Source of the DNA: an uncultured Treponema sp. | GTDB lineage: Bacteria; Spirochaetota; Spirochaetia; Treponematales; Treponemataceae | Length of the DNA stretch: 64,000 nt | Assembly (NCBI GenBank): GCA_947166355.1 | Contig: CAMVDX010000014.1 | Coordinates: forward strand, 1-64,000 | Direction: 5' to 3' | Part shown: positions 1-64,000 of the stretch, piece by piece | Layout of the letters: the number at the start of each line of letters is the position of its first letter | How positions within the stretch are numbered: position 1 is the first letter of the stretch | Made by a program: the position numbers and the translations under genes | Notes under the pieces: generated by a model | Told to the model about the DNA's origin: nothing | The model's input: the letters and a program-made list of their open reading frames with translations, nothing else | Database searches by the model: none

Positions 1-62
1 ACACTCAACACTCAACACTCAACACTCAACACTCAACACTCAACACTCAACACTCAACACTC
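1..62. repeat. Heptanucleotide tandem repeat (ACACTCA)n at the left edge
   Basis: Eight perfect head-to-tail copies of ACACTCA are followed by a six-base partial copy, and the array runs off the left edge, so the true copy number is unknown. The frame of the downstream secretin stays open through the whole array (a period of seven codons per 21 bases). Seven is not a multiple of three, so gain or loss of one unit would shift any frame that starts upstream, or change promoter spacing if the start is downstream. Confidence 0.95.
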
Positions 63-67
63 TAACT

Positions 68-2086
68 GTCTGCAAAAGGCTTAAGACAGTAATAATTCTG
101 ATAGCAGTAATAATCCTCAGCATGATGTCCGTGGCGGCGGCTCCCGATACGTTTGAGTTCGTCGATCAGGAAATCCGTGATATAGTATATATCCTTTCAG
201 TGAGGAGCGGACAGCCTTTAATCTGTGATGACACGGTAAGCGGCAGGGGAAGTTTTTTGTATGTGGCGGCAGATAGTGCAGATGCATTCAGTGATGCATT
301 TGACGCCTTCCTCCAGACGAATAAGCTCCTCGTAATAAAAGAAGAAGGGCTTTGGACGGTAACCAGAATACGGGTAGATGAAGAATCAGACGGAAAAATC
401 AGCGTTCAGAGCTATGACAGTACTCCGGCAGCAGTCTTTGAAAAAATATCTGGAAAAACAGGGCAGGCTGTAATCTACGAGACACTACCCGTACAAAGGG
501 CCTCATTCAGCATAAGGCATCAGAGTGTATACGACACGGTAAGGCTTATGCTACAGCCTTATTCAGAATATACGGTAAACGAGACTGCCGCAGGCGTAGA
601 GGTTGCAAGGAAAAAGGGTCTATCCGATTCTTCAGAGCTTGCCGCAGGCGTGAATGTGCTGTGTGACATAAGGTATTCAAACGGAAGGTACGATGCGGCA
701 GTCAGTAACACGAGGATATCGGAAGTATTGCAGAAGGTTTTCGTTCATACGGACGAGTCATATTCACTGTTCATGCAGAACGATGACAGGATAAAATCAG
801 TTTCATTTACAGAAAAAACGCTTAATGAGACCCTCATACTGCTTCTGGAGCAGGTGAATGCAGAACCGGTACAGAACGACGGGATATGGTACATATTTCC
901 TAGGGCAGAAAGAACAGGGCGGAATACGGTAGCGCAGAGGAGCCGAAGCTGGCACACTGTAAGACTGAGCAACATGGTGGCATCAAAGGCTGTACCGCTT
1001 ATAACAGCAAGGCATCCGGGAATGACGGTCATGGAACTTTCGCCCTCGCTTCTGGGTATATATGCCACCGGCGTGGAACATGAAGACATAAGTAAATATA
1101 TAGAAGAAATAGACCTAGGCCTTGAAAGCAAGGCAATCAGACTGAAGTACATAAAGACATCAGAGCTTGTTGCTTCGCTTCCTCCTGGCATAACGCGGGA
1201 AGAGATAACGGATACAGGAACTGGAAATTCATTTTTCTACAGCGGAAACGAAGAAAAAAGAAACCGGCTGATGGAACAGCTGGCAGAAATCGATGTTCCG
1301 AGAACGCTCGTCAGATATGATCTTCTTATCCTCCAGTATGAAAAAAGTTCAAACCTTTCATGGGGCGTATCAACATCGGTAAGACCGTCGGAGCCCGGGG
1401 ACAGGCTTCTTATAACGGGAGAAGTCGGAAACCTTCTGAACATTAACTTTGATGCTGTAACGGCATTCGGACTTACCTTTTCAGAAAAAATAAATACGGC
1501 AATAGCAAACAACGAGGCAACAGTTTTTGCAGATACGACGCTTTACGGACTTTCCGGCGAAAAGCTTACGTTCAGAAATACCAATACATACAGATACAAG
1601 GATGCGGCAATAGACAGCCAGAGCGGAAAAGAATCGTTTTCAACGATAACGCGGGAAATAACGTCGGGGCTGGTGCTTGAGATAGACGGCTGGGTGTCGG
1701 GAGACGGCATGATAACGATGCAGATAAATACTTCAGTGTCAAAGCAGGGCGTGGACATGTCGAAAAAAAACGGAAATCCGCCGCCGACTTCGGAAAAGAA
1801 CATAACCACAAAGATAAGGGCAAAAAACGGAGAGCCGGTGGTATTGAGTGGACTTAGCCAGTCGGACTATTCACAAAATGACCAGGGAGTACCTGTACTG
1901 TCAAAAATCCCGCTTCTGGGAAACCTTTTCAAGTCGAAGGATAAATCACAGACAAAAACAGAAATGACAATCTATCTGCTTCCTCATATAGAAGAGCTGA
2001 TTCCAGAAAGAGGAAAAAGCAGCTGGAAGGAAATACTGGAGCAGTATGTCAGGGAAACGGAGGAAGCTGATTTTGAAGCATCATGA
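68..2086 (+). CDS. gspD: Type II secretion secretin (GspD-like)
   Basis: Outer-membrane secretin that would form the exit pore of a type II secretion machine. The C-terminal third carries the secretin core, ending in the family signature GVPVLSKIPLLGNLF followed by a strand and the TIYLLPHI segment; the N-terminal two thirds resemble repeated N-domains. The ORF track starts at ATG 122, but in frame upstream codons encode a signal peptide (basic KRLK, a hydrophobic stretch, then AAA before Pro). I therefore prefer GTG 68 or a start beyond the window. No Shine-Dalgarno is visible before 68, and the frame stays open into the heptamer array, so the start is uncertain. It overlaps the ATPase gene by a few codons. 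Ile ATA and Arg AGG codons are frequent, unlike genes later in the window. Sure of the family, unsure of the start. Confidence 0.9.
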   Translation, partial: VCKRLKTVIILIAVIILSMMSVAAAPDTFEFVDQEIRDIVYILSVRSGQPLICDDTVSGRGSFLYVAADSADAFSDAFDAFLQTNKLLVIKEEGLWTVTRIRVDEESDGKISVQSYDSTPAAVFEKISGKTGQAVIYETLPVQRASFSIRHQSVYDTVRLMLQPYSEYTVNETAAGVEVARKKGLSDSSELAAGVNVLCDIRYSNGRYDAAVSNTRISEVLQKVFVHTDESYSLFMQNDDRIKSVSFTEKTLNETLILLLEQVNAEPVQNDGIWYIFPRAERTGRNTVAQRSRSWHTVRLSNMVASKAVPLITARHPGMTVMELSPSLLGIYATGVEHEDISKYIEEIDLGLESKAIRLKYIKTSELVASLPPGITREEITDTGTGNSFFYSGNEEKRNRLMEQLAEIDVPRTLVRYDLLILQYEKSSNLSWGVSTSVRPSEPGDRLLITGEVGNLLNINFDAVTAFGLTFSEKINTAIANNEATVFADTTLYGLSGEKLTFRNTNTYRYKDAAIDSQSGKESFSTITREITSGLVLEIDGWVSGDGMITMQINTSVSKQGVDMSKKNGNPPPTSEKNITTKIRAKNGEPVVLSGLSQSDYSQNDQGVPVLSKIPLLGNLFKSKDKSQTKTEMTIYLLPHIEELIPERGKSSWKEILEQYVRETEEADFEAS

Positions 2087-3275
2087 AAAGATTCTTTCGG
2101 CACCATTCTGTGAGAAAAACGGAATGGCGGTCATTTCAGAAAATGAAAGCAGTATTACAGTAGGTTATACGACTGAACCTGAAACTGAAATCCGGGAGAG
2201 GATACAGAGGTATTTTCTTCCGGAAAAGAAAGTTGAATACAGGAAGATAGGAAAGGAAGAATTTGACGTAATTCTTGCAAGGCTATATTCAGGAAGCGGA
2301 ACAAAGGCTTTGATTCGGAAGGACGGAGTAAAGACAGACGAGACGAGTGCTGCAAAAGCTGCTCCGGCAGTAAATCTTTTGAACAGCATAATAAGTGAGG
2401 GAATCCTAAAGGGAGCATCAGACATACATATAGACATAAATACACAGACTGTAAAAGTAAGGTACAGGAAAGACGGTAAGCTTTTTGTGATGCTCGAGGA
2501 TGAAGCAGGGCGTGGAGACAGCGTAGTAGCAAGAATTAAACTTTTATCAGACCTGAACATACTGGAACATAGAAGGTGTCAGGATGGAAGCTTTGAATAT
2601 AGTTATGGCGGCAAAGAGTATGACATAAGAGTGTCGGTAATTCCGGGAACAGAAGGAGAGTCTGCTGTACTCAGGATATTAGGCGGAGATATAAAGGCAC
2701 CTGGACTTGAAGAACTCGGCTTTACAAAAGCACAGCTTATACAGATAAGGACTCTGATGAATGCAGAAAGCGGACTCATAGTGGCAGCAGGTCCAACAGG
2801 GTCTGGAAAAACGACTACGCTTGCAAGCATTATAACGGAAATAAACCGTAGGGACATAAACATAATAACTGTAGAAGATCCTGTGGAATACAGGATAGAA
2901 GGTGTGCTTCAGGTGAACGTGGATGAGGGAATCGGGCGTACATTTGCTGAAGTGCTGAGGAGGATTCTCCGGCATGACCCGGATATACTTATGGTAGGCG
3001 AAATAAGGGATGAACAGACGGCGGCGATGGCATGCAGAACTGCATTAACAGGACACCTCGTATTTGCAAGCATACATACCTCAAGCTGTGAGGAGACACC
3101 GCTCAGGCTTACGGATATGGGAGTACCCCCGTATGTAGTGGGGGCAGTGCTCAGGGGTGTAATTTCACAGAGACTTGTAGAAAAGGTCGGAGGTGGAAGA
3201 ACAGTAAGGGCAGAAATAAGGATATTTGCTAGTCAGGAGGAGGTCAGGTCATTATGCGTACAAAAGGCTGTATAA
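2073..3275 (+). CDS. gspE: Type II secretion ATPase (GspE-like)
   Basis: Cytoplasmic hexameric ATPase that would power pseudopilus assembly. Visible motifs are Walker A GPTGSGKTTT (about residue 240), the Asp-box region ITVEDPVEY, and Walker B ILMVGEIRD followed by the TGHLVFASIHT histidine box. The track begins at ATG 2046, but TTG 2073 has a GGAGGA Shine-Dalgarno about 9 bases upstream, inside the end of gspD, so TTG is preferred. The protein is about 400 residues against about 500 for typical GspE. The N-terminal region is short, and the C-terminal tetracysteine zinc motif usual in GspE after SQRLV is absent: the protein ends soon after this point with no CxxC. The stop overlaps the gspF start, indicating translational coupling. 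A PilB/GspE paralogue is the only serious alternative. Confidence 0.92.
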   Translation: MKHHEKILSAPFCEKNGMAVISENESSITVGYTTEPETEIRERIQRYFLPEKKVEYRKIGKEEFDVILARLYSGSGTKALIRKDGVKTDETSAAKAAPAVNLLNSIISEGILKGASDIHIDINTQTVKVRYRKDGKLFVMLEDEAGRGDSVVARIKLLSDLNILEHRRCQDGSFEYSYGGKEYDIRVSVIPGTEGESAVLRILGGDIKAPGLEELGFTKAQLIQIRTLMNAESGLIVAAGPTGSGKTTTLASIITEINRRDINIITVEDPVEYRIEGVLQVNVDEGIGRTFAEVLRRILRHDPDILMVGEIRDEQTAAMACRTALTGHLVFASIHTSSCEETPLRLTDMGVPPYVVGAVLRGVISQRLVEKVGGGRTVRAEIRIFASQEEVRSLCVQKAV

Positions 3276-4201
3276 GAAGGCTTGGAACAGCACAGTTTCT
3301 GGAGCTGCTTCTGTCACTGGCAGAAAGCGGCGTTCCGGTTCCTGTAGCAGTGAGACTGCTTGAAAAAAGACCTGAGACGGAACGGCTGGCTGAAAAAATC
3401 AGGAAGGAGATGGAAGATGGCGGAACGTTATGCGAGGCACTTTGCGGACTTTCAGGAAAACTTTCAGAGTTTGAGACTATGCTTAGTGCTGCGGAGGAAA
3501 CCGGTGACATAGTTCCGGCTCTGTCAGGCATAGCGGAGGAGCTGAGGGAGATGGATGACGACAGGAAGAATCTTGCGGCAATAATTATATATCCGCTTGC
3601 AGTTTGCGTTCTGAGTCTTACTGGCGGAATATTTCTTGCAGTCAGGGGAATACAGTACATCAAGGTTATTGCAGACCTGGACGGTCAGGAAATCATAAAA
3701 AATCTTTCGGCAGCGACAGTTTGGCCTGTGGCAGTATATCCACTTCTTCTGGTGGCAGCATTACACGAATATAAAAAATATGATTTTCAGTATGTGTTTT
3801 TCAGAAACCTGTATTACATGTCGGTAAGCCATGTAGGAATGGAAGATGCGTTCAGGGTGCTTCTTGGAGAAAAACCGTTTACAAAAAAAGATATAGCCTG
3901 TGTGGCCGGAATGCTGAGGGGAATTCGTGATGGAAGGAAGCTTTCAGATGTTTTTGCACAAAGCGGAAGATTCGATATGTTTACTACGGCCTGGCTGTCT
4001 GTTACAGACGGAAATGGAGAACTTGTCCGTGGATTTGAGAAGATATATGAAAATTACAGGAAGAAGAGGAGGGAGACAAGGGAGCTTTTAAGACGTTTTC
4101 TTGAGCCGGCACTTACCGCCGTATGCGGAATATACGTACTGCTGCTTGCTGCTGGATGCATCATACCCGTATTTGGCAGTCTCGGAAAGCTTGTAATGTA
4201 A
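3254..4201 (+). CDS. gspF: Type II secretion inner-membrane platform protein (GspF-like)
   Basis: Polytopic inner-membrane protein expected to couple the ATPase to pseudopilin polymerisation. At 315 residues it is shorter than the usual ~400 but has the GspF layout: a cytoplasmic helical domain (residues ~1-110) with the ETGDIVPALSGIAEELRE-type helix, a hydrophobic hairpin (~115-180), a second cytoplasmic repeat (~190-285) containing VTDGNGELVRGFEKI, and a C-terminal membrane segment. ATG 3254 has AGGAGGAGG 9 bases upstream, within the end of gspE, so the two genes are coupled. The family call rests on these two repeated helical domains and on the position after gspE. Confidence 0.88.
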   Translation: MRTKGCIRRLGTAQFLELLLSLAESGVPVPVAVRLLEKRPETERLAEKIRKEMEDGGTLCEALCGLSGKLSEFETMLSAAEETGDIVPALSGIAEELREMDDDRKNLAAIIIYPLAVCVLSLTGGIFLAVRGIQYIKVIADLDGQEIIKNLSAATVWPVAVYPLLLVAALHEYKKYDFQYVFFRNLYYMSVSHVGMEDAFRVLLGEKPFTKKDIACVAGMLRGIRDGRKLSDVFAQSGRFDMFTTAWLSVTDGNGELVRGFEKIYENYRKKRRETRELLRRFLEPALTAVCGIYVLLLAAGCIIPVFGSLGKLVM

Positions 4202-4215
4202 GGAGAATGATAAAT

Positions 4216-4707
4216 ATGAACTTGAAAAAAATGAAGGTCAGAATCAGGAAAATGGCTGGAAAGGCTGGAAAATGGCTCATGTCAGATTCTGAAGGTTATA
4301 CCTATACGGAGACGGTAATCTGCATAGCAATAATGCTTATTCTTACTGTTGCAGTGGGAGCGGCATCGCTGAAGCTGATAGACAATGCAAAGGAAGCGAA
4401 ATGCCAGCGGGAAATTGAGGCGTTCAGGACTGCGCTTGAAGAGTATTACAGTGAATGCGGAATGCTTCCTACAACGGAACAGGGGCTTTCTGCATTATGG
4501 ACAAAGCCTGTGTTATATCCAGTTCCTTCAAAGTGGAACGGGCCTTATCTTAATACCGAAGTTCCGCCTGATCCGTGGGGAAGAGAATATTATTACAGAG
4601 TACCGGGGACTAACGGACTGAGGTACGAGATTTTTTCTTACGGCAGTGATGGTGAGAAGGGCGGAAGCGGAACGGCAGAAGACATTTATTCATGGAAACG
4701 GAGATAA
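4216..4707 (+). CDS. gspG: Major pseudopilin (GspG-like)
   Basis: Prepilin-like subunit of the pseudopilus. A prepilin cleavage site is visible: Gly at -1, then YTYTE with the conserved Glu at +5, then a ~20-residue hydrophobic helix. The C-terminal part has the GspG-specific signature (LPTTEQGLSALWTKP, PDPWGREYYY, FSYGSDG), including acidic residues that bind calcium in known GspG proteins. The leader is unusually long (about 30 residues, rich in Lys). The track start at 4123 lies inside gspF; ATG 4216 is preferred because TAAGGAG lies about 11 bases upstream (4207 is too close). A prepilin peptidase is required but is not in the window. Confidence 0.92.
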   Translation: MNLKKMKVRIRKMAGKAGKWLMSDSEGYTYTETVICIAIMLILTVAVGAASLKLIDNAKEAKCQREIEAFRTALEEYYSECGMLPTTEQGLSALWTKPVLYPVPSKWNGPYLNTEVPPDPWGREYYYRVPGTNGLRYEIFSYGSDGEKGGSGTAEDIYSWKRR

Positions 4708-4710
4708 GAC

Positions 4711-5949
4711 TTGGAGATTGAGCTGAGGGTTCCGTATGCGGAAATCTACAAAATGGGCATGGAAGAAAAGACGTTGTCAGGAAGGAAACTTTATGAATAT
4801 GTCAGGAGTTTGCTTGAAGGACTTCATCCGGGTTTCTGTTCTGAGAGTCTTTGGGATTATAAGGTCATAAAGAGCAGAGAAAAAAAATATATAATTTCAG
4901 CCGTTCTAGACCGTGATTTTTACATTGAAAAAAAACTTACAGAGAAAGGTGCTGTCTTTGTTGCTGAATATGAAAAAGGAAGAAAGACAAGACTTTTTCA
5001 GGGATTCAAATTTGATGAAAAAGGAAAGCGACGGAAGATAAGATATGTGTATATTTCGATAGCATTACTTATGACAGCAGTTTTGTTTCTGATACTTTTA
5101 GGATTCTGCAAGATGAAGCTGGAGAAGCGGCCCGTCATGCAGGACGCAGTTAAAGATGTAGAGGAGATATGGTTGCCGGATGTATTCGGAATTATGAACC
5201 GGAGTGCAGGGATTATAGGAAGGAACGGCGGAAAGATAACTCACGTAAGCTACACTGCTGCACAGACGGGTATAGTAATTTTTTCAGTTACAGGCTGTGA
5301 ACCGTATGCGCTGGTAAGTGACATTACGAAAGAATGCAGAGACTTATCATGCAGCTGCAAAAGCATAGTTTATGGCAGTTCGGGTGCAGCTTTTGAGCTT
5401 AAAGTTGAGACAGAGTTTCCATCCGTAATTCCGGGAAGTAAGACAGAGACAGAGCTGCTCGAGCTTCAGAGCTTCATGTCAGAAAGTCTTTGTGAGGCTG
5501 ACGGGAGACTCCTAACGTCAGTGATGGAAGAAGAGTCGCTAAGGGTGACATTTCTTCTTGAATGTAAAAAGGAAGGTCTGCGGACCATCAACGGTTGTAT
5601 AAACAGAATGTGCATTGAAAGGAAACTGTTTCTTACTGATTTTTCCGAGGAAGGCCCCGGAGAAAAAGACAGGTTTGCTGTGAGTTTCGGGGTAATTCCT
5701 CTTGATGAGAAACAAAATATAGAAGCAGAAGATACAAAGGAGAGCCTTTCGGAACTTTTTGAAGTGGGAAAGGAAAAGAGTGTTTATAAAGCTTCTGTAA
5801 AGGCAATAGATGGACAAGATGTTTTAAGAAAAGAAGAACATCCTTTAGGGTATACGAAAATTGGCTCTGTAAAGAAGGAAGGTAAGAGTTTGTATTACTA
5901 CAGAACAGAAGAAGGAAAGATAGTTGTAACAGAGGCAGAATATGAATAG
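4711..5949 (+). CDS. Bitopic membrane protein in T2SS operon (possible GspL/M analogue)
   Basis: I do not recognise a family. The 412 residues have a soluble N-terminal region (~1-107), one clear membrane helix (YVYISIALLMTAVLFLILLG, ~110-131), and a long C-terminal region predicted outside the inner membrane. That cytoplasm-helix-periplasm layout matches GspL topologically, and the gene sits directly after gspG, 3 bases past its stop, so an assembly-platform role is an inference. The start is TTG 4711 with CGGAG 7 bases upstream; ATG codons a little further in lack a comparable site. It overlaps the next gene by 8 bases. Confidence 0.7.
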   Translation: MEIELRVPYAEIYKMGMEEKTLSGRKLYEYVRSLLEGLHPGFCSESLWDYKVIKSREKKYIISAVLDRDFYIEKKLTEKGAVFVAEYEKGRKTRLFQGFKFDEKGKRRKIRYVYISIALLMTAVLFLILLGFCKMKLEKRPVMQDAVKDVEEIWLPDVFGIMNRSAGIIGRNGGKITHVSYTAAQTGIVIFSVTGCEPYALVSDITKECRDLSCSCKSIVYGSSGAAFELKVETEFPSVIPGSKTETELLELQSFMSESLCEADGRLLTSVMEEESLRVTFLLECKKEGLRTINGCINRMCIERKLFLTDFSEEGPGEKDRFAVSFGVIPLDEKQNIEAEDTKESLSELFEVGKEKSVYKASVKAIDGQDVLRKEEHPLGYTKIGSVKKEGKSLYYYRTEEGKIVVTEAEYE

Positions 5950-6421
5950 GAAGGCAGTTTCTGTACTTACAGGAATCATTGTGCTTTTTGCCGGATGCAG
6001 GAGCGTACCTGGGAGCAGGGAAAAGATAACGTTGAACGGAATGATATATGACACTGACAACAGACCTGTCGTGAACTATAGGATACGGATAGACGGAAGG
6101 GGAGTGTGCACGAGTGACATAGGAGGCAGATTCCTAATAAAAAAGATACGGAAGGGAGAGCATGTTTTTTCGGGATATGGAGAAGGATATCTGAAAATTG
6201 AAGAAAAGATAGTCGTATATGACAAAGCTCAGATTCTATACATAAGGGTACCAGCCGTGGATGCAAAATTCAGGGAAGCATTTGCCAGTATAAAAAAGAG
6301 GGAATATGAGGCTGCACAAAAAACAATAAATGAAATACTCGAAAGTGATAAAGACAATGAGGATGCCCTTTATTTTATTGAAGTGATAGAAAAACTCAGG
6401 AGGAAGCATGAGGAAAAATAA
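5942..6421 (+). CDS. Small lipoprotein with carboxypeptidase-regulatory-like fold
   Basis: A 159-residue exported lipoprotein: short basic start, hydrophobic stretch, and lipobox LFAG before Cys-19. Residues ~30-100 read like a carboxypeptidase-regulatory-like beta-sandwich (NGMIYDTDNRPVVNYRI then GGRFLIKKIRKGEH), a fold common in surface proteins. The C-terminal ~55 residues are helical and resemble a TPR-like hairpin (YEAAQKTINEILESDKDN). Position within the secretion operon, overlapping both neighbours, suggests it acts with the machine, perhaps as a GspS-like pilotin or accessory lipoprotein. That role is an inference. Confidence 0.75.
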   Translation: MNRKAVSVLTGIIVLFAGCRSVPGSREKITLNGMIYDTDNRPVVNYRIRIDGRGVCTSDIGGRFLIKKIRKGEHVFSGYGEGYLKIEEKIVVYDKAQILYIRVPAVDAKFREAFASIKKREYEAAQKTINEILESDKDNEDALYFIEVIEKLRRKHEEK

Positions 6422-6878
6422 GAGTAAAGCCCGGCTGATTTTTACGGTTTTTCTGACAGCATTATTATATGGCTGTAGAGGCAGCATGATGGACATAAGG
6501 ACACCTCCGTTTGTAATCAGTGAGCCCGAATATCGGGACGGTACGGAGGACGAAAGCTGTATTTTCGGCGGCGTGTATTTTGATTTTTATAACTGGGCGG
6601 AAAGCCGTGTAGTTTATTTGGAAATAAGGATGAATATATATGACAGGAAGACGAGGAAGAGTGCTTTTCCCGGATGTGGAACAATCAAGTCGGGGAACAG
6701 TGTGCTGATAGAAAGCGGAGAGAAAAGGCAGATGTGCATACCGCTTGATGAATATATAAATCAGATGAGTGAAGGCGGCTATCTGATAGACCAGTTTTAT
6801 GTAAGCCGCATTGATTATGAAGATGGAAGGGTGTGGATTGATGAGCTTGGTATGTATGCCTTAAGCGGCAGGGAGTAA
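6408..6878 (+). CDS. Small lipoprotein of unknown function
   Basis: A 156-residue protein with a basic N-terminus (RKNKSKAR), hydrophobic core and lipobox LLYG before Cys, so probably a surface or periplasmic lipoprotein. The rest is predicted mostly beta, with no catalytic motif I recognise. It starts inside the previous gene (14-base overlap) with AGGAGG just upstream at about 6399-6404, and the next gene follows after 3 bases, so it belongs to the same transcript. It could be an outer-membrane partner of the T2SS or a cell-surface adaptor for the following protease; the sequence does not decide. Confidence 0.7.
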   Translation: MRKNKSKARLIFTVFLTALLYGCRGSMMDIRTPPFVISEPEYRDGTEDESCIFGGVYFDFYNWAESRVVYLEIRMNIYDRKTRKSAFPGCGTIKSGNSVLIESGEKRQMCIPLDEYINQMSEGGYLIDQFYVSRIDYEDGRVWIDELGMYALSGRE

Positions 6879-6881
6879 ACA

Positions 6882-8564
6882 ATGAAAAAAAGAATGGTTT
6901 TAAGGGCAATACTGATAACAGTCATTATTTATGCAGGCTGCTCTAACCCGACAGATAACGGAAGATTGAAAGACGTTACTCCTCAGCCTGTACAGGAGCC
7001 TGCTCCTGAACCTGAAAGTGAACCGGAGCCAGAGTCGCAGCATGAGCCTGAAACACAAAGCGAACCGGAACCTGAATCCGAGCAAGATCCGGAGCCTGAA
7101 CCTGAACCGGAGCTGGAACCAGAGACTGAACCAGCACCAGAGCCGGAGCCTGAACCTGAGCCGGAACCGGAACCCGAGCCTGACCCCGAACCTGAGCCCG
7201 AGCCGGAGCCGGAACCTACCCCCGAACCAGAACCAGAACCGGAACCTGAGTCTGAAGAAGAGGCAGAGCCTCCTGAACTGGAACTTCCCGAAGAAGAGGA
7301 GCCTGCAGAGCTTACGCTAATGGTTTACATGGCGGCTGACAATGACCTTGAAAGCTATGCGCTTCAGAATCTCAAGGCAATGGAACATGCAGAATATGAA
7401 AAGATAAATGTAATCGCTCTTATTGACCGTGCAGAAGGCTACGACCAGACAAACGATGACTGGACTGATACGAGACTATTAGAAATCATGCATGACAGTA
7501 CGGACGGAAGCTGGCTTGTTTCGAGGCGGCTAAAATGTCCTGCCCTCGGAATTTCTGAACGCAGGGTAACAGAACTAGATATGGCAAATCCTGCCGTGCT
7601 CAAAGGCTTTATAGAATTCTGCAAGAGCGAATATGAAGCCAAGCAGTATGCCCTGATTATCTGGGGGCACGGAACCGGCTGGCGTTATGCGGCGGAAGGT
7701 TACAGCGTATGGGGTAGTCGTGCCGTTGCAATCGACGACAAGAGCGGCTCTTATATGAGCGTGCATGACCTCGGGCGTGCCGTGCGCGGACAGGGACTTT
7801 GTGTAATCGGTTTTGACACCTGCTTTGGCGGCGTTATGGAAAACGTATATGAACTGAAAAACTGTGCGACGTATACGGTCGGATGTCCCGGAGTAACTCC
7901 CGGAAGCGGCTGGGATTATGGAAGGCTTCTTGAAGAAATATCAGGTGGAGGCTTTGGTGCAAGAAGTATTGCAACTGCTATGGCGGGCAGCGCTTCGGTT
8001 CAGACTACAGTATTTGTGAATAAGGAAATAGCAAGGCTTATGACAGCTTTTGAAGGCTTTGCAGGAGAACTTGCGGGTTCGATTACTACGGCGGCACAGA
8101 GAAATACTGTGTTCAACACGCTCTTTTGTTTGAGGTCTTACAGCTATACGCAGTATCCGTGTGACATGTACTTAGATATTGGTGCAATGGCCGAATGGTA
8201 TTCGCAGAATGCATCGGGTAACGGTCTGAGGTCTGCGGCTCAGGGGCTGAAGCAGGCAGTGGAGAGGGCTGTGCTTGCGGCGGGTGGAACGGGAAGTTCA
8301 TCGGGAAATGGCGGTGCATCTGGAGGTAGCGGAACCTCTGGGGGCGGAGGTTCGAACGGGGCTTCTGGTGCCGTGGGATTTGGAGTTCATTTTATTCCGC
8401 TCAGCGGAGCGCGTACGGCTGCGGCTGCCCATTCAGAAGATTACATAAAGGACAGTGCAAGAAACGATCAGTGCGCGTTCATAAAAGAAAGCCAGTGGTG
8501 GGTGCCGACTGTGGATGGGAACTCGGGCAGCCTGCTGGATAAGATTTTTTACACGGTTTATTAA
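6882..8564 (+). CDS. Clostripain-family (C11) cysteine protease lipoprotein with Glu-Pro spacer
   Basis: Exported cysteine protease anchored as a lipoprotein (lipobox YAG before Cys). Residues ~35-145 form a long, almost uninterrupted Glu-Pro repeat, a rigid acidic spacer that would hold the enzyme away from the membrane. The catalytic domain starts at [14 protein letters not shown]. The C11 His is in WGHGTGW (about residue 262) and the Cys in GFDTCFGG (about 314). A Gly/Ser-rich loop near residues 465-500 looks like a low-complexity insertion. C11 proteases cleave after basic residues, usually Arg or Lys. Being between T2SS genes and the RHS gene, it may process surface proteins, including the RHS product; that is inference. 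Confidence 0.88.
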
Positions 8565-8581
8565 AACGTGAGGAGGTAGTT

Positions 8582-11500
8582 ATGAAGAAGAATATAAAGA
8601 AGATGATTTTTATAATCGGCTGTTTTTTTCTGATATCATCAGGATTAAGTGCTTTTTATTACGGGCCTGACGGACAGCATTCCAGCGGCGGAGGAAAAGA
8701 GAAGCCTTCAGAGAGCAGTCCTTCAAGCGAGTCTGAAAGTCAAACTAATGATAACACCGGAGGCAAATCAGAAAAACAGGGAAACGAAAACGGCGGAACG
8801 AATACCAACCCCGACGGCGGTCAGAGTAATACGGGCGGAACCTCTGGAGGCGGCGGAAATGAAAAAAATAAAGATGGGGCTGATGAAGAAAAAAAGAAAG
8901 AGGAAGAAGAAGCCGCAAGACGTGCACGCGAAGAAGCTGAACGGAAAGCCCGTGAGGAAAGAGAGCATATGGAAGCAATAAAAAATGCTCTGCAGGAAGC
9001 TGAAAAAAAGGCTCTTGATGAAGAGAATCGGTTGCAGGAACTTGAAGCTGAAATTGCAAAGGCTGAAGAGAGGTTAAAGAATGCAGATGATGGAAATATG
9101 TATCCTGCCGCCAGCCGCGCAATGAAACAGACCATGGATTCCCTCAAACGTCAGCAGGAAGAAAAACGTAAAAAATATGATGAAATTCAGAAAGAATGCG
9201 AAAAGCTGAATAAGGAAATCAAGGAAAAGGAAAACTCAAAAACCGGCGGAGACCCGGTAAGGCTTACAACTGGAAGCTATGAACAGAATGAGAGCGATAT
9301 AATAATTTCTGGTGTTCAGCCTTTTGAAGTAAAAAGAAAATATGATTCTGAAAATAAGATTATATCAAGCTTCGGCTACGGCTGGGTAACGAACCTTGAC
9401 CAGAGAATAATACTTGGTACAAGTGCTTCGATACAGAATGAATATGAAGAGCTTCTTGTGAATCTGAGTCAGGCGAAAGAAATTAGAGACAGCCTGGAAC
9501 TGGATATAAAAAGCTCTTACAGAATCTCATCAATAGAAAACGGAGAAACAGAGATTCTTCAAAGAAAGAACCGGCTTCTTGAAATCGGAGCTGCGGCGCA
9601 TGAACTTGCATTGCAGCGGGGAGAAAATATAGAAATAAATATTCCTGTGTTTGAAACAGAAACGGAAACAGATGAAACATCAGAAACACAGTTCTCAGAT
9701 GGTACAGTCAGTGTAGCTCCGGCTTCAGGTTCTGCAGCAGGTTCAGATTCAGGTAAAGTCTCTACTTCTGGTTCTGATTTGAACTCAGATTCCGGTTCGA
9801 ATTCAACATCCGGTTCTGCTTCGACTTCATCTTCCAGTTCTGTAGTAAGTTCTTCATCATCCTCTTCCTCTTCTTCGAGCACCAGTTCACAGTCGGGAAG
9901 CAGCATGACAGGTAATCCGGAAAACAGTCCTGGAAGCAGTACAGGTTTTTCAGGATTCTCAGAAGGTGTAACCTCAGCTTCATCAGACGGGAATCAGAGT
10001 GTTCCTGAAATTGAACCGCTTCCAAATATACTTGAGGGGGTAATAACGGAAGAAGAGCTTAATGCATTAATAGAGAGACTGAGGTTGAAGTCAGAAAATC
10101 TGAGTGTAACGGCTGAGCAGATATCCGCTGAGGCTTACAGGCGCGCCGAAGAACTGGATGGAATTATTGAATCATTTCGGGAAGATGTTTCATTTCTGAA
10201 TCAGATACAGAGTGAATATGAAGCGATGAAGCATGAGGTGGATGCATTTTATGCGGCAGAGTTTGCTCCGAGTGCAGGCCGCCATAACAGGAACAGCAGG
10301 GCTCTTTTTACTGGAATGGAGTCTGGCTATGAGGAAACCGGGCTTGATACAATTACCCTGATAGATGAAAACGAATATCCGCATCTTCTTTATGAAACAG
10401 GAGAAGGAAGCAGAATCTGGAGGAATGACAGTGAGAAAAATATTGTAAACGTTACGGTTGCAGACGACGGCTATCTTGTGTCGCTGCGTGACGGTACGGT
10501 AAAGGCCTTTGATGAAGCAGGCTTTATTATCAGGCTCACAGACAGAAATGAAAACACTATTGGAATCAGCCGTAATCCGGATGAAAAAATAAATTATATT
10601 GAAACTTCTTTCGGCGAAAAATACAGATTTGAATATAACGGAAGATTTATTTCAAAAATAACAAACGAACGTTCGTTAGATGAAAGTGTAAGCTATGGAT
10701 ACAGCGGAAACAGCCTTGTGAGTGTAAAGGATACAGACGGCGATACGGTAACCATGACTTATGATTCAGAAGACCGCATGACTGCTTTGAATAAATGCGA
10801 CGGAAGCAGCGTGCGTTTTGAATATGGAGAACAGACGGCAGATGGCTTAGTTCTTACAACTGCAACCGTAAACGAAGAAGGCTATGCCGAGCATTTTGAA
10901 TATGACAGAAGCGGTATGCGTACTGTATATATAGATCACGACGGAAACAGAACCTGTTACTGGTATGACGGCCGGCACAGAACAGTACGTGAGGAACAGC
11001 CTGACGGAACTGTCATTATAAATGAATATGATGATTTTGATAATTTAATCCGCATGAATGAAAACGGTAACGTTACTTCTTTCAGCTATGACGGCTCTGG
11101 AAATAAAACAGCTGCTTCTTACAGCGACGGAAGTTATGAGAGCTGGAGCTATGATGATTTTGGTCTGGTTATTTCGTATACAGACCGTGACGGTGTGAGG
11201 GAAGAGTATGTCAGGGATGGAAAAGGAAACATCACGGCATATCGCAGAGGCGGAAAAACTGTTTATGAGCAGACTGCTGATTCAAAAGGTCAGGTGACTA
11301 GCCGGACTGTTTATGGAGAGAAAGCAGTTACGGTGAATTATGTTTATGACAGGTACGGCAATGTGGTACGCAAAGAATGCGGCGGCGTGCTTACTGAATA
11401 TCAGTATGACGGCAGGAACAGGCTTGTGAAGGAAAAACAGGCGGGAAAGGTCTTGTCAGAATATCAGTATGAAGGAAATAAAACTGTAAGAAAAGATTAT

Positions 11501-14500
11501 AACGGTCTTGAAACTATATATCTAACTAACGGTCGTAAGGATTTGATTAGAGTTACGCAGAAAGATACCGTTACTGGAATCGTGCATGAAACAAGAATTG
11601 AATACGACAGAAGACATCTGCCGCTAAGAGTTTTCGAGGGAAACGGAGAGAATGAAAAACTTGTTTCTTCATATTTATATACTGCTGAAGGAAAGCTCCG
11701 TGCAGAAATCCTTCATGGCAGTGAAAACTGGATAAGACTTTATGAATACAGAAATAATCAGATATGTGAAGTGAAGCAGTTTAAGGTTTCAATTGGCGGG
11801 CTCGCGCAGGCAAACTCGGTCGGGGCGCATGGTGACCTATTTGAGTCTATCGAAAACACTGGTTCACCAATTGATGAAAATCGTCTGAGAACCTTGCTGA
11901 CAGCAGCGGAAGAAAATGTCTTTGTTCAGGAATATGGATATCAGATCTCTGGCGGAAACAGAAAACTCGTGACCGTAACCGACGGGCTTGGAGTTCAGAA
12001 TCTTTTTGAATATGACAGTAATGGAAATCTTATAAAGACTACGGACGGAAATGGTACTGTAAGGCAGAGAAATTACACAAGGGCCGGCCGTCTTTTTGCA
12101 GAACAGAGTTCTCACGGCGGCTGGTACGAATACGGCTATACTGACGGCTCCCTGAGCAGTGCCAGAGAACAGGGCGGTGCGGCTATCCGTGCTGAATACT
12201 ATCCGGATGGAAGCCTTAAGAGCGAGACAGACCGCTACGGTAAAACGACTTACTATCATTACGACAGTCGCAGCCGTGTAGTAAGTGTACAGAGTGAAGC
12301 TCAGAAAATCTGGTATGAATATGATGATTTTGACAGGGTGGTAAGGAGTGTCGTGGGGAACTCGGCAGATGAAGCTGTAAGCGTTTATTACGAGACTCAT
12401 GAATATTCATCTGATGGAAGAAAGGTAACCGTCAGTGAAGGCGGCAAATACAAGACAGTTTATGAGCTTGATGCCTTCGGAAATGTTGTTAAACAGATTG
12501 ATGGAAATACTAACGAACGTTCGTATGTATATGATATGCAGAACGGTCTTATTGCAGAATATGACGGTTATGGAGAAAAGACTTCTTATGAATACAACGC
12601 GCTTGGACTGGTGAGCAAGGTAACACTGCCGGATGGAACAGAAACAAAATATGAATACAATTATATGGGACTTCTTTCAAAAGTTACGGATGACTGCGGG
12701 ACAGTTTATGAAGCTTTATATGATAAGGCTGGCCGCCTTATAAAGGAGCGTAATCGTGCTGACTCAGAGAAATCCTATGAATATGACAGGGCAGGGCGGG
12801 TTACCAAAGTTCTCTGCGGTGGTGAAGTTGTAGAATCATATACTTACGGTGCTGATAGCCGAACAATAACCGTAAAGGACGGTAACGGTAATGATTACCT
12901 TTATAACTACGACGCCTTCGGTCGCCTGATAAGCGAAAGAAACCGCAGTAGTCTTGAACAGAATTATTCTTACGATGAAGAAGGTCAGCTTAACTACAGA
13001 AACAGCTTTGATGGCGGAACTACAACAATATCTTATTCATCAGACAGAACTGTAAGGACTGTCCGATATTCCGACGGTTCAGAAAACCGATTCGTCTACG
13101 ACATGATTGGTAACATTACAGAATCACAGAACGCTTACGGTAGAACGCAGTACCACTATGACCAGGGTGGCCACATGGTTTACCAGAAAGACGTAACGAC
13201 AGGTGAAGAAATCTATTTTACTTACGATGATGCCGGTAACAGAATAAGACTCGAAAGCTCTAACCGCCAGACTTCATACACCTATGGTAAAAACAACGAG
13301 GTAAAAGAAATTTTTGACAACAGGCAGAGAATCAGTATAAAATTAGAGTATGATAAAGTCGGAAGGGAAGCATTGAGAAAGTTTGGTAACGGCACATCAG
13401 AACAGACTCTATATGATAAAGCAGGACGTGTAACTGTTAAGACTCAGAAAAACAGCCGCGGTGAACTGCTGTGGGGTGAGGGCTATGTGTACGGCAGTGA
13501 CGGTAAACGGAGTGCAACGGTTGATAACCTCGGCCGGATTACTTTCTACGAATACAACAGTAAAGGTCAGCTCAGTGCAGTTTTCTATCCTTATACCGAT
13601 GAGATGATTAGGAATCTGAAGTCGGAAGCTGAAACGAACGGACTTTCTACAACAGCTGAAGCAGGCGAGAACCGTTTTATTACTAGCACAGAAAGAGCAG
13701 AACTAGTTCCGCTTCTAAACTCCATGCAGTACGGACTTGCCTATAATCTTACAAACTTACAGGTTTTCATAAAAGAAAGTTATGCCTACGACAGAAACGG
13801 CAACCGCACAACAAAAACTACCCCTTACGGAAAAATTGAATACACTTACGACAGGGAAAACTGCCTGCTTTCAAGCGGCTCTAAAGGTCAGACTTTCATA
13901 AACTATACTTATGACGCAATGGGAAATCTCCTCACAGAAGAAAGTGCAAATAAAACAGTAAAATACGCCTATAACGCTCAGAACCGCCTGATTTACTGCG
14001 AAGTAACAGACAGAGCAAATAAGGAATATGCCCAGACAACCTATGCCTACGATGCATTCGGCAGACGTATTATTGTACAGGACAGGGGAGAAGCCGCAAT
14101 CCGTACCCTTTACGATGGACTAACCTTTGACATCATTAAGCAGGGACCGACCTTCGCAAACGGCCAGTTCACAGATTCAGGCAGCGGCATAAAGTTCAGC
14201 AGCACCGGCCGCCCGACCGGAGACCGCTACCGCTACTTAGGCGACGAAGACAAAAAAGACGGCAGCCGCTACTTCTATCTGGACGAGGGAACTTACAAAA
14301 ATGTAAGCACTCGTTACCGCGGCGAACGCACAACAATAAACGTAAACGGAACACTAGCTGCCCAGACCACAACCGAAGGAACAGATTACTTTTCAACCGA
14401 CTTACTCGGAAGTATCCGTTCAACAACCGATGTCTACGGCGCACAGAAATCAAACTACACCTACGACGCTTTCGGCACTCTAATTCAGGGCAGTCTAAAC

Positions 14501-15304
14501 GGCACCACAGACCACGGCTACCTGGGCAAACAGTACGAATCAACAAGCCGGCTATACAACTACGGCTACCGCGACTACAAACCGCAGACTGCTAGATTCA
14601 CTACTCTCGACCCAATCCGCGATGGCGCCAATTGGTTCATCTATTGCAATAGCGACCCGGTAAACTTCATTGATTTACTTGGATTATGTGAGGCAAATGA
14701 TAGAGAAAACAATTTCTTACTGAAAGAAAATGAAAGATATACAAATAACATATATGAATATTATATACCTGAGGGTAATGGCAATAGACCTGGAGAAAAA
14801 CGTACTGAGACAAAAGGTGTTGTAATTCATTTTACAGAGGTAACTAGACAGGATCCTAAAAAAACAATAGATGCTTGGATAAAAGATGGAGAGAAAAAGA
14901 AACCAAAGTATGGTAGTGCTCAATATGTAATAGCTACAAATGGTAATATATATGCAGCTATCCCAGAGGATGAAGTTGCATATCATGCTGGTGGAAGTCC
15001 TGAAAATCCACTACGTTCTGAAATGAAAAACAAACTAGGTAATCCAAATAGAACTACAATAGGTATCGAGTTAGAAAATAATTATGATAGTGGAGGCTTT
15101 ACAAGTGAAACTGAAAATGCCGCGATTCAATTAACAGCAGAAATAATGCTAAAAAATGGTTTGGACCCCCAAAAAGACTTGTATAGACATAATGATCTAA
15201 CTGGAAAAAATTGTCCAAAATATTATGTTGATAATCCTGGAGAATGGGAACAATTTAAGTATAAAGTCGAACAAGAAATGGAAAGACTTGGAGGTGTAAA
15301 ATAA
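8582..15304 (+). CDS. RHS-repeat polymorphic toxin with C-terminal peptidoglycan amidase domain
   Basis: A 2240-residue exported RHS protein. Order: Sec signal peptide (1-24); Gly/Asn/Ser-rich linker; charged coiled coil (~95-220); a DUF6531-like entry module (GDPVRLTTGSY, ~222-275) interrupted by a Ser/Thr-rich insert (~375-470); many YD repeats (~640-1900); the RHS core (YRYLGDEDKKDGSRYFY through RFTTLDPIRDG, ending IDLLGL at ~2035); then a 205-residue tip. The tip matches Amidase_2 (N-acetylmuramoyl-L-alanine amidase): VVIHFTEV supplies the first zinc His (~2081), YRHNDLTGKNCP the second His and Cys (~2200), and IGIELEN is the conserved strand. Base composition becomes clearly more AT-rich at the tip, as expected for a swappable toxin cassette. 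SD GAGGAGG lies before ATG 8582. Secretion by the adjacent T2SS is inferred. Confidence 0.93.
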   Translation: MKKNIKKMIFIIGCFFLISSGLSAFYYGPDGQHSSGGGKEKPSESSPSSESESQTNDNTGGKSEKQGNENGGTNTNPDGGQSNTGGTSGGGGNEKNKDGADEEKKKEEEEAARRAREEAERKAREEREHMEAIKNALQEAEKKALDEENRLQELEAEIAKAEERLKNADDGNMYPAASRAMKQTMDSLKRQQEEKRKKYDEIQKECEKLNKEIKEKENSKTGGDPVRLTTGSYEQNESDIIISGVQPFEVKRKYDSENKIISSFGYGWVTNLDQRIILGTSASIQNEYEELLVNLSQAKEIRDSLELDIKSSYRISSIENGETEILQRKNRLLEIGAAAHELALQRGENIEINIPVFETETETDETSETQFSDGTVSVAPASGSAAGSDSGKVSTSGSDLNSDSGSNSTSGSASTSSSSSVVSSSSSSSSSSSTSSQSGSSMTGNPENSPGSSTGFSGFSEGVTSASSDGNQSVPEIEPLPNILEGVITEEELNALIERLRLKSENLSVTAEQISAEAYRRAEELDGIIESFREDVSFLNQIQSEYEAMKHEVDAFYAAEFAPSAGRHNRNSRALFTGMESGYEETGLDTITLIDENEYPHLLYETGEGSRIWRNDSEKNIVNVTVADDGYLVSLRDGTVKAFDEAGFIIRLTDRNENTIGISRNPDEKINYIETSFGEKYRFEYNGRFISKITNERSLDESVSYGYSGNSLVSVKDTDGDTVTMTYDSEDRMTALNKCDGSSVRFEYGEQTADGLVLTTATVNEEGYAEHFEYDRSGMRTVYIDHDGNRTCYWYDGRHRTVREEQPDGTVIINEYDDFDNLIRMNENGNVTSFSYDGSGNKTAASYSDGSYESWSYDDFGLVISYTDRDGVREEYVRDGKGNITAYRRGGKTVYEQTADSKGQVTSRTVYGEKAVTVNYVYDRYGNVVRKECGGVLTEYQYDGRNRLVKEKQAGKVLSEYQYEGNKTVRKDYNGLETIYLTNGRKDLIRVTQKDTVTGIVHETRIEYDRRHLPLRVFEGNGENEKLVSSYLYTAEGKLRAEILHGSENWIRLYEYRNNQICEVKQFKVSIGGLAQANSVGAHGDLFESIENTGSPIDENRLRTLLTAAEENVFVQEYGYQISGGNRKLVTVTDGLGVQNLFEYDSNGNLIKTTDGNGTVRQRNYTRAGRLFAEQSSHGGWYEYGYTDGSLSSAREQGGAAIRAEYYPDGSLKSETDRYGKTTYYHYDSRSRVVSVQSEAQKIWYEYDDFDRVVRSVVGNSADEAVSVYYETHEYSSDGRKVTVSEGGKYKTVYELDAFGNVVKQIDGNTNERSYVYDMQNGLIAEYDGYGEKTSYEYNALGLVSKVTLPDGTETKYEYNYMGLLSKVTDDCGTVYEALYDKAGRLIKERNRADSEKSYEYDRAGRVTKVLCGGEVVESYTYGADSRTITVKDGNGNDYLYNYDAFGRLISERNRSSLEQNYSYDEEGQLNYRNSFDGGTTTISYSSDRTVRTVRYSDGSENRFVYDMIGNITESQNAYGRTQYHYDQGGHMVYQKDVTTGEEIYFTYDDAGNRIRLESSNRQTSYTYGKNNEVKEIFDNRQRISIKLEYDKVGREALRKFGNGTSEQTLYDKAGRVTVKTQKNSRGELLWGEGYVYGSDGKRSATVDNLGRITFYEYNSKGQLSAVFYPYTDEMIRNLKSEAETNGLSTTAEAGENRFITSTERAELVPLLNSMQYGLAYNLTNLQVFIKESYAYDRNGNRTTKTTPYGKIEYTYDRENCLLSSGSKGQTFINYTYDAMGNLLTEESANKTVKYAYNAQNRLIYCEVTDRANKEYAQTTYAYDAFGRRIIVQDRGEAAIRTLYDGLTFDIIKQGPTFANGQFTDSGSGIKFSSTGRPTGDRYRYLGDEDKKDGSRYFYLDEGTYKNVSTRYRGERTTINVNGTLAAQTTTEGTDYFSTDLLGSIRSTTDVYGAQKSNYTYDAFGTLIQGSLNGTTDHGYLGKQYESTSRLYNYGYRDYKPQTARFTTLDPIRDGANWFIYCNSDPVNFIDLLGLCEANDRENNFLLKENERYTNNIYEYYIPEGNGNRPGEKRTETKGVVIHFTEVTRQDPKKTIDAWIKDGEKKKPKYGSAQYVIATNGNIYAAIPEDEVAYHAGGSPENPLRSEMKNKLGNPNRTTIGIELENNYDSGGFTSETENAAIQLTAEIMLKNGLDPQKDLYRHNDLTGKNCPKYYVDNPGEWEQFKYKVEQEMERLGGVK

Positions 15305-15898
15305 ATGAAAAAAAATATTAATATTTGTCTAATTTTTTTGATTACAGTATTTGTTTATGGACAGAAATCAATGTTTGATAAATTAACTATTATAGGAGAA
15401 CATGAGGACCTTCATAGCATAATAAATATTGGAAATTCAATAATTGAGACATTAGTTAAAAATGATTATGAACTTCTTTCTCATTATTGTTTTGAAGAAA
15501 TTCGTTTTTCTCAAGCTTTAGGGTTTTCCATTGAAACCGATACAAGCATAAATAAGAAATACATATCAGTTGCAGGAAAATCAAATAAAAAATTTCCATT
15601 TTATTTTTTTCAGCCAGATAAGTTTATTGATTATGAATTAAAAGATATTCTTGAATCCTATAAACCAAATTCTGAAAAATTAGAGGCTGTTGTAATTAAT
15701 GGTTTGATAAAGAATAAAGAAGTTGAGAAAAAATATTTATCTGATTTAGCAAAAATTTTTGGAGAATGTGTTTCACTAGAATATTATTCAGGTCCATCTG
15801 ATTTACAGATAGATTGGGAGTGTACAATTTTAATATTGAAAAAGGTTGGACTAACATATAGACTTGTTGGAATTTCACAAGATTACTGGCAACCATAA
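15305..15898 (+). CDS. Putative periplasmic immunity protein for the RHS amidase toxin
   Basis: No family recognised. The 197-residue product begins with a Sec signal (MKKNINICLIFLITVFVYG, cleavage near Gly/Gln), so it would act in the periplasm, where a peptidoglycan amidase would do damage. It follows the toxin stop with no gap (TAA then ATG), and its GGAGGTG Shine-Dalgarno lies inside the last toxin codons, so the two are translationally coupled. Its AT-rich composition matches the toxin tip and not the RHS body. These features fit a toxin-immunity pair; immunity itself is an inference. No lipobox or membrane helix beyond the signal is visible. Confidence 0.75.
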   Translation: MKKNINICLIFLITVFVYGQKSMFDKLTIIGEHEDLHSIINIGNSIIETLVKNDYELLSHYCFEEIRFSQALGFSIETDTSINKKYISVAGKSNKKFPFYFFQPDKFIDYELKDILESYKPNSEKLEAVVINGLIKNKEVEKKYLSDLAKIFGECVSLEYYSGPSDLQIDWECTILILKKVGLTYRLVGISQDYWQP

Positions 15899-16026
15899 AT
15901 AAGAACACTGTCGATTTTTTTTATTGAATAATTAATTTTCGTAATTCAAAGAACGTTACGGGGGAACGGGGCTATGAATTTGATTTTTGTTTGGGCATGG
16001 AGTAGGAAAACGTAGAGTAGCCTAGT

Positions 16027-16238
16027 AAGCTCCGGGCAGAAATTCTCCACGGAACTGAGACCTGGATCCGACTCTATGAATACAGAAATAATCAGATTTC
16101 AGAACTCAAACAATTCAAGGTAAATTCGGTGGTTGAGGTCCTTGAAACCACCGCAGATCTCATCGACGAAACAAGATTGCAACCCCTTCTGCACACTGCC
16201 GTCTCAAATGTCTACACTGAGAACACATTTCTACAAAC
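16027..16238 (+). pseudogene. RHS gene remnant
   Basis: One frame reads KLRAEILHGTETWIRLYEY and continues with NNQISELKQFKV, nearly identical to residues around 1040-1070 of the intact RHS protein (KLRAEILHGSENW, NNQICEVKQFKV). Homology continues through DETRLQPLLHTAVSNV. A short piece resembling the GGTGGTTGAG...CCACC repeat family lies inside it (16124-16147). There is no start codon and the frame leaves the homology where the Rpn remnant begins. It is probably the scar of a second RHS copy or displaced tip. Confidence 0.85.
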
Positions 16239-16511
16239 GAGCCCGGAGAAGATGATTTTTCAAGGCGTCTTTCCAGACTTGTAGCGGATTATAAAGAAGA
16301 CGAATAATACAGGAGTGATTATTTAGTAATGAATTTACATGACCATGACATTAGATACGAAGCTCTTGCCGAAGGTGCCAGACAGAAAGCCGTGGAAGCT
16401 GCAAAAGCTTTTCTTGCAGACGGAAAGTATACACCGGAAAGAATTGCAGAACTTCTTAATATCCCTGTAGAAGCCTTTATGGAAAAGGCTCCGCATAGAC
16501 AAGGAAAATAG
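16233..16511 (+). pseudogene. Rpn / PD-(D/E)XK nuclease-family transposase remnant (C-terminal part)
   Basis: Reading in one frame from 16233 gives TNEPGEDDFSRRLSRLV, a TAA stop near 16305, then YRSDYLVMNLHDHDI and on to ERIAELLNIPVEAF. This aligns continuously with the C-terminal third of the intact Rpn-family gene at 23305-24126. The ORF track lists only the last 60 residues (16329-16511) as an ORF. The internal stop and missing N-terminal nuclease part mark it as a pseudogene. It abuts the RHS remnant without a gap. Confidence 0.85.
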
Positions 16512-16524
16512 GCAGATGAACTTG

Positions 16525-16556
16525 CAAAAAAAGGTGGCGGAAGTTTTCCGTCACCC
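16525..16556 (-). terminator. Rho-independent terminator downstream of the caspase operon
   Basis: On the minus strand a GGTGACGG / CCGCCACC stem (one mismatch) with an AAAACTT loop is followed directly by seven T. It lies about 90 bases past the stop of the caspase-like gene. A second hairpin (TGCCGTG/CACGGCA) at 16601-16626 lacks a T-run. Confidence 0.75.
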
Positions 16557-16642
16557 AAAAAGGAGAAAAGGATTTAGTTTTGTTTATGCTTGTTATAGAT
16601 TGCCGTGTCGGGCACGAGCACGGCAAAGACTTGGCAGTTGTT

Positions 16643-18913
16643 TTATTTGAGCTTAAATCCAAAGAAGAATGAAGGATGTACACTTTTATCATCACCCTTG
16701 ATTGTCCATTTGTGGCGTGTGAGTTCAAATGCACGGTCATTTTCGCCGTGATTCTGAATATCAAATGACATACCGGCGTTCAGTTCAATGAATCTTCCAG
16801 GGAAGAGGGTAACTGTAGTTCGGAATGATGGTATACCATATTTTGAGCCTTCATAGTTTTCTTTATTCTCTATTGCTTTGTCTAAATCATTTTCATAAAG
16901 AACGAACTTATAAAGCCATTCAAAATCAAGATAGATAAAGCCGAATCGGAATTCTGTTCCGATGCCGCCGTAAGGAATCCAAAGTTCGTTTTTTTCATCC
17001 TTAAACATTTTAGAGGCGTCATAAGTCAGACCAAGTGTTACAAAGAAATTTCTGGTTCCGCTCTGATAATAAGTATCAAACATATTATCTGTATTCCAGC
17101 TGAAGCCAACGTGATGCATTCCGTTTTTAATAAAGTTGAATACACCAATTGCAATTCCATCACTTTCTTCTGCAATGTTTATAACGCCAATCTGAGCGCC
17201 TTTTACTTTGCGTGCACAGTTGAAAAGTCCTGTAATCTGGGCACCATCTACATCTTCTGCAACATTAAAAAGTCCGCTTACCTGAGCACCGTTCACATCT
17301 TCTGCAACATTAAAGAGTCCACTCACCTGAGTACCATTTAAATTATTTGCTGTATTAAAGAGACCTGTATATTGCCCGCCGTTTACAGTTCCGCCTGCAA
17401 TATTAAAGAGACCAGAAGCCTGCAAACCGTAAACGCTGCCTTCTGCAATATTCATCAGTGAAGATGCCTGAATAATTCTTATATTTTTGTCATATGCTCC
17501 AAAAATACCGAGAGACGTAAGTGAATAATCTTTGCCACCGTTAACAATGTTTACGCCAGGGAAAACAGAAAAGTGGAAGTAACTCATTACGGCCGGATTA
17601 AATTCAGATATTGAAATATCATCTTCGTCTTCTTCTTCGTCATCATCTAAAAGTGGAGGAAGTTCAATTTCGTTATCATTTTCAATTCCTTCTGATGATT
17701 CAGAATCTGCATCTTCTAAAGTTTCATGGCGGCGACGTGAACCAGTTACAGCAGGTTCTTCTTCTGCAGTAGTTGTAAGCCCATCCAAAGAAAGGATTTC
17801 ATCATCTTCTGAGATATCTTCATCAGAACCGCCACGAAGACGATTTTCTTTTCTCTTGATTGTTGAAAGAGTATTCTGGTCGAGTACGTAAATCTGATCC
17901 TTGTTCAAAAGGAAGTAGCCCTGTTTAGTAGAATATTCATCAATTATAACTGCCGAATACTGGCCTGCCGGAAGAGCCATAAAAATAGGCTGTCCTTCAA
18001 CCTTGTTGATTTCGGAAATCAGTTTGCCTTCTGCATTGCGGATGATAAACTTTCCTTTTGCTTCCTTTGAAAGTGAAAGCATTGCTTCGGCAGTTGAGAT
18101 GTCGGAAAGGATGAGGTCTCCAGAACCCACCAGCGTAATATTATAATTAGGATGCTGAGGTCCAGCCTTACTTGATTCAGTTTTAGAAAGAGTATCGTTG
18201 AAGGCATACGAATAGAGCTCGTTTAATGTAACCTTGTTGTCGCCCGAAGCATCAGCTGCTCCGCGGAGCCCTGTAATCATTGCGTTAGTAAAATAAGATG
18301 ATTCAATTTCATCTGATTCCTGAGAATATTCGTTGTCTGAGCTCGAAGAAAGATATGCGTGACCTGTAACAACCGAAGAGTCATCGAGCAGGAACGGCTT
18401 GCGCTTTTGACCTCCCTTAGTGCGGATAAAGTTTCCTGAATAACATGAGTCCAGAATTACAACGTGAATGTCGCTTGGGACCTCGGTAATTGCGGCCTTG
18501 AGCGAAGAGTAATCATAAGGAACGTCGCCGAGAAGAAGAGAGGTTTCATCTGAGTGACCCGAATAGTAAAAAATGAACTCGGAACGTTTAGCATGAGTTT
18601 CGCTGTTTTTAATTTTATCAGTAATCTGATTAAGAGTTTCGTCAATCTTTTCTTTTGTCGGGTCTATGAGAACAAAACTGTTTGAGTCGTTTACACCACC
18701 GATTTCTGACATAGCCTTCTGGAAATTCTGAGCATCACTGCCTGCATATAAAAGCTTTTCACGGCCTTTTCCGCCTTTGTTAGATCCAATGTAAATAGCG
18801 TAGCGGTCAACTCCGCTTGTGTTTTCTTCTGCCTGATTTGCAGAATTACTTGTTGCGGCAAAAAGCTGTACAAAGCTAAAAAGTATTAATGTCGTAATAA
18901 TTATCTTTTTCAT
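16643..18913 (-). CDS. Exported caspase-like (C14) protein with LA_2272-type surface repeats
   Basis: A 756-residue secreted protein. After a Sec signal (~1-20) comes a caspase/metacaspase domain: YAIYIGSNKG, the catalytic His in YYSGHSD (His-120) and the catalytic Cys in LDSCYSGNF (Cys-157). A Ca-binding EF-hand-like loop DASGDNKVTLNEL follows near residue 240. A PEGA-like beta region (~280-355) precedes an acidic low-complexity linker (~360-440). The last ~300 residues hold about seven ~20-residue GLFNVAEDVNGAQVS-type repeats, typical of LA_2272 surface-repeat proteins, and then beta-rich segments that look like an outer-membrane domain. AGGG lies 9 bases before ATG. It is third in an operon with an ECF sigma factor and an anti-sigma-like protein. 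The substrate is unknown. A caspase coupled to a surface-repeat domain is unusual. Confidence 0.88.
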   Translation of the reverse strand: MKKIIITTLILFSFVQLFAATSNSANQAEENTSGVDRYAIYIGSNKGGKGREKLLYAGSDAQNFQKAMSEIGGVNDSNSFVLIDPTKEKIDETLNQITDKIKNSETHAKRSEFIFYYSGHSDETSLLLGDVPYDYSSLKAAITEVPSDIHVVILDSCYSGNFIRTKGGQKRKPFLLDDSSVVTGHAYLSSSSDNEYSQESDEIESSYFTNAMITGLRGAADASGDNKVTLNELYSYAFNDTLSKTESSKAGPQHPNYNITLVGSGDLILSDISTAEAMLSLSKEAKGKFIIRNAEGKLISEINKVEGQPIFMALPAGQYSAVIIDEYSTKQGYFLLNKDQIYVLDQNTLSTIKRKENRLRGGSDEDISEDDEILSLDGLTTTAEEEPAVTGSRRRHETLEDADSESSEGIENDNEIELPPLLDDDEEEDEDDISISEFNPAVMSYFHFSVFPGVNIVNGGKDYSLTSLGIFGAYDKNIRIIQASSLMNIAEGSVYGLQASGLFNIAGGTVNGGQYTGLFNTANNLNGTQVSGLFNVAEDVNGAQVSGLFNVAEDVDGAQITGLFNCARKVKGAQIGVINIAEESDGIAIGVFNFIKNGMHHVGFSWNTDNMFDTYYQSGTRNFFVTLGLTYDASKMFKDEKNELWIPYGGIGTEFRFGFIYLDFEWLYKFVLYENDLDKAIENKENYEGSKYGIPSFRTTVTLFPGRFIELNAGMSFDIQNHGENDRAFELTRHKWTIKGDDKSVHPSFFFGFKLK

Positions 18914-18940
18914 ATCGCTATCCCTGATTATTTCTTTCCG

Positions 18941-19765
18941 TTATTTTTCGAGAGTAAAAGTTACACCTTCCGTCTTTTTTGGTAAATACGAAAGCTCTGT
19001 AAGATATTCTATATCAGTTTTATTTTGAATTTTATTTTCAATATCTTCCAGTGTGAACTGATTTTTTGAAGTTACCATAATAAAACATTCAAAATCCGGT
19101 GCGTTATCCAGCTCGTAAGAAAAGTCGAGCGGAGTTTCATCACTACGATGAATGAGTTGAGCAGCTTCCCAGCCAGTTTCAGGGAAATGTCGTGTAATAT
19201 TACCGTTTCCGTCTACACTGAAAATAATTCCGTATTCATCTGAACCGGCATTATAAGTAATTTGAATTACATCTCCTGGTTTTGCAAAATCTCCGTTGTT
19301 AAGAGCCTGAATTTCGCGGCCTTTCTGGCGGTAAAGGTTGATTGCTGGTGTAGAAGCATCAGATGCTACAATATTTCCTTTTACACGTTCTGTAGGAGCA
19401 GAGTGGCTTGAAAGCTTAGAGTTTTTAAGCCCTGCCGGAATCAGTATTGCAGCTAAAAGAACGGCTGCGGCAGCATAAGATAAAATTCGGGTTGCAGGGA
19501 AATGTAAAATATTTGATTTTTCTTTGAAAGTAACTGAAGTTGCCGGGCTGGCAGAGTTTGTTGAATTAATTGAATTACGAGCGAGCTTACCTGCAACGGC
19601 TGCTCTCATAGCCTGTACGGAATATTTGCTAAGAATATCCTCATCAGATTTTTTAAGATTATCTAATTCGGCTTCTATGTTTTCTTTTCCATAAAGTGAG
19701 TAGAAATTTTTTGCATCAAGTTCAGAGTTTTTAATTTCCTCTAAAATTCTAGTTGGAATGGCCAT
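18941..19765 (-). CDS. Membrane anti-sigma-factor-like protein with DUF4384-like sensor
   Basis: A 274-residue bitopic protein: a charged N-terminal cytoplasmic region (~1-90), one membrane helix (ILSYAAAAVLLAAILIPAGL, ~93-112) and a periplasmic domain. The outer part (GDVIQITYNAGSDEYGIIF, then VDGNGNITRHFPE) resembles DUF4384-type domains often found with bacterial caspases. Position, one base after the sigma gene stop, and topology suggest it sequesters the sigma factor and releases it on an envelope signal. This is inferred because no zinc-binding anti-sigma HxxxCxxC motif is seen. It may instead present a ligand to the downstream caspase. Confidence 0.75.
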   Translation of the reverse strand: MAIPTRILEEIKNSELDAKNFYSLYGKENIEAELDNLKKSDEDILSKYSVQAMRAAVAGKLARNSINSTNSASPATSVTFKEKSNILHFPATRILSYAAAAVLLAAILIPAGLKNSKLSSHSAPTERVKGNIVASDASTPAINLYRQKGREIQALNNGDFAKPGDVIQITYNAGSDEYGIIFSVDGNGNITRHFPETGWEAAQLIHRSDETPLDFSYELDNAPDFECFIMVTSKNQFTLEDIENKIQNKTDIEYLTELSYLPKKTEGVTFTLEK

Positions 19766-19766
19766 A

Positions 19767-20255
19767 TTACATCATGCCTCCTGCATATTCCTTAAGTTTT
19801 TCCAGACGTTTTCTAATTCCGGAAACAGACATTTTCATTTTTTTGGATGTTTCTTCAAGAGTGTAGCCGTCAACATAATGTAAAATTGCAATCTGTCGGT
19901 CTTTGGTGTCACGTTCTGAAAAAATGCAATCCAGAAGAATCGAAGTTTCAATTTTCTCTGTTCCTTCTGAACTTGCACTGTCTTCAACAATTTCTGCAAT
20001 TACATCAAATTCAGGTCCATTACGCAGTTTGTCAGAACGAATTTTATTCAGACAGATATTTGTTGCCATAGTGTACAGAAGGCTTGAACAAACGTTAGTA
20101 ATTTTTTCCTTCCGTTCAATAAGGCGAACAAAAACATCCTGCATGGCATCAAGAGCCTTTTCTTCATTCTTAAGAAGAAAGCGGCATCGTCTGAGTACCA
20201 TAGGACCAAACTGGCGGTATAGATTATCAAAATCATCCATCGACAAAGTTTTCAT
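19767..20255 (-). CDS. ECF-family RNA polymerase sigma factor
   Basis: A 162-residue alternative sigma factor with only regions 2 and 4, the hallmark of ECF sigmas. Region 2 has NLYRQFGPMVLRRCRFLL and the -10-recognising DAMQDVFVRLIER. Region 4 ends in a helix-turn-helix, DGYTLEETSKKMKMSVSGIRKRL. It is the first gene of a three-gene minus-strand unit (sigma, anti-sigma-like, caspase), so it probably controls at least this unit. Upstream, AGGA lies ~11 bases from ATG. A bipartite ECF promoter could not be assigned with confidence. Confidence 0.9.
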   Translation of the reverse strand: MKTLSMDDFDNLYRQFGPMVLRRCRFLLKNEEKALDAMQDVFVRLIERKEKITNVCSSLLYTMATNICLNKIRSDKLRNGPEFDVIAEIVEDSASSEGTEKIETSILLDCIFSERDTKDRQIAILHYVDGYTLEETSKKMKMSVSGIRKRLEKLKEYAGGMM

Positions 20256-20317
20256 TGTACAATTATTCCTGTCATTAAGTTTAACAGATGAGAATGGGAA
20301 AAGTGTTACAAGCCTAT

Positions 20318-20400
20318 AAAAAAAAATCCGTTAAAAAACGAGCCGAAAGGGTCGTTTTAGGATTTTCCACAAAATGGCTCAGAGGCAAGCTGTGCTTGCC
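20318..20400. repeat. Two-hairpin dispersed repeat (family D), acting as terminator for the minus-strand acyltransferase
   Basis: The element has a stem AAAACGA...TCGTTTT (20335-20358) and a second stem GGCAAGC-tgt-GCTTGCC (20384-20400). On the minus strand the first hairpin is followed by T residues and then a run of nine T (20318-20326), so it probably ends transcription of the acyltransferase gene at 20405. The same two-hairpin unit recurs at 36819-36906, and the first hairpin occurs inside the GNAT gene at 53544-53579. Confidence 0.75.
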
Positions 20401-20404
20401 GACT

Positions 20405-21253
20405 TTAATAATTATTCAGCGTAAGTCCTGTATATGTCTTAGCGTATTCATCGCCTGCGCTGCGTATAACTTTCTCCATCTCTTCTGTAAGATGTTTAGC
20501 GGCAATTGTATCAGAAAGATTTTTATAGTTTTCTATATGAATTACCGGCAGCATTTTTATATCATACAGATATTTTTCTAGGTGATTATAAGACCAGAGC
20601 GGATCGTATTTTCCAAGACCATATTTATCGCTTCCGCCAATGAATAATGGCTGAACATCACAACCGCAGTATAATGCAATTCTGGCCGCTCCCTTTTTGT
20701 AATTATTGCGACCAATACGAGGTGAACGTGTTCCTTCTGGAAATACAATTACATTACAGCCCTTATCAATGAGTTTTTTACATTCAACAAGTACATCATT
20801 AAAATCTGTTGTATTTGTAATATAGGCCTGTTTAATTACACCACGGAGCGGAGTATGTGTAAGGCTTCCGCGAACAATACAGGTTGAATTAGGCACAAGA
20901 GACATAATGTAAACAAAATCCAGCAGAGAAGGATGGTTTGCTATTATGACTTTGCTGTGAATATTTCTGAAGGCCTGTTTATCTTCGACTTTAAGAATTG
21001 AAGATCTGCAAATATGAAGGTTTTTTAAAAAAACTCTGAAAGTATGAGAAACATAGGCGCGGGCAATTATGCCGAAATCCTTTTTATGAAGAGTAAAGAG
21101 TCTGATAAATGGAAATACAAAAATCGCAAGAAAGACTGCACCAAGTCCAAAAAATAGAATTGCGCCTATCTTAGAAATGCAACAATAAATATAAATAAAA
21201 ATGTTTTTAATTTTTGGCTGCTTGCTTTTGTAACTAATCTCACTCTTACTCAT
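20405..21253 (-). CDS. 1-acyl-sn-glycerol-3-phosphate acyltransferase-like protein (PlsC family)
   Basis: Membrane-associated acyltransferase that transfers an acyl chain onto a lysophospholipid or related acceptor. After a hydrophobic N-terminal segment (~25-55) the LPLAT motifs are present: NHPSLLD (HX4D catalytic box), the RGSLTHTPLRGV region, and VFPEGTRSPRI. It is the last gene of a minus-strand trio (methyltransferase, ketosynthase-like, acyltransferase) that looks like one arm of an aryl-polyene-type locus. It starts 24 bases after the ketosynthase-like gene ends. In polyene clusters such enzymes attach the polyene acyl chain to a lipid anchor; that specific role is inferred. Confidence 0.85.
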   Translation of the reverse strand: MSKSEISYKSKQPKIKNIFIYIYCCISKIGAILFFGLGAVFLAIFVFPFIRLFTLHKKDFGIIARAYVSHTFRVFLKNLHICRSSILKVEDKQAFRNIHSKVIIANHPSLLDFVYIMSLVPNSTCIVRGSLTHTPLRGVIKQAYITNTTDFNDVLVECKKLIDKGCNVIVFPEGTRSPRIGRNNYKKGAARIALYCGCDVQPLFIGGSDKYGLGKYDPLWSYNHLEKYLYDIKMLPVIHIENYKNLSDTIAAKHLTEEMEKVIRSAGDEYAKTYTGLTLNNY

Positions 21254-21277
21254 AAGACTCTAATTAAACACTTCAGA

Positions 21278-21955
21278 CTATTTCAACAAAAAATGAAGAA
21301 ACTCAACAGGGGATTTTCCGACATCCGAAAAATCATCCAGACAAACACTATTATCTTTTTTATCCGTACTTACAACACAGGCATAAGCCAGCGGAATATT
21401 TTCTTGAGGTCGCTTGTCTCCATAAACTTCGGGAACAAGCTCATCGGCATAAACCAGAATGATTTCTTTTTCAGTTCCGGCAAGCACTGGGGCTACAGCT
21501 GCCTTAAAAGCCTCTGAAAAATCATTGTTTGAAGGATATAAGACAGAATAACCGCCTTTTAAGCCGAATGCAAGAGTAGCAGAAGAAACTGGCGTATTAA
21601 AAACAGAAAGAGAAAAACCTGCCGGTAAAATCATTCCGTCTTCAATAATACCCTTATTTATAGTAAATTCGCGTTCAATTTCGCCGCGCAGTGAAATAAA
21701 CACAAGCTTAGTTTCTTTGGAAATATTTGTTTTTTCCAGAAGACTATGTATTACATGCACCGTCATCTTTGTAATCTGCGAAAGACGGCGGCGGAAAAGC
21801 GGGTCAGTATATTCCAGCTTTGGAGATTCTTTAATCTGTTCTATCTGAGCATCACCAGAGAGCCAGCTTTGCCATAACTGTTCGTCATCTGCAAGGCCGG
21901 GAGCCCATTTAGAAATGCCAGAAATATAAATTTCCTTCATAGTATCCATTGTCAT
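21278..21955 (-). CDS. Beta-ketoacyl synthase-like chain-length factor (aryl-polyene ApeC type)
   Basis: A 225-residue ketosynthase-fold protein matching the short beta-ketoacyl synthase-like family found in aryl-polyene clusters, where ApeC pairs with the ketosynthase ApeO as chain-length factor. Seen: ISGISKWAPG at the N-terminus, DPLFRRRLSQITKM, the LRGEIEREF region and PVSSATLAFGLKGGYS at the usual active-site turn. The turn has Ser in place of a catalytic Cys, so it is probably non-condensing. The first ATG (21955) lies in a dispersed repeat (GGAATGACA); ATG 21940 (MKEIYISG) may be the true start. No partner ketosynthase occurs in the window. Confidence 0.8.
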   Translation of the reverse strand: MTMDTMKEIYISGISKWAPGLADDEQLWQSWLSGDAQIEQIKESPKLEYTDPLFRRRLSQITKMTVHVIHSLLEKTNISKETKLVFISLRGEIEREFTINKGIIEDGMILPAGFSLSVFNTPVSSATLAFGLKGGYSVLYPSNNDFSEAFKAAVAPVLAGTEKEIILVYADELVPEVYGDKRPQENIPLAYACVVSTDKKDNSVCLDDFSDVGKSPVEFLHFLLK

Positions 21956-22016
21956 TCCAAATTTGTTTCGGAATCTCTATTACTAGATGCTGAAACAGTT
22001 CAGCATGACAGTATTT
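21952..22016. repeat. Dispersed palindromic repeat, family B (GTCATGCTGAAC... type)
   Basis: Contains GATGCTGAAACAGTTCAGCATGACA with the inverted TGTCATTCCAAATTTGTTTCGG at the other end, the same paired arms as at 34088, 49393, 52455 and 62578. It lies between the methyltransferase and ketosynthase-like genes and supplies the first possible start codon of the latter. Confidence 0.85.
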
Positions 22017-23135
22017 TTAGGCTTTCTTGAAACACAAGAGAGAATAAGCATTACTTCCCAGATTATGATGAGCACAATCAAGTTTAAAGCCTGCTTCTTC
22101 AATTGCGTCTACCAGTTCCTGATAGCGGTACATCTTGCTGTTTCCGTTTGCAATACAGGTAAAATAAAGTGAAGTTCCCATCAAAGAATAAGAGCTTGCT
22201 TCAAACTTCTGCTTGTCCCAGAGAGGCTCCAGAACCCAAACGTTAGTATCAGGAGTTGCAGCCTCGTGAACCTTCTTTAAAATCTTAGTAATCTGGTGCA
22301 GGCTAAAGCAGTCAAGGAACTGACTCATCCATACAGCATCAGGGTTGGCCGGGAGCTTTGTTGATTCTTCAAGTACGTTACCCATAGAAAAATCTACGCG
22401 GTCTGCAAAGCCTGCTTCAGCAGCATTTTTCTTTGCAACATTAGCCTGACCCGGCAAATCACAGATAGTCATTTTAACATCAGGATCGTAGCGGCAGCAG
22501 GTTAAAGACCACTTACCAGTGTTTCCACCAATGTCCAGAATATGTTTTGGTTTTTTAGCAAACACAATAGGAAGAGCTTCCGGGAATGCAATATCAGAAT
22601 AAAAATGGTCAAATTCAAACCAGGATTTTTTAGGCTGATCCGGCAAAGTAGAAAGAGCTTCGTAAACAGTAACCCATTTATCACCAAAAACCTTAAGTCC
22701 TTCTGGCTTACCGTTTTTAATTGACTTTTCGAGATCCCACGCACCTTCATAACAGATGTCGTTTGTAAACCAGAAGTTTACGCGGGTTAAATCATCCTCC
22801 AGAAGCATCCAGCCGATTTTACCGAGCTTATATTTTTCACTCTTCGGGTCAGATTCAGAATCTTCTGTAAGCTTAATAACGTTCATTCCAAGGGCCATTT
22901 CACAAAGAACGCCTACTCCATATTCAGAAAGGCCAGTTTTTTCAGCAAGTGCGGCGCGGGTAATACCATCATCACCAGCGTCTTCAATAGCCTTCATAAT
23001 GCCAAGGTTAAGCATTGTCTTAATTGCCTGAAAAGCCAGAGGGGCAAAAGCAATTTTCTGTGCTTCAAATTTTGCGTCTACAGCGCGCAAATCATCTTTC
23101 TTGTATTTTTCAATATCAAAATAAGCTTTATCCAT
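22017..23135 (-). CDS. SAM-dependent methyltransferase (O-methyltransferase family)
   Basis: A 372-residue class I methyltransferase with the layout of small-molecule O-methyltransferases. The N-terminal part is helical and contains a winged-helix dimerisation region (DDGITRAALAEKTGLSEYG, ~57-75). The SAM-binding motif I HILDIGGNTGKW lies near residue 195, then MTICDLPGQ (motif II) and PDAVWMSQFLDCFS. Methyltransferases acting on the aryl head group occur in aryl-polyene clusters, and this gene starts the minus arm of the locus, so that is the likely role (inference). A TATACT -10 box lies 9 bases before ATG with no Shine-Dalgarno. Confidence 0.85.
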   Translation of the reverse strand: MDKAYFDIEKYKKDDLRAVDAKFEAQKIAFAPLAFQAIKTMLNLGIMKAIEDAGDDGITRAALAEKTGLSEYGVGVLCEMALGMNVIKLTEDSESDPKSEKYKLGKIGWMLLEDDLTRVNFWFTNDICYEGAWDLEKSIKNGKPEGLKVFGDKWVTVYEALSTLPDQPKKSWFEFDHFYSDIAFPEALPIVFAKKPKHILDIGGNTGKWSLTCCRYDPDVKMTICDLPGQANVAKKNAAEAGFADRVDFSMGNVLEESTKLPANPDAVWMSQFLDCFSLHQITKILKKVHEAATPDTNVWVLEPLWDKQKFEASSYSLMGTSLYFTCIANGNSKMYRYQELVDAIEEAGFKLDCAHHNLGSNAYSLLCFKKA

Positions 23136-23144
23136 AGCGTTTAA

Positions 23145-23171
23145 AGTATACTATATTAATGGATTTTTCAA
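23145..23171 (-). promoter_or_regulatory. Weak promoter of the methyltransferase arm, leaderless geometry
   Basis: On the minus strand TTGAAA and TATACT are separated by 15 bases, shorter than ideal, and TATACT ends 9 bases before the ATG. No Shine-Dalgarno is visible between them. Confidence 0.4.
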
Positions 23172-23220
23172 GGAGTGCGGAATCCCGCCCTACTCCTCAA
23201 CCACCTGCGGTGTTTTCGGC

Positions 23221-23300
23221 TACCCCACCCAGCGGGGGCAAAACACCCCGACATCGAGCCCCCGCAACGCCCAGTTTAAGGCATACAGATTAGCATTTGT
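23221..23300 (-). repeat. Inverted repeat flanking the Rpn block, left copy (family G)
   Basis: The reverse complement reads ACAAATGCTAATCTGTATGC, then GGGCGTTGCGGGGG, ATGTCGG, TTTTGCCCCCGC and GGGGTAGC. It matches the right copy at 25213-25298 block by block, in opposite orientation. The first 20 bases match at 18 positions. Confidence 0.85.
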
Positions 23301-23304
23301 AGGA

Positions 23305-24126
23305 CTAGCAGATACTTCCTTGTACTGTAATCTTTTCGGCAAACGATTCTACAGGAATATTAAGAAGTTCAGCTATTCTTTCCGGAGTATACTTTCCATC
23401 TGCAAGAAGAGCTTTTGCGTCTTCTACGGCTTTCTGCTGTTCGCCTTCTCTCTTTGCGATGCGTATAATGTCCTGGTCATGTAAATTCATAGCGGCGTAA
23501 TCACTCCTGAATTCTTCATTCTCTTTAATCTTTGCAACAAGACTGGAAAGACGTTTTGAAAAATCATCTTCCCCGGGTTCATTGGTGTTTATGAAGTGAA
23601 GGAAAGCCCGGATTTTTTCATCCGTTTCCTTTTCATAAGCACTTGAATTATAAATCACTTTGAGAGAATTGTCATTCAAATTTACCTTACTGTTTTCTTC
23701 GCAGATGTTTCTGAAGGTGTAGCACGGTAAGCCGTAATAGTTTTCATTTTCGTCCATAAAAGGGTCATCCTTACAGATGAAAAGTATGTAGCTGTCTTTC
23801 AGCTGAACATAATCCTGTCCTTTCATAAGGCTGTCCATATTCAGCATGGATTCATAATAACGAATCCGTTTTCCGAGGGCTTCCATAGGGTAAGACTGGA
23901 TTTCAATATCAATGACTTTGTCTGAATCTTTGATATAAACATCAAGCCGGACTCCTTTGCTTGTATAATAGGGAGCGATTATTTTTTCGAGTTCGGGATA
24001 CTCAACATGATTTACCTTGATATGAAGCAGCCGTTCTACGAGTTCGGTACAGACTTCCGGGTCTTGCAGGACTTTCTGAAACATCCAGTCATCACTGAAA
24101 GTGAGTTCATCAAATAATTTTGGCAT
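23305..24126 (-). CDS. Rpn family recombination-promoting nuclease / putative transposase (PD-(D/E)XK)
   Basis: A 273-residue protein of the Rpn/PD-(D/E)XK nuclease transposase family. The N-terminal half has the family opening (LTFSDDWMFQKVLQDPEV) and the catalytic core GVRLDVYIKDSDKVIDIEIQ, with Asp, Glu and Gln in the D...ExQ arrangement. The C-terminal tail ends in YTPERIAELLNIPVESF, an HTH-like segment shared with the remnant at 16233. The track starts at GTG 24138, but GGAGG sits 5 bases before ATG 24126, so that start is used. Rpn nucleases cut DNA and stimulate RecA-independent recombination, and they occur in many diverging copies. It lies directly inside the left inverted repeat. 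Confidence 0.88.
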   Translation of the reverse strand: MPKLFDELTFSDDWMFQKVLQDPEVCTELVERLLHIKVNHVEYPELEKIIAPYYTSKGVRLDVYIKDSDKVIDIEIQSYPMEALGKRIRYYESMLNMDSLMKGQDYVQLKDSYILFICKDDPFMDENENYYGLPCYTFRNICEENSKVNLNDNSLKVIYNSSAYEKETDEKIRAFLHFINTNEPGEDDFSKRLSSLVAKIKENEEFRSDYAAMNLHDQDIIRIAKREGEQQKAVEDAKALLADGKYTPERIAELLNIPVESFAEKITVQGSIC

Positions 24127-24253
24127 AAAAACCTCCACATATAATAAATGCCAAAAAATTCGATTTCAGACAAAAATTCAGTAAAAAAGTGAAAAAAAAG
24201 TTAAATTGTTTGGAAATAAGCAGAAATTGCCTGTACAATTAAACTATAATTAA

Positions 24254-24421
24254 GTTGGAAAAGGACAGAAGCCTGCTTGGAGCATCAAAAAAGGAATAAC
24301 GTCACTAAATAATCCTCATTATCAATTTATAGATAATGAGGGAAATGTTATATGGGATCCTTATTATGAAGTTCCAGTAGAAATGACTCAAACAGAGATT
24401 CTTAAAGTTTATACTTTTTAG
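24254..24421 (+). pseudogene. Probable toxin-tail (RHS/CDI tip) remnant
   Basis: An open frame of 55 codons without a start runs from 24254 to the TAG at 24419 (GQKPAWSIKKGIT, then SLNNPHYQFIDNEG, ending ILKVYTF). It is immediately followed by an exported small protein whose SD GAGGTG directly follows the stop. That is exactly how the RHS tip and its putative immunity gene are arranged at 15.3 kb. The family is not recognised. It may be the end of a displaced polymorphic-toxin cassette; low certainty. Confidence 0.5.
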
Positions 24422-24432
24422 AGGTGAATTAA

Positions 24433-25143
24433 ATGAAGAAAGTTACTTTTCTTATTATTTTATTAAATGTTTCGCTTCTTTTTGGATATGACTTACGCGG
24501 GTATTGGGGGTTGAATGTTTTAACTCCGGAAAATATGAAATATAAACATGAGAATGTTTCTTGGGGGATAAGTAAAACTTATGAAACAGAAGATGGTTTT
24601 TTGATTGATATCAACGATAAAGACTGTTTTTTAAGGTTTAAAAGATGGGGAAAAATTCCCATCGATGAAATAATTGAATCTGATAATTCAATCATTATTC
24701 GGTTTAATTGGAAAGAGAAATCTTCATATATAGAATTTAGCATTATAACTGAATACGAAATGTATATAAAATCAATGAACACAACTTTTGGCATTCCAAA
24801 TGGATTAAATAACAGATTCTTTAAGCTTGAAGGTCCTGAGAATTCTATATCATATCCTGTCATGGGAAAAATCCTTAATAAACAGAATCTAACATGGTGC
24901 GGTTCGTATCTTGGAATATTACCGGAAAACTTATTAGTTACAATTATTTATATTTCTAATACTTCGAGAATATCAGACATATCTGATAAAAAGCAGTTAA
25001 TTATTCGGGTTAATGAAAATGAATTAATCGATTTTTCTGATGAATATTACAAAAAATTCAAATTAGAAAGAAAGAATACATATGTTTATGGTGAAATCAA
25101 GTTATCTGATATTATAATTGAAAACAATTTCGAAATATATTAG
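24433..25143 (+). CDS. Exported protein, putative orphan immunity protein
   Basis: A 236-residue protein with a Sec signal (MKKVTFLIILLNVSLLFG, cleavage before YDLRG). The rest is AT-rich in codon use, predominantly beta, with no motif recognised. GAGGTG lies 6 bases before ATG. It follows a toxin-tail-like remnant and shares with the gene at 15305 a signal peptide, similar size and AT-rich composition, so it may be an orphan immunity gene kept after loss of its toxin. That is inference from arrangement. Confidence 0.65.
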   Translation: MKKVTFLIILLNVSLLFGYDLRGYWGLNVLTPENMKYKHENVSWGISKTYETEDGFLIDINDKDCFLRFKRWGKIPIDEIIESDNSIIIRFNWKEKSSYIEFSIITEYEMYIKSMNTTFGIPNGLNNRFFKLEGPENSISYPVMGKILNKQNLTWCGSYLGILPENLLVTIIYISNTSRISDISDKKQLIIRVNENELIDFSDEYYKKFKLERKNTYVYGEIKLSDIIIENNFEIY

Positions 25144-25212
25144 AGATTGTTTTTTATAACTAACTATTAGAAAGTTCTTAAAGTACATTATTTGAGTAAC
25201 AACCTATATCCC

Positions 25213-25298
25213 ACAAATGATAATTTGTATGCTCACTGATTGGGGCGTTGCGGGGGTGGCGCAATGTCGGAGGATTTTGCCCCCGCAGAGGGGGTAGC
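25213..25298 (+). repeat. Inverted repeat flanking the Rpn block, right copy (family G)
   Basis: Begins ACAAATGATAATTTGTATGC, then GGGGCGTTGCGGGGG, AATGTCGG, TTTTGCCCCCGC and GGGGTAGC. It is the inverted partner of 23221-23300. Together they enclose the Rpn gene, the toxin-tail remnant and the putative immunity gene. Confidence 0.85.
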
Positions 25299-25404
25299 GG
25301 ACAAGACCGGAACGAACGAAGTGAGCGAGGACTTGGGAGCGAGGGGGAGACTTCCCCCATCCTATGTATTTTTTTTTCTGAAAAAACAACAAAATCTGTT
25401 CATA

Positions 25405-25433
25405 TTGCTTTTTTTATTCTTATTTAATAAAAT
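25405..25433 (+). promoter_or_regulatory. Sigma-70-type promoter of the acyl-carrier-protein operon
   Basis: TTGCTT and TAAAAT are separated by exactly 17 bases. The start codon lies ~40 bases downstream, preceded by AGGGAAAG, so the transcript would have a normal leader. Confidence 0.65.
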
Positions 25434-25474
25434 AGTACGAATAATAAAATAAATGTTATCATTAGGGAAAGAAT

Positions 25475-25732
25475 ATGGAACAGTTGAAAAACGAGATAAA
25501 GGAAGTTATTATCTCATCGCTCCAGCTCGAAGATATTAAGCCGGAAAATATTGTAGATTCTGAGCCGCTTTTCGGTGAAGGTCTCGGACTTGATTCTATT
25601 GATGCTCTTGAGCTTGGAGTAGCACTTAAAAAGAAGTTCGGTGTTAAATTTTCTGCAGAGAGCGGAGAAAATAAGAAGCACTTTGCTTCTGTAAATGCAC
25701 TGGCTGATTATATTACAGCTCAGAAAGCTTAA
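25475..25732 (+). CDS. Acyl carrier protein (first of two)
   Basis: An 85-residue acyl carrier protein. The phosphopantetheine attachment motif is LGLDSIDALELG with Ser near residue 40, flanked by the acidic helix II of the family. AGGGAAAG lies ~5 bases before ATG. It opens a plus-strand operon of aryl-polyene type, where two ACPs (ApeE and ApeF in the described systems) carry the growing polyene chain. Which of the two this gene corresponds to cannot be decided from sequence alone. Confidence 0.92.
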   Translation: MEQLKNEIKEVIISSLQLEDIKPENIVDSEPLFGEGLGLDSIDALELGVALKKKFGVKFSAESGENKKHFASVNALADYITAQKA

Positions 25733-25763
25733 GTAATTAAACAAATTTTAGAAGGAGATTTGT

Positions 25764-26015
25764 ATGTCTAAAGATGAAATTTTTGACAAGCTTAAAGGTA
25801 TTTTGGTTTCAGAATTCGAGCTTGACGAAGGTGATGTAACTCCTGATGCACTTCTTGGAGATGATTTGGATTTGGATTCTATCGATTCTATTGACCTTAT
25901 CGTAAAAATGAAGGAATTTATGCCTGCTGATAAGGGAAATGTTGATCCATCAATTTTCAAGACTGTAAAGACTGTTCAGGATGTAGTTGATGCCCTTGTT
26001 CCATACATGGCATAA
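25764..26015 (+). CDS. Acyl carrier protein (second of two)
   Basis: An 83-residue acyl carrier protein with the attachment motif LDLDSIDSIDLIVKM (Ser near residue 38) in an acidic context. GAAGGAGA is 8 bases before ATG. It is clearly diverged from the upstream ACP and lies 31 bases after it, matching the paired ACPs of aryl-polyene clusters. The following ligase starts 16 bases downstream. Confidence 0.92.
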   Translation: MSKDEIFDKLKGILVSEFELDEGDVTPDALLGDDLDLDSIDSIDLIVKMKEFMPADKGNVDPSIFKTVKTVQDVVDALVPYMA

Positions 26016-26031
26016 GGGAAACTAAAGACTG

Positions 26032-28047
26032 ATGAGAAAATTCCTTAAGGCGCTTTTTTATGTTATTGCGGCCGTTTATCCAATCCTTGTTTTTACACTG
26101 CTTGTAGTGTTCAAGGTGGAAACAAAGATTCTTTCTTTGTGTATTATTGCGCTGGCGGCGGCATTCTTTTTAAGTGCTACAGGAAGCAGAAAGACCGGGG
26201 ATAAAAAAGGTGCTTTGGACTGGAAGCCGCTTCTTAGTTCTGTGCTTTTTTTGGCTGCCGGTCTTTTTTGTTTTATTACTGGAAAAGAGTTTTTTATTAA
26301 GCTGTATTCTGTTGTAATAAATCTTACTCTTCTTGTAGTTTTTGGCAGCACGCTTTTTCTTCAGCCGAATATTATTTTTAGATTTGCAACTCTTGCAGAC
26401 AAATCTATTCTCGGCTCTTCCTATGAAAATCAAGTTAAGTTATACTGTAGAAATGTTACTATAATATGGTGCTGTTTTTTTATAATAAACGGCAGCATAT
26501 CGGCTTACACAACATTTTTCTGCAGCCGCGAAGTATGGGCGCTTTATAACGGCGGTATTTCGTATGTGCTGATGGGAACTTTGTTTGTTGTAGAATATAT
26601 TATTAGAAAACTGGTGGACGCAAAAATGATTAAGGCTTATCCGATTTCAAAATTTAAGGCTGATTCGCGAAAGGATGATTATGTTCTCTGTTATGAAGAT
26701 ACCTGGACAGGTGGTGCAGACAAAGCTGCCCGTTATAAAACCTGGAAGGACTTTCTGATTGATACAGCAAAGATGCGTCGTTTTATTGAATCGACTGGTG
26801 CAGATGAATTTATTCTTCATTGTGAAGATTACTGGTATTTTCTGTGTACCTTTGTAGCGCTTTTGCAGTGTCAGAAGGCAGCGTACCTTACGCAAAATAT
26901 TACTTCTAATTTTATGACAGATGTGAGAAAGTCTGGCATGGCTTTTTTGACAGATCAGAAAATTTCTGAACCGGATGCTCCTGGACTTAGCAATGCGGTT
27001 TCTATTCCGAAGGTGATTGAAGAGAGTGCGGAGCCGGAGGAAGCTGAGTTCCGTACTACTCCAGAGATTAATGGTGAAACAACAAGGATTTTCCTTTTTA
27101 CTTCGGGCAGTACAGGTAAGCCTAAAGCTGTTCCTCAGCGCATGAAGGAATTTGAAGAAGATAATGCTTTTATTATTTCTAAATGGGGAAAAGAAATTAC
27201 TGAGCGTAAGCTTGTTACTACGGTAAGTCAGCATCATATTTATGGATTTTTGTTTGGTATTTCTTTGCCGTTTACTTTGGGAACTCCATTCCGCAGAAAC
27301 CGTGTTGAGTTCCCGGAGGAGTTTGAAAAACTAACAGACGTTAGTTATATTATTATTGCGACTCCGGCCTTTTTGAAGCGAACGGTTGAAGTTGAAGATA
27401 AGCTTTCTATGAAAAATGTCTGGATTTTTACAAGTGGCGGCGCAGTTTCTCCTGAGCTTGCGGTTCAGACTGAAAAGGTTTTCGGCTTCTGTCCGCTTGA
27501 GGTTTATGGTTCTACTGAGACCTCGGGAATTGCTTATCGCCAGCAGAATAAAGACAAGCTTGTATGGACTCCGTTTGATAATGCTAAAATCTGGCTTGGT
27601 GATGATGGATGTCTGAGAATTATTTCGCCTTATATTAAGAACCCGGAAGGTTTTGCTACTGCCGACCTTGCTGAAATTTTTGAAGATGGCCGCTTCCTTC
27701 TTAAGGGCCGTTCGGACTCTATCGTAAAAATCGAAGAAAAACGAATTTCTATGACTGAGGTAGAAGGTCGACTTTTGGAAACTGGTCTTGTTGAAGATGT
27801 AAAGGTTGTTGCATTGAGCAATGATGTGCGCCAGTATCTTGCGGCTGCTGTGGTTTTGAACGAAAAAGGCCGCGAGCAGTTTAAGGACACAGAAAAGTTT
27901 AAGATAAACCGTTACTTTCATAACTTTTTGATGAAGTATTTTGAGAATGTTGTAATTCCAAAGAAGTGGCGTTTTATGGATAAATTACCGACAGACGTTC
28001 AGGGAAAGAAACATAAGCTTGAGATTATGGCGTTGTTTGAAAATTAA
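26032..28047 (+). CDS. Membrane-domain-fused AMP-dependent acyl ligase
   Basis: A 671-residue fusion. Residues ~1-200 contain five or six hydrophobic helices resembling the COG4648 membrane protein of aryl-polyene clusters. The remainder is an AMP-forming acyl/aryl ligase with the P-loop LFTSGSTGKPKAVPQ (~355), VYGSTETSGIAYR (~500) and the C-terminal GRSDSIVKIEEKRIS hinge. It would activate an aryl or acyl starter as adenylate and load it onto an ACP. In described clusters the membrane protein and ligase are often two neighbouring genes, so a fusion would place activation at the membrane. It is the third gene of the operon; a palindromic repeat separates it from the dehydratase gene. Confidence 0.88.
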   Translation: MRKFLKALFYVIAAVYPILVFTLLVVFKVETKILSLCIIALAAAFFLSATGSRKTGDKKGALDWKPLLSSVLFLAAGLFCFITGKEFFIKLYSVVINLTLLVVFGSTLFLQPNIIFRFATLADKSILGSSYENQVKLYCRNVTIIWCCFFIINGSISAYTTFFCSREVWALYNGGISYVLMGTLFVVEYIIRKLVDAKMIKAYPISKFKADSRKDDYVLCYEDTWTGGADKAARYKTWKDFLIDTAKMRRFIESTGADEFILHCEDYWYFLCTFVALLQCQKAAYLTQNITSNFMTDVRKSGMAFLTDQKISEPDAPGLSNAVSIPKVIEESAEPEEAEFRTTPEINGETTRIFLFTSGSTGKPKAVPQRMKEFEEDNAFIISKWGKEITERKLVTTVSQHHIYGFLFGISLPFTLGTPFRRNRVEFPEEFEKLTDVSYIIIATPAFLKRTVEVEDKLSMKNVWIFTSGGAVSPELAVQTEKVFGFCPLEVYGSTETSGIAYRQQNKDKLVWTPFDNAKIWLGDDGCLRIISPYIKNPEGFATADLAEIFEDGRFLLKGRSDSIVKIEEKRISMTEVEGRLLETGLVEDVKVVALSNDVRQYLAAAVVLNEKGREQFKDTEKFKINRYFHNFLMKYFENVVIPKKWRFMDKLPTDVQGKKHKLEIMALFEN

Positions 28048-28121
28048 CCGTCATTGCGAGGCGAAGCCGAAGCAATCCATTAATATAGATTGCTTCGCAC
28101 TGCGTGCTCGCAATGACGGGA
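28048..28121. repeat. Dispersed palindromic repeat, family A (GTCATTGCGAG...GCAATCC), complete inverted pair
   Basis: CCGTCATTGCGAGG...GAAGCAATCC is followed by its inverted partner GATTGCTTCGC...CTCGCAATGACGG, giving a long hairpin within the operon, between the ligase and dehydratase genes. It explains why the track over-extends the next ORF to 28104. Confidence 0.92.
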
Positions 28122-28136
28122 AGGCAAGGAGTTTTT

Positions 28137-28505
28137 ATGAATTTTAATGATCATGATATAAAAGATGAAACTATTGTAAACAAAGGTGAAAATACTCTGG
28201 CTTTGGAATTTGTGATTCCGGCGAGCAGCGATTTTTTTGACGGGCATTTTCCTCAGTATAAGCTGCTGCCGGCGGTTGCTCAGTTTGAGATTATCACTCG
28301 TTTTTCACGAAAATATTTTTCAACGCAGCGTTATGTTCCAAGTATCAGAAGAATTAAGTTTTCTGCACCGATTAAGCCGGGAACTAAGATTCATCTGGAG
28401 CTGGAGAAAAAAGTTGATAAGAAGTCTGTAAGCTTTAATATGGCTGATGCGAATGTCGAAGGCAAGGTTTATTCTTCCGGAGCATTTAATTATTTAGATG
28501 AATAA
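28137..28505 (+). CDS. Hydroxyacyl-ACP dehydratase-like protein (ApeI/FabZ-like hotdog)
   Basis: A 122-residue hotdog-fold protein with FFDGHFPQYKLLPAVAQFE, the FabA/FabZ signature with the catalytic His in GHFP and a conserved acidic residue downstream. It would remove water from a beta-hydroxyacyl-ACP during polyene synthesis. The track starts at 28104 within the repeat; ATG 28137 has AAGGAG 5 bases upstream and begins MNFNDHDI, so it is preferred. The equivalent aryl-polyene proteins are ApeI and ApeP; only one dehydratase is present here. Confidence 0.88.
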   Translation: MNFNDHDIKDETIVNKGENTLALEFVIPASSDFFDGHFPQYKLLPAVAQFEIITRFSRKYFSTQRYVPSIRRIKFSAPIKPGTKIHLELEKKVDKKSVSFNMADANVEGKVYSSGAFNYLDE

Positions 28506-28538
28506 AAAAGATTTAAAAAAAGGTGGTAATAATTTACT

Positions 28539-29288
28539 ATGAGTTATGGTTTTGTAATTCCGGTATACAGGCATGGTTCTACTCTTGAAGCAGTTGTAAA
28601 AAGTCTGCTTTCTTTTAACTTTCCTATTATTGTAGTTGATGACGGAAATGATGAGGAAAACCGTGCTCTTATTTCTGGTGTTGCAGAAAAATACTCACTT
28701 GTTACTGTTGTTACACGAGCTAAAAATGGCGGCAAAGGCAAAGCAATGATTGACGGAATTCGTAAAGCAGATGAGATGGGACTTACTCACATTCTTCAGC
28801 TGGATTCTGATGGTCAGCATGATGCCGGAAAAGCTGCCCGCTTTATTGAGCTTTCACAGAAAAATCCGGAGGCGATAATCTGTGGATTTCCGGAATATGA
28901 AAAAGATGCGCCTAAGACTCGTGTAAATGGCCGTAAGTTTGCAAACGGCTGGATTCATTTTGTAACGCTTTCGGGCGATATTAAGGATGCAATGATTGGA
29001 TTTAGAATTTATCCGGTTGCTCCTTTTATAAAGATGCTTAAACGTACTTTGTATATAGATGGCCGCATGGGCTTTGATATTGAAGTTTTAGTCCGTCAAT
29101 ACTGGCAGGGAGTTCCGCTTATTTCTGAGGCAGTAAAGGTTTATTACCCGGCAGATGGAATTTCAAACTACCGATATTTTAAAGATACGGTTAGAGTTTC
29201 TGGAACTTATGCAAGACTTTGTATTGGCCTCGTATTCAGATTACCGATACTTTTAATTCGTAAGCTAAGGAAATTATTTCATAAATGA
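28539..29288 (+). CDS. Family 2 glycosyltransferase
   Basis: A 249-residue GT-A glycosyltransferase. It opens with FVIPVYRHGSTLEAVVKSLL, followed by IIVVDDGNDEE (nucleotide-binding Asp), the GKGKAMIDGI motif, and LQLDSDGQHD carrying the DxD-like metal site. A second acidic region lies at GRMGFDIEVLVRQYW. A hydrophobic C-terminus (LVFRLPILLI) suggests membrane association. It overlaps the acyltransferase gene by 4 bases (ATGA). In aryl-polyene clusters a glycosyltransferase and an acyltransferase, sometimes fused, build the lipid anchor, which fits this pair. Confidence 0.9.
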   Translation: MSYGFVIPVYRHGSTLEAVVKSLLSFNFPIIVVDDGNDEENRALISGVAEKYSLVTVVTRAKNGGKGKAMIDGIRKADEMGLTHILQLDSDGQHDAGKAARFIELSQKNPEAIICGFPEYEKDAPKTRVNGRKFANGWIHFVTLSGDIKDAMIGFRIYPVAPFIKMLKRTLYIDGRMGFDIEVLVRQYWQGVPLISEAVKVYYPADGISNYRYFKDTVRVSGTYARLCIGLVFRLPILLIRKLRKLFHK

Positions 29289-30241
29289 ATGAAGAGCTAC
29301 ACCACTGGTCTGAGCGCCAGGAAGTAATAAAAACTAACAAACCGCTTAAGTTTCTTCTTATTCTCCTCAAATTTATTCCGGGCTTTATAGTTCGTTTTTT
29401 CATTTATCCTGTAAGCTTTTTCTTTTTTATTTTTGCGCCGGATGCAAGAAGGGCTGCAAAAATTTATCAAAAGCAGCTCAGGGAATTTACGGGCCGTAAA
29501 ATTCCAAAGCACATTAATCCTTATATACAGATTTTTTCTTTTGCGCTCTGTATTGTAGAAAAGCTTGAAGGCTGGCTTGGAAAAATCAAGTTCAGTAAAA
29601 TTCAGTATCAGAATGATGATATTGACAATATTCTGGCTCTCTTAAAGGAAGGCAAGGGTGCTGTTCTTATAACCTCGCATCTTGGAAATATGGAGCTGCT
29701 CAGAAGTCTTTCTGATTATAACTACCAGTTGGTAGGAAGAGATGTTCCTGTTTATGTCATAATGGACACAGATATTAACAGCAATTTTTCTGAAACTCTA
29801 AAAAGCGTTAATCCTAAGGCGTCATTTAACGTTATTAACTCTAATGAAATTGGACCTGATTCAATTGTTACTTTGATGGACGCAATTGAAAATGGAGCCC
29901 TGGTTGTAATTGCCGGAGACCGCACTTCGCCTAATGCAAAAGAAAAGGTTTTAAAAATCAGCTTCCTTGGAAAAGATGCTTCGTTCCCGTATGGGGTATT
30001 TTTGATTCCGGCACTTTTAAAAGCTCCTGTTTATTTTATGTTCGGGCTTAGAAGCAGAATGTCGATTTTTAATCCAAAGCAGAATGTTTATATTGAAAAA
30101 TGTCATACAGATTTTGATTGCCCGCGTAGTGAGAGAGAGACACGAATTGTTCAGTGCTGCGGCGAATTTGTTGCACGGCTTGAAAAATTCTGTATTTTAT
30201 ATCCATATCAGTGGTATAACTTTTTTGACTTCTGGCAATAA
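29285..30241 (+). CDS. Lysophospholipid / lipid-A-type acyltransferase (LpxL-HtrB family)
   Basis: A 318-residue membrane acyltransferase with an N-terminal hydrophobic helix (~20-50), the HX4E-type box SHLGNMELL in which His and Glu are catalytic, and IAGDRTSPNAKEK followed by FLGKDASFPYGV, all typical of the LpxL family. It would transfer an acyl or polyene chain to a lipid acceptor at the inner membrane. It is translationally coupled to the glycosyltransferase by the ATGA overlap. The acceptor is unknown. Confidence 0.88.
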   Translation: MNEELHHWSERQEVIKTNKPLKFLLILLKFIPGFIVRFFIYPVSFFFFIFAPDARRAAKIYQKQLREFTGRKIPKHINPYIQIFSFALCIVEKLEGWLGKIKFSKIQYQNDDIDNILALLKEGKGAVLITSHLGNMELLRSLSDYNYQLVGRDVPVYVIMDTDINSNFSETLKSVNPKASFNVINSNEIGPDSIVTLMDAIENGALVVIAGDRTSPNAKEKVLKISFLGKDASFPYGVFLIPALLKAPVYFMFGLRSRMSIFNPKQNVYIEKCHTDFDCPRSERETRIVQCCGEFVARLEKFCILYPYQWYNFFDFWQ

Positions 30242-30287
30242 AATGCGAGGAGCAAAATGCAGTGCTGCGCAAGACTAAAAAGATTTA

Positions 30288-30330
30288 CGTCATTGCGAGG
30301 AGCCGTAAGGCGACGAAGCAATCTATTTTC
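30288..30330. repeat. Dispersed palindromic repeat, family A, single copy
   Basis: CGTCATTGCGAGGAGC...CGACGAAGCAATCT, one arm-to-arm copy between the acyltransferase and LolA-like genes. The track's over-extended LolA ORF starts upstream and reads through this repeat. Confidence 0.9.
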
Positions 30331-30340
30331 AGGAGGATTT

Positions 30341-30982
30341 ATGAAAAAAACATTAATTTTTACTTTTATATTATTTCTCTCAACAATTCTTTTTTCACAG
30401 ACCCTGGAATCTGTATGCTCTTCTCTTGCTGAGCATCCAAATACAACCGGCGATTTTATTCAGACTAAAACAATACTAACTAACGGTCGTAAGTTGAAAT
30501 CAAATGGAAAATTTATTCTGAGTACTCTTGGAATTTTATGGCAGACAGAAAAGCCTTTTCCTTCTTCTCTTATTCTTACAGAAGATTCGATGATTCAGAT
30601 TGCAGCCAATGGAAACAAATCTGTAATGAGTGGAAAAGATAATCAGATTTTTGCAAATATTTCTGATACCCTGCGTTCTGTTTTTAATGGTGATGCCGAA
30701 AAATTACAGGAAAATTTCAAATGTGATTTTTCAAATGATAAAGACGGATTATGGAAGGTTGAACTGACTCCAAAGGATTCTACGATTGCGGCTGTTATGA
30801 GTACGCTGATTCTTTCTGGAAATTACAAGGGTGCTGATGGCTCAGATAAAATATTGGAAGCAACTCTAAACAGTCTGGAAATGATAGAAGCATCTGGTAA
30901 TACAATTACTTACGAATTTTCAAATCAGAAATATCCAAAGGAGCTTTCCGCAGATGAAAAACAAATTTTTGTCATTGAATAA
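30341..30982 (+). CDS. LolA-like outer-membrane lipoprotein carrier / lipid carrier
   Basis: A 213-residue periplasmic carrier with a Sec signal (MKKTLIFTFILFLSTILFS). LolA features include TTGDFIQTKTILTNGRKLKS, then GILWQTEKPFPSSLILTED. LolA folds carry a hydrophobic ligand in a half-barrel. Members in aryl-polyene clusters probably carry the polyene lipid rather than a lipoprotein. ATG 30341 has AGGAGG 6 bases upstream, so the track start (30257) is not used. It overlaps the MMPL gene by 29 bases. Confidence 0.85.
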   Translation: MKKTLIFTFILFLSTILFSQTLESVCSSLAEHPNTTGDFIQTKTILTNGRKLKSNGKFILSTLGILWQTEKPFPSSLILTEDSMIQIAANGNKSVMSGKDNQIFANISDTLRSVFNGDAEKLQENFKCDFSNDKDGLWKVELTPKDSTIAAVMSTLILSGNYKGADGSDKILEATLNSLEMIEASGNTITYEFSNQKYPKELSADEKQIFVIE

Positions 30983-33452
30983 GGCCCTGCAAACTGTTTC
31001 TCAAAAAAAGTTTTTGGCAGCGTGGTTTATTTATCATATTGTATTTCTTGTAGTTTTTATTTTTTCATTAATTGCATTCCGAAATCAAATTCAAATTGAT
31101 TCAGATTTATTTAATCTTGTTCCAAAAAGCATTTCCATGGATTCAGTAAAAAAAGCTGATGAAAAAATGATGGCTGTAACTTCGCAGAATGTTTTTGTTC
31201 TTGTTGCAAATGATGATTTTGCTGAGGCTAAGCGGGTTGCAGAAGCTGTTTACGGTGAGCTGAAGGATAGTAGAAATTTTGAATCACTTTCTCTTTATAG
31301 TGATGTTGGTGCTATGGGAGAAATAACGGACTTTTTATATAAGTACCGCTGGAATCTGATTGATGAAAAAACCGCTGATAAAATCTTAAACGATGAGAGC
31401 GGACTTGCAGCCCAGGACTTTGCTCTGGAGGCTCTTTCTAAAGCTTACGGCGGTTTTACAATGTTGCCTCTGGATAATCTTGATTCAGATCCTTTTTTAC
31501 TTACGGAATATAATCTTCAGAATTACCTTTCGGCCTTGCAGAATGCGGGAACTGCCATGAGTGTAAAGGACGGAGTTCTTGCTTCGCACTTTGAGGGTAA
31601 ATGGTATGTTATGATTCGCGGAGTTCTCAGCACCCGCGGTTCAAAGCTTGCTTCAAAAGATAATGCTATTACGGAGATTTATTCTGCCTGCAATTTAATG
31701 GAGGCGCAGTCTGCAGGTACGAGCTTTGTTTATTCCGGAACACCGTTTCATAGTCATGAGAGTTCTACGGCAGCGAGCCGCGAGATCTCGATAATTGCGA
31801 CGGTTTCGATGCTTGTGGTAATAATTCTGCTGATTTTTATTTTTCGGTCTGTGCGGCCGCTCGCTTTTTCGGTTGGTTCAATTCTGATTTCTATTGGAAC
31901 AGCAGTAATTGCTACTCTTTGTGTGTTCCACAAAATGCATGTAATTACTCTTGTTTTTGGAACTTCACTGATAGGCTCATGTATAGACTACAGCCTTCAT
32001 TATTTTACTCATTGGGCCGGAAATAAAGAACTAAAAAGTGGAATGGAAATCCGAAATCATATTTTTTCCGGACTCCTTATGGCAATTATTTCTACAAGCA
32101 TTTGTTTTGCGATTCTGCTTTTTGCACCTTTTACGATTCTTAAGCAGATGTCTTTTTTCTGTCTTACCGGATTAATCAGTTCTTTCCTTACGACTATTGC
32201 AATTTACCCTTATATTAAACTTCCTGCAAATCGTGGCAATGTACGTTTTTCAGATGCCTTTGGAAAAATGATTTCAAAGGTTGAACAGAAATGGGTAGGA
32301 AGAATTGTGATAGGCGTGTTATTTACAGCCGCAATTCTTTCTATAATTGTTTTTCATAAAAATGTCAGAATTAAGAATAATCTTCTTACACTTTATGATA
32401 TGCATGGCAAACTGCTTGAAGATGAGATTACAGCAAGTAAGGTTATAGAATATACTCCGGGCGGCTGGTATATTGTGAGCGGTTCAACAGAAGAAGAAGC
32501 ACTTGAGAATGAAGAACAATTGCGGAATTCTTTTGAACGGGCCGTTAACAATGAAGTCGGTTATGTAAGTACTTCAGATTTTGTGCCTTCTAAGCGTAAT
32601 CAGGATAAATCTCGGGCTGCTTATAAAAAGCTCCTGGAGCTTGCAGAATATCAGTTTTATGCTCTTGGCTACGAGCCTGCCGAAGCGACTGCTCTTGCAA
32701 ATCAGCTGTATTCAGAATTTGAATCTACAGAAGGTGAATATGTTTCTTTTGAGGCAGGCAATGTTCCAGATTTTATAACATCTGCAATTTCTTCTGCCTG
32801 GCTTGGAAAGGTTGGTGAAAAATATTTTACAGTTCTTTTACCAACACGTGTAACAGATTATACTACCTATCGTTCGTTAGTTGAGAATAATGATAATGCA
32901 TTTTTTATCAGTAAGTCACAGGATATAAGTGCAGATTTGGATCAGCTAACTGCTATGGTTTTAAAATTCTTTGTAGTTGCATATATCCTTATGTTTATAA
33001 TGCTCCGCTTTTTCTATACCTGGAAGCAGTCATTAAAAATAATTTCTGTTCCACTTCTTATAATTCTTGTGGTTGTTGCAGTTTTTGCAGCCTGCAAAAT
33101 TAATATGGAATTCTTTTCGGTTACAGGGCTTATTCTTGTTTTTGGACTTGGGCTTGATTACATTATTTATATGATGGAAAACGAAAAGAAATCGCATGGA
33201 GCAGCAGCTACTGATACATCTGGTGCATCTGGCACTTCCTCTCAGACTTCGACTCTTGAACCGTTTGCAACAATGGTTTCATTTGTTACGACAATTATTT
33301 CATTTGGAGCTCTTGCTTTGAGTTCTTTCAAGCCGGTGCATTTAATTGGCTTGTCAATTTTCATTGGTCTTTTTACAGCTTATATCTGTTCATTCTTTTA
33401 CGGACGTGCAGGAAGTGCAGGTGAGATAAAGGAGTCTAAAGTAAATGAATAA
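30954..33452 (+). CDS. MMPL/RND-family exporter
   Basis: An 832-residue membrane transporter with RND/MMPL architecture: helix 1 (~19-42), a periplasmic loop (~43-275), a five-helix bundle (~278-425), another helix (~450), a second periplasmic loop (~480-665) and a last bundle (~670-825). The bundle segment FGTSLIGSCIDYSLHY and its second-half counterpart FGLGLDYIIYMMENE resemble the proton-relay Asp regions of MMPL proteins. It probably exports the finished polyene lipid, with the LolA-like protein as periplasmic partner. GGAG lies 9 bases before ATG, inside the LolA-like gene. Confidence 0.88.
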   Translation: MKNKFLSLNKALQTVSQKKFLAAWFIYHIVFLVVFIFSLIAFRNQIQIDSDLFNLVPKSISMDSVKKADEKMMAVTSQNVFVLVANDDFAEAKRVAEAVYGELKDSRNFESLSLYSDVGAMGEITDFLYKYRWNLIDEKTADKILNDESGLAAQDFALEALSKAYGGFTMLPLDNLDSDPFLLTEYNLQNYLSALQNAGTAMSVKDGVLASHFEGKWYVMIRGVLSTRGSKLASKDNAITEIYSACNLMEAQSAGTSFVYSGTPFHSHESSTAASREISIIATVSMLVVIILLIFIFRSVRPLAFSVGSILISIGTAVIATLCVFHKMHVITLVFGTSLIGSCIDYSLHYFTHWAGNKELKSGMEIRNHIFSGLLMAIISTSICFAILLFAPFTILKQMSFFCLTGLISSFLTTIAIYPYIKLPANRGNVRFSDAFGKMISKVEQKWVGRIVIGVLFTAAILSIIVFHKNVRIKNNLLTLYDMHGKLLEDEITASKVIEYTPGGWYIVSGSTEEEALENEEQLRNSFERAVNNEVGYVSTSDFVPSKRNQDKSRAAYKKLLELAEYQFYALGYEPAEATALANQLYSEFESTEGEYVSFEAGNVPDFITSAISSAWLGKVGEKYFTVLLPTRVTDYTTYRSLVENNDNAFFISKSQDISADLDQLTAMVLKFFVVAYILMFIMLRFFYTWKQSLKIISVPLLIILVVVAVFAACKINMEFFSVTGLILVFGLGLDYIIYMMENEKKSHGAAATDTSGASGTSSQTSTLEPFATMVSFVTTIISFGALALSSFKPVHLIGLSIFIGLFTAYICSFFYGRAGSAGEIKESKVNE

Positions 33453-34068
33453 AAATTTTTGGAATCATAAATTCTATTGTGCATTTACAATTTTAATTTT
33501 CTGTGTTTGTATTTTTCTTACCTCTTGTGCTTCAAAATCAAAAATAAATGATGAAGTATCGTCTGGCTTTTGTGCAGTAAATCTTAGACCTGTTTATATA
33601 ACTAACTCAAAAAAAATTATGCTTTTATTACCGGAATATAATGATGTTGTGGTTGATTCAATTCAACTACTGAACGGTAGTTTTGGTGACACAGAATTCT
33701 CTCTCATGTCTTATACACAAATCGATCCTACGGGAATCAGTCTTTCTCTTATGAATGACTTTGGCACAGATATGGGAAATGTTTTTTATGATGGCGAAAA
33801 GGTTGTTTTTGATTCTGCATATTTTCCAAAACAGCTGCCGGGTGAATATATAATTGCTGATATTCAGAATGCTTTTTATGATTCTATAGTTTTAAAAAGC
33901 AATTATGAAAAATCCGGTTTAATTTTTGAAGAAGAAATAAATGAGAACAGCACGATTCGAAAAATTATAGATAAGAAAAAAGTTATAGAAGAAATCAAAA
34001 TAGAAGAAAAAAGCGTATCAATAAATAATTATCTGAGAAATTACAAATACGTTCTTATAAGCGAATAA
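33445..34068 (+). CDS. Outer-membrane lipoprotein (DUF3261-like) of the polyene locus
   Basis: A 207-residue lipoprotein with a long N-terminal hydrophobic stretch and lipobox FLTS before Cys. Its position right after LolA-like and MMPL genes matches the DUF3261 lipoprotein of aryl-polyene clusters. The assignment rests mainly on position, since I see no diagnostic motif. The body is predicted mostly beta, with a helical lysine/glutamate-rich end (RKIIDKKKVIEEIKIEEK). It overlaps the MMPL gene by 8 bases, with AAGGAG ~10 bases before ATG. It closes the plus-strand operon. Confidence 0.72.
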   Translation: MNKNFWNHKFYCAFTILIFCVCIFLTSCASKSKINDEVSSGFCAVNLRPVYITNSKKIMLLLPEYNDVVVDSIQLLNGSFGDTEFSLMSYTQIDPTGISLSLMNDFGTDMGNVFYDGEKVVFDSAYFPKQLPGEYIIADIQNAFYDSIVLKSNYEKSGLIFEEEINENSTIRKIIDKKKVIEEIKIEEKSVSINNYLRNYKYVLISE

Positions 34069-34087
34069 ACATACTTTACAAAAGATC

Positions 34088-34195
34088 TTGTCATGCTGAA
34101 CTTGTTTCAGCATCTATACAATATATAAATCTATGGATTCCGAAACACACATTCGTAGCAGGTGCGTGCGAATGTGGCGTAGCGTTCGGAATGAC
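34088..34195. repeat. Dispersed palindromic repeat, family B
   Basis: CTTGTCATGCTGAACTTGTT... runs to GCATCT, then GATTCCGAAACAC...GTTCGGAATGACA. It sits between the convergent lipoprotein and GGDEF genes and forms a long imperfect hairpin. No T-run follows on either strand. Confidence 0.9.
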
Positions 34196-34238
34196 ATTTG
34201 AGTGAAATCTTAATTTGTCTGCATGACAGTTAATTACG

Positions 34239-35315
34239 TTATCCTTCTGCGGCATCAAGAACTTCAGGTTCTTTCATTTTATGCTTTTCGGTATACATGG
34301 CTTTATCAGCAAATGAAATAAGTTCTTCTACACTGTTTCCATCTTTCGGGTAAACTGCGATTCCTACTGCTGCCGAAATATCAGCAAGAACACGGTTTGA
34401 AAGTCGGGCAGGTACATTCAGAACGGCTTTAATGCGTTCAACTGTATTTTCATAATTAGTGCCGGTATTTTTTCCACGGAAAATAATAATGAATTCATCT
34501 CCGCCAAAGCGTGCAATTATGTCTTCTGGTCTTACAGATTCTGAAAGTCGTTTTGCAACCTTTGCGAGTGCAGCATCACCAATGGTATGCCCATAATTAT
34601 CATTAATCTGCTTGAAATTATTCATATCTATAAAACAAAGTGCAACCTGGGTTCCATTGCGGTTTGCATAATCAATTTCTTTTTTGAGTGTAAAAATTGC
34701 CGTCTGCTTTGTATAAAGTCCGGTGAGCTGGTCTAAGGTAGCAAGCTGAGCGAGACGAATATTACTTTGTCTGAGCTTAAAAAACAAAAGTGTAAGAATT
34801 GTAAAAGCTGCAATCAAAAGCATTGAAAGGGTGGAAAGAACTATTACAAGATGAATGTTTACCCAGGTTCCGTTTGGAGCTACGGCAAATTCATAATGTC
34901 CATCTGGTATTTCAAGTCGTACAGAAATCGGTTTATGAAGAAGCTCATAAGGTGAACCGTAAATATTGGTACGTTCGTTTGTGTAATTGTTTACTTTATA
35001 AATTGAAAATTTATAGTCGCGGCTCTGTAATCCGAAAAGATTAAAGTGTCCCATAAGAATTTTTTTAAGTGTTTTATCATCATGCTCTAAGGCATTGTTG
35101 TAATTTTCTTTTATTTCAGAAGCATACAAAAGAGCAAGGTTTTCTGCTTCGAGTTTGCGGGAACGTACAGAGCCAAAGGATTCATAAATGCTTATATCTG
35201 TAAAAATCAAAAGCAGAATTAGAAAAACGGCAATTACAAAAACTAAATCCTTTTTCATCAAACGGCTTAATGTTGAAATGTCATACGATTTTTTTCCAAA
35301 ACGATTTGTGTCCAT
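34239..35315 (-). CDS. Membrane diguanylate cyclase (GGDEF)
   Basis: A 358-residue sensor cyclase. An N-terminal helix (~25-47), a ~110-residue extracytoplasmic region and a second helix (~150-180) precede a GGDEF domain. The catalytic loop ARFGGDEFIIIF is intact, so it should make cyclic di-GMP from two GTP. The upstream RxxD inhibitory-site position has RLSESV rather than RxxD, so product feedback may be absent. The sensor part has no recognisable family. The promoter has leaderless geometry. It is monocistronic, facing the polyene operon. Confidence 0.92.
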   Translation of the reverse strand: MDTNRFGKKSYDISTLSRLMKKDLVFVIAVFLILLLIFTDISIYESFGSVRSRKLEAENLALLYASEIKENYNNALEHDDKTLKKILMGHFNLFGLQSRDYKFSIYKVNNYTNERTNIYGSPYELLHKPISVRLEIPDGHYEFAVAPNGTWVNIHLVIVLSTLSMLLIAAFTILTLLFFKLRQSNIRLAQLATLDQLTGLYTKQTAIFTLKKEIDYANRNGTQVALCFIDMNNFKQINDNYGHTIGDAALAKVAKRLSESVRPEDIIARFGGDEFIIIFRGKNTGTNYENTVERIKAVLNVPARLSNRVLADISAAVGIAVYPKDGNSVEELISFADKAMYTEKHKMKEPEVLDAAEG

Positions 35316-35641
35316 AAGTATACTATTATAAGCCCAAAATAGAATTTTTTCTAATTATTTTATTTCTTTCTTTGGCAAAGTAGTTCCGCCATCTGCATAG
35401 AAAACTGGCAGGCAGACAAGGGGTGGTTTCATTGTTGAAGAATCTTGCAGCATTTGTTTCTCTTGACGAAAAAGGCGAAAGAAGTTTTAAAATTTTTGCA
35501 AAAATGATTAACACAATGAGTGATTTCTGCTATTATTCCCCGAACGTTGAAATTTAGGTAGTAAAGCTAAAAAAATTGCCTTCGGTTCCTACGCAGCGTG
35601 ACGGCTTTGACCGGTTATTTATCATTACAAAGAGGTAATAG
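35316..35641. other. Intergenic region with possible vestigial small ORF
   Basis: It holds the GGDEF promoter on the minus strand and, on the plus strand, a 55-codon open stretch (35384-35557) without an ATG, reading SLDEKGERSFKIF and ending YYSPNVEI. It might start at GTG 35423. Coding-like codon use suggests a small gene or remnant, but there is no ATG and no recognised family. The remainder just before the decarboxylase contains a pyrimidine-purine hairpin-like stretch and AGAGG. Confidence 0.3.
35325..35353 (-). promoter_or_regulatory. Promoter of the GGDEF gene, leaderless geometry
   Basis: On the minus strand TAGAAA, 17 bases, TATAAT, then 9 bases to ATG. With initiation about 7 bases after the -10 box, the mRNA would begin within a few bases of the start codon. 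No Shine-Dalgarno is visible. Confidence 0.6.
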
Positions 35642-36814
35642 ATGTTTAATCGTAGCGATTATGTCAGCGATAAGGACTGGCAGCGTTTTCTCGACTTTTC
35701 TAAGGATTTGGAAACCCCAAATATCGTAATCAATCTCAATACTATCAAGCAGAATTTTATTCGTCTTAGAGATTCATTTCCTTATGCACGAATTTATTAT
35801 GCAATGAAGTCAAATCCGGGTGAACCGGTTCTGGAAATGCTTGCTGAAATGGGTTCCTGCTTCGACATTGCTTCCCGCTATGAGCTGGACATGATTTCTA
35901 AGTTCAATGTTTCGCCGGACAGACTTTCTTACGGCAACACAATCAAAAAGGCTAAGGACATTAAATACTTTTACGACAAGGGTGTGCGCATGTTCGCAAC
36001 CGACAGCAAGGACGACCTCAAGGCCATTGCTGAGAACGCTCCCGGTAGCCGTATTTATGTGCGTATTCTTGTTGAGAACTCGGTAAGTGCAGACTGGCCG
36101 CTTTCCCGCAAGTTCGGCTGTCATCCGGATATGGCTTATGATTTGCTCGTTCTTGCCCGTGACCTTGGCCTCACTCCTTATGGAATCAGCTTCCATGTTG
36201 GAAGCCAGCAGCGCGATATTGGTCAGTGGAACGACGCTATTGCAAAGGTAAAATATCTTTTCACTTCTCTTGAAGAGGAAGAAGGAATCCGCTTGAGCAT
36301 GATTAACATGGGTGGTGGTTTCCCTGCAAGTTACATTGAACCTACGAATACTCTTGCTGAATATGCGGCAGAAATTACACGTTATATCCAGGAAGACTTT
36401 GGAGACGATATTCCGGAAATTATTCTTGAGCCTGGCCGTTCTCTCGTGGGTGACAGCGGAATTCTCACAAGCGAAGTAATTCTGACTTCGCGAAAAAACA
36501 ACACAGCACTGGCACGCTGGGTATACGTAGACGCAGGAAAATTCAACGGCCTCATTGAAACCCTCGATGAGTCAATTAAATATCCTGTTGTAACCAGCCG
36601 CGACAAGCCGGGCGAAAAAGAAGGCATCGTAATTATTGCAGGCCCTACCTGCGACTCTATGGACATTATGTACGAGGATGCAAAATATAAACTTCCGATT
36701 TCACTAAAGGCCGGCGACAGACTTTACTGGCTTTCTACAGGTGCTTATACTTCGACTTATGCGTCTGTGGCATTTAACGGATTCCCGCCGATTAAGACTT
36801 ACTTTATGCGCTAA
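35642..36814 (+). CDS. PLP-dependent ornithine/lysine-type decarboxylase (fold type III)
   Basis: A 390-residue alanine-racemase-fold decarboxylase that would make putrescine or cadaverine. Seen: the PLP lysine in YYAMKSNPG, the Asp/Tyr substrate-pocket segment FDIASRYELDMISK, the HVGSQQRD motif, the glycine loop NMGGGFPASY, ILEPGRS for phosphate binding and the catalytic Cys in GPTCDSMD. Length and motif order fit eukaryotic-type ornithine decarboxylases and bifunctional bacterial lysine/ornithine enzymes. Substrate choice cannot be read from motifs alone. AGAGGTAA lies ~6 bases before ATG. The codon bias is strong, suggesting high expression. Confidence 0.9.
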   Translation: MFNRSDYVSDKDWQRFLDFSKDLETPNIVINLNTIKQNFIRLRDSFPYARIYYAMKSNPGEPVLEMLAEMGSCFDIASRYELDMISKFNVSPDRLSYGNTIKKAKDIKYFYDKGVRMFATDSKDDLKAIAENAPGSRIYVRILVENSVSADWPLSRKFGCHPDMAYDLLVLARDLGLTPYGISFHVGSQQRDIGQWNDAIAKVKYLFTSLEEEEGIRLSMINMGGGFPASYIEPTNTLAEYAAEITRYIQEDFGDDIPEIILEPGRSLVGDSGILTSEVILTSRKNNTALARWVYVDAGKFNGLIETLDESIKYPVVTSRDKPGEKEGIVIIAGPTCDSMDIMYEDAKYKLPISLKAGDRLYWLSTGAYTSTYASVAFNGFPPIKTYFMR

Positions 36815-36818
36815 AATC

Positions 36819-36906
36819 GAAGAACCGTTAAAAACAAAGCGCGTAAGCGGTTTGTTTAGGTTCATCGAAAAAAAGCGTCAGAGGCAAGCTGTGCTTGCCG
36901 ACTTAT
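36819..36906. repeat. Two-hairpin dispersed repeat (family D)
   Basis: Contains CCGTTAAAAACAAAGC...GCGGTTTGTTTAGG and the second hairpin GGCAAGC-tgt-GCTTGCCGACTTA, in the same order as at 20318. It lies right after the decarboxylase stop and just before queH, so it could act as a terminator or processing site between them. Confidence 0.8.
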
Positions 36907-36911
36907 TTTTT

Positions 36912-37604
36912 ATGGAACAGAAAATCAATTATCAAAAAAAATTAGACCAGTTGCTTGCTGCACTCGAGGGGTCGGACGAAAAACCAACTCTCCTGCTGCA
37001 TGCCTGCTGCGGGCCCTGTTCCTCTTATGTGCTTGAATATCTTTCCAAATATTTTCAGATTACAGTTTTGTATTATAACCCCAACATTTATCCTCAGGAA
37101 GAATACGAAAGGAGGCTCGCGGAGTTGAAAAAGCTCTATGAAGTTTTTCCGCCTGCACTGAATACTGGAGTGAAGGTCGTTGAATGCGAGTATGAGCCTG
37201 AACAGTTTTACAACGCCGTGGGAGTGCGTGCCGAGCCCGAGCTCGCCCAGGAGCCCGAAAAAGGCGAACGCTGCCGCCGCTGCTACAAGTTCCGCCTGGA
37301 ACGAGCCGCCGCCTATGCTGCTCAAAATCATTTTGATTATTTCTGTACTTCGCTTTCAATAAGCCCTTTTAAGGATGCCGTAAAAATCAACGAGCTTGGA
37401 GTTGAGATTGAGCGTTCATTGCTGGCCGATCCTGCCACCACTGCCACCGAGCCCTCGGAAAAATCCCCAAAATGGCTTTTTTCTGATTTCAAAAAAAAAG
37501 GCGGCTTCAAACGCAGCCTCGAGCTAAGTGAAGAATACGGCATGTACCGTCAGACCTACTGCGGCTGCGTGTATTCAATGAAGAATAAAGAGAAGAATAC
37601 CTGA
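36912..37604 (+). CDS. queH: Epoxyqueuosine reductase QueH
   Basis: A 230-residue enzyme reducing epoxyqueuosine to queuosine in tRNA, the alternative to QueG. The metal and disulfide cysteines are visible: LLHACCGPCSSY (~residues 34-45), GERCRRCYKFRLE (~120), and YCGCVYS near the C-terminus. The track starts at 36741, inside the decarboxylase; ATG 36912 (MEQKINYQKKLDQLL) is preferred because it lies after the decarboxylase stop and the repeat. No strong Shine-Dalgarno is visible. No other queuosine genes are in the window. Confidence 0.9.
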   Translation: MEQKINYQKKLDQLLAALEGSDEKPTLLLHACCGPCSSYVLEYLSKYFQITVLYYNPNIYPQEEYERRLAELKKLYEVFPPALNTGVKVVECEYEPEQFYNAVGVRAEPELAQEPEKGERCRRCYKFRLERAAAYAAQNHFDYFCTSLSISPFKDAVKINELGVEIERSLLADPATTATEPSEKSPKWLFSDFKKKGGFKRSLELSEEYGMYRQTYCGCVYSMKNKEKNT

Positions 37605-37919
37605 TTATTCAGAAAGGACTTTTAATAAATCTCTTGAGCCATTTACAATTCGAATAACATAAGCTGTATCATCAATTATCTTATAGATTATGGAATACTT
37701 ACCTATAGAAAAGTATCTGACACCTTCACTATAATACGGCTCTTCTGGAAAAAAATGATAAGAATCAGCCATAAAACTCAAATCTTCAACAGCCTGAGTC
37801 AGTTTTTTGAGAAGTTTAATAGCTGCTTTTTGATTCTTATATTCAGTTGCTATAAAAGAAAATATATTGTCTAAATCGATTTCTGCTTTTTCTGAATATG
37901 AAACCTTGAATGTATTCAT
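37605..37919 (-). CDS. RelE/ParE-type toxin
   Basis: A 104-residue RelE/ParE-superfamily toxin: KVSYSEKAEIDLDNIFSFI at the N-terminus, then a beta-sheet core with YYSEGVRYFSIGKYSIIYKI and the C-terminal VIRIVNGSRDLLK. The Arg-containing tail resembles ParE, which acts on gyrase, as well as RelE; target not decidable. It overlaps its antitoxin by 4 bases and is the second gene of a minus-strand pair. Confidence 0.85.
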   Translation of the reverse strand: MNTFKVSYSEKAEIDLDNIFSFIATEYKNQKAAIKLLKKLTQAVEDLSFMADSYHFFPEEPYYSEGVRYFSIGKYSIIYKIIDDTAYVIRIVNGSRDLLKVLSE

Positions 37920-38164
37920 ATTCCGTATTTTTCGAAAAGACGCTGGTGAACTGTCTCTGCAGGGGTTACACGGCCTTTTTTAATATCAGAAAGACCTTCA
38001 TCAATTTTTTTATGGAGCTCATCAGTTGAAGAAACAGTAATACTTGCTGGTGCAGAGATTTCTTCTTGAATAGAATCTTCAAGCATCGTATACAACGAAA
38101 GCTTTTGCTGATAAGAAAGTGTCAAAATTGTATTCAGTAATTTAGAATAATCTTCCTGTGGCAT
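37916..38164 (-). CDS. Antitoxin partner of the ParE/RelE toxin
   Basis: An 82-residue acidic protein just upstream of the toxin, overlapping it by 4 bases. The N-terminal part (YSKLLNTILTLSYQQKLSLY) is helical, and the C-terminal part (DELHKKIDEGLSDIKKGR...VHQRLFEKYG) resembles antitoxin tails that wrap the toxin. No ribbon-helix-helix motif is obvious. GGAGGACAG lies ahead of the start. It would neutralise the toxin and repress the operon. Confidence 0.75.
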   Translation of the reverse strand: MPQEDYSKLLNTILTLSYQQKLSLYTMLEDSIQEEISAPASITVSSTDELHKKIDEGLSDIKKGRVTPAETVHQRLFEKYGI

Positions 38165-38194
38165 ACTGTCCTCCTGATAAATATTCTAACATAT

Positions 38195-38563
38195 TTAGTG
38201 GTTTATTTCACCATTAATACATCCAAAATTACTGATAAAGTCTACAAGAAGCTTTTCTTTTTCGGGGGAAAGTTCTTCGCATTTTTTTATGATTTCTGAA
38301 TGTTTTCGATATAGCCTGAGTTGATTCTGCTCTTCTTCGTGATTTTTCGAAGAGTTAGGATTATTTGTTCCGTTTACAAGATATTCAACAGATACACCCA
38401 GAACTGCGGCGATTTTTACTGCGGTGTCGGCGGAGGGAGTACCACCAGATTTAATTCCTTGACCAATATTTGTTACACTGAAATTACATTTTCTTGCAAG
38501 ATAAGCTCGATTGATACCCTTATAGTCTATCTCTTCATCAACCCTTTTCCAAAAATCGCTCAT
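38195..38563 (-). CDS. XRE-family helix-turn-helix regulator
   Basis: A 122-residue Cro/CI-type regulator. The HTH lies at residues ~15-55: INRAYLARKCNFSVTNIGQ and then PSADTAVKIAAVLGVSVEYLVNG, the classic family ending. The C-terminal ~50 residues are charged and helical, probably for dimerisation. It is divergent from the adenine methyltransferase, with a palindrome between them, so it may control that gene as a C-protein-like regulator (inference). Confidence 0.85.
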   Translation of the reverse strand: MSDFWKRVDEEIDYKGINRAYLARKCNFSVTNIGQGIKSGGTPSADTAVKIAAVLGVSVEYLVNGTNNPNSSKNHEEEQNQLRLYRKHSEIIKKCEELSPEKEKLLVDFISNFGCINGEINH

Positions 38564-38635
38564 TATCTAAATATGTGAAATATTTCTGACTTTTTCTTCT
38601 AAAACTATGGATTTTCTGATTTTATCTGTTATACT

Positions 38636-38647
38636 CAGATATATCTG
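38636..38647. promoter_or_regulatory. Palindromic operator candidate between XRE and methyltransferase genes
   Basis: CAGATATATCTG is a perfect 12-base palindrome just after a TATACT -10-like box (38630-38635). Two copies of TCTGATTTT flank it (38615 and 38644). It lies in the divergent intergenic region and is the natural candidate for XRE binding. Confidence 0.45.
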
Positions 38648-38693
38648 ATTTTGTATTTTTTAGTAAGTAATTATTCACTTATAGGGTAATAAA

Positions 38694-39683
38694 ATGGGAA
38701 ACAATGCAGCTCTACGCAAAGCAGACAGAATTAAAGAAGATGAGTTTTATACACAACTTTCAGATATAGAAAAAGAACTTTCACATTACAAGGAATATTT
38801 TAGAGGAAAGACTATATTATGTAATTGTGATGATCCGCGTATTTCAAATTTTTTTAGATATTTTGCATTGAATTTTAATGAATTTGGAATAAAGAAAATT
38901 ATTTCAACTTGTTATAAAAACCAAGATGTAGATTTATTTACACAAAATGATTGCGAAAAGGCTGTATACATTGAATATACAGGAAATCCTGACGATCCGA
39001 CTTCTACAGATTTTTCAACAATTGAAGTAAAGGAATTAAAAGGTGATGGAGATTTTAGAAGTCAGGAATGTATTGATTTATTGAAACAAGCTGATATTGT
39101 TGTTACAAATCCTCCGTTCTCTCTGTTTAGAGAATATGTTACTCAGTTAATAGAGTATTCGAAGAAATTCATAATAATTGGAAATCAAAATGCTATAAGT
39201 TATAAAGAAATTTTTAAATTATTTAAAGAAAACAAAATCTGGCTGGGATATAAATCAGGAGATATGGCTTTTAGAGTTCCTGATAATAGTGAACCTCGTA
39301 CTACACGTTTTTGGATAGATGAAAAAGGAAATAAATGGAGAAGTATGGGTAATGTTTGTTGGTACACAAATCTTGATACAACAAAACGACATGAAGACTT
39401 AATTCTTTATAAAACATATTCAGCAGAAGAATATCCTAAATTCGATAATTATGATGCAATAAATGTTAATAAAACTTCAGACATTCCATTAGACTATGAT
39501 GGATTAATGGGAGTACCAATTACTTTTTTTGATAAATATAATCCAGAGCAATTTGAAGTAATTGATGGAATTGGACGTTATAGTATTTTAAACAATGAAG
39601 AAACAAAAAAAGCGGGAAAGTACTTATCTATGATAAACGGTAAGGCAATTTATTTTAGAATTATTATCAAGCGTAAAAAATAG
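38694..39683 (+). CDS. EcoRI-type adenine-specific DNA methyltransferase
   Basis: A 329-residue N6-adenine methyltransferase of the EcoRI family. The catalytic motif IV TNPPFSLFREY is near residue 145. The N-terminal segment with RIKEDEFYTQLSDIEKEL and DPRISNFFRYFALNF matches the family opening. EcoRI-type enzymes methylate adenine in a short palindrome. The downstream gene is a DUF262-HNH protein, not an EcoRI-type endonuclease, so the pairing is atypical. It is AT-rich with a GGGTAATAAA leader and no strong Shine-Dalgarno. Confidence 0.9.
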   Translation: MGNNAALRKADRIKEDEFYTQLSDIEKELSHYKEYFRGKTILCNCDDPRISNFFRYFALNFNEFGIKKIISTCYKNQDVDLFTQNDCEKAVYIEYTGNPDDPTSTDFSTIEVKELKGDGDFRSQECIDLLKQADIVVTNPPFSLFREYVTQLIEYSKKFIIIGNQNAISYKEIFKLFKENKIWLGYKSGDMAFRVPDNSEPRTTRFWIDEKGNKWRSMGNVCWYTNLDTTKRHEDLILYKTYSAEEYPKFDNYDAINVNKTSDIPLDYDGLMGVPITFFDKYNPEQFEVIDGIGRYSILNNEETKKAGKYLSMINGKAIYFRIIIKRKK

Positions 39684-39705
39684 GCCCGCCTGCGAGCTTA
39701 CAGGG

Positions 39706-39850
39706 CTAGGGCGTGGAGCCACGCCGGAGGCGGCCACCGCAACGAAATGAACTAACGTTAGTTAGTGAATGAAGTGAGGAGGCTGGAGCGATAGCGTAAT
39801 GGCGGAAGGCCCGACCCGAACCCGCCTGCCGGCAGGCAGGAGGAGTGAGG
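39706..39850. repeat. Long dispersed repeat, family E
   Basis: Contains GGAGCCACGCCGGAGGCGGCCACC, ACTAACGTTAGT, GGCTGGAGCGATAGCG-TAATGGCG, and the palindrome CCTGCCGGCAGG. A related copy lies at 61697-61910. It separates the methyltransferase and DUF262-HNH genes, and the track's over-extended ORF at 39799 reads through it. Confidence 0.85.
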
Positions 39851-39876
39851 GGAGCCCCCAAGGAGAAAAGAAAAAT

Positions 39877-40968
39877 ATGAAAATTACTTTGCACACAATT
39901 AAGGTCCGCGAGCTTGTAAACGGATATCAGGATAATGATGAGGCTGGGGTTGTTGGCTTTGACGGGAAGCTGGATATCAGGCCGCCCTATCAGCGGGAGT
40001 TTTGTTATAATGATAATCAGCAGCAGGCGGTAATGGATACCGTGACGAATGGATTTCCTCTGAACACGATGTACTGGGTAGTTCGAGAAGATGGACGCTA
40101 TGAAGTTCTGGACGGGCAGCAGAGAACTATTTCGATTTGCCGCTATGTGAACGGAACTTATTCTCATAACATGCGTTACTTTACAAACCTGCAGCCAGAC
40201 GAAAAAGAGCAGATTCTGAACTATGATTTGCAGGTTTATTTTTGCGAAGGAACTGACAGCGAAAAACTGAGCTGGTTTAAAACTATAAATATTGCGGGAG
40301 AAAAGCTCACTGAACAGGAAATTAGAAATGCGGTTTATGCGGGCTCGTGGACGGCTGAGGCTAAAAAGATTTTTTCTAAATCGAATTGCGCGGCAAAACT
40401 TTTGGGCGATAAATATGTAAACGGAAATCCTATTCGTCAGGAGCTTCTTGAAACTGTTTTGGGCTGGTACGTTGGAAAAGATGATAAGCTGATTTGTACT
40501 TACATGGGAAAGCATCAGAATGATTCTAATGCAAACGAGCTCTGGGTTTATTTTCAATTTGTGATTGCCTGGATTAAAGCCTTATTTCCAACTTACAGAA
40601 AAGAGATGAAGGGAATTGACTGGGGCATGCTTTATAATCAGTATCACGAAAATGATTATGATCCGGCAGCCCTTGAAAAGGAAATTGTTTCTTTAATTGA
40701 TAATGAGGAAGTTACAAATCATAAGGGCATTTATTATTATCTCTTTGATAGAAAAGAAAGTCATTTAAGTTTGCGGGAATTTGATGATAAGATGAAGCGT
40801 AAGAAATATGAGGAACAGAAAGGCATTTGTCCTCTTTGTAATCAGCATTATGAATTTACTGAAATGCAGGGAGACCATATTGTTCCCTGGAGTCGAGGCG
40901 GAAAAACTGTTTATGAAAATTTGCAGATGCTTTGCAGGCTTTGTAATAATACTAAGAGTAATAAATAA
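39877..40968 (+). CDS. DUF262 (ParB/Srx-fold) protein with C-terminal HNH nuclease
   Basis: A 363-residue protein with the GmrSD-type layout in one chain. The N-terminal DUF262 part has IRPPYQREFCY and EVLDGQQRTISICRYVNG, where the DGQQR motif is the NTP-hydrolysing site of the family. The C-terminal HNH domain has CPLCNQHY, MQGDHIVPWSRGGKT and LCRLCNN, with zinc Cys pairs and the catalytic His. Such proteins are type IV-like restriction or anti-phage enzymes. The track start at 39799 is inside a repeat; ATG 39877 (MKITLHTIKV) with AAGGAG 11 bases upstream is used. Confidence 0.9.
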   Translation: MKITLHTIKVRELVNGYQDNDEAGVVGFDGKLDIRPPYQREFCYNDNQQQAVMDTVTNGFPLNTMYWVVREDGRYEVLDGQQRTISICRYVNGTYSHNMRYFTNLQPDEKEQILNYDLQVYFCEGTDSEKLSWFKTINIAGEKLTEQEIRNAVYAGSWTAEAKKIFSKSNCAAKLLGDKYVNGNPIRQELLETVLGWYVGKDDKLICTYMGKHQNDSNANELWVYFQFVIAWIKALFPTYRKEMKGIDWGMLYNQYHENDYDPAALEKEIVSLIDNEEVTNHKGIYYYLFDRKESHLSLREFDDKMKRKKYEEQKGICPLCNQHYEFTEMQGDHIVPWSRGGKTVYENLQMLCRLCNNTKSNK

Positions 40969-40977
40969 AAACAGCAA

Positions 40978-41006
40978 TCGAAAATTCACACTTTCTGTGC
41001 TATAAT
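40978..41006 (+). promoter_or_regulatory. Promoter of the SF1 helicase, leaderless geometry
   Basis: TCGAAA, 17 bases, TATAAT, then 6 bases to ATG 41013. Transcription would start at or next to the start codon; no Shine-Dalgarno is present. Confidence 0.65.
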
Positions 41007-41012
41007 TAATTT

Positions 41013-43223
41013 ATGGCACAGGAAAGAGCACACGCAACTGATCAGGACATTGAACGAATTTTAAAAGTGAAGGATGCAGACATGGGACTTTTTGTTCTGG
41101 CGATGCATTCTTTGATGGAAAGAGCGCTTAAAGAAAAATATAATTCTGATGATTCTTTTGGTGATTTAATTAATCAATATGTAAATGATTATAAGTTTAC
41201 TCATGGAAATCCTGTAGATGATAAAAAAAGACCTGGGGAGATTTTTTATAAATTATCTGGTGATAAACAAAAGCTTTTTTCGCAGCTTACTAAAATTTAT
41301 GAAAATCATTTTCTTTCAAATAAAGTCCGTCATCGGTTTGAGTTTATATCAGAAGAAAAAGCTAAAACTACAGTTGCCTGTTTTCTTGCCTTTGCACAGG
41401 CAGAAGGCTGGGATTCTCTTAAGACTATAAAAAAACTTGAAGAGGAATTAAAAGAATGGCAGCTTCATGACGGCTACCAGAGTCCTGAACTCAAAAAAGC
41501 AATTGCTGAAATCTCTCGACTTAAATCAGAAAATGAAAATCTTGCGCAAAAGGCAAATGAATTGGCTGACTTACAAAATCAGCTGGCAACAATTTCTGCT
41601 CAGGAAAATCTTCTGAAAAGTCAGCTTGCAGAAAGTGAAGCTCGTCTTTCTAAAAAAGATGAAAAGCTGGATAAGGTTCGCCAGAATGCTAATGAACAGA
41701 GCATGAAGTTCCGAAAAGAACGCGAAGAAATTCTTGCAAAGCTCAAAGACTACGAGCAGACTAAGCAGTATCTTGAGATGCTTGAGCAGGTTGCCTTTTA
41801 TACAAAAACCCGCCACGATTATGAGCAGTCGATAATTACGCTTAGCCGCGAACAGGCTGATGTTCTGAATCAGATAAAAGTAAATCGCGATTTTCTTATC
41901 AAGGGTGCGGCCGGAACCGGAAAATCTCTTGTGCTTATAAAGCTTCTGGAAAAGGCAGTAAATGAACTTAAAGGCGAGCTGGCTTTTGAAGATTTAGCGG
42001 CCACTAACAGCTTCCGCCTGCTCACTTACACAAAGAGTCTTGTAAAATATAATCAGTATGTTACAAAGCTTTTGAATACTCAGGTTTCAGAAAAATCAAT
42101 TACAACAGCAGATTCATTTATTGCTTCTCTTTTGAAAATGTTTTTTCCTGGGAAAGGTTTTGGGTATAAATATTCAGATTATCCTGCAGAAGTTTTTGAT
42201 AATACAGATTTTGATGGAGCGACAATTTTTACAGAAGCAGATAAGTTTATCTGGGCAAACTGCATAAACAAGACTAAGTATGTTGATGAAGTTTGTGAGC
42301 GTGAGGGAATGAAGTTTCCGCTTAAAAAAACTGACCGCGAAAAAATGTGGAAGGCACTCGAAGCAGTTGAGGCAAAGCTTGAGAATTGCAGTTTATGGCC
42401 GAGAAATTTTGCCGCAAAGAAAATTGCGGAACGGCTGGAAGCTGGCGAACTTACAGCCGGCGGCACAGAGGTTGCTTCTGTTATGGCAGAATATTCCTTT
42501 GTTGATGAAGCGCAGGATTTACCGCCGGTAATTCTTTCGGTAATCAAAAAGTCAACAAAAAGAGCTGTCTTTCTTGCGGGCGACAGCGACCAGACAATTT
42601 ATACAAAGGGCTTTAACTGGAATCGTTCTGGAATTGATGTTCAGGGCCGCACAAAAATCCTCAAAACAAATTTCCGTAATACAGCACAGATTCACGAGTA
42701 TGCAGAAAAATATCGCAGCAGCTTTACTCACAAAGACAGCACAACAATGCCCGATGCCTTCCGTCCGGGTCCACCGGTTCAACATATTGTTGCAAAAAAT
42801 AATGAGGATGTAAAAAATCAGATTGTAGAGCAGGTTAAACTTTTGATGAACGCCCTGAACTATGCCGAAGAAAATATCTGCATCATTGCAAATACAAAAG
42901 AAAAGCTTAAAGCTTTACAGGATTTCCTCGACAAAAAGCTGGGAGTTGAGTCTAATATTGTTGAAGATTATTTTGATTTTGAAGGCACAGGCGGAATCCG
43001 TCTTTGTACAATGCAGAACTGTAAAGGTCTGGACTTCCCGGTAGTTCTCTTCCTTGCCGATCACCGTGTTCGCGGTGCAGAAGAAAAATCATTTTATGAT
43101 GAAGAAACTTTTATGATGCAGCAGTTCAACATGGTTTACGTAGCTCTCACCCGTGCAATGGAAATGCTTTATGTTTACACAATCCAGGGCAGCGAATTTG
43201 AGCCGTTTAAGAGATTGTCATGA
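41013..43223 (+). CDS. Superfamily 1 helicase-like protein with DUF4145-like and coiled-coil N-terminus
   Basis: A 736-residue ATPase. Residues ~1-140 resemble DUF4145-like domains (LFVLAMHSLMERALKEKYN, RHRFEFISEEKA). A long coiled coil follows (~150-270). The motor has Walker A IKGAAGTGKSLVL, Walker B SFVDEAQDLPP, GDSDQTIY, the motif IV/V region RLCTMQNCKGLDFPVVLF and VYVALTRAMEMLYV, all features of UvrD/RecB-type helicases. The N-terminal domain suggests nucleic-acid or partner sensing. It is next to the DUF262-HNH and methyltransferase genes in a defence-like island; its role in defence is inferred. Confidence 0.85.
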   Translation: MAQERAHATDQDIERILKVKDADMGLFVLAMHSLMERALKEKYNSDDSFGDLINQYVNDYKFTHGNPVDDKKRPGEIFYKLSGDKQKLFSQLTKIYENHFLSNKVRHRFEFISEEKAKTTVACFLAFAQAEGWDSLKTIKKLEEELKEWQLHDGYQSPELKKAIAEISRLKSENENLAQKANELADLQNQLATISAQENLLKSQLAESEARLSKKDEKLDKVRQNANEQSMKFRKEREEILAKLKDYEQTKQYLEMLEQVAFYTKTRHDYEQSIITLSREQADVLNQIKVNRDFLIKGAAGTGKSLVLIKLLEKAVNELKGELAFEDLAATNSFRLLTYTKSLVKYNQYVTKLLNTQVSEKSITTADSFIASLLKMFFPGKGFGYKYSDYPAEVFDNTDFDGATIFTEADKFIWANCINKTKYVDEVCEREGMKFPLKKTDREKMWKALEAVEAKLENCSLWPRNFAAKKIAERLEAGELTAGGTEVASVMAEYSFVDEAQDLPPVILSVIKKSTKRAVFLAGDSDQTIYTKGFNWNRSGIDVQGRTKILKTNFRNTAQIHEYAEKYRSSFTHKDSTTMPDAFRPGPPVQHIVAKNNEDVKNQIVEQVKLLMNALNYAEENICIIANTKEKLKALQDFLDKKLGVESNIVEDYFDFEGTGGIRLCTMQNCKGLDFPVVLFLADHRVRGAEEKSFYDEETFMMQQFNMVYVALTRAMEMLYVYTIQGSEFEPFKRLS

Positions 43224-43254
43224 AAATGAAAGACGGCTAGGTTTTGTGTCTTAA

Positions 43255-43557
43255 TTATTTATACGTAACCAGAAGAACACTGACTGCGGCCAGTAGAAAA
43301 ATCATGTACACCAGCACAAGCGGAGAGGCAATCTGAGGAAAGCTTATCAGCATAAAAGCGAAGACAAGAGTTAATGCGCCCAGACCCAGAGCTACGTAGC
43401 CGCTGCTTTTTGCGCGCAGCTGATTTTTACGAAGGCCTTCCGGCGACTTGTCGGCAGCAGCTTCGTTGAGCTTGTCTAAAAATCCGGGTAAGAGGAAATA
43501 TACTCCGGCGGCGCAGAAGGCTATGCCGGCGATAAAGAATAGTATAACTAAAATCAT
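43255..43557 (-). CDS. Small membrane protein
   Basis: A 100-residue protein with three hydrophobic helices (~1-22, ~50-72, ~76-98) separated by a charged loop, so a small integral membrane protein. No family recognised. It starts inside the last codons of ftsK (4-base overlap), so they are co-transcribed. It is followed by a short gap to the convergent helicase gene. Confidence 0.65.
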   Translation of the reverse strand: MILVILFFIAGIAFCAAGVYFLLPGFLDKLNEAAADKSPEGLRKNQLRAKSSGYVALGLGALTLVFAFMLISFPQIASPLVLVYMIFLLAAVSVLLVTYK

Positions 43558-46500
43558 GGAACGTGAATTACCTCGCGAGGTTTTGCACCGTTTGCAGGGC
43601 CGACAATTCCGCGCTCTTCCATTTCCTCAACGAGGCGTGCTGCACGGTTATAGCCAATCTTCAGACGGCGCTGCAGGTAGCTTGCGCTGGCCTTGCCACT
43701 CTGAACAACAATTTCGAGAGCCTGGTCGTACAGCGGGTCATCATCATCCATCGGCTCGCCGAACAAATCGCGTGCTCCTTCTTCGTCATCGTCGTCAACG
43801 AAAATTTCTTCATCAATGTAGTCTGGCTCGCCGTAGTCTTTTACAGCGGTAACTACATTCTCAACTTCCTGGTCGCTTACGAAGGTTCCCTGAATTCGGA
43901 TTGGAGCAGGATCCACTGCAGAAGCATAAAGCATATCACCACGTCCAAGAAGCTTTTCGGCGCCAACTGTATCAATAATGATATTCGAGTCTGTACGGCT
44001 GGCAACCATGAAGGCGATTCGGGTTGGAATGTTTGCCTTGATAAGACCTGTGATTACGTTTACAGATGGACGCTGAGTTGCGAGAACAAGGTGAATACCA
44101 ACCGCACGGCTCATCGCAGTAAGACGCGCTACGATATTTTCGAGTTCCTTTCCGCTGGTTGCCATGAGGTCGGCAAACTCATCAATAATAACAACGATGT
44201 ACGGCAGCTTTTCTGTACAGATTTTCTGCTCTTTAATTTTTTTGTTGTAGTTAGAAATATCACGTACACCCATACCATCGAGCAAAGCGTAACGGCGTTC
44301 CATTTCGCATAGACACCACTGCAGGGCCTGGAGGGCTTTCTTTGGCTCTGTGATTACCGGTGTGAGCAGATGTGGAATATTATTGTAAAGCTTGAGCTCG
44401 ACAACCTTAGGGTCTACGAGAATCATTTTTACATCTTCAAAACTTCGTTTGTAAAGAATTGAAAGAATCAGTGAGTTTACACAAACAGACTTTCCGGAAC
44501 CAGTTGCACCGGCAATCAGCATATGCGGAGTTTTTACGAGGTCTATCAGCTGGGCCTTTCCAAGAATATCTTTTCCGAGTACAACAGGTACAGCCATCTT
44601 CTTCCATTCAGGTAAATCCATTTCTATGATTTCGCGGAAGCCAACTACCGATCGGTTGCGGTTTGGAACTTCAATACCAACAGCCTGCTTACCAGGAATT
44701 GGCGCAACAATTCGGACAGACTGGGCGGCAAGACTGAGAGCGATGTTATCCTGCAATGCAACAATCTTACTGAGCTTTACGCCTGGTGCCGGCAGAATCT
44801 CGAACATTGTAACAACCGGGCCTTTTTTGATTCCGATAATATCAGCTTCAATATTGAATTCAGCAAGAGTTTGCTTTAGGTTGAGTGAAGCCTGTTTTGT
44901 TGCGTCGTCGATAATCCAGTACTGGTCGTCTTTATAGGCTGTGAGCAAATCTGAAGGAATTATATAAGGGCCTTTCTTTGTGGCGCGGTTTGTCTTCGGC
45001 GGATTAGCGGCAATCTCTTTTGTGTGCGGACGGTTTTCTTCCTGCTGTGCATTAAAGAAATCAGAAAGCTCATCTTTGGTCAGATTTGTTGCTCCATGAT
45101 TTGGAGTATTGCCTGCCTGAGCTTTAGAAGATGCGGCTGGTTCTGCTGAATGATCAGCTGCCGGTTCTTCTGCATTTTTTTCTGCAGAGACTTGTGCCGG
45201 TGCAGGTGAATTCTTTCTGATATCAGCTTCCATATCAGAAAAAACGCTGGCAGCCGCTCTTGAAATATCTACTTCATCCTCTTCAACAGTTTCCTGTTCT
45301 TCCTGCAGTGCAAGCTGATTAAAAATCTGTGGCTCATCATCAGCGAAATTATCATCAATGCTTATTTCAGGTTCTGCTGTTTGTTCAGAATTTTCTTCAA
45401 CTACAGGCTCTTGAATTTTTGGAGCAGTTTTCTTTGTATCTACATTTTCAAAATAATTATAAAGATTTTCTTTTGTAGCAATTTTTGGTTCAGCGACATC
45501 ATTAAAATAGGAACCTACCGACTGGTAGTTTTCCTTTTGGTCTGCTGCTTCAGTTGAAGATTTAGTTTCAGATTCAGAGACAGAGTTCTCATCTGTCAAC
45601 TGAATCCGAGTAGGGAACTTAGGTTTCTCTAAATTATTGGCTGAAGTTTTTTTTTCCTCAGTTTCGGCCTGTGCCGGAGTTGATTCATCATGAATCACAA
45701 TCTTATGTGGAAACTTAGGATTTTCAACTACAGTATCAATATAGCGTACAGCTGCGTAAGGATCATTAGAATTATCTTTTGACTCTTCAGCAGATACAGG
45801 AGCTTCAACAGTAGCTTCTGCCGATGCAGAATGCTGAGTTACAGCAGGCTGAACCGGAGCAGTCTCCGGCTTACTGCCAGTTTCCAGCTTACCGCTAGAC
45901 TCCAGCTTACCGCCAGCTTGTTTACTTTCAGATTCAACATCATCGACTGGAGGGAATGTAAGAGCAGGATCATTTTCATCAAAATCAGCATCATATTCAG
46001 GAGGAAGCGATTCTGGCTTTGGAGGAAGGTCAGGCCATTCAAGCTCATCTTCTGGAGTTGTGAGTGCAGCAAATTCTTCCTGTGTAATAATAGAATTCGG
46101 ATTAGAAGAATCAGATTCTTCTTCATCTTGGGTAGCAGCCGGAACAGAAATTGTTTGAGCCGGTTTTTGGTTTTCAGTTTTTGCGGCAGGAATTACCGGC
46201 GGAGTATAATAAACCTCTGAGTCTGGAGCATTTTTGTAATCTTCAAAGGCTGGAGCATCCTGCTCTTCAATTTCAGTTTCGTCATCAGCATCTGCTTCAG
46301 CACCAATATCAGAGGCAGGTTCAATGTCAGAAAGAACTTCATCAAAAATTGAAAGCTTTGGAATATTTTCTCCGTCATAAGATTCGTTTGCATCGTCAGA
46401 AGAATCCTCATTCTTTTTGAATTTTTCCTTGAGCTTTTCAAAAAGCGATTTCTTAGATTTTTCAGAATTATCAGAATCAATAGCAGAGAGCTTAGAAATT

Positions 46501-47111
46501 TTTGTGAAACCCTGATTAATATCCGAGGCTTCAGAATCAGTACTTTCAAAATTTTCCGCGGTCTCCCCAACATCCGCATCCTCAGTCTCTTTGAGAATGC
46601 TTTCATCATTTTCATTTTCCGAGCTCTTACGAACAGCCGCCTTTCTAAATCCCCTGGTGTTAAGTCTGTCAGCAATAATACCGGTTCCCAGGAATTCAAT
46701 TACAACAAGCATAGCTCCGGTAACAAGGGCAATCAGAATTTTTACGATTTTAAACGATGAAAAATCTACCTTTAGAATTGAGCGGATAATGCTTTCTGTA
46801 ACTACGCAGGTAAAAAACGGCACAAGCGCAGTGAGAAGTCGCAGAGTCTTGCGGGCAGTCCATTTAGAAGCAAAGCACGAAAGCCCAGCAGTAAGCAGAA
46901 AGCCCGGAATCAAAATGCTGCAAAAGCCGTAAACAGAATACAGCATATCTCCCAGCATATAAAAAATATTACTATGCCCCGGACCGGCAACGCCATAATC
47001 CAGCGGAAGAAGAATCAAACTGATTGTAAAAAGTGCCGCCAGCAACAGCAATGCGGCTCCCGTTATGAAACTAGACTTATTAGATGCTCTCATAGTTCCA
47101 TTATCGGACAA
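43554..47111 (-). CDS. ftsK: DNA translocase FtsK/SpoIIIE
   Basis: An 1185-residue chromosome-segregation motor. About four membrane helices (~15-160) anchor it at the septum, followed by an unusually long acidic Glu/Ser-rich linker (~165-700), then the motor: Walker A GATGSGKSV (~residue 867) and Walker B YIVVIIDEFADLMA. The gamma winged-helix (QALEIVVQSGKASASYLQ through EEMEERGIV) reads KOPS-like sequences. The linker is much longer than in most FtsK. The start is TTG 47111, or ATG 47093 six codons later. It is divergent from the phosphofructokinase gene. Confidence 0.95.
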   Translation of the reverse strand: MSDNGTMRASNKSSFITGAALLLLAALFTISLILLPLDYGVAGPGHSNIFYMLGDMLYSVYGFCSILIPGFLLTAGLSCFASKWTARKTLRLLTALVPFFTCVVTESIIRSILKVDFSSFKIVKILIALVTGAMLVVIEFLGTGIIADRLNTRGFRKAAVRKSSENENDESILKETEDADVGETAENFESTDSEASDINQGFTKISKLSAIDSDNSEKSKKSLFEKLKEKFKKNEDSSDDANESYDGENIPKLSIFDEVLSDIEPASDIGAEADADDETEIEEQDAPAFEDYKNAPDSEVYYTPPVIPAAKTENQKPAQTISVPAATQDEEESDSSNPNSIITQEEFAALTTPEDELEWPDLPPKPESLPPEYDADFDENDPALTFPPVDDVESESKQAGGKLESSGKLETGSKPETAPVQPAVTQHSASAEATVEAPVSAEESKDNSNDPYAAVRYIDTVVENPKFPHKIVIHDESTPAQAETEEKKTSANNLEKPKFPTRIQLTDENSVSESETKSSTEAADQKENYQSVGSYFNDVAEPKIATKENLYNYFENVDTKKTAPKIQEPVVEENSEQTAEPEISIDDNFADDEPQIFNQLALQEEQETVEEDEVDISRAAASVFSDMEADIRKNSPAPAQVSAEKNAEEPAADHSAEPAASSKAQAGNTPNHGATNLTKDELSDFFNAQQEENRPHTKEIAANPPKTNRATKKGPYIIPSDLLTAYKDDQYWIIDDATKQASLNLKQTLAEFNIEADIIGIKKGPVVTMFEILPAPGVKLSKIVALQDNIALSLAAQSVRIVAPIPGKQAVGIEVPNRNRSVVGFREIIEMDLPEWKKMAVPVVLGKDILGKAQLIDLVKTPHMLIAGATGSGKSVCVNSLILSILYKRSFEDVKMILVDPKVVELKLYNNIPHLLTPVITEPKKALQALQWCLCEMERRYALLDGMGVRDISNYNKKIKEQKICTEKLPYIVVIIDEFADLMATSGKELENIVARLTAMSRAVGIHLVLATQRPSVNVITGLIKANIPTRIAFMVASRTDSNIIIDTVGAEKLLGRGDMLYASAVDPAPIRIQGTFVSDQEVENVVTAVKDYGEPDYIDEEIFVDDDDEEGARDLFGEPMDDDDPLYDQALEIVVQSGKASASYLQRRLKIGYNRAARLVEEMEERGIVGPANGAKPREVIHVP

Positions 47112-47151
47112 TAAAAAAAAGATTTTAGAGTTTTTAGGGTATATTTTTTCC

Positions 47152-47181
47152 TTGTTAGATTCCTTGAAAAACTGTTATAAT
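47152..47181 (+). promoter_or_regulatory. Promoter of the phosphofructokinase gene, leaderless geometry
   Basis: TTGTTA, 18 bases, TATAAT, then 7 bases to ATG 47189. No Shine-Dalgarno beyond a weak GAAG. Confidence 0.6.
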
Positions 47182-47188
47182 TGAAGAT

Positions 47189-48301
47189 ATGAAAGCATCT
47201 GCAAATAAATCAGAAAAATCAGACAAGCCGGTAAAGACGGTTGGAATTTTGACTTCGGGCGGTGATGCGCCTGGGCTTAATGCGGCAATTCGGGCATTGT
47301 GTATTTCGGGAAAAAATAATTACGGAATGAAGTTTATTGGAATCCGTAATGGTTACCGTGGACTTATAGATAACGATACATTCAAGATGGACGAGATTGA
47401 TCTTGAACCTCTGATTTCTCAGGGCGGAACAATTCTTGGCACTTCGCGTGTAAAGCCATTTAAAAATCCAGTGCCAGATCCTAAAACCGGTCTTCTTCCT
47501 GTTGAGGGAATCAAAGAAACCTTTAAAAAAAATAAGCTTGATGCGCTTGTGTGTCTTGGCGGAAACGGAACAAATACTACTGCTTCGCTGCTTTCTGAAG
47601 CGGGCTTCAACGTAATTGGAATGCCTAAGACTATTGATAACGATATTGTCGGTACAGACGAAACCTTTGGCTTTCATACAGCAATTGATGTTGCAACTCA
47701 CGGAATAGAAGCAATTCGTACAACCGCAAAAAGTCACAGTCGTGCAATGGTTGTAGAAATCATGGGTCACAAGGTCGGCTGGCTTGGTTTGTATGCCGGG
47801 CTCGCAGGTCGTGCAGATGTAATCCTTTTACCGGAAATTCCTTATGACATTAAAAAAATTGCAAAATACATGAAGGCTAAAAAAGCTAAAGGCCAGAATT
47901 ATTTTATTATTGCCTGTTCTGAGGGTGCAATTGATCTGGATGAAGCAAAGCTTGGTAAAAAAGATTTTAAAAAGGCGCGTGAAGCTATGACTCAGAGTGT
48001 TGGCTTTCGTGTTGCAAAAGAAATTGAAGCAGAAACCGGAATAGAAACCAGAACAAGCGTACTAGGATATTTGCAGCGAGGTGGAGATCCTGCTCCTTAT
48101 GATATGATTCTTGCTACAAAGCTTGGAAATGCTGCGGCAGATTTTCTTGCAGAAAAGCGTTTTGGGAATCTTGTTGCCGTAAAGAATGGAATAATTGCTG
48201 CAACTCCACTTTCTGTTGTTGCGGGAAAAGTAAAGGAAATTACAGAAAAGGATCCTGTACTTAAAACTGCCCGAGACCTTGGAATTTGTTTTGGGGACTA
48301 A
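47189..48301 (+). CDS. pfkA: 6-phosphofructokinase
   Basis: A 370-residue phosphofructokinase phosphorylating fructose 6-phosphate in glycolysis. Motifs: TSGGDAPGLNAAIRAL, LGGNGTNTTA, PKTIDNDIVGTDETFG, IEIMGHKVGWLGLYAG-type sugar-binding segment and LGYLQRGGDPAP. The Lys in PKTIDND is typical of PPi-using and some ATP-using group members. The usual GGDG motif reads GGNG, replacing the Mg-binding Asp by Asn, so the phosphoryl donor cannot be assigned; an ATP-type Gly follows. The FMN enzyme gene follows directly, 3 bases after the stop. Confidence 0.9.
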   Translation: MKASANKSEKSDKPVKTVGILTSGGDAPGLNAAIRALCISGKNNYGMKFIGIRNGYRGLIDNDTFKMDEIDLEPLISQGGTILGTSRVKPFKNPVPDPKTGLLPVEGIKETFKKNKLDALVCLGGNGTNTTASLLSEAGFNVIGMPKTIDNDIVGTDETFGFHTAIDVATHGIEAIRTTAKSHSRAMVVEIMGHKVGWLGLYAGLAGRADVILLPEIPYDIKKIAKYMKAKKAKGQNYFIIACSEGAIDLDEAKLGKKDFKKAREAMTQSVGFRVAKEIEAETGIETRTSVLGYLQRGGDPAPYDMILATKLGNAAADFLAEKRFGNLVAVKNGIIAATPLSVVAGKVKEITEKDPVLKTARDLGICFGD

Positions 48302-48303
48302 AT

Positions 48304-49320
48304 ATGGTGAGTATGGTGGGAACTAACCGAGGTTCAGCCCAAGGCGAATTAAAGTGTCACCGTTGTGCAGTCTGTGACGGTTACGGATGTCCTGGAATGT
48401 TGCCGGGGCTCGGCGGCGTTTTTGAGGGTAAAAATTTTCAACTTAATTGCGAGGGCTGGCATGAGCTGTTTGAACAGGTTCAGGCTCACGGGGAAGGCGA
48501 AAGAATCCGCAGGCTTTCTGTAAGGCCGGAGCAGCTTCGTTGTGGTCCGGTTACCGGCGCTGTTGAAAATATTGGTTATGCAAAAGAGTCAGATTTTTAT
48601 TTGCCATATCTTAGGAATGCGGCAGAGGCTGGCTTTGGACTTTGTGTAGGTGATGGCTGCCCTGATGAAAAACTCAAGCTTGGTGCTGCGGCAGTAAAAG
48701 AGTTGGCTGAAAATCTGGTGGCTGGGTCTGACACGGTGCTTGAACCTAACGCGGTAGTTGTACCTAACGCGGTGGTTGAGCCTGTCGAAAACACCACAGA
48801 CTCTCTTAGTGTAAAAGCCGCTTTTTTTCTAAAACCTTATCCTCAGGAAAAACTTTTTGAACGCGCTGAATGGGTGCGTCCTTTTGCAAGTCATATCGGA
48901 ATTGATATTGATTCCTATAATATTGTTACAATGCGAAATCTTGTAAACCTGGAGCGTAAGACTGCGGCCCAGCTGCAGGAGTTCCGCGCTCATACCAAAC
49001 TACCGTTCGTTATTAAAGGTGTCTTTACTGATGATGATTTGGAACTGGTTCGCCAGGTTCGTCCGGATGTAGTTTACATCTCTAACCACGGCGGTCGTGT
49101 AGAAACCAGAATAGGCAGTACAGCTAAGTTTCTTGCTGAGCATGCTGGCGAACTCAAACAGTATTGTAAAGAAATCTGGGTAGACGGTGGAATCCGCACA
49201 AAGCAGGATATTCAAACTGCTCTTTATTTTGGTGCTGATCAGGTAATTATGGCCCGGCCGTTAATAAGGGCAACCTTCGACGATCATTACGCCGAAACGG
49301 TCCGTGAACTCTTAAAATAG
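48304..49320 (+). CDS. FMN-dependent alpha-hydroxy-acid oxidising enzyme
   Basis: A 338-residue enzyme of the FMN-dependent hydroxy-acid oxidase/dehydrogenase barrel family. The C-terminal FMN-binding and catalytic elements are visible: LPFVIKGVFTDDD (barrel Lys), VYISNHGGRVE (active-site SNHGG with catalytic His), EIWVDGGIRTKQDIQ and ADQVIMARPLI. The N-terminus is atypical: a Cys cluster (CHRCAVCDGYGCPG) suggests a metal site not found in lactate oxidase. A segment carrying a family-C repeat (AVVVPNAVVEPVENTTD) lies in the middle. ATG 48304 is preferred over 48286, which lies in pfkA. Confidence 0.82.
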   Translation: MVSMVGTNRGSAQGELKCHRCAVCDGYGCPGMLPGLGGVFEGKNFQLNCEGWHELFEQVQAHGEGERIRRLSVRPEQLRCGPVTGAVENIGYAKESDFYLPYLRNAAEAGFGLCVGDGCPDEKLKLGAAAVKELAENLVAGSDTVLEPNAVVVPNAVVEPVENTTDSLSVKAAFFLKPYPQEKLFERAEWVRPFASHIGIDIDSYNIVTMRNLVNLERKTAAQLQEFRAHTKLPFVIKGVFTDDDLELVRQVRPDVVYISNHGGRVETRIGSTAKFLAEHAGELKQYCKEIWVDGGIRTKQDIQTALYFGADQVIMARPLIRATFDDHYAETVRELLK

Positions 49321-49456
49321 ATTGCTTCGTCGCAAAGCTCCTCGCAATGACGCGGCTTTTCGTCATTGCGAGTGAAACGGTAGAAGAATTGTTGTCATGC
49401 TGAACTTGTTTCAGCATCTGTAACAAAGACCCCGAAACAAGTTCGGGGTGACAGAA
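49319..49456. repeat. Tandem dispersed repeats, families A and B
   Basis: Family A inverted pair (GATTGCTTCGTCGC...CGCAATGACG then CGTCATTGCGAG) at 49319-49377, followed by family B (GTCATGCTGAACTTGTTTC...CAAGTTCGGGGTGACA) at 49393-49456. They fill the gap between the convergent FMN enzyme and LuxR-type genes. Confidence 0.92.
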
Positions 49457-49459
49457 AAT

Positions 49460-50236
49460 TTAAAACTTTACCTCATAGCCGCCGTAAGTAGCCAGCAGCT
49501 GAATTCTATCTTCAACCCCAATAACAAGAAAAATCTGATGCATGCGGTTTTTTAGAGTTCCAATAGTTATGCCAGAGTCTCTGGCAATTTCCTCGTATTT
49601 TTTTTCTTCAATAATATCACGAAGCCATTCTTTGTCTCTAAGAGTAAGCTCAGGATACTGAGAAAGATCAAGAATGCGGGCAGTCTTGCTTTCATAAATA
49701 ATCTTCAAGAAATTAACAGTAAAGAAAATTGCAGCAAGGAATGTAAGTCCGTAACCAAGAGTAATCACTAGGGAGTTAATGAAACAGAGAAGACCAAATC
49801 TCAAACTAAGACTTAAGAGTCCCAGAAAGAGCAGGAGAGTTATGTAAGTCTTTATATGACAGTGTTTTTGATAAAAACCTCTGTAGAGAAGACAAGAAAC
49901 TCCAAGTATATAAAGCAAAAGCCCAATAGGATTATCAACAACTGTTTCTACTGCAATAATTTTAAATGAATAGATAAAGGCAACAAGAGAAAACAATTCA
50001 AATTTTTGTGGAATGAAAAGTAAAATTATAAAGATGAAAAAGCTGGAAGCATCAATTATTGTAAGACACAAATCTGAATTAAAAAAATCAGCAATAGTAT
50101 TAATTTTTGGAATGCCCAGATTGTAATCACTTCTTAAAAAAAGTCTGATGACGCAAAGAACTTCAACGACAATTCCTAAAATACAGAAAAACCTTATTAA
50201 ACTTTTTTGTGATCTTGAATAATCTTTTTTGTTCAT
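49460..50236 (-). CDS. Membrane protein with C-terminal LuxR-type HTH
   Basis: A 258-residue protein with six or seven hydrophobic helices (~17-195) fused to a LuxR/GerE-type DNA-binding domain: LTLRDKEWLRDIIEEKKYEEI, then ARDSGITIGTLKNRMHQIF, with the conserved recognition-helix pattern. It would be a membrane-bound transcriptional regulator responding to a membrane or envelope signal. The upstream Shine-Dalgarno is weak. It is divergent from the GntR/ABC operon, but no direct link is evident. Confidence 0.8.
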   Translation of the reverse strand: MNKKDYSRSQKSLIRFFCILGIVVEVLCVIRLFLRSDYNLGIPKINTIADFFNSDLCLTIIDASSFFIFIILLFIPQKFELFSLVAFIYSFKIIAVETVVDNPIGLLLYILGVSCLLYRGFYQKHCHIKTYITLLLFLGLLSLSLRFGLLCFINSLVITLGYGLTFLAAIFFTVNFLKIIYESKTARILDLSQYPELTLRDKEWLRDIIEEKKYEEIARDSGITIGTLKNRMHQIFLVIGVEDRIQLLATYGGYEVKF

Positions 50237-50305
50237 ATTTTTAATTGTTCCTTATTTTTATATTTATAATCATATCGTAAAAATGAAAAAAATTCAAAAA
50301 AAATG

Positions 50306-50346
50306 TTGACAAGTCTATTGTATCACTGTATTATGTACTTAATACA
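50306..50346 (+). promoter_or_regulatory. Consensus promoter with overlapping GntR-type palindrome
   Basis: TTGACA, 17 bases, TATTAT: close to a perfect sigma-70 promoter. TGTATTA-tgtact-TAATACA (50327-50346) is a perfect inverted repeat that covers the -10 box, and GTAC repeats follow downstream. The first gene encodes a GntR/YtrA-type repressor, so autoregulation is expected. Confidence 0.85.
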
Positions 50347-50402
50347 ACAGTACACGCGCAGTACGAAAAAATTTGCCTTTACAGGCATTATTAGGAGTCG
50401 AA

Positions 50403-50756
50403 ATGGAATATCAGTTTACAAATGATAAACCGATTTATCTTCAGCTGATTGACTATTTTAAGGCACAGATTATTTCCGGGGAGCTGCCGGAAGGAAGCCG
50501 CCTTGATTCAGTCAGAGACCTGGCGGTCAAAGCTCAGGTAAATCCGAACACCATGCAGAAGGCTCTTTCCGAATTGGAAAGAATGGGGTTGGTTCGTACT
50601 GAAAGAACTTCAGGACGATTTATTACAGACGATAAGGACATGATCAGAAATATGAAAAAAGAAGTTGCTGCAACAGAAATTGCTGCTTTTCTTGAGCGCA
50701 TGAAGGCGCTTGGTTTTGATAAAGATGAAGTTATCAAAATTATCGAGGAAGAATAG
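50403..50756 (+). CDS. GntR-family (YtrA-type) transcriptional repressor
   Basis: A 117-residue YtrA-subfamily regulator: a winged helix (DKPIYLQLIDYFKAQIISGE, DSVRDLAVKAQVNPNTMQKA, LERMGLVRTERTSGRF) followed by a short helical tail rather than a large effector domain. Small GntR proteins of this type control ABC-transporter operons induced by cell-envelope antibiotics. ATG 50403 is preceded by AGGAGTCGAA; the track start 50373 lies upstream of that site. It is the first gene of a three-gene operon. Confidence 0.9.
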   Translation: MEYQFTNDKPIYLQLIDYFKAQIISGELPEGSRLDSVRDLAVKAQVNPNTMQKALSELERMGLVRTERTSGRFITDDKDMIRNMKKEVAATEIAAFLERMKALGFDKDEVIKIIEEE

Positions 50757-50762
50757 GGGAAG

Positions 50763-51464
50763 ATGATGAATACAGTTTTGGAATGCAAAAATCTTAGAAA
50801 GCAATACGGCAAAAAAATTGCTTTGAAAAATATTGATCTTCAGATTCCGGCAGGTTCGATTGTCGGACTTCTTGGACCAAATGGTAGTGGAAAGACAACT
50901 CTGCTCAAGCTTGCAGCAGGACTTCTTACACCTTCAAGTGGAGAAATTCAGGCTTGTGGTTTTAAGCCTGGCGTTGAATCAAAGGCGCTTGTAGCTTATC
51001 AGCCGGATAAGGTTTACCTCAACGATTGGATGAATGTAGAACAGCTTATCAAAATGATGATGGATTTCTATCCAAACTTTAACAAGGATAAAGCTTACGA
51101 CATGCTTAAACGTTTGAACATTGAGCCAGATCAGAAGCTTAAGACAATGTCTAAGGGAACAAAAGAAAAGGTTCAGTTGATTCTTACAATGAGCCGTGAC
51201 GTAAACCTTTACATCCTTGATGAGCCGATTGGTGGTGTAGACCCTGCAGCCCGCGATTATATTTTGAACACAATCATCAACAACTATAAGGAAGATGCAA
51301 CTGTAATTATTTCTACTCACCTTATTAATGATGTTGAGTCGGTTTTAAATCACATAATCTTTTTGAAGGAAGGTGCAGTGGTTCGCCAGGGAGATGTGGA
51401 TGACATCCGCCAGGAAACCGGAATGTCTATTGACGCTTTGTTTAGAGAGGAGTTCAAGTGCTAA
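50763..51464 (+). CDS. ABC transporter ATPase (YtrB-like)
   Basis: A 233-residue ATP-binding subunit: Walker A GLLGPNGSGKTTLL, signature SKGTKEKVQLILT (with the family's LSxGQ replaced by MSKGT), Walker B NLYILDEPIGGVDP and the H-loop STHLIND. It belongs to the ABC-2 group of YtrB-type exporters and energises the next gene's membrane protein. The gene starts 6 bases after the regulator stop and overlaps the permease by 7 bases. Confidence 0.92.
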   Translation: MMNTVLECKNLRKQYGKKIALKNIDLQIPAGSIVGLLGPNGSGKTTLLKLAAGLLTPSSGEIQACGFKPGVESKALVAYQPDKVYLNDWMNVEQLIKMMMDFYPNFNKDKAYDMLKRLNIEPDQKLKTMSKGTKEKVQLILTMSRDVNLYILDEPIGGVDPAARDYILNTIINNYKEDATVIISTHLINDVESVLNHIIFLKEGAVVRQGDVDDIRQETGMSIDALFREEFKC

Positions 51465-52294
51465 CTATGGAAAATACAAATAAGAAATTCAGAAATCCCT
51501 TCCCTGCTATTGGAAAGGTTTTTAAGTATGAGATGATTTCGGGAGCAAGAATTATTCTTCCGATGTATGCAGTTCTGCTTGTGCTTTCGTTGATTATTGG
51601 TGTATTTGCATTGAATAACAATCTTGAGGTTGATCAGGGAGAAGGCTTTGTAAATGCAGTAAAAGTTATCATCATGGTTCTTGATTCTATACTTTCTGTA
51701 GTTACATTTGTAATTGTGCTTTGCATAATTGAACGCCGTTTCAAAAAAACGATGCTTGGTGATGAAGCTTATCTGAATCTTACACTTCCTGTTTCTGTGG
51801 GTGAGCATCTTTGGGGACGCTATCTTGCTAATATAGTTTGGGCAGTATCCTATGGAATTACAATGTTACTTTCTGTGCTTTTAATTTTTATTCGTGTTTG
51901 GAATGAAATAACTTTCGAAGGATTCTTTGGTGATATTGCAAACATATTGACAGATTTTTATCAGACGAACGGATATAGTTTACCAGCTGTAATCATTATG
52001 CTTATTCTGAATGCTTTAGTTTTCTTCATGATGATCAGCGTGTTTAGTTATATGACAGAAAGCATTATTCAGATAATTGGAAAACACAAGACACTTTTTT
52101 CAATCTTGATTTTTGCAGTAATCTTCTTCCTGTTTACAAATCTGCTTCAGGTTTTTGTAACAGATTTTATTGATAGCCACTCATTTTTTAAGGTAAGCTA
52201 CTTGTGGTCTCCACTTTTGTACAATCTGGCATGGACAGTTTTGTTCTCAATTGTTACAAGATTGATTCTGACCTTCAAGCTGAATCTTGAGTAG
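51458..52294 (+). CDS. ABC-2-type transporter permease
   Basis: A 278-residue integral membrane protein with about six hydrophobic helices (~30-55, ~72-95, ~120-145, ~175-200, ~210-235, ~250-275). It is the natural membrane partner of the upstream ATPase. Substrate unknown; YtrA-controlled transporters respond to lipid-II-targeting antibiotics. ATG 51467 (MENTNKKF) is an alternative start with the same frame. Confidence 0.85.
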   Translation: MLTMENTNKKFRNPFPAIGKVFKYEMISGARIILPMYAVLLVLSLIIGVFALNNNLEVDQGEGFVNAVKVIIMVLDSILSVVTFVIVLCIIERRFKKTMLGDEAYLNLTLPVSVGEHLWGRYLANIVWAVSYGITMLLSVLLIFIRVWNEITFEGFFGDIANILTDFYQTNGYSLPAVIIMLILNALVFFMMISVFSYMTESIIQIIGKHKTLFSILIFAVIFFLFTNLLQVFVTDFIDSHSFFKVSYLWSPLLYNLAWTVLFSIVTRLILTFKLNLE

Positions 52295-52299
52295 GTAGA

Positions 52300-52378
52300 T
52301 TGCGGCTTGATAATATATCATCAAGCCGCAAAACGAATGAGTCAAGGCTTTAAGCGAAAGCGCGCCTTGACCATTCGT
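52300..52378. repeat. Two hairpins downstream of the ABC permease
   Basis: TTGCGGCTTGAT...ATCAAGCCGCAA (12-base perfect stem) followed by CGAATG...CAAGGC...GCCTTG...CATTCG. No T-run follows, so they could be mRNA-stabilising structures or repeat members rather than intrinsic terminators. Confidence 0.7.
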
Positions 52379-52516
52379 ATTGCCACGTCGCTGCGCTCCT
52401 CGCAATGACGCAACAAACTCCGTCATTGCGAGCACGAAGGCGGGCCAAAAAGTATTGTCATGCTGAACTTGTTTCAGCATCTTCTAGAAAAGATTCCGAA
52501 ACAAGTTCGGAATGAC
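52379..52516. repeat. Dispersed repeats, families A and B
   Basis: Family A pair CGTCGCTGCGCTCCTCGCAATGACG...CGTCATTGCGAGCACG, then family B GTCATGCTGAACTTGTTTC...AACAAGTTCGGAATGACG. Confidence 0.9.
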
Positions 52517-52522
52517 GAATTG

Positions 52523-52592
52523 TTAATAATACGCAATAGCGTACCGCCCGCATTCTTCAAAGCCAATTTTCTGGTAGAGACTGAATGCGGGC
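52523..52592 (-). pseudogene. Duplicated 3' end of the GNAT gene
   Basis: These 70 bases match 52632-52701, the end of the GNAT gene, at about 63 of 70 positions. The minus strand reads PAFSLYQKIGFEECGRYAIAYY and a stop, matching the gene's own C-terminus (PAFSLYQKIGFKECGQYSIAYY). A 39-base family A repeat separates the two copies. Confidence 0.9.
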
Positions 52593-52631
52593 CAACAACG
52601 TCATTGCGAGCACGAAGTGCGAAGCAATCCA
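52593..52631. repeat. Family A repeat between the two GNAT 3' ends
   Basis: CGTCATTGCGAGCACGAAGTGCGAAGCAATCC flanked by direct copies of 70 bases. The geometry resembles an insertion that duplicated its target, or one that brought its own copy of the gene end. Confidence 0.85.
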
Positions 52632-53753
52632 TTAATAATAGGCAATACTATACTGCCCGCATTCTTTAAAGCCGATTTTCTGGTAGAGACTGAATGCGGG
52701 CTTATTTTTTTCCTTTACAAAAAGAACAGGCTGCTTGCCTGAGCGAAGGGCGCGGTTAGAGAGGGCTGTTACAAGGGCTGCAGCGTAGCCGTTGCGGCGA
52801 TAGAGCGGGTGAGTGTAAACGCCGCCAATCTGCACTTTGTTAATTCCTATTGCGTTGGTGTTAGCCTTAGCTACTATGTCGCCGTCCACAGTCAGGGCAA
52901 AGCAGAGCTGATTTTTTAAGATTTGCCTCAGGCTGATATCCACTTCGGCGTCGGTAATCTGGCGGCCGGGAACGGCAACCTCTTCTTTCATGTAATCTTT
53001 TTGAAGTGGGTGCAGAATTTCCATATCGTGTTCTGTACAGCGGATTATTTCGTCGCCGCCAGAAAGTGCAGGAGCGGTGGTTGAGTAGTCCGAAGGACGT
53101 ATCGAAACCACATTTGACACAGGTGGTTTCGATACACCAGCTTCGCTGGCACTCAACCACCGAAGCATCTTATAATCATAAACCTGTGCCGGGTGGTTGA
53201 GTAGTCCGGAGGACGTACGGTCCCTGAGCCCAGTCGAAGGGTCGAAACCACATCTTACTGAATTGCATACTTCAATCAAAAAGTCTGTCGCTTTTTTTTC
53301 CCCGCTTATACAGCGAATCTGCTTTTTTATGAGATAGTGCAGATTTTCAGAAAGTTCATCTGCATCAATCAAATCAGGATTAGGAATGCAGTGGTAAATT
53401 GTTGAATCAAGATTAAGAATACCGAGAATGCCGGTGGTTTCGATACAGCCGCTGCGCGGCCACTCAACCACCGGAGAATTCGTGCTGGTGTCGGTGGTTG
53501 AGTAGTCCGAAGGACGTATCGAAACCTTATCAGATTGAGAATCCGTTAAAAAACGAGCCGAAAGGGTCGTTTTAGGATTATCCTCTTGATTCTGTTCCTC
53601 AACCACCGGCTTTTCAGAACTCGTAATAAAAATCAGCTTGTCAGTTTTACGCCGCACAAGAGATGCCAGCGAAACACAGGTCTCTTCGTGCGGAATTACA
53701 AACTGTTCTGCCAGAGAAAAATCCTCCGGCGTCTCAACAGGAATTAAAGTCAC
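52632..53753 (-). CDS. GNAT-family acetyltransferase interrupted by in-frame repeats
   Basis: A 373-residue protein with a C-terminal GNAT domain: GGVYTHPLYRRNGYAAALV (acetyl-CoA loop) and LYQKIGFKECGQY. The N-terminal region is expanded by dispersed repeats read in frame: VSIRPSDYSTT appears twice, and other segments come from the inverted arm and the family-D hairpin. The gene remains open across them. The start is GTG, overlapping the stop of the small lipoprotein gene (GTGA), so translation is probably coupled. The substrate cannot be told. A decaying gene is an alternative, but an intact GNAT core argues against it. Confidence 0.85.
   Translation of the reverse strand: MTLIPVETPEDFSLAEQFVIPHEETCVSLASLVRRKTDKLIFITSSEKPVVEEQNQEDNPKTTLSARFLTDSQSDKVSIRPSDYSTTDTSTNSPVVEWPRSGCIETTGILGILNLDSTIYHCIPNPDLIDADELSENLHYLIKKQIRCISGEKKATDFLIEVCNSVRCGFDPSTGLRDRTSSGLLNHPAQVYDYKMLRWLSASEAGVSKPPVSNVVSIRPSDYSTTAPALSGGDEIIRCTEHDMEILHPLQKDYMKEEVAVPGRQITDAEVDISLRQILKNQLCFALTVDGDIVAKANTNAIGINKVQIGGVYTHPLYRRNGYAAALVTALSNRALRSGKQPVLFVKEKNKPAFSLYQKIGFKECGQYSIAYY
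53076..53254. repeat. Family C repeats inside the GNAT gene (set 1)
   Basis: GGTGGTTGAGTAGTCCGAAG...CGAAACCAC, then GGTGGTTTCGATACACC...CTCAACCACC, then a third GGTGGTTGAGTAGTCC. Inverted arms form stem-loops and are translated without stops in the gene's frame. Confidence 0.92.
53433..53609. repeat. Family C and D repeats inside the GNAT gene (set 2)
   Basis: GGTGGTTTCGATACAGCC...CTCAACCACC, GGTGGTTGAGTAGTCC...GAAACC, then the family-D hairpin (AAAACGAGCC...GGTCGTTTT) and CTCAACCACC. All lie within the reading frame. Confidence 0.9.
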
Positions 53754-53881
53754 TTAATATGCTCCATAGTTCCATCTGGATGAATAACAGTATGCGACCC
53801 GTCTTCATGGGTTGTAGAAAGAGATGAACAGCTTACAAAAATTGAAGAGAAGCAAATTATCAATAATAAAAGTATTTTCAT
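53750..53881 (-). CDS. Small lipoprotein (43 residues, not in ORF track)
   Basis: ATG at 53881 opens a 43-residue frame: MKILLLLIICFSSIFVSC followed by SSLSTTHEDGSHTV and ending MEHIK. The lipobox FVSC gives a mature peptide of about 26 residues. Its TGA overlaps the GTG start of the GNAT gene (GTGA), so the two are probably coupled. It was too short for the track. A short His/Asp-rich mature peptide might bind metal; that is speculation. Confidence 0.7.
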   Translation of the reverse strand: MKILLLLIICFSSIFVSCSSLSTTHEDGSHTVIHPDGTMEHIK

Positions 53882-54023
53882 AAGTAATTATAAATAATAT
53901 ACAGCGTATTAAGAATAAAGAAAATAATTTTTATTTTTTTCTACCCTCCGGAGAATAAACACAATTTTTGAACAATACGACTTTTTATGATTAATAAATG
54001 ACCTTAATGTGACCTATTATTAC

Positions 54024-54051
54024 TTGAAAAGATTGAATATGGATGTATTAT
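54024..54051 (+). promoter_or_regulatory. Promoter of the membrane protein/S41 pair
   Basis: TTGAAA, 16 bases, TATTAT. The start codon 54086 follows with a GAGGG site, so the leader is ordinary. Confidence 0.6.
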
Positions 54052-54085
54052 AAAAGTGTAATATTTTAAAAATGAGGGTTTATAA

Positions 54086-54412
54086 ATGAACATCTTACTG
54101 CTAAATGTCATAGTTCGAACGATTCCGAAGATTGATGCAAACAACTTTGAAGATAGCCGGCTTATTGTAAAGCCTAGGAAAAAGTGGTTAGAAGATTTTG
54201 TCAATGATATCTTGATTTTTGTATGTTCGCTTATTGCAGTTGTACTGACAGACAAACTTCCAATTCCATATATTGGAACTTTTTTCTTTATCGGAGGGTT
54301 TTATGGAATTTTTCATGGATTAATTTTTGGTATTCGAGCCTTCCTGATTTACAAAGCCTATTATCAAATTTTTAATGAAGATGATATAAAAAAATTAGAG
54401 GAAATAAGATGA
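54086..54412 (+). CDS. Small membrane protein coupled to the S41 protease
   Basis: A 108-residue protein with a hydrophilic N-terminus (~1-40) and two membrane helices (~45-65, ~72-95). GAGGG lies before ATG. It overlaps the next gene by 4 bases (ATGA), so both are translated together. No family recognised. It may support or localise the protease. Confidence 0.65.
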   Translation: MNILLLNVIVRTIPKIDANNFEDSRLIVKPRKKWLEDFVNDILIFVCSLIAVVLTDKLPIPYIGTFFFIGGFYGIFHGLIFGIRAFLIYKAYYQIFNEDDIKKLEEIR

Positions 54413-55800
54413 AAAATACTTATGTAAAAATGTATCTTCTGGCATTGTGTTTATTGGTAGGGAGCTTTTTTATTTCTTGTTCAAAGCAGATTTCTACGGC
54501 ACCAATAGAAAAGGATTGCGAATATTTAAAAACTCTTCTTCCAGAGGCTTCTATTGATTTTAGTACTGCTGTAGATGAAGGGTTGAATGTTGATTCCTTT
54601 ATAAATGAAGTAAAGAAGAATTACGTTTTTTATGTAGAAAGAAATCAGAAAAATAAATTTGAAGATTCCGATGAAAATGGAATTTATAACGGCGCTTTCG
54701 TCGGAGCCATAACTTATGCATTGCAGGATGCACTCAAAAAGAAAAATACCCATATGACAATAAAAGGCAAAGATGCATACCTTGCTCATGCTTACGTAAA
54801 CAGAGTGTATGTTTCAGATATTTATTTTGAAAAACTTGATGAAGATTTTAATGTTAGTAACGACTTACAGAATGGTATTTCAAAAGGTATGAAATATACA
54901 GGTGAGAAAAAGAATGTTGTTCAGGAATATGCAGATGGTAAACTGTTCTATAGATATATAGTTTTTTCAGAAGATTTGTCTTTAGATACGGCAGAAATCA
55001 GTTTGGATGGAAATAATATAAAAATTCCGGTAAGACGGGCTGAGTTATCTTCGAGAGAAGGAAAGGATTTGTGGTATGAAGAGAAGGACGATAAGTTTTA
55101 CATAATTGCAAAGACCTTTTATCCGCATTTAGAAAAAAATATAGAAGATTATGAAAGAACACTAAGCGAGATTTGTGAAAAAATTAATGACTACCAGGAA
55201 GTTGTTTTTGATTTGCGTGATAATAATGGAGGCTATATAGAATACTTCCTCCCGATTCTTGCAAGTATGATATTTGGAAAAATAGATCTTGAAGAAGATG
55301 AAAGAGTAGATTTCTTAAATGCAGATTTACATATAGGAGAGCGACAGCTGATGACTGAAACTGTAAAAAACAGCTATCTCTTAGATGGGCAGAATGTTTC
55401 AGATTTTTATTTTGCAAATAAAGGAAAAAGATATTTTATTACAGAGAATATGAAAGAAAAATCAGATATAAAAGCAAATGTGTTTCAGGGAAAAATTTTT
55501 GTAGTAATGAATACTTATACGGTATCAGCGGCTGAAGGTTTTATTTGTCTGTTAAAAAAATATTTCCCAAATCAGGTAATTTTACTTGGTGAAAAAAGCG
55601 GAGGAATGGCAGATTTTTCCGGGGTTTTTCTTTATTTATTACCGGATTCAAAAATACGTTTAAGCCTTTGCTGTGCTGATTGTACTGAATCATCCATATT
55701 AAATCCTCAATATGGATGGCGAGGTGATACAGAAGGATTCTATCCTGATTACTGGATTTTCTCGGAAAGTGACATAGACGGATTCGTGAAATCATATTGA
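54409..55800 (+). CDS. S41-family (tail-specific protease-like) lipoprotein
   Basis: A 463-residue lipoprotein (hydrophobic N-terminus, lipobox FISC). The C-terminal S41 domain has VFDLRDNNGGYIEYFLP, the nucleophile-containing VMNTYTVSAAEGFICLL (Ser in TVSAAEG) and the Lys region LLGEKSGGMADFSG, consistent with a Ser/Lys dyad. N-terminal residues (~20-240) have no PDZ motif that I can identify. Such proteases degrade or process envelope proteins. Confidence 0.82.
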   Translation: MKNTYVKMYLLALCLLVGSFFISCSKQISTAPIEKDCEYLKTLLPEASIDFSTAVDEGLNVDSFINEVKKNYVFYVERNQKNKFEDSDENGIYNGAFVGAITYALQDALKKKNTHMTIKGKDAYLAHAYVNRVYVSDIYFEKLDEDFNVSNDLQNGISKGMKYTGEKKNVVQEYADGKLFYRYIVFSEDLSLDTAEISLDGNNIKIPVRRAELSSREGKDLWYEEKDDKFYIIAKTFYPHLEKNIEDYERTLSEICEKINDYQEVVFDLRDNNGGYIEYFLPILASMIFGKIDLEEDERVDFLNADLHIGERQLMTETVKNSYLLDGQNVSDFYFANKGKRYFITENMKEKSDIKANVFQGKIFVVMNTYTVSAAEGFICLLKKYFPNQVILLGEKSGGMADFSGVFLYLLPDSKIRLSLCCADCTESSILNPQYGWRGDTEGFYPDYWIFSESDIDGFVKSY

Positions 55801-55960
55801 ATGACAACGCCTCCGTCATTGTCGGGCGTAATTTCCCATGTCATTGCCCGGCTTGACCGGGCAATCTTCCGTCCTAAAGACCTCCGGGTCAAGCCCGAAG
55901 GTGACACCCACATCATTGCGAGGCCCCCGAGCGTAGCGTGGGGGGACGAAGAAATCTATA
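55801..55960. repeat. Dispersed repeats, family A variants
   Basis: CGTCATTGTCGGGCG, GTCATTGCCCGGCTTGACCGG...AAGCCCGAAGGTGACA, and CATTGCGAGGCCCCCGAGCG...GAAGAAATC. Fills the gap between the convergent S41 and UPF0210 genes. Confidence 0.85.
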
Positions 55961-57322
55961 TTAATTCCTGAACGAATGAATTGGCGCCGGGATTCTTCCG
56001 CCGCGGTTGATAAAGTCTGCACAACCGAACTTGCTTACAGGCATTACAGGGCAGCCGCCGAGAAGTCCGCCGAACTCAACCCATTCGCCGGCCTTTTTGC
56101 CAGGTGCCGGAATAAGGCGGCAGGCAGTTGTTTTATTGTTTACCATACCGATTGCAAACTCATCAGCGAGAATACCCGAAATTGTAGTAGCAGGAGTATC
56201 ACCAGGAATTGCAATCATATCAAGACCTACAGAGCAGACTGTAGTCATTGCTTCAAGCTTTTCAAGGCAGATGGAACCATTCTTTGCGGCTTCAATCATA
56301 CCTTCGTCTTCAGAAACCGGAATAAAGGCACCGCTCAAACCTCCAACGTTTGTGGAAGCCATAACGCCGCCCTTCTTTACCATATCAGTAAGCATAGCCA
56401 GGGCAGCTGTTGTTCCCGGAGCGCCACAGCCTTCAAGACCAATTTCCTCGAGGATGCGGGCAACAGAGTCGCCAACAGCAGGAGTAGGAGCGAGTGACAA
56501 ATCAAGAATACCAAACTGAACGCCAAGACGCTTTGCGGCCTCACTACCCACAAGCTGACCCATGCGGGTAATCTTAAAGGCCATCTTTTTGATTCCGTCT
56601 GCAAGCACGTTGATTGGCTGACCTTTATATTCCTTTGCTGCCGCAAGAATTACACCAGGGCCGGATACGCCAACGTTGATTACACAATCAGCTTCTCCAG
56701 GGCCGTGGAAGGCACCTGCCATGAATGGGTTGTCTTCCGGAGCGTTACAGAAAACTACAAGCTTTGCGCAGCCGTTTACTTCGCAATCACGTGAAACTTC
56801 GGCAGTTTTTACGATTGTCTCACCCATCAGCTTGACTGCGTCCATGTTGATTCCGGATTTAGTTGAGCCCACATTTACCGAAGAGCAAACAAAATCAGTT
56901 GTAGCCAAAGCTTCGGGAATTGAGTCAATTAAAATGCGGTCTGCAGGAGTAATTCCCTTTTGAACGAGAGCAGAAAAACCGCCTATAAAGTTTACGCCGA
57001 GCTCGTGAGCACAGCGGTCGAGTGTCTTGATATATGGAACATAGTTTTTAGCTTCACTTGCGCCGGCAACGAGGGCAATCGGAGTTACGGAAATACGCTT
57101 GTTGATAATTGGTACTCCGAATTCCTTTTCAATATCCTGACCAGTCTGAACAAGCTTGCCGGCTTTCTTCATAATCTTATCGTAGATTTTGTCGCAGGCA
57201 CGCTTACTATCTGAATCAGCGCAATCTAAAAGTGAAATACCCATTGTAATGCAGCGGATATCCAGCTTCTGGCGCATAAACATATTTACAGTTTCCTGAA
57301 TTTCTACTGGTGAAAAAATCAT
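55961..57322 (-). CDS. UPF0210 (DUF711, PFL-family) protein
   Basis: A 453-residue cytoplasmic protein of the UPF0210/DUF711 family, known in spirochaetes, clostridia and archaea and of unknown function, with a pyruvate-formate-lyase-like fold. Visible hallmarks: [21 protein letters not shown] at the N-terminus, [21 protein letters not shown], and [20 protein letters not shown]. It lacks the glycyl-radical RVSGY site. Typically encoded next to an ACT-domain protein; no such partner is in the window. Confidence 0.92.
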
Positions 57323-57419
57323 AATAAGCTCCTGAGGGAAGGTAATTATTATGTATTTTAATGAAAACTAAGAACGGGGGCAAGGTAGATGGAATATGAA
57401 GGAATATGAAAAAAAACAT

Positions 57420-57582
57420 CACTGCGAGCAAACTCGCGGGGATTTTTCTGGGGTATTAGGGGCAGAGACCTTCGCAGCATAGCTGCTCGGAGACTCGCTA
57501 AAAACAGTCCACTGGACTGTTTTTGCCCTGCTGTGCAGGGCCGCTCACTAAGGGGTCGACTTTCCCCTCCTTGTGTAAAAAT
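57420..57582. repeat. Dispersed repeat, family F
   Basis: Contains CCTTCGCAGCATAGCTGCTCGGAGACTCGC, the reverse complement of the block at 62531-62565, followed by palindromic AAAACAGTCCACTGGACTGTTTT and GCCCTGCTGTGCAGGGC. It occupies the gap between the UPF0210 and following genes. Confidence 0.85.
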
Positions 57583-58164
57583 CTACGGTCTGTTAGGACG
57601 GCGGGAACTGCGGCGTGGGCGTGAAGGAGTTACGACAACTGTGCGAGGTGGCGTAGTAATTGCATGGAAAACTCCGCCAATTACGGCACCTACAACCAGA
57701 GCGCCAAGAACATCGTCTGCATCAACGGAATCCTCTACAACTACAGTTTCAACTTTTACATCGGTTGGCTTTTCTGCATAGTAGTCCTTTGGAACCTTCT
57801 GCTTTGCCTTGCCTACAACTGTATCATCATAATTGTCTACAAGCTTTGCACTGATGATATAATTCGGGCCATCGGTTTCAATTTTACCGGTACAGATATA
57901 ATCTGCTTCATCTGACTTTGCAACAACTTCCATTACGTCTGAACAGTAAAGTGAAAACTGAACAGATTTTGAAATCTTCCTGCGCTCATTATTTCCTAAA
58001 TCAGAAGTAAAAACTTTTACGGCAACAGTAGCGCCTTCATCATTAAAATCTTTCAAAAGCTTTTCAACAAGAGAATCAAATGGATCTATGCTGGTAGAAT
58101 CGGCAAAAAGAAAGCCGGCAGAAATAGTGAATAAAATCAATAAAATAGAAAGTAATTTTTTCAT
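57583..58164 (-). CDS. Exported protein with FlgO/LpoB-like region
   Basis: A 193-residue protein with a Sec signal (MKKLLSILLILFTISAGFLFA). Residues ~30-130 resemble the surface-exposed alpha/beta folds of FlgO- and LpoB-like proteins (DSLVEKLLKDFNDEGATVAV, YICTGKIETDGPNYIIS). A short hydrophobic stretch and an Arg-rich end (RPRRSSRRPNRP) follow. No diagnostic catalytic motif. Monocistronic, between repeats. Confidence 0.7.
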   Translation of the reverse strand: MKKLLSILLILFTISAGFLFADSTSIDPFDSLVEKLLKDFNDEGATVAVKVFTSDLGNNERRKISKSVQFSLYCSDVMEVVAKSDEADYICTGKIETDGPNYIISAKLVDNYDDTVVGKAKQKVPKDYYAEKPTDVKVETVVVEDSVDADDVLGALVVGAVIGGVFHAITTPPRTVVVTPSRPRRSSRRPNRP

Positions 58165-58182
58165 AATGTTCTCCTGTTTAAG

Positions 58183-58487
58183 ATTGTCGGGTCAAGCCCA
58201 ATAATGACTCTTATGTCATTGTCCGGTTTAACCAGACAATCTATTCATTATTATAACACATGAAAGAAGAAAAGGTGTCACTTTAAATTACAAAATGGAT
58301 TGCTTCGCCTTCGGCTCGCAATGACGTGGCAGGATTACTTTGCATTTTATGCTTGCAATGACGTAGGAAGATTGCGTAACTGAACTTGCAATGACGTAGG
58401 AAGGTTGCTACATACTTTGTGCTCGCAATGACGTAGCAGGAATTCGTCATTGCGAGGAGCGAATGCGACGAAGCAATCCATATACTG
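58183..58487. repeat. Cluster of family A repeats
   Basis: At least four or five successive GTCATTGCGAG / GCAATGACG pieces (58190, 58310, 58360, 58400, 58447) in a 300-base gap with no gene. This is one of the densest tracts of this family in the window. Confidence 0.9.
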
Positions 58488-58491
58488 CAAT

Positions 58492-59580
58492 TTATTTACT
58501 GATTTTTACCCAATCCCAAAATGCCGGATCTTCCTGACCAATTCGCCAGAAGCCCATTTTTCTGATGCCCGCTTCTTCGTAAAGGCGGGCCAGCTGAAGC
58601 ACGGAATAGGTGTCGTTGAAATAGCCGGTTACTTCTACCTGGGCTGTGTATTTAAAGGAAGGAATTTCATCTTCATAAATAACTTCGGGAACCTTGTGCT
58701 CTGTCATGATGCGGTTGGCGCCGCTAAAGTACCAGGCTCCGGCGGTGGTTTCGTTTGCCCAGGTGCGGCCGTAGAAAGGAAGTCCCATAATCAGCTTTTT
58801 TTCCGGGATTGATTTTTTTGCATATTCCATGACCTTGCGGCACCAGTCGATATTGGCAACAGCGCCAGGTTTACTGCCAGACCAGTGTTCATCGTAGGCC
58901 ATTACAAAAACGCGGTCGCAGTAATTTGCGATTTCGGCGTATGGGTATATATCTTCGGAAAGCAGCTTAAAGCGGGCCGGGACACAAACCGTAAACCATT
59001 TTACTTTTCCAAGCATGTAGCGCAGGTCCGACAAAAAGCTGATGAAGTTTTTGCGGTCGCGGGCAGGCACAAGCTCAAAGTCTATCTGAACGCCATCGTA
59101 GGCGGCTCCTGCTTTTACAATTGATTTTAAAAGATTGGTGCGAACCTTGCTGCCCGGTTCGAGTATAAAATGAGTAAGAGATTTGCTGTCGCAGGTGATT
59201 ACGAGGTGACAGCGTGCCCCTTTTGTATTTATGCGGGAACGGCTTGGAACGCTTGTGAGCTCGCCATAGCAGTTGATTTCTGCAGAAAAAAAGCAGACGT
59301 CGGTTAGCGGGATGGAATTGTCGTATTCGTCGAGGCGGCTCTGCATAACATAGCCCCAGCTTTCCCGCAGCTGGACCGGCTGACCTTGCGGCTGGCGCAG
59401 GGTGTAGAGCGGAAGGATAGGTTTTTCTTCTTCGGGTTCTGTGTCGGCAACGGAAGGTTCGTCGCCTTTAAATGCATATTCCACTTCTTCGGATGGAACT
59501 TCGGTATCAGCTTTTCCGCGGGCAGAACAGGCGCAGCAAAAAACTGAGAAGATAACAAATAAGCTGATGATTTTTTTCAT
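58492..59580 (-). CDS. Glycoside hydrolase family 18 lipoprotein
   Basis: A 362-residue lipoprotein (lipobox CCA before Cys) with a GH18 barrel. The catalytic DxxDxE motif is YDGVQIDFELV (catalytic Glu at its end), followed by FVMAYDEHW and the C-terminal KMGFWRIGQED. The layout matches the spore-cortex YaaH-like and SLEB subgroup, which cleaves peptidoglycan or related glucosamine polymers. The N-terminal residues (~20-75) are acidic linker. No LysM domain is present. Confidence 0.88.
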   Translation of the reverse strand: MKKIISLFVIFSVFCCACSARGKADTEVPSEEVEYAFKGDEPSVADTEPEEEKPILPLYTLRQPQGQPVQLRESWGYVMQSRLDEYDNSIPLTDVCFFSAEINCYGELTSVPSRSRINTKGARCHLVITCDSKSLTHFILEPGSKVRTNLLKSIVKAGAAYDGVQIDFELVPARDRKNFISFLSDLRYMLGKVKWFTVCVPARFKLLSEDIYPYAEIANYCDRVFVMAYDEHWSGSKPGAVANIDWCRKVMEYAKKSIPEKKLIMGLPFYGRTWANETTAGAWYFSGANRIMTEHKVPEVIYEDEIPSFKYTAQVEVTGYFNDTYSVLQLARLYEEAGIRKMGFWRIGQEDPAFWDWVKISK

Positions 59581-59635
59581 ACAAAGATTATCGGCAAATT
59601 GAAGACGGAAGTTGTATTAAAAATGAGTTATAAGC

Positions 59636-59836
59636 GTCATTGTGGTATAGCTCTGTCATTACGCTCAATCTCCGTCATTGCGAGCGGAGCGAAGTACCCC
59701 CCCGACGTCATTGCGAGCGGAGCGAAGCAATCCACAAATAGATTGCCACGCACTTCGTGCTCGCAATGACGTAAATTGCCCGTCGCTTTATTCCTTGCAA
59801 TGACGTAAATTGCTCGTCGCTATGTTTCTCACAATT
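59636..59836. repeat. Cluster of family A repeats
   Basis: Several GTCATTGCGAGCGGAGCGAAG units with inverted partners (GATTGCCACGC...CTCGCAATGACG), between the GH18 and double-ABC genes. Confidence 0.9.
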
Positions 59837-59839
59837 ACG

Positions 59840-61567
59840 CTAGTTCATAATAATCCGGTACATCGGTTCTTCGTCGGGGTGCAGCTCCAGAATGTGTTTT
59901 TCGCATTCCAGAACCTCGCTCGGGTCGTGAGTTACGTGCAGCATGGTAGTGGTGCCGCCGTTTCCAATCAGATTCATAAGCTGAAGGATTTTACTGCGGT
60001 AATTCTCGTCCAGACCATGACAAGGCTCATCCAGAATGAGGATTTCCGGAGCTTTTACAGCCGAGCGCAGAATGAGGATGGCCCGCTGCTCGCCGTAACT
60101 GAGGTTGCCGAAGTTTTCTGATTCGCGGCCTGCAAAGCCGCCCAGGGCCAGCCATTTTTTAGCACTTGCAATTTCTAGGTCGGTCGGGGCACCGTAAAGG
60201 CCTATGCTGTCGCGCAGGCCGCTTATAATTACAGCGAGCAGCGAAGTACCTCCCAGCATTCTGTATTCAACGTGCAGGCGGTAAGAAACAATGCCCAGGC
60301 GCTTTTTAATATCCCAGATGGTTTCGCCCGAGCCGCGGCGCTTTCCAAAAATACGCACATCATTGCTGAAAACCTGCATGTTGTCGCCTGTAATAAGCTC
60401 CAGGAAGGTGGTTTTTCCGCTGCCATTTGGTCCGCGAACAAGCCAGTGCTCTCCTCGTCGCAGGCTCCAGTTCAGATGACGCAGAACCTGATGGTCGTCC
60501 CAGCCGACGTTTACATCCTTCATTTCTACTAAGATATCTTCAAGAGGTGGTTTCGATACGGCCTCCGGCCTACTCAACCACCGTGATTCGGCATCTGACT
60601 TACTCAACCAGCGTGATTCGGCCTGGTGGTTGAGTGCCTGCGAAGCAGGTGTATCGAAACCACCGGAGACCTTGGCAGTAGTTAATTCTTCAAAGCCTTC
60701 TTTAAAATTCTGTTTTTCTTTATCTTCTCCAGCTTTTGTAGCTGCAGCTCTTTCCGAAATCAGTTTTTCATACTGGTCTCGCGGGCCGCAGAAAGAAACT
60801 TTTTTATCAGCAAATTCAATGACATGGGTAACAGCATCCGGAACTTCGTGCCAGCGTTCAAGTCCCAGAATGATATGAGGGCGAGCACTTCCGCTCTGTT
60901 TTCCGCCGCTTCGTTTTGCAATTGAATCAAAAAAGTCTAAAAGAATTGCCCGGCTTTGTACATCGAGCCCGGCAAAAGGGTCGCTCAAAATCAAAAGCTT
61001 TTTGCCGGAAACAAGGGCGCGGGCAAGCAGGGTACGACGGATTTCTCCGGTAGACATATATTTGAGGCCGCGGTCCAGAATCTTTTCGATGCCGCAAAGC
61101 TTAATGGCGGGGTCTCCTTCCAGAGCCTTTGCGACCGCCGGAAGTTCGTCACTGCTTACGCCTTTTTTAAGCTGCGGGTTCAGTGCCTGTGCAATAAAAA
61201 TGCGGCCGGTGCGTCCGTGATCAACGCCGCCTTCCAGATAATCACTTTCATCATTTTCGCACTCTTCCTGAATCAGGCGGGCAGCCCGCTCCAGAGAAAC
61301 CAGCTCAGTCGAATCAGAAAAAATATCAGAAAAAAGTCCGTCGGCATTCGGTGTAATTTTGATTCCGCCGGCAATTCCAGCACCAGCAGCCATTCCACCT
61401 TTTCCGGTTGCTGCAAGCGCATTCAAAAAATCAGCCTTGCCTCCACCGTTCGGTCCGATTACCAGCCAGACCTCGCCTTCGTTCATCTTCCACGAAAGCT
61501 CCGGCACAAGCACGGCGCGGCTATTCTCAATCCGACAATTCTGTAAAGTAATCAAGCTTTTGCACAT
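59840..61567 (-). CDS. Double ABC ATPase (ModF-like)
   Basis: A 575-residue cytoplasmic protein with two ABC domains and no membrane helix. The N-terminal domain has the degenerate Walker A GPNGGGKADF, with signature STGEIRRTLLARAL and Walker B LLILSDPFAGLD. The C-terminal domain has an intact GPNGSGKTTF, LSYGEQRAILILRSA and EILILDEPCHGLD. The layout matches ModF and related regulatory ATPases. The linker includes a dispersed-repeat insertion (SKSDAESRWLSRPEAVSKPP), read in frame. The N-terminal site has Ala-Asp in place of the usual Ser/Thr, so it may bind but not hydrolyse ATP. Confidence 0.88.
   Translation of the reverse strand: MCKSLITLQNCRIENSRAVLVPELSWKMNEGEVWLVIGPNGGGKADFLNALAATGKGGMAAGAGIAGGIKITPNADGLFSDIFSDSTELVSLERAARLIQEECENDESDYLEGGVDHGRTGRIFIAQALNPQLKKGVSSDELPAVAKALEGDPAIKLCGIEKILDRGLKYMSTGEIRRTLLARALVSGKKLLILSDPFAGLDVQSRAILLDFFDSIAKRSGGKQSGSARPHIILGLERWHEVPDAVTHVIEFADKKVSFCGPRDQYEKLISERAAATKAGEDKEKQNFKEGFEELTTAKVSGGFDTPASQALNHQAESRWLSKSDAESRWLSRPEAVSKPPLEDILVEMKDVNVGWDDHQVLRHLNWSLRRGEHWLVRGPNGSGKTTFLELITGDNMQVFSNDVRIFGKRRGSGETIWDIKKRLGIVSYRLHVEYRMLGGTSLLAVIISGLRDSIGLYGAPTDLEIASAKKWLALGGFAGRESENFGNLSYGEQRAILILRSAVKAPEILILDEPCHGLDENYRSKILQLMNLIGNGGTTTMLHVTHDPSEVLECEKHILELHPDEEPMYRIIMN
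60546..60664. repeat. Family C repeats inside the double-ABC gene
   Basis: GGTGGTTTCGATACGGCC...CTCAACCACC, two related repeats, then GGTGGTTGAGTGCC...GAAACCACC. All lie in the inter-domain linker and add about 40 residues without disrupting the frame. Confidence 0.92.
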
Positions 61568-61966
61568 GGGTACAGTATAGCTTATTATTGATATCCGCGA
61601 AATACATTATTTTAAGGGAAGATGAAAAACTATTTAAATTCTTTCAAAGACACTCTCCAAAAAAAATGGCGAGGAACTTACAAAACGAAACTCGTAATTT
61701 TACGCTGCGTTAGGGATTGGAGCCACGCCGAAGGCGGCCACTGGACTGAGTGAGTTTGTGATGAGACCTCGGTGGGTAATCAGAAAACGGAGTTCTGTGG
61801 TGGTTTCGACAGGCTCAACCACCGTACGTAACGAACGAGGGAAGCGGCTGGAGCGATAGCGGAATGGCGCAAAGCCCGACCGCCCGCGGAGCGGGCGGGA
61901 ACGCCCAGAAAAATCCCTGAAAAATAAATCTTGTAGGCCGCTGGTAAATTCATTAAAATATTCCAC
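61568..61966. other. Gene-poor interval with family E and C repeats
   Basis: The interval holds an AT-rich stretch, then a family E element (GGAGCCACGCCGAAGGCGGCCACT ... GGCTGGAGCGATAGCGG-AATGGCG), a family C piece GGTGGTTTCGACAGGCTCAACCACC near 61797, and the promoter of the SEC-C gene. No coding region is supported. Confidence 0.8.
61931..61959 (+). promoter_or_regulatory. Promoter of the YchJ/SEC-C gene, leaderless geometry
   Basis: TTGTAG, 17 bases, TAAAAT, then 7 bases to ATG 61967, with no Shine-Dalgarno. Confidence 0.55.
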
Positions 61967-62464
61967 ATGAGTACAACTAACGAATTATGCCCTTGTGGTT
62001 CGGGCAAAAAATATGGCGAATGCTGTGAACCAATTATCAAAGGAAAAATCAAAGCTCCAAGCGCAGAAGCATGTATGCGCGCACGTTACACTTCTTATGT
62101 AGTTCATGAAATCGACTACATCATCAACTCTTGCGAAGAAGGCGAGGGAATCGGCGAAATCGACCGCAAGGCAACAGAGGACTGGAGCAAGCAGTCTCAG
62201 TGGAACGGCCTCAAAATCCTGCGCACAGAAAAGGGTGAAAAAGAAGGCGAAGAAATTGTAGAGTTCGAAGCTGATTATACTCTTCACAATATGCACGACA
62301 TTCATCACGAAATTTCTCTTTTCAAAAAAGTTGGTGATGACTGGAAATATGTTGCAGGTAATGTAATTCCTACAACTGTAAAGCGCGTTGGTGCAAAGGT
62401 TGGCCGCAACGATCCATGCCCTTGCGGAAGCGGAAAGAAATACAAGCAGTGTTGCGGTAGATAA
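61967..62464 (+). CDS. YchJ-family protein with two SEC-C motifs
   Basis: A 165-residue protein with SEC-C zinc motifs at both ends: [13 protein letters not shown] at ~8-20 and [13 protein letters not shown] at ~151-163. Between them lies a NTF2-like YchJ core ([33 protein letters not shown]). SEC-C motifs bind zinc and often contact SecB or ribosomes. The function of YchJ proteins is not settled. Leaderless promoter geometry. Confidence 0.9.
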
Positions 62465-62479
62465 ACTGCAATGTCATCC

Positions 62480-62613
62480 CGAACTTAGGGAGCGACGGCT
62501 GTAAGCCGTAAAAATGCTCCAGTGAAGCATTTTTAGCGAGTCTCCGAGCAGCTATGCTGCGAAGGGGTAGGGATCTCATTTGAAGATGCTGAAACAAGTT
62601 CAGCATGACGTGG
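62480..62613. repeat. Dispersed repeats, families F and B
   Basis: GAGTCTCCGAGCAGCTATGCTGCGAAGG is the reverse complement of the block near 57470-57500 (family F). A family B piece, GATGCTGAAACAAGTTCAGCATGACG, follows just before the methyltransferase start. Confidence 0.85.
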
Positions 62614-62620
62614 TAAATAT

Positions 62621-63577
62621 ATGTATATAACAGGTTTCCATTCAATCGAAGAAAAAGTTCGCGCTGCTGGAAAAAACAGCAGGGGCGCGGTAGGCATCTC
62701 AGAAAAGTCGGAAAAAACAGCCGGGCTTAAGATTTATTTCAGCAAGCCGGGGCCTCGTGTTAAGAAAATTCTTGCTGCCGCAAAAGAGGCGGGAATTACC
62801 TGCGAGCAGACTTCAGATGCAGAACTCGACAAGCTTGTGAGCGGGCTCGACGAAACGCTCCGCGACCATCGCGGCATTGTAATGGAAATCAGCGGCGGCA
62901 GCAGTAAAAAGCCTGCGGCAAATCTTGTGGATTTTGATTCCTGGGTAAAGCTGCATAGCGGAAAGCCCGGAGACCTCGGAAAATCCGCAGACGACGGCGC
63001 GTCTGGAGACTTCGAAAAATCCGCAGCCGACGGCGCGTCTGGAGAGCTCGGAAAATCTGCAGAGGTCGGCGCGTCTGGAGACCTCGGCAATCTCAGCAAT
63101 CTCGGAACTTCCGGCACCACCAGCTCTCGCTGCATTGTCGTAATCCTCGACAGCATCACCGACCCCCACAACGTTGGCGCAATTCTCCGCAGCTGCGATC
63201 AGTTCGGCGCTGCCCTCGTAATAATTCCAGAACACAATTCAGCCAGCGACATTGCGGGCAACGAAGTTATCGGCCGTACAAGTGCCGGTGCCAGCGCATG
63301 GGTTCCGGTTGCAATCGTAAACAACCTGGTGCGCGCTGCAGAGCAGCTTAAACAGGCGGGCTTCTGGGTTTATGGCGCTGATGCAGGCGGTCAGAATTGC
63401 CGCACAATAGACTTCGCCGAAAAATCAGTTCTCATAATGGGAAGCGAAGGAACCGGCATTGCATCGCTCCTCGAAAAACAGTGCGACACAATCGTCTCAA
63501 TTCCCACCTGCGGAAAAATCGACAGCCTGAACGTTTCCGTTGCCGCCGGCGTCCTCTTATACGAACTCTCAAAATAA
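62621..63577 (+). CDS. rlmB: TrmH/RlmB-type 23S rRNA (or tRNA) 2'-O-methyltransferase
   Basis: A 318-residue SPOUT methyltransferase. N-terminal substrate-binding region (GFHSIEEKVRAAG) is followed by the SPOUT knot: ITDPHNVGAILRSCDQFGA, then LIMGSEGTGIASL, then GKIDSLNVSVAAGVLLYEL, the three conserved motifs. RlmB methylates G2251 of 23S rRNA; the TrmH alternative on tRNA cannot be excluded. A linker insertion (residues ~117-165) made of 12-residue repeats is unusual. No strong Shine-Dalgarno precedes the start. Confidence 0.88.
   Translation: MYITGFHSIEEKVRAAGKNSRGAVGISEKSEKTAGLKIYFSKPGPRVKKILAAAKEAGITCEQTSDAELDKLVSGLDETLRDHRGIVMEISGGSSKKPAANLVDFDSWVKLHSGKPGDLGKSADDGASGDFEKSAADGASGELGKSAEVGASGDLGNLSNLGTSGTTSSRCIVVILDSITDPHNVGAILRSCDQFGAALVIIPEHNSASDIAGNEVIGRTSAGASAWVPVAIVNNLVRAAEQLKQAGFWVYGADAGGQNCRTIDFAEKSVLIMGSEGTGIASLLEKQCDTIVSIPTCGKIDSLNVSVAAGVLLYELSK
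62969..63115 (+). repeat. 36-base tandem repeat inside the rlmB-like gene
   Basis: Three 36-base units (62969, 63005, 63041) encode GDLGKSADDGAS, GDFEKSAADGAS and GELGKSAEVGAS, then a fourth partial copy GDLGNLSNLG. The period is a multiple of three, so copy changes keep the frame. Confidence 0.93.
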
Positions 63578-63611
63578 TCCGACATCCCGCGAACCATCCC
63601 CCTCGCACCCC

Positions 63612-63708
63612 GTCATTGCGAGCAGCTCTGAGGTCCCGAAAAATCTCGTCATCGCACGAACCCCGCCCGTTTACGTCATTGCGAGGAGCGCAGCGACGAA
63701 GCAATCCA
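63612..63708. repeat. Dispersed repeats, family A
   Basis: CGTCATTGCGAGCAGC...GAAAAATC and CGTCATTGCGAGGAGCGCAG...GAAGCAATCC, between the rlmB-like gene and the next gene. Confidence 0.9.
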
Positions 63709-63773
63709 CCCACTCGACGTGTCAATCTACATCCCCCCTCACACATATCCTCACACTAATCCATATTTTTATT

Positions 63774-63802
63774 TTGACAAAACCTACAATAAATGTCATA
63801 AT
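63774..63802 (+). promoter_or_regulatory. Sigma-70-type promoter near the right edge
   Basis: TTGACA, 17 bases, CATAAT, a close match to consensus. It drives the partial gene starting at 63863, whose leader is about 55 bases. Confidence 0.75.
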
Positions 63803-63862
63803 GGATTATCAAAAAAAACTCGGCCGCCATAATTTTTCCGGCCACAACGAAGAGGTATTCCT

Positions 63863-64000
63863 ATGTCCAGACAAGATGATATCGCTGAAAAAGCCGTAAG
63901 AAAATCAACGCTTAAATCACTTAAAAAGAAAAAGCGTTCTCGCCTTGCCCAGCTCAAAATTGATTATGAAAATGCCGTACAGCAGGTGAACATTCTTTAT
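63863..64000 (+). CDS. Partial CDS: charged N-terminus of a cytoplasmic protein
   Basis: The window ends 46 codons into this gene. It has AGAGG about 8 bases before ATG and a consensus promoter upstream. The visible part (SRQDDIAEKAVRKS, then LKSLKKKKRSRLAQLKIDY) is highly charged, helical and Lys-rich, suggesting a nucleic-acid-associated or coiled-coil protein. No family can be assigned from so little. Confidence 0.75.
   Translation, partial: MSRQDDIAEKAVRKSTLKSLKKKKRSRLAQLKIDYENAVQQVNILY

Follow-up and report, generated by a model that had tools for sequence, protein, structure and literature searches.

A heptanucleotide repeat in the 5' coding end of a type II secretin gene of an uncultured Treponema as a candidate translational switch

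Introduction

What does a run of perfect seven-base repeats do when it leads directly into the gene for a secretion channel? The locus that raises this question lies at the left end of contig C14 in the genome of an uncultured Treponema sp., the assembly of which amounts to 3.25 Mb in 65 contigs and is 89% complete; the window, that is the whole stretch of DNA that was analysed, comprises bases 1-64000 of C14. A preliminary description of this DNA noted at least eight copies of ACACTCA at the secretin gene and proposed that slippage within them could either switch an upstream start on and off or alter the spacing of a promoter, and that a whole secretion machine might be controlled in this way. 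The features of the locus are collected in Table 1.

Table 1. Features of the array, the secretin gene and the type II secretion locus in the window
Feature	Position	Strand	Remarks
Array (ACACTCA)8.9	1..62	+	Truncated by the contig end; reads (HSTLNTQ)n in all three forward frames
Last array units and LTV codons	41..70	+	In-frame alignment with the codons after the G048 ATG (QYSTFDALTV; L045)
Stop TAA	63..65	+	Reached when the unit number is 2 modulo 3
Signal-peptide-like segment KRLKTVIILIAVIILSMMSVAAA	74..142	+	Judged by eye; no in-frame ATG, GTG or TTG before 122
Stop TAA	82..84	+	Reached when the unit number is 1 modulo 3
Secretin (GspD-like), as called from ATG 122	122..2086	+	Pfam Secretin 111.6 bits; frame continues upstream through the array
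GspE-like ATPase	2046..3275	+	Overlap with the 3' end of the secretin gene; by eye, possible TTG start near 2070
GspF-like inner membrane protein	3254..4201	+	Overlaps gspE
GspG major pseudopilin	4123..4707	+	Above NCBIfam cut-off
Protein of unknown family	4711..5949	+	Position kept in G048 and G073
Two small genes (5942-6421 and 6408-6878)	5942..6878	+	Lipoprotein-like by eye; position kept in G048 and G073
Clostripain-family (Peptidase_C11) protein	6882..8564	+	
Rhs/YD-repeat protein, 2240 aa, with Rhs-associated core and C-terminal Amidase_2 domain	8582..15304	+	Probable cargo
Small gene, 197 aa, directly after the Rhs C-terminus	15305..15898	+	Candidate immunity gene by position only

The array and the start of the secretin gene

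Tandem Repeats Finder reports the array as a repeat of period 7 with 100% matches, its 8.9 perfect units agreeing with the at least eight copies noted earlier, and many perfect short units of this sort are one mark of an SSR contingency locus. Two units in tandem (14 bases) are found at 7 places in the window but in none of 100 dinucleotide-preserving shuffles, so that the array is far more than chance would give. All frames of the forward strand are open across the repeat. As base 1 of the window is also base 1 of C14 the array is cut at that point, and the 62 bases that are present on C14 alone are compatible with at least nine units.

The distribution of the heptamer was surveyed using one genome per species. 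Three exact units were found in 2 of 274 genomes of the family, namely the genome studied here and G191, which has a short array of the same heptamer, and in 2 of 392 genomes of the phylum, namely the genome studied here (which is in both sets) and G328. The latter belongs to another family of the phylum and carries a long AACACTC array (L063, ~1495-1575) directly after ATGGAA, in a short open frame 5' of an unrelated gene; this array adjoins no secretin. Amongst 34 stretches scanned around secretin starts, consisting of 30 secretin loci and 4 longer stretches that partly cover the same loci, a repeat with a period of at least 2 and more than 5 copies was found in the window copy only.

From base 2 onwards the secretin frame runs uninterrupted for 694 aa to its stop at 2086, and its first listed start is the ATG at 122. 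The codons between the array and this ATG encode a basic stretch followed by a hydrophobic stretch that ends VAAA/PDTFEF, and by eye this segment resembles a Sec signal peptide. From the end of the array up to ATG 122 the secretin frame offers no ATG, GTG or TTG, and none occurs within the heptamer itself, so that if the signal peptide is made the start of the secretin would have to lie upstream of the array. A protein made from ATG 122 would be without most of the signal-peptide segment and would begin MMSVAAAPDTFEF, and no Shine-Dalgarno sequence is seen before this ATG. The earlier observations that a start at 122 drops a signal peptide, and that the frame stays open through the array, are thus both borne out.

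An in-frame start before the chosen hydrophobic stretch is found at 28 of the 30 secretin loci of the genus, the two exceptions being the window copy and L016. The exception at L016 is spurious, the script having chosen the wrong hydrophobic stretch (as it probably also did at L043); an ATG does precede the signal peptide of L016. Comparison of the secretin with its orthologue in the sister species, G048, gave a pN of 0.21 and a pS of 0.79, only pN and pS being given as dS is saturated for the D, F and clostripain genes; this amounts to purifying selection, and the secretin therefore does not look like a dead gene.

The probable left flank of the array

The only other such array in the genome forms the last 55 bases of contig C33, at its right end and in the same orientation as the array on C14. 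Two arrays that face each other at contig ends suggest a single array split by the assembly, and the right end of C33 is probably the left flank of C14, with the break falling within one array; the leftward extension of the contig that the preliminary description had proposed as a check has in this way a probable answer. The end of C33 can also be aligned with the region immediately 5' of the G048 secretin gene, the secretins themselves being 67% identical. This flank alignment scores 48, whereas 500 dinucleotide shuffles averaged 24 and did not exceed 43; the score of 48 was reached by 4 of 20000 mononucleotide shuffles and by none of 2872 other stretches of the genome's own sequence, two overlapping ones of which scored 47. 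When the G048 flank was searched against the whole of the genome studied here, C33:20838-20868 tied for second place of 40 matches with an E value of 0.34, which would be weak by itself, yet the place and the orientation are right. Synteny gave no support for joining C33 to C14, as the G048 relative of the gene at the end of C33 is on C22 and the G048 secretin is on C26; relatives of this end gene are found in 55 of 196 genomes of the genus. Resting as it does on the contig ends and a modest alignment, the join is likely.

The contig break was also considered as proof that the array is long or variable, and this was rejected. A dispersed repeat of ~60 bp, present at 40 listed places in the genome, stands at the start of contigs C10 (bases 1-60, L047), C12 and C46, so repeats of that length are enough to break the assembly and no variation in length is needed.

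The right end of C33 carries a promoter-like site, TTGCAA-16-TATAAT, which is the best on that strand and lies wholly 5' of the array. In the 150 bases that precede the array on C33, a single start codon, an ATG at a distance of 28 bases from the array, has a frame that is open into it. No Shine-Dalgarno sequence precedes this ATG, and with the -10-like box ~6 bases ahead of it, initiation here would be leaderless or nearly so. The secretin start of G048 is also without a Shine-Dalgarno sequence, although at 24 of the 30 loci compared within the genus one is seen under a lax test.

Origin of the array

The secretin of G048 begins MQYSTFDALTV, its ATG being the earliest start codon that the open frame contains. 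The codons that follow the ATG, CAA TAT TCA ACA TTT GAT GCA TTA ACT GTA, contain an imperfect heptamer pair, CAATATT CAACATT, with the LTV codons shortly behind it. The corresponding codons at the end of the window array, CAA CAC TCA ACA CTC AAC ACT CTA ACT GTC, share 20 of 30 bases with these when aligned in frame, 8 of the 10 mismatches are transitions, and a match of 20 of 30 is equalled by only 2 of 173536 other 30-mers of the genome's own sequence. Going by this alignment, expansion of the array probably took place within the coding region, on the 3' side of the promoter-like site, and growth from a coding two-unit precursor would be the simplest account of its origin. The sister species would seem to show the two-unit precursor of a contingency array, in frame and within coding sequence. 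The G048 ATG aligns opposite GGC in C33, so the start codon would have moved upstream, and this moved start codon is the weakest part of the model.

A proposed translational switch and its alternatives

When C33, an array of N units and C14 are joined, N of 9, 12, 15 or 18 gives a protein of 704-725 aa that includes the full secretin. The other eight values of N from 7 to 18 give products of 28-53 aa that end at one of the two TAA codons in Table 1, the out-of-frame unit counts all stopping within 22 bases of the array. The unit is not a multiple of three and in the joined model the length of the array sets the frame throughout N 7-18, a result that hinges on the C33 join. Read-through of the array into the secretin is well supported.

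We consider it rather likely that the array sits in the 5' part of the secretin coding sequence, after the start codon and ahead of the signal peptide, and that slipped-strand mispairing makes it a translational on/off switch. Transcription would start from the TTGCAA-16-TATAAT site near the end of C33 and translation from the ATG 28 bases before the array, the N units being read as repeated HSTLNTQ. If N is a multiple of three, translation would read through into the signal peptide and the secretin; at any other N it would stop at 63-65 or 82-84 and an exportable secretin would not be made, and in this OFF state the expression of the overlapping downstream genes may be lowered by polarity. 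Slipped-strand mispairing would change the number of units and hence turn the gene on or off. The two effects of slippage envisaged in the preliminary description thus fare differently: that the unit number modulo three decides whether an upstream start, here the C33 ATG, reaches the secretin is upheld in the joined model, whereas the array altering promoter spacing is disfavoured, as the promoter-like site lies wholly upstream of the array in C33. Points against the switch model are the nearly leaderless C33 ATG with no Shine-Dalgarno sequence, the shift of the start codon relative to G048, and an extension before the hydrophobic core of the signal peptide that would be ~38 residues or more.

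It could instead be argued that the array is a neutral microsatellite of the 5' coding or leader region, grown from an ancestral CAAYAYT pair and held in frame by selection against frameshifts, without any regulatory role. The imperfect heptamer pair at the same place in the G048 orthologue speaks for this, as do the array of G328, which has no secretin beside it, and the short one of G191. Neutrality is nevertheless unlikely in our view: with some nine or more perfect 7-base units in coding sequence any slip shifts the frame, so that switching follows whether it has been selected or not, and amongst the 34 stretches at secretin starts an array with a period of at least 2 and more than 5 copies is confined to the window copy.

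Translation might also begin 3' of the array, at ATG 122 or at a non-ATG codon, which would place the array in a 5' untranslated leader where it would either tune mRNA structure or be inert. It is true that ATG 122 is the first listed start and that the C33 ATG has no Shine-Dalgarno sequence, but a start at ATG 122 is likewise without one and costs the protein its signal peptide, the interval from the array to ATG 122 offers no in-frame ATG, GTG or TTG, and the region aligned with G048 lies within the coding frame of that species; a downstream start is accordingly quite improbable. We give even less credence to the suggestion that C33 is not the left flank and that the true start and promoter are on unassembled DNA, with the array either translated or part of the promoter. 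The assembly is certainly incomplete and no syntenic genome backs the join, but there are just two arrays in the genome, both are at contig ends and facing, and the end of C33 resembles the leader of the G048 secretin. A translational switch read from the C33 ATG is the reading that is followed below.

Comparison with known phase-variable loci

The Opa proteins of Neisseria are turned on and off at the level of translation by an out-of-frame CTCTT repeat in the region that encodes the signal peptide. The Opa repeat is a pentamer and its product a surface adhesin, whereas here the repeat is a heptamer and the product a secretion channel.

In switch logic the closest likeness that was found is to neuO of phage CUS-3 in E. 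coli K1, with no homology to NeuO being claimed. The gene is described as having a heptanucleotide repeat, AAGACTC, in its 5' coding region that is subject to strand slippage, and as being ON when the repeat number is divisible by three, with 3 to 53 repeats in 64 genomes (PMC13001214). The Treponema locus would likewise have 7-base repeats just after a start codon, with 28 bases from the ATG to the array, and given the C33 join would be ON at N of 9, 12, 15 and 18. The two differ in that neuO encodes a capsule O-acetyltransferase and variation of its repeat is documented (PMC13001214), whereas the present gene codes for a type II secretin, with the array ahead of a signal peptide, and variation in its length is a prediction from sequence. 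In hmw1A and hmw2A of Haemophilus influenzae, which are described as contingency loci, TGAAAGA heptanucleotide arrays in the promoters modulate transcription (PMC2651432), unlike the present locus, the array of which begins only after the whole of the promoter-like site.

Phase variation that touches a gene for type II secretion is not wholly new, as CFF04554_0871 of Campylobacter fetus, which is annotated as a "putative type II secretion system protein" and contains a G9 tract, appears in an in silico listing of potentially phase-variable genes (PMC6321876); there the repeat is a homopolymer G tract known from that listing, whereas here it is a heptamer before the signal peptide of a secretin. 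In the open-access literature, where absence is weak evidence, no account was found of a secretin gene switched by a repeat. The heptamer switches that were found in print act, as far as the accounts drawn on here go, on a surface-modifying enzyme and on adhesins. If the switch proposed here is real, a secretion apparatus can itself be a contingency locus, and a single event at the secretin would stop all proteins that rely on this channel from being exported.

The type II secretion locus, a second such locus and the probable cargo

The Pfam families Secretin, T2SSE, T2SSF and T2SSG all score above their cut-offs at this one locus. The NCBIfam equivalog cut-offs are missed by GspD (109.4 of 351.35 bits), GspE (327.5 of 630.25 bits) and GspF (49.8 of 424 bits) and reached by GspG (109.8 of 88.85 bits), and with GspG the only one of the four to do so, the system is to be regarded as type II-like but divergent. 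None of GspC, H, I, J, K, L and M was recognised at the locus. The gene order from the secretin to the clostripain gene is kept in G048 and G073, and in G048 an Rhs-like gene then follows.

The Rhs protein of the window has YD repeats, an Rhs-associated core and a variable C-terminal toxin-like domain, the features by which Rhs polymorphic toxins are recognised, and the machine encoded beside it may be what exports it. A precedent for the export of an Rhs bacteriocin by type II secretion is Bcn-A of Xanthomonas perforans, a Rhs/YD-repeat bacteriocin whose activity requires the T2SS gene xpsD; the part of that report drawn on here describes no phase variation (PMC7259588).

A scan of genome contigs with the window secretin gave one distant locus and led no further. 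In the genome studied here a second GspD-E-F-G locus, also with clostripain and Rhs genes, lies on C10 (L047, L074), and this has no array and an ordinary secretin start region. The secretins of the C10 and window loci are 37% identical, as against 93-95% for the clostripain proteins and 92% for the Rhs core, and the C10 Rhs paralogue matches residues 1-2036 only of the window protein. This pattern suggests that the cargo genes were exchanged or recently copied between the two loci, the machines being old and distinct. An array-free locus with a near-identical clostripain and Rhs core limits what the array could control, and the preliminary description's "whole secretion machine" was in this respect an overstatement. 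It is conceivable, though we regard it as rather doubtful, that the window encodes a phase-variable channel for an Rhs antibacterial toxin, in which case the array would switch the secretin of this T2SS-Rhs locus at random while the other of the two loci has an ordinary start; it is then the machine and not the toxin that would be switched, and the population would thereby hedge how much killing, or which kind, takes place.

Several smaller features were observed in and around these genes. The N-terminal part of the clostripain contains a Glu/Pro-rich imperfect repeat (window 7005-7250). At about 16035-16300 the window has DNA similar to part of the Rhs core, by eye a remnant, and more partial Rhs copies are found downstream on C10. 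Beside the Rhs locus of the window, on the minus strand at 16643-18913, is a gene for a 756-aa protein with a caspase-like Peptidase_C14 domain.

Follow-up and report, generated by a model that had tools for sequence, protein, structure and literature searches.

What role might a caspase homolog play when it is exported from the cell and encoded beside a sigma factor? This question is raised by three adjoining genes at positions 16643-20255 of the window, which is the whole stretch of 64,000 nucleotides of DNA from an uncultured Treponema species that was analyzed. All features described here lie on the minus strand, where the genes encode, in order, an ECF sigma factor, a bitopic anti-sigma factor, and a predicted exported caspase-fold protease. 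To our knowledge, most bacterial caspase homologs have no known physiological role, and envelope stress signaling in spirochetes is poorly described. The locus offers a specific and testable role for a caspase, namely that of a periplasmic signaling protease.

The gap between the sigma and anti-sigma genes is 1 nt, and that between the anti-sigma and caspase genes is 27 nt. This order and strand are kept in all 136 of the 136 complete loci found across Spirochaetota, which is an arrangement far beyond chance. The trio was recovered twice, once from the anti-sigma side and independently from the caspase side, and the distance matrices of the three families correlate (r 0.84-0.88), as is expected when genes are inherited together. 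Judged by sequence, the trio is a conserved operon common to many spirochetes. The first-pass annotation of this region had reported the three genes together and had named synteny in relatives as a check, and both the arrangement and its conservation hold. Furthermore, a caspase alignment search found 356 relatives, and the 80 of these that were listed are all spirochetal. A contig scan using the anti-sigma factor as a single protein gave no match, its patterns probably being too specific. Similarly, a PF00656 family search does not detect the operon caspase in the genome that encodes it, so family counts were left out as evidence of presence. Two weak DUF4384 matches (L108 and L109) were rejected as members.

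The first gene (19767..20255) encodes a 162-aa protein that has the sigma2 and sigma4 regions without sigma3, as ECF sigma factors do. It scores 65.6 bits with TIGR02937 (cut-off 42.9) and matches Sigma70_r2 (E 4.9e-9, over the cut-off), with r4_2 just below its cut-off. An ECF-type operon promoter, GTAACA-N17-TGTTAAA, is predicted 24 nt 5' of the sigma start codon (20280..20309). In its general form, GTRACA-N17-TGTY, this motif is present with fixed spacing upstream of the sigma gene in 82 of 132 loci, compared to a shuffled expectation of 0.1. The predicted promoter thus appears to carry the conserved -35 and -10 elements with fixed spacing that are typical of ECF sigma factors, and its presence on the sigma factor's own operon suggests autoregulation.

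The second gene (18941..19765) encodes a 274-aa bitopic protein that is assigned as a putative membrane anti-sigma factor from homolog matches, one transmembrane segment, and a gene adjoining that of the sigma factor. Among 53 homologs, 19 match the NF052375 "anti-sigma factor" model (best 1.6e-10), 10 match the PRK13920 anti-sigma model, and two match zf-HC2; the window's own protein matches no anti-sigma model. No RseA family match was found in the anti-sigma set A5. An N-terminal cytoplasmic helical anti-sigma domain (residues 5-66; 19568..19753) is predicted from AlphaFold helices and homolog matches, followed by a transmembrane segment at about residues 94-112 (19430..19486; hydropathy maximum 2.18 at residue 94) and a DUF4384-like periplasmic beta domain (residues 138-274; 18944..19354) indicated by Pfam and AlphaFold. 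The DUF4384 match of the window's protein (E 0.002) is below the Pfam cut-off, and 19 of the 53 homologs reach E<=0.01. A fold search with the anti-sigma model gave weak beta-sandwich matches only.

The third gene (16643..18913) encodes a 756-aa protein in which Pfam, NCBIfam, and fold evidence indicate a caspase-fold protease joined to a C-terminal LA_2272-repeat/beta-strand domain. It begins with a signal-peptide-like segment, MKKIIITTLILFSFVQLFAA (residues 1-20; 18854..18913). The caspase domain (residues 35-265; 18119..18811) was delimited by alignments, AlphaFold, and a fold match, and it has the caspase fold and His-Cys dyad of the C14 family. Its match to Peptidase_C14 (PF00656) has an E of 2e-10, and its fold matches Arabidopsis metacaspase 4 with a Z of 19.9. 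The catalytic residues His120 and Cys157 are intact in 143 of 144 readable caspase proteins, the lone exception being a broken locus. An EF-hand-like loop (residues 221-232) is also conserved, with D221 and E232 invariant in sets A2 and A4, and no TPR or CHAT match was found in the protein. Asp155, two residues before the Cys, is as invariant as the His and Cys, and D60 aligns with the helix-1 Asp of metacaspases. In TbMCA2 and MALT1, the pocket that receives a basic P1 residue is built from the equivalents of both Asp residues (PMC4357240), so a P1 Lys or Arg, with cleavage after these residues, is expected for the spirochete caspase.

The C-terminal beta-strand domain of the protease (residues 480-756; 16646..17476; NCBIfam, AlphaFold) carries LA_2272 repeats that score 35.5 bits with NF047436, above the cut-off of 25 for membership. 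The model indicates that this domain is probably an outer-membrane barrel; fold searches gave no match for this domain itself, and none to a known barrel. The AlphaFold model of the caspase is shallow (mean pLDDT 69, 11 sequences), and the topology that it points to is that of a membrane-tethered periplasmic enzyme. Overall, the individual calls of the first-pass annotation stand up well: an ECF sigma factor, a bitopic protein with a DUF4384-like outer domain, and a predicted exported caspase-like protease with an EF-hand-like loop, LA_2272-type repeats, and an intact His and Cys, whose retention in homologs it had also put forward as a check.

A useful hint regarding the substrate might come from a motif that the protease and the anti-sigma factor share. 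In the caspase, R164-T-K166-G167 (18413..18424) starts 7 residues past the catalytic Cys, in a disordered loop where caspases self-process, and it is proposed to be a self-processing site. In the anti-sigma factor, R127-V-K129-G130 (19376..19387) is located in a disordered periplasmic linker just outside the membrane, with cleavage proposed after K129. Both sites were located by alignment and AlphaFold, in regions with pLDDT below 50. The K-G pair of the caspase loop is present in 143 of 144 proteins and invariant in A4. Among anti-sigma linkers, R-x-K-G is found in 109 of 121 and K-G in 117 of 121, compared to about 2.5 of 121 (maximum 7) for R-x-K-G in shuffled linkers, and K129 is one of 7 invariant columns among 53 anti-sigma sequences. 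The motif was found in none of 23 other spirochete caspases. A third basic-Gly motif, R358-L-R360-G361 (17831..17842; sequence and AlphaFold), marks the start of a long disordered linker in the protease. Covariation between the two proteins is anecdotal, with only one matching departure (L102, where both have L-L-K-G) and mismatches in the others. The R-x-K-G of the anti-sigma factor resembles the sequence at which the protease would cut itself, a likeness suggesting that the caspase relays envelope signals to gene expression. The same residues could instead be a docking, peptidoglycan-binding, or structural motif.

The promoter motif also offers clues to what the sigma factor might control. 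Among the 110 loci where 4.5 kb of sequence follows the trio, a TonB-dependent receptor (TBDR) was found downstream at 38 and ExbB at 36. The motif is located 5' of the receptor gene in 28 of 38 cases and of exbB in 16 of 36. Within 110 nt, it was found for 68 of 133 sigma genes, 28 of 40 TBDR genes, 11 of 38 ExbB genes, and 12 of 1296 other ORFs. One locus (L024) was left out of the TBDR counts, the protein there being an unrelated 708-aa protein, and its ExbB/ExbD neighbors were not counted as linkage. Unlinked TBDR genes keep the motif in five of the six sigma-bearing genomes tested, and it is absent at the unlinked TBDR of one genome in which no copy of the operon was detected. A genus scan gave 30 motif matches versus 2 for the reversed pattern, mostly 5' of exported or envelope genes. 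The window's own operon has no receptor beside it. A second motif copy in the window (58252..58281) is kept in all five genomes searched from the T. bryantii-like clade, its own included, and an exported FlgO-like protein of 193 aa (57583..58164; PF17680 E 3.2e-4, just below the cut-off) is a predicted regulon member. A predicted regulon of envelope and TonB genes is well supported.

We favor, with somewhat better than even confidence, an envelope circuit in which an ECF sigma factor is gated by proteolysis, with the caspase cutting the anti-sigma factor. This proposal builds on features that can be read from the genomes themselves: a conserved operon, the catalytic residues, homology to anti-sigma factors, a motif common to protease and anti-sigma factor, the promoter, and the predicted regulon. 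The operon and regulon are well supported, and the cleavage is what we infer. The bitopic anti-sigma factor would keep the sigma factor at the inner membrane. The caspase, after export, would probably be anchored to the outer membrane through its C-terminal beta domain, so that its catalytic domain would face the periplasm. An envelope signal, most plausibly the state of the outer membrane or of barrel assembly, or else a substrate together with Ca2+ sensed by the protease, would activate the caspase, probably with self-cleavage between K166 and G167. The activated enzyme would then cut the anti-sigma factor between K129 and G130, and sigma release would be completed by a site-2 (M50) protease together with proteases of the cytoplasm. 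Once free, the sigma factor would transcribe its own operon, the genes for the TBDR and for ExbB/ExbD/TonB, and those for further proteins that are exported or lie in the outer membrane.

An M50 protease was found in four of five genomes; the genome from which the window comes (89% complete) yielded no site-2 protease. A TIGR00054 match in G000 is a DegP-like protein and was rejected as RseP. The first-pass annotation had likewise suggested that the locus could be an envelope signaling circuit, and the shared motif and the sigma-type promoter on the operon and on TonB and envelope genes argue for this reading, in which the caspase would cut the anti-sigma factor upon an envelope trigger. The chances seem evenly balanced for a broader claim, that across Spirochaetota a caspase tethered to the outer membrane makes the first, periplasmic cut in regulated anti-sigma proteolysis. 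Such a caspase would recognize one and the same R-x-K-G sequence in its activation loop and in its anti-sigma partner, and so would link outer-membrane state or TonB-system demand to transcription.

Alternatively, the sigma/anti-sigma pair might sense the envelope alone, relying on the DUF4384-like domain and on a different site-1 protease. The caspase would then be no more than an operon output, such as a surface or periplasmic protease that processes outer-membrane proteins. This arrangement is possible but unlikely. It would suit the caspase's place as third gene of a potentially autoregulated operon and a predicted regulon of mostly exported or outer-membrane proteins, and the genome has a DegP-like protease that could cut an anti-sigma factor. 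However, caspase and anti-sigma factor occur together in every complete locus and share R-x-K-G at the expected self-processing and substrate-cleavage sites. Ordinary output genes of the regulon (TBDR, ExbB) are present at some loci and missing from others.

It is considerably more doubtful that the locus performs surface signaling for TonB-dependent uptake, as in FecI-FecR-FecA, with a linked receptor that receives the signal and a caspase that modulates it. The linked receptor and ExbB genes, many of which have sigma promoters, would fit such a role, but the receptor tested matches only Plug (Pfam) with no N-terminal signaling domain detected, none of the 53 anti-sigma members matches FecR, and several genomes (G015, G262, G313, and G006) keep the trio where no receptor was found. 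The first-pass annotation also offered a programmed-death module as an alternative. In such a module the sigma factor would be the trigger, and the caspase, once activated, would kill or lyse the cell. This reading is very improbable and was dropped, given that the caspase fold and the discussion of bacterial caspase homologs in cell death (PMC7475262 and others) are set against a putative signal peptide, envelope and uptake genes in the predicted regulon, a conserved place beside an anti-sigma gene, and an operon without a toxin gene.

The proposed cleavage by the caspase of its anti-sigma partner comes with predictions for the cleavage residues (K166 and K129), the catalytic residues (H120 and C157), the promoter (GTRACA-N17-TGTY), and the regulon. 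If this proposal is true, sigma control by caspase-clan proteases is not confined to CRISPR immunity (Craspase) but also serves envelope homeostasis throughout a phylum.

In the open-access literature, no described system of this composition was found, in agreement with the first-pass annotation, nor any that combines a caspase with ECF, anti-sigma, or DUF4384 components in spirochetes. The Leptospira LIC_12757-LIC_12756 genes are likewise a spirochete sigma/FecR-like pair, but the paper mentions no caspase (PMC12155086). ECF54 sigma factors are also associated with peptidases, being found near CHAT proteases, but have no anti-sigma factor (PMC8999054). The FecI-FecR-FecA system similarly has an ECF sigma factor, a bitopic regulator, and a TBDR with ExbBD/TonB, here under predicted sigma control, whereas the spirochete system lacks a FecR domain or detected receptor signaling extension and adds a caspase. 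The SigmaE-RseA-DegS/RseP pathway parallels the bitopic anti-sigma factor, the proposed periplasmic and then intramembrane cuts, and the envelope regulon, but the proposed first protease here is a caspase homolog with a membrane-directed C-terminal domain rather than a trypsin-fold PDZ protease, and the outer domain of the anti-sigma factor is DUF4384-like. Metacaspases and orthocaspases (C14B), such as MaOC1 (PMC7935541), share the caspase fold, His-Cys dyad, putative acidic S1 residues predicting a basic P1, Arg/Lys-containing loop past the Cys, and Ca2+-type loop, whereas the spirochete caspase is predicted to be exported, is fused to LA_2272 repeats and a beta domain, and is genetically tied to an ECF sigma factor. 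The closest system in mechanism is Craspase of type III-E CRISPR, composed of Csx29 (TPR-CHAT), Csx30, and CASP-sigma (PMC10028731). In Craspase, as is proposed for the spirochete system, a caspase-clan protease cleaves the inhibitor of an ECF sigma factor from the same locus, and in both systems the motif of the sigma factor is present within the locus that encodes it. No Cas gene was found among the operon neighbors scanned by Pfam. Craspase is cytoplasmic and RNA-guided, with a CHAT/TPR protease bound to Cas7-11, whereas the spirochete protease, which is of C14 type and predicted to be exported, goes together with a membrane-bound anti-sigma factor and a predicted regulon of envelope genes.

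The ECF sigma factor, bitopic anti-sigma factor and exported caspase-fold protein encoded at 16643-20255 form a conserved operon. As the first-pass annotation had proposed, all three genes are present, and they lie on the minus strand: the sigma gene (19767-20255) is transcribed first, followed after 1 nt by the anti-sigma gene (18941-19765) and after another 27 nt by the caspase gene (16643-18913). Curated models match the sigma regions, the caspase domain and the LA_2272 repeats. Among the matches listed, the named relatives nearest to this genome (3.25 Mb, 65 contigs) are strains of Treponema bryantii, a rumen spirochaete.

Searches covering Spirochaetota with the anti-sigma factor recovered it in 12 of 39 near-relative genomes, its own included, and in 60 of 392 genomes sampled across the phylum (39 of 166 genera). 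An independent caspase-domain search listed 80 loci, with sigma and anti-sigma genes upstream wherever the contig extends far enough. When these partly overlapping locus sets, which include near-identical genomes, are pooled, the synteny that the annotation suggested checking is found throughout, with sigma, anti-sigma and caspase genes in this order on one strand in 136/136 complete loci. Nine more loci are incomplete, eight of them close to contig ends. The other (L064, genome G370) is a degraded copy disrupted within its contig, where the caspase is truncated ahead of the Cys, the anti-sigma motif reads GVKG and no sigma gene was found. Pairwise distance matrices of the three families correlate (r 0.84-0.88), as expected from genes inherited together.

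Several neighboring genes can also be described. The gene at 8582-15304 encodes a large exported protein that has Rhs repeats and, at its C-terminus, an N-acetylmuramoyl-L-alanine amidase domain. It is directly followed by the gene for a small exported orphan lacking a Pfam match (15305-15898), possibly its immunity protein. On the stretch that separates the operon from the Rhs locus, 16100-16510 holds broken fragments similar to the Rhs protein and to a PD-(D/E)XK transposase-family protein, and a full-length PDDEXK_2 protein is encoded at 23305-24138. Upstream of the operon, genes for an acyltransferase, a beta-ketoacyl synthase N-domain, a methyltransferase and acyl carrier proteins (20405-26015) look like an aryl-polyene/fatty-acid type cluster, and several also adjoin the operon in loci L014-L016.

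AlphaFold models, built from shallow alignments, divide the caspase protein into a signal-peptide-like N-terminal helix, a caspase domain (residues 35-265) followed by a beta domain (268-352), then a long disordered linker (353-472) and finally a strand-rich C-terminal domain bearing the LA_2272 repeats (480-756), which is a putative outer-membrane barrel. The C-terminal module appears exchangeable, judging from a distant member (L099) in which a CsgG/LpoB-like domain follows the caspase. Superposition of the caspase domain on Arabidopsis metacaspase 4 gives Z 19.9 over 207 residues. The His/Cys pair first described as intact is indeed kept, since His120 and Cys157, along with Asp155, are invariant among 47 diverse members. 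Many metacaspases are Ca2+-dependent, and the conserved EF-hand-like loop (221-232) fits such a dependence here. By our reading of the D-x-C motif, Asp155 corresponds to the S1 Asp of TbMCA2 (Asp211) and of MALT1 (Asp462), enzymes preferring basic P1 residues (PMC4357240). Together with the alignment of Asp60 to the helix-1 Asp of metacaspase 4, this leads us to expect cleavage after Lys or Arg.

The DUF4384-like outer domain noted in the bitopic protein is weak in the window copy (E 0.002) but is matched by 19/53 homologues; an NCBIfam "anti-sigma factor" model is likewise matched by 19/53 (best E 1.6e-10). Residues 67-134 form a predicted disordered linker (AlphaFold, shallow alignment) containing K129, one of only seven invariant columns among 53 aligned sequences. 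This periplasmic linker carries an R-x-K-G motif, flanked on both sides by variable spacers, in 109 of 121 non-redundant sequences (K-G in 117), compared with 2.5 in shuffled linkers (maximum 7). The caspase has R-x-K-G as well, seven residues past the catalytic Cys within a predicted disordered loop (164-180, AlphaFold), the region between subunits where caspases typically undergo cleavage. The full motif is present there in 133 of 144 readable proteins and K-G in 143, the sole exception being the broken locus L064; K-G was found at this position in 0/23 other spirochaete caspases. A third motif, R-x-R-G, opens the long disordered caspase linker in many members. The parsimonious interpretation has the protease cutting both itself and the anti-sigma factor at one and the same sequence, R-x-K-G. 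The anti-sigma motif may instead be a docking or structural element. A conserved lipoprotein-like gene between the TonB-dependent receptor and ExbB genes at three loci (L175, L179, L180) encodes a basic-Gly stretch (SRSRGEG, VTRVRGEG, TFVRGEG), and its product is possibly a further caspase substrate.

A promoter motif of fixed internal spacing, GTRACA-N17-TGTY, occurs about 27 nt 5' of the sigma gene in 82/132 loci (shuffled, 0.1; motif counts depend on mechanical ORF and start choices), including 20280-20309 (minus strand) in the window. Downstream of the caspase gene, a TonB-dependent receptor is encoded in 38 and ExbB in 36 of 110 loci with enough sequence, with ExbD and TonB also present in those read. 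Their own motif copies precede 28/38 linked receptors and 16/36 exbB genes, against 12/1296 other ORFs. Unlinked receptors in sigma-bearing genomes retain the motif in five of six cases, among them the window's own genome, where the receptor (G000:C12:15740) is followed by ExbB-ExbD-ExbD-TonB; the receptor of G021, in which no copy of the operon was found, lacks it. A genus-wide scan gave 30 matches versus two for the reversed pattern, upstream of genes for sigma, receptor, ExbB, FlgO-like, beta-barrel-like, DUF4097-like, M16-type protease and FGE-type lipoprotein products, several of these names being our own interpretation of the sequences. In four genomes, a looser match precedes a LolD-like ABC gene. 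The window's second copy (58252-58281, minus strand), found in 5/5 T. bryantii-like clade genomes searched, precedes a gene for a FlgO-like exported protein (57583-58164, minus strand).

The receptor promoter is embedded in a long hairpin on G000:C12 (about 940-990 of L272) and at L018, L058-L061, L132-L154 and L240-L242. The hairpin's stem joins the -35/-10 spacer to the Shine-Dalgarno/ATG region; compensatory changes occur at 11/19 pairs, and 83% of cells are paired versus 40-51% when slid. Sigma-started RNA would lack the 5' arm, and in read-through RNA the start site would be hidden.

From the gene set, synteny, catalytic residues, anti-sigma homology, motif, promoter and predicted regulon established by sequence, we infer the protein topology, the anti-sigma cleavage and the nature of the signal as follows. 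In the favored explanation, an envelope signal would activate the putatively outer-membrane-tethered caspase, which would cut the anti-sigma factor at K129|G130. An M50 protease, found in 4/5 genomes tested and not found in the window's own 89% complete genome, might complete the release step, and the freed sigma factor would transcribe its own operon and an envelope/TonB regulon.

Consistent with the original impression of novelty, no published description of this composition was found in the open-access literature, a search outside which the main ECF classification paper fell. FecI-FecR-FecA shares the TonB output, but its defining domains that we tested are absent here. ECF54 adjoins CHAT proteases and, unlike the trio, has no anti-sigma factor (PMC8999054). 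SigmaE-RseA-DegS has a common logic but a different protease. In Craspase, a caspase-clan protease likewise governs an ECF sigma factor, in a system that is cytoplasmic and RNA-guided (PMC10028731).
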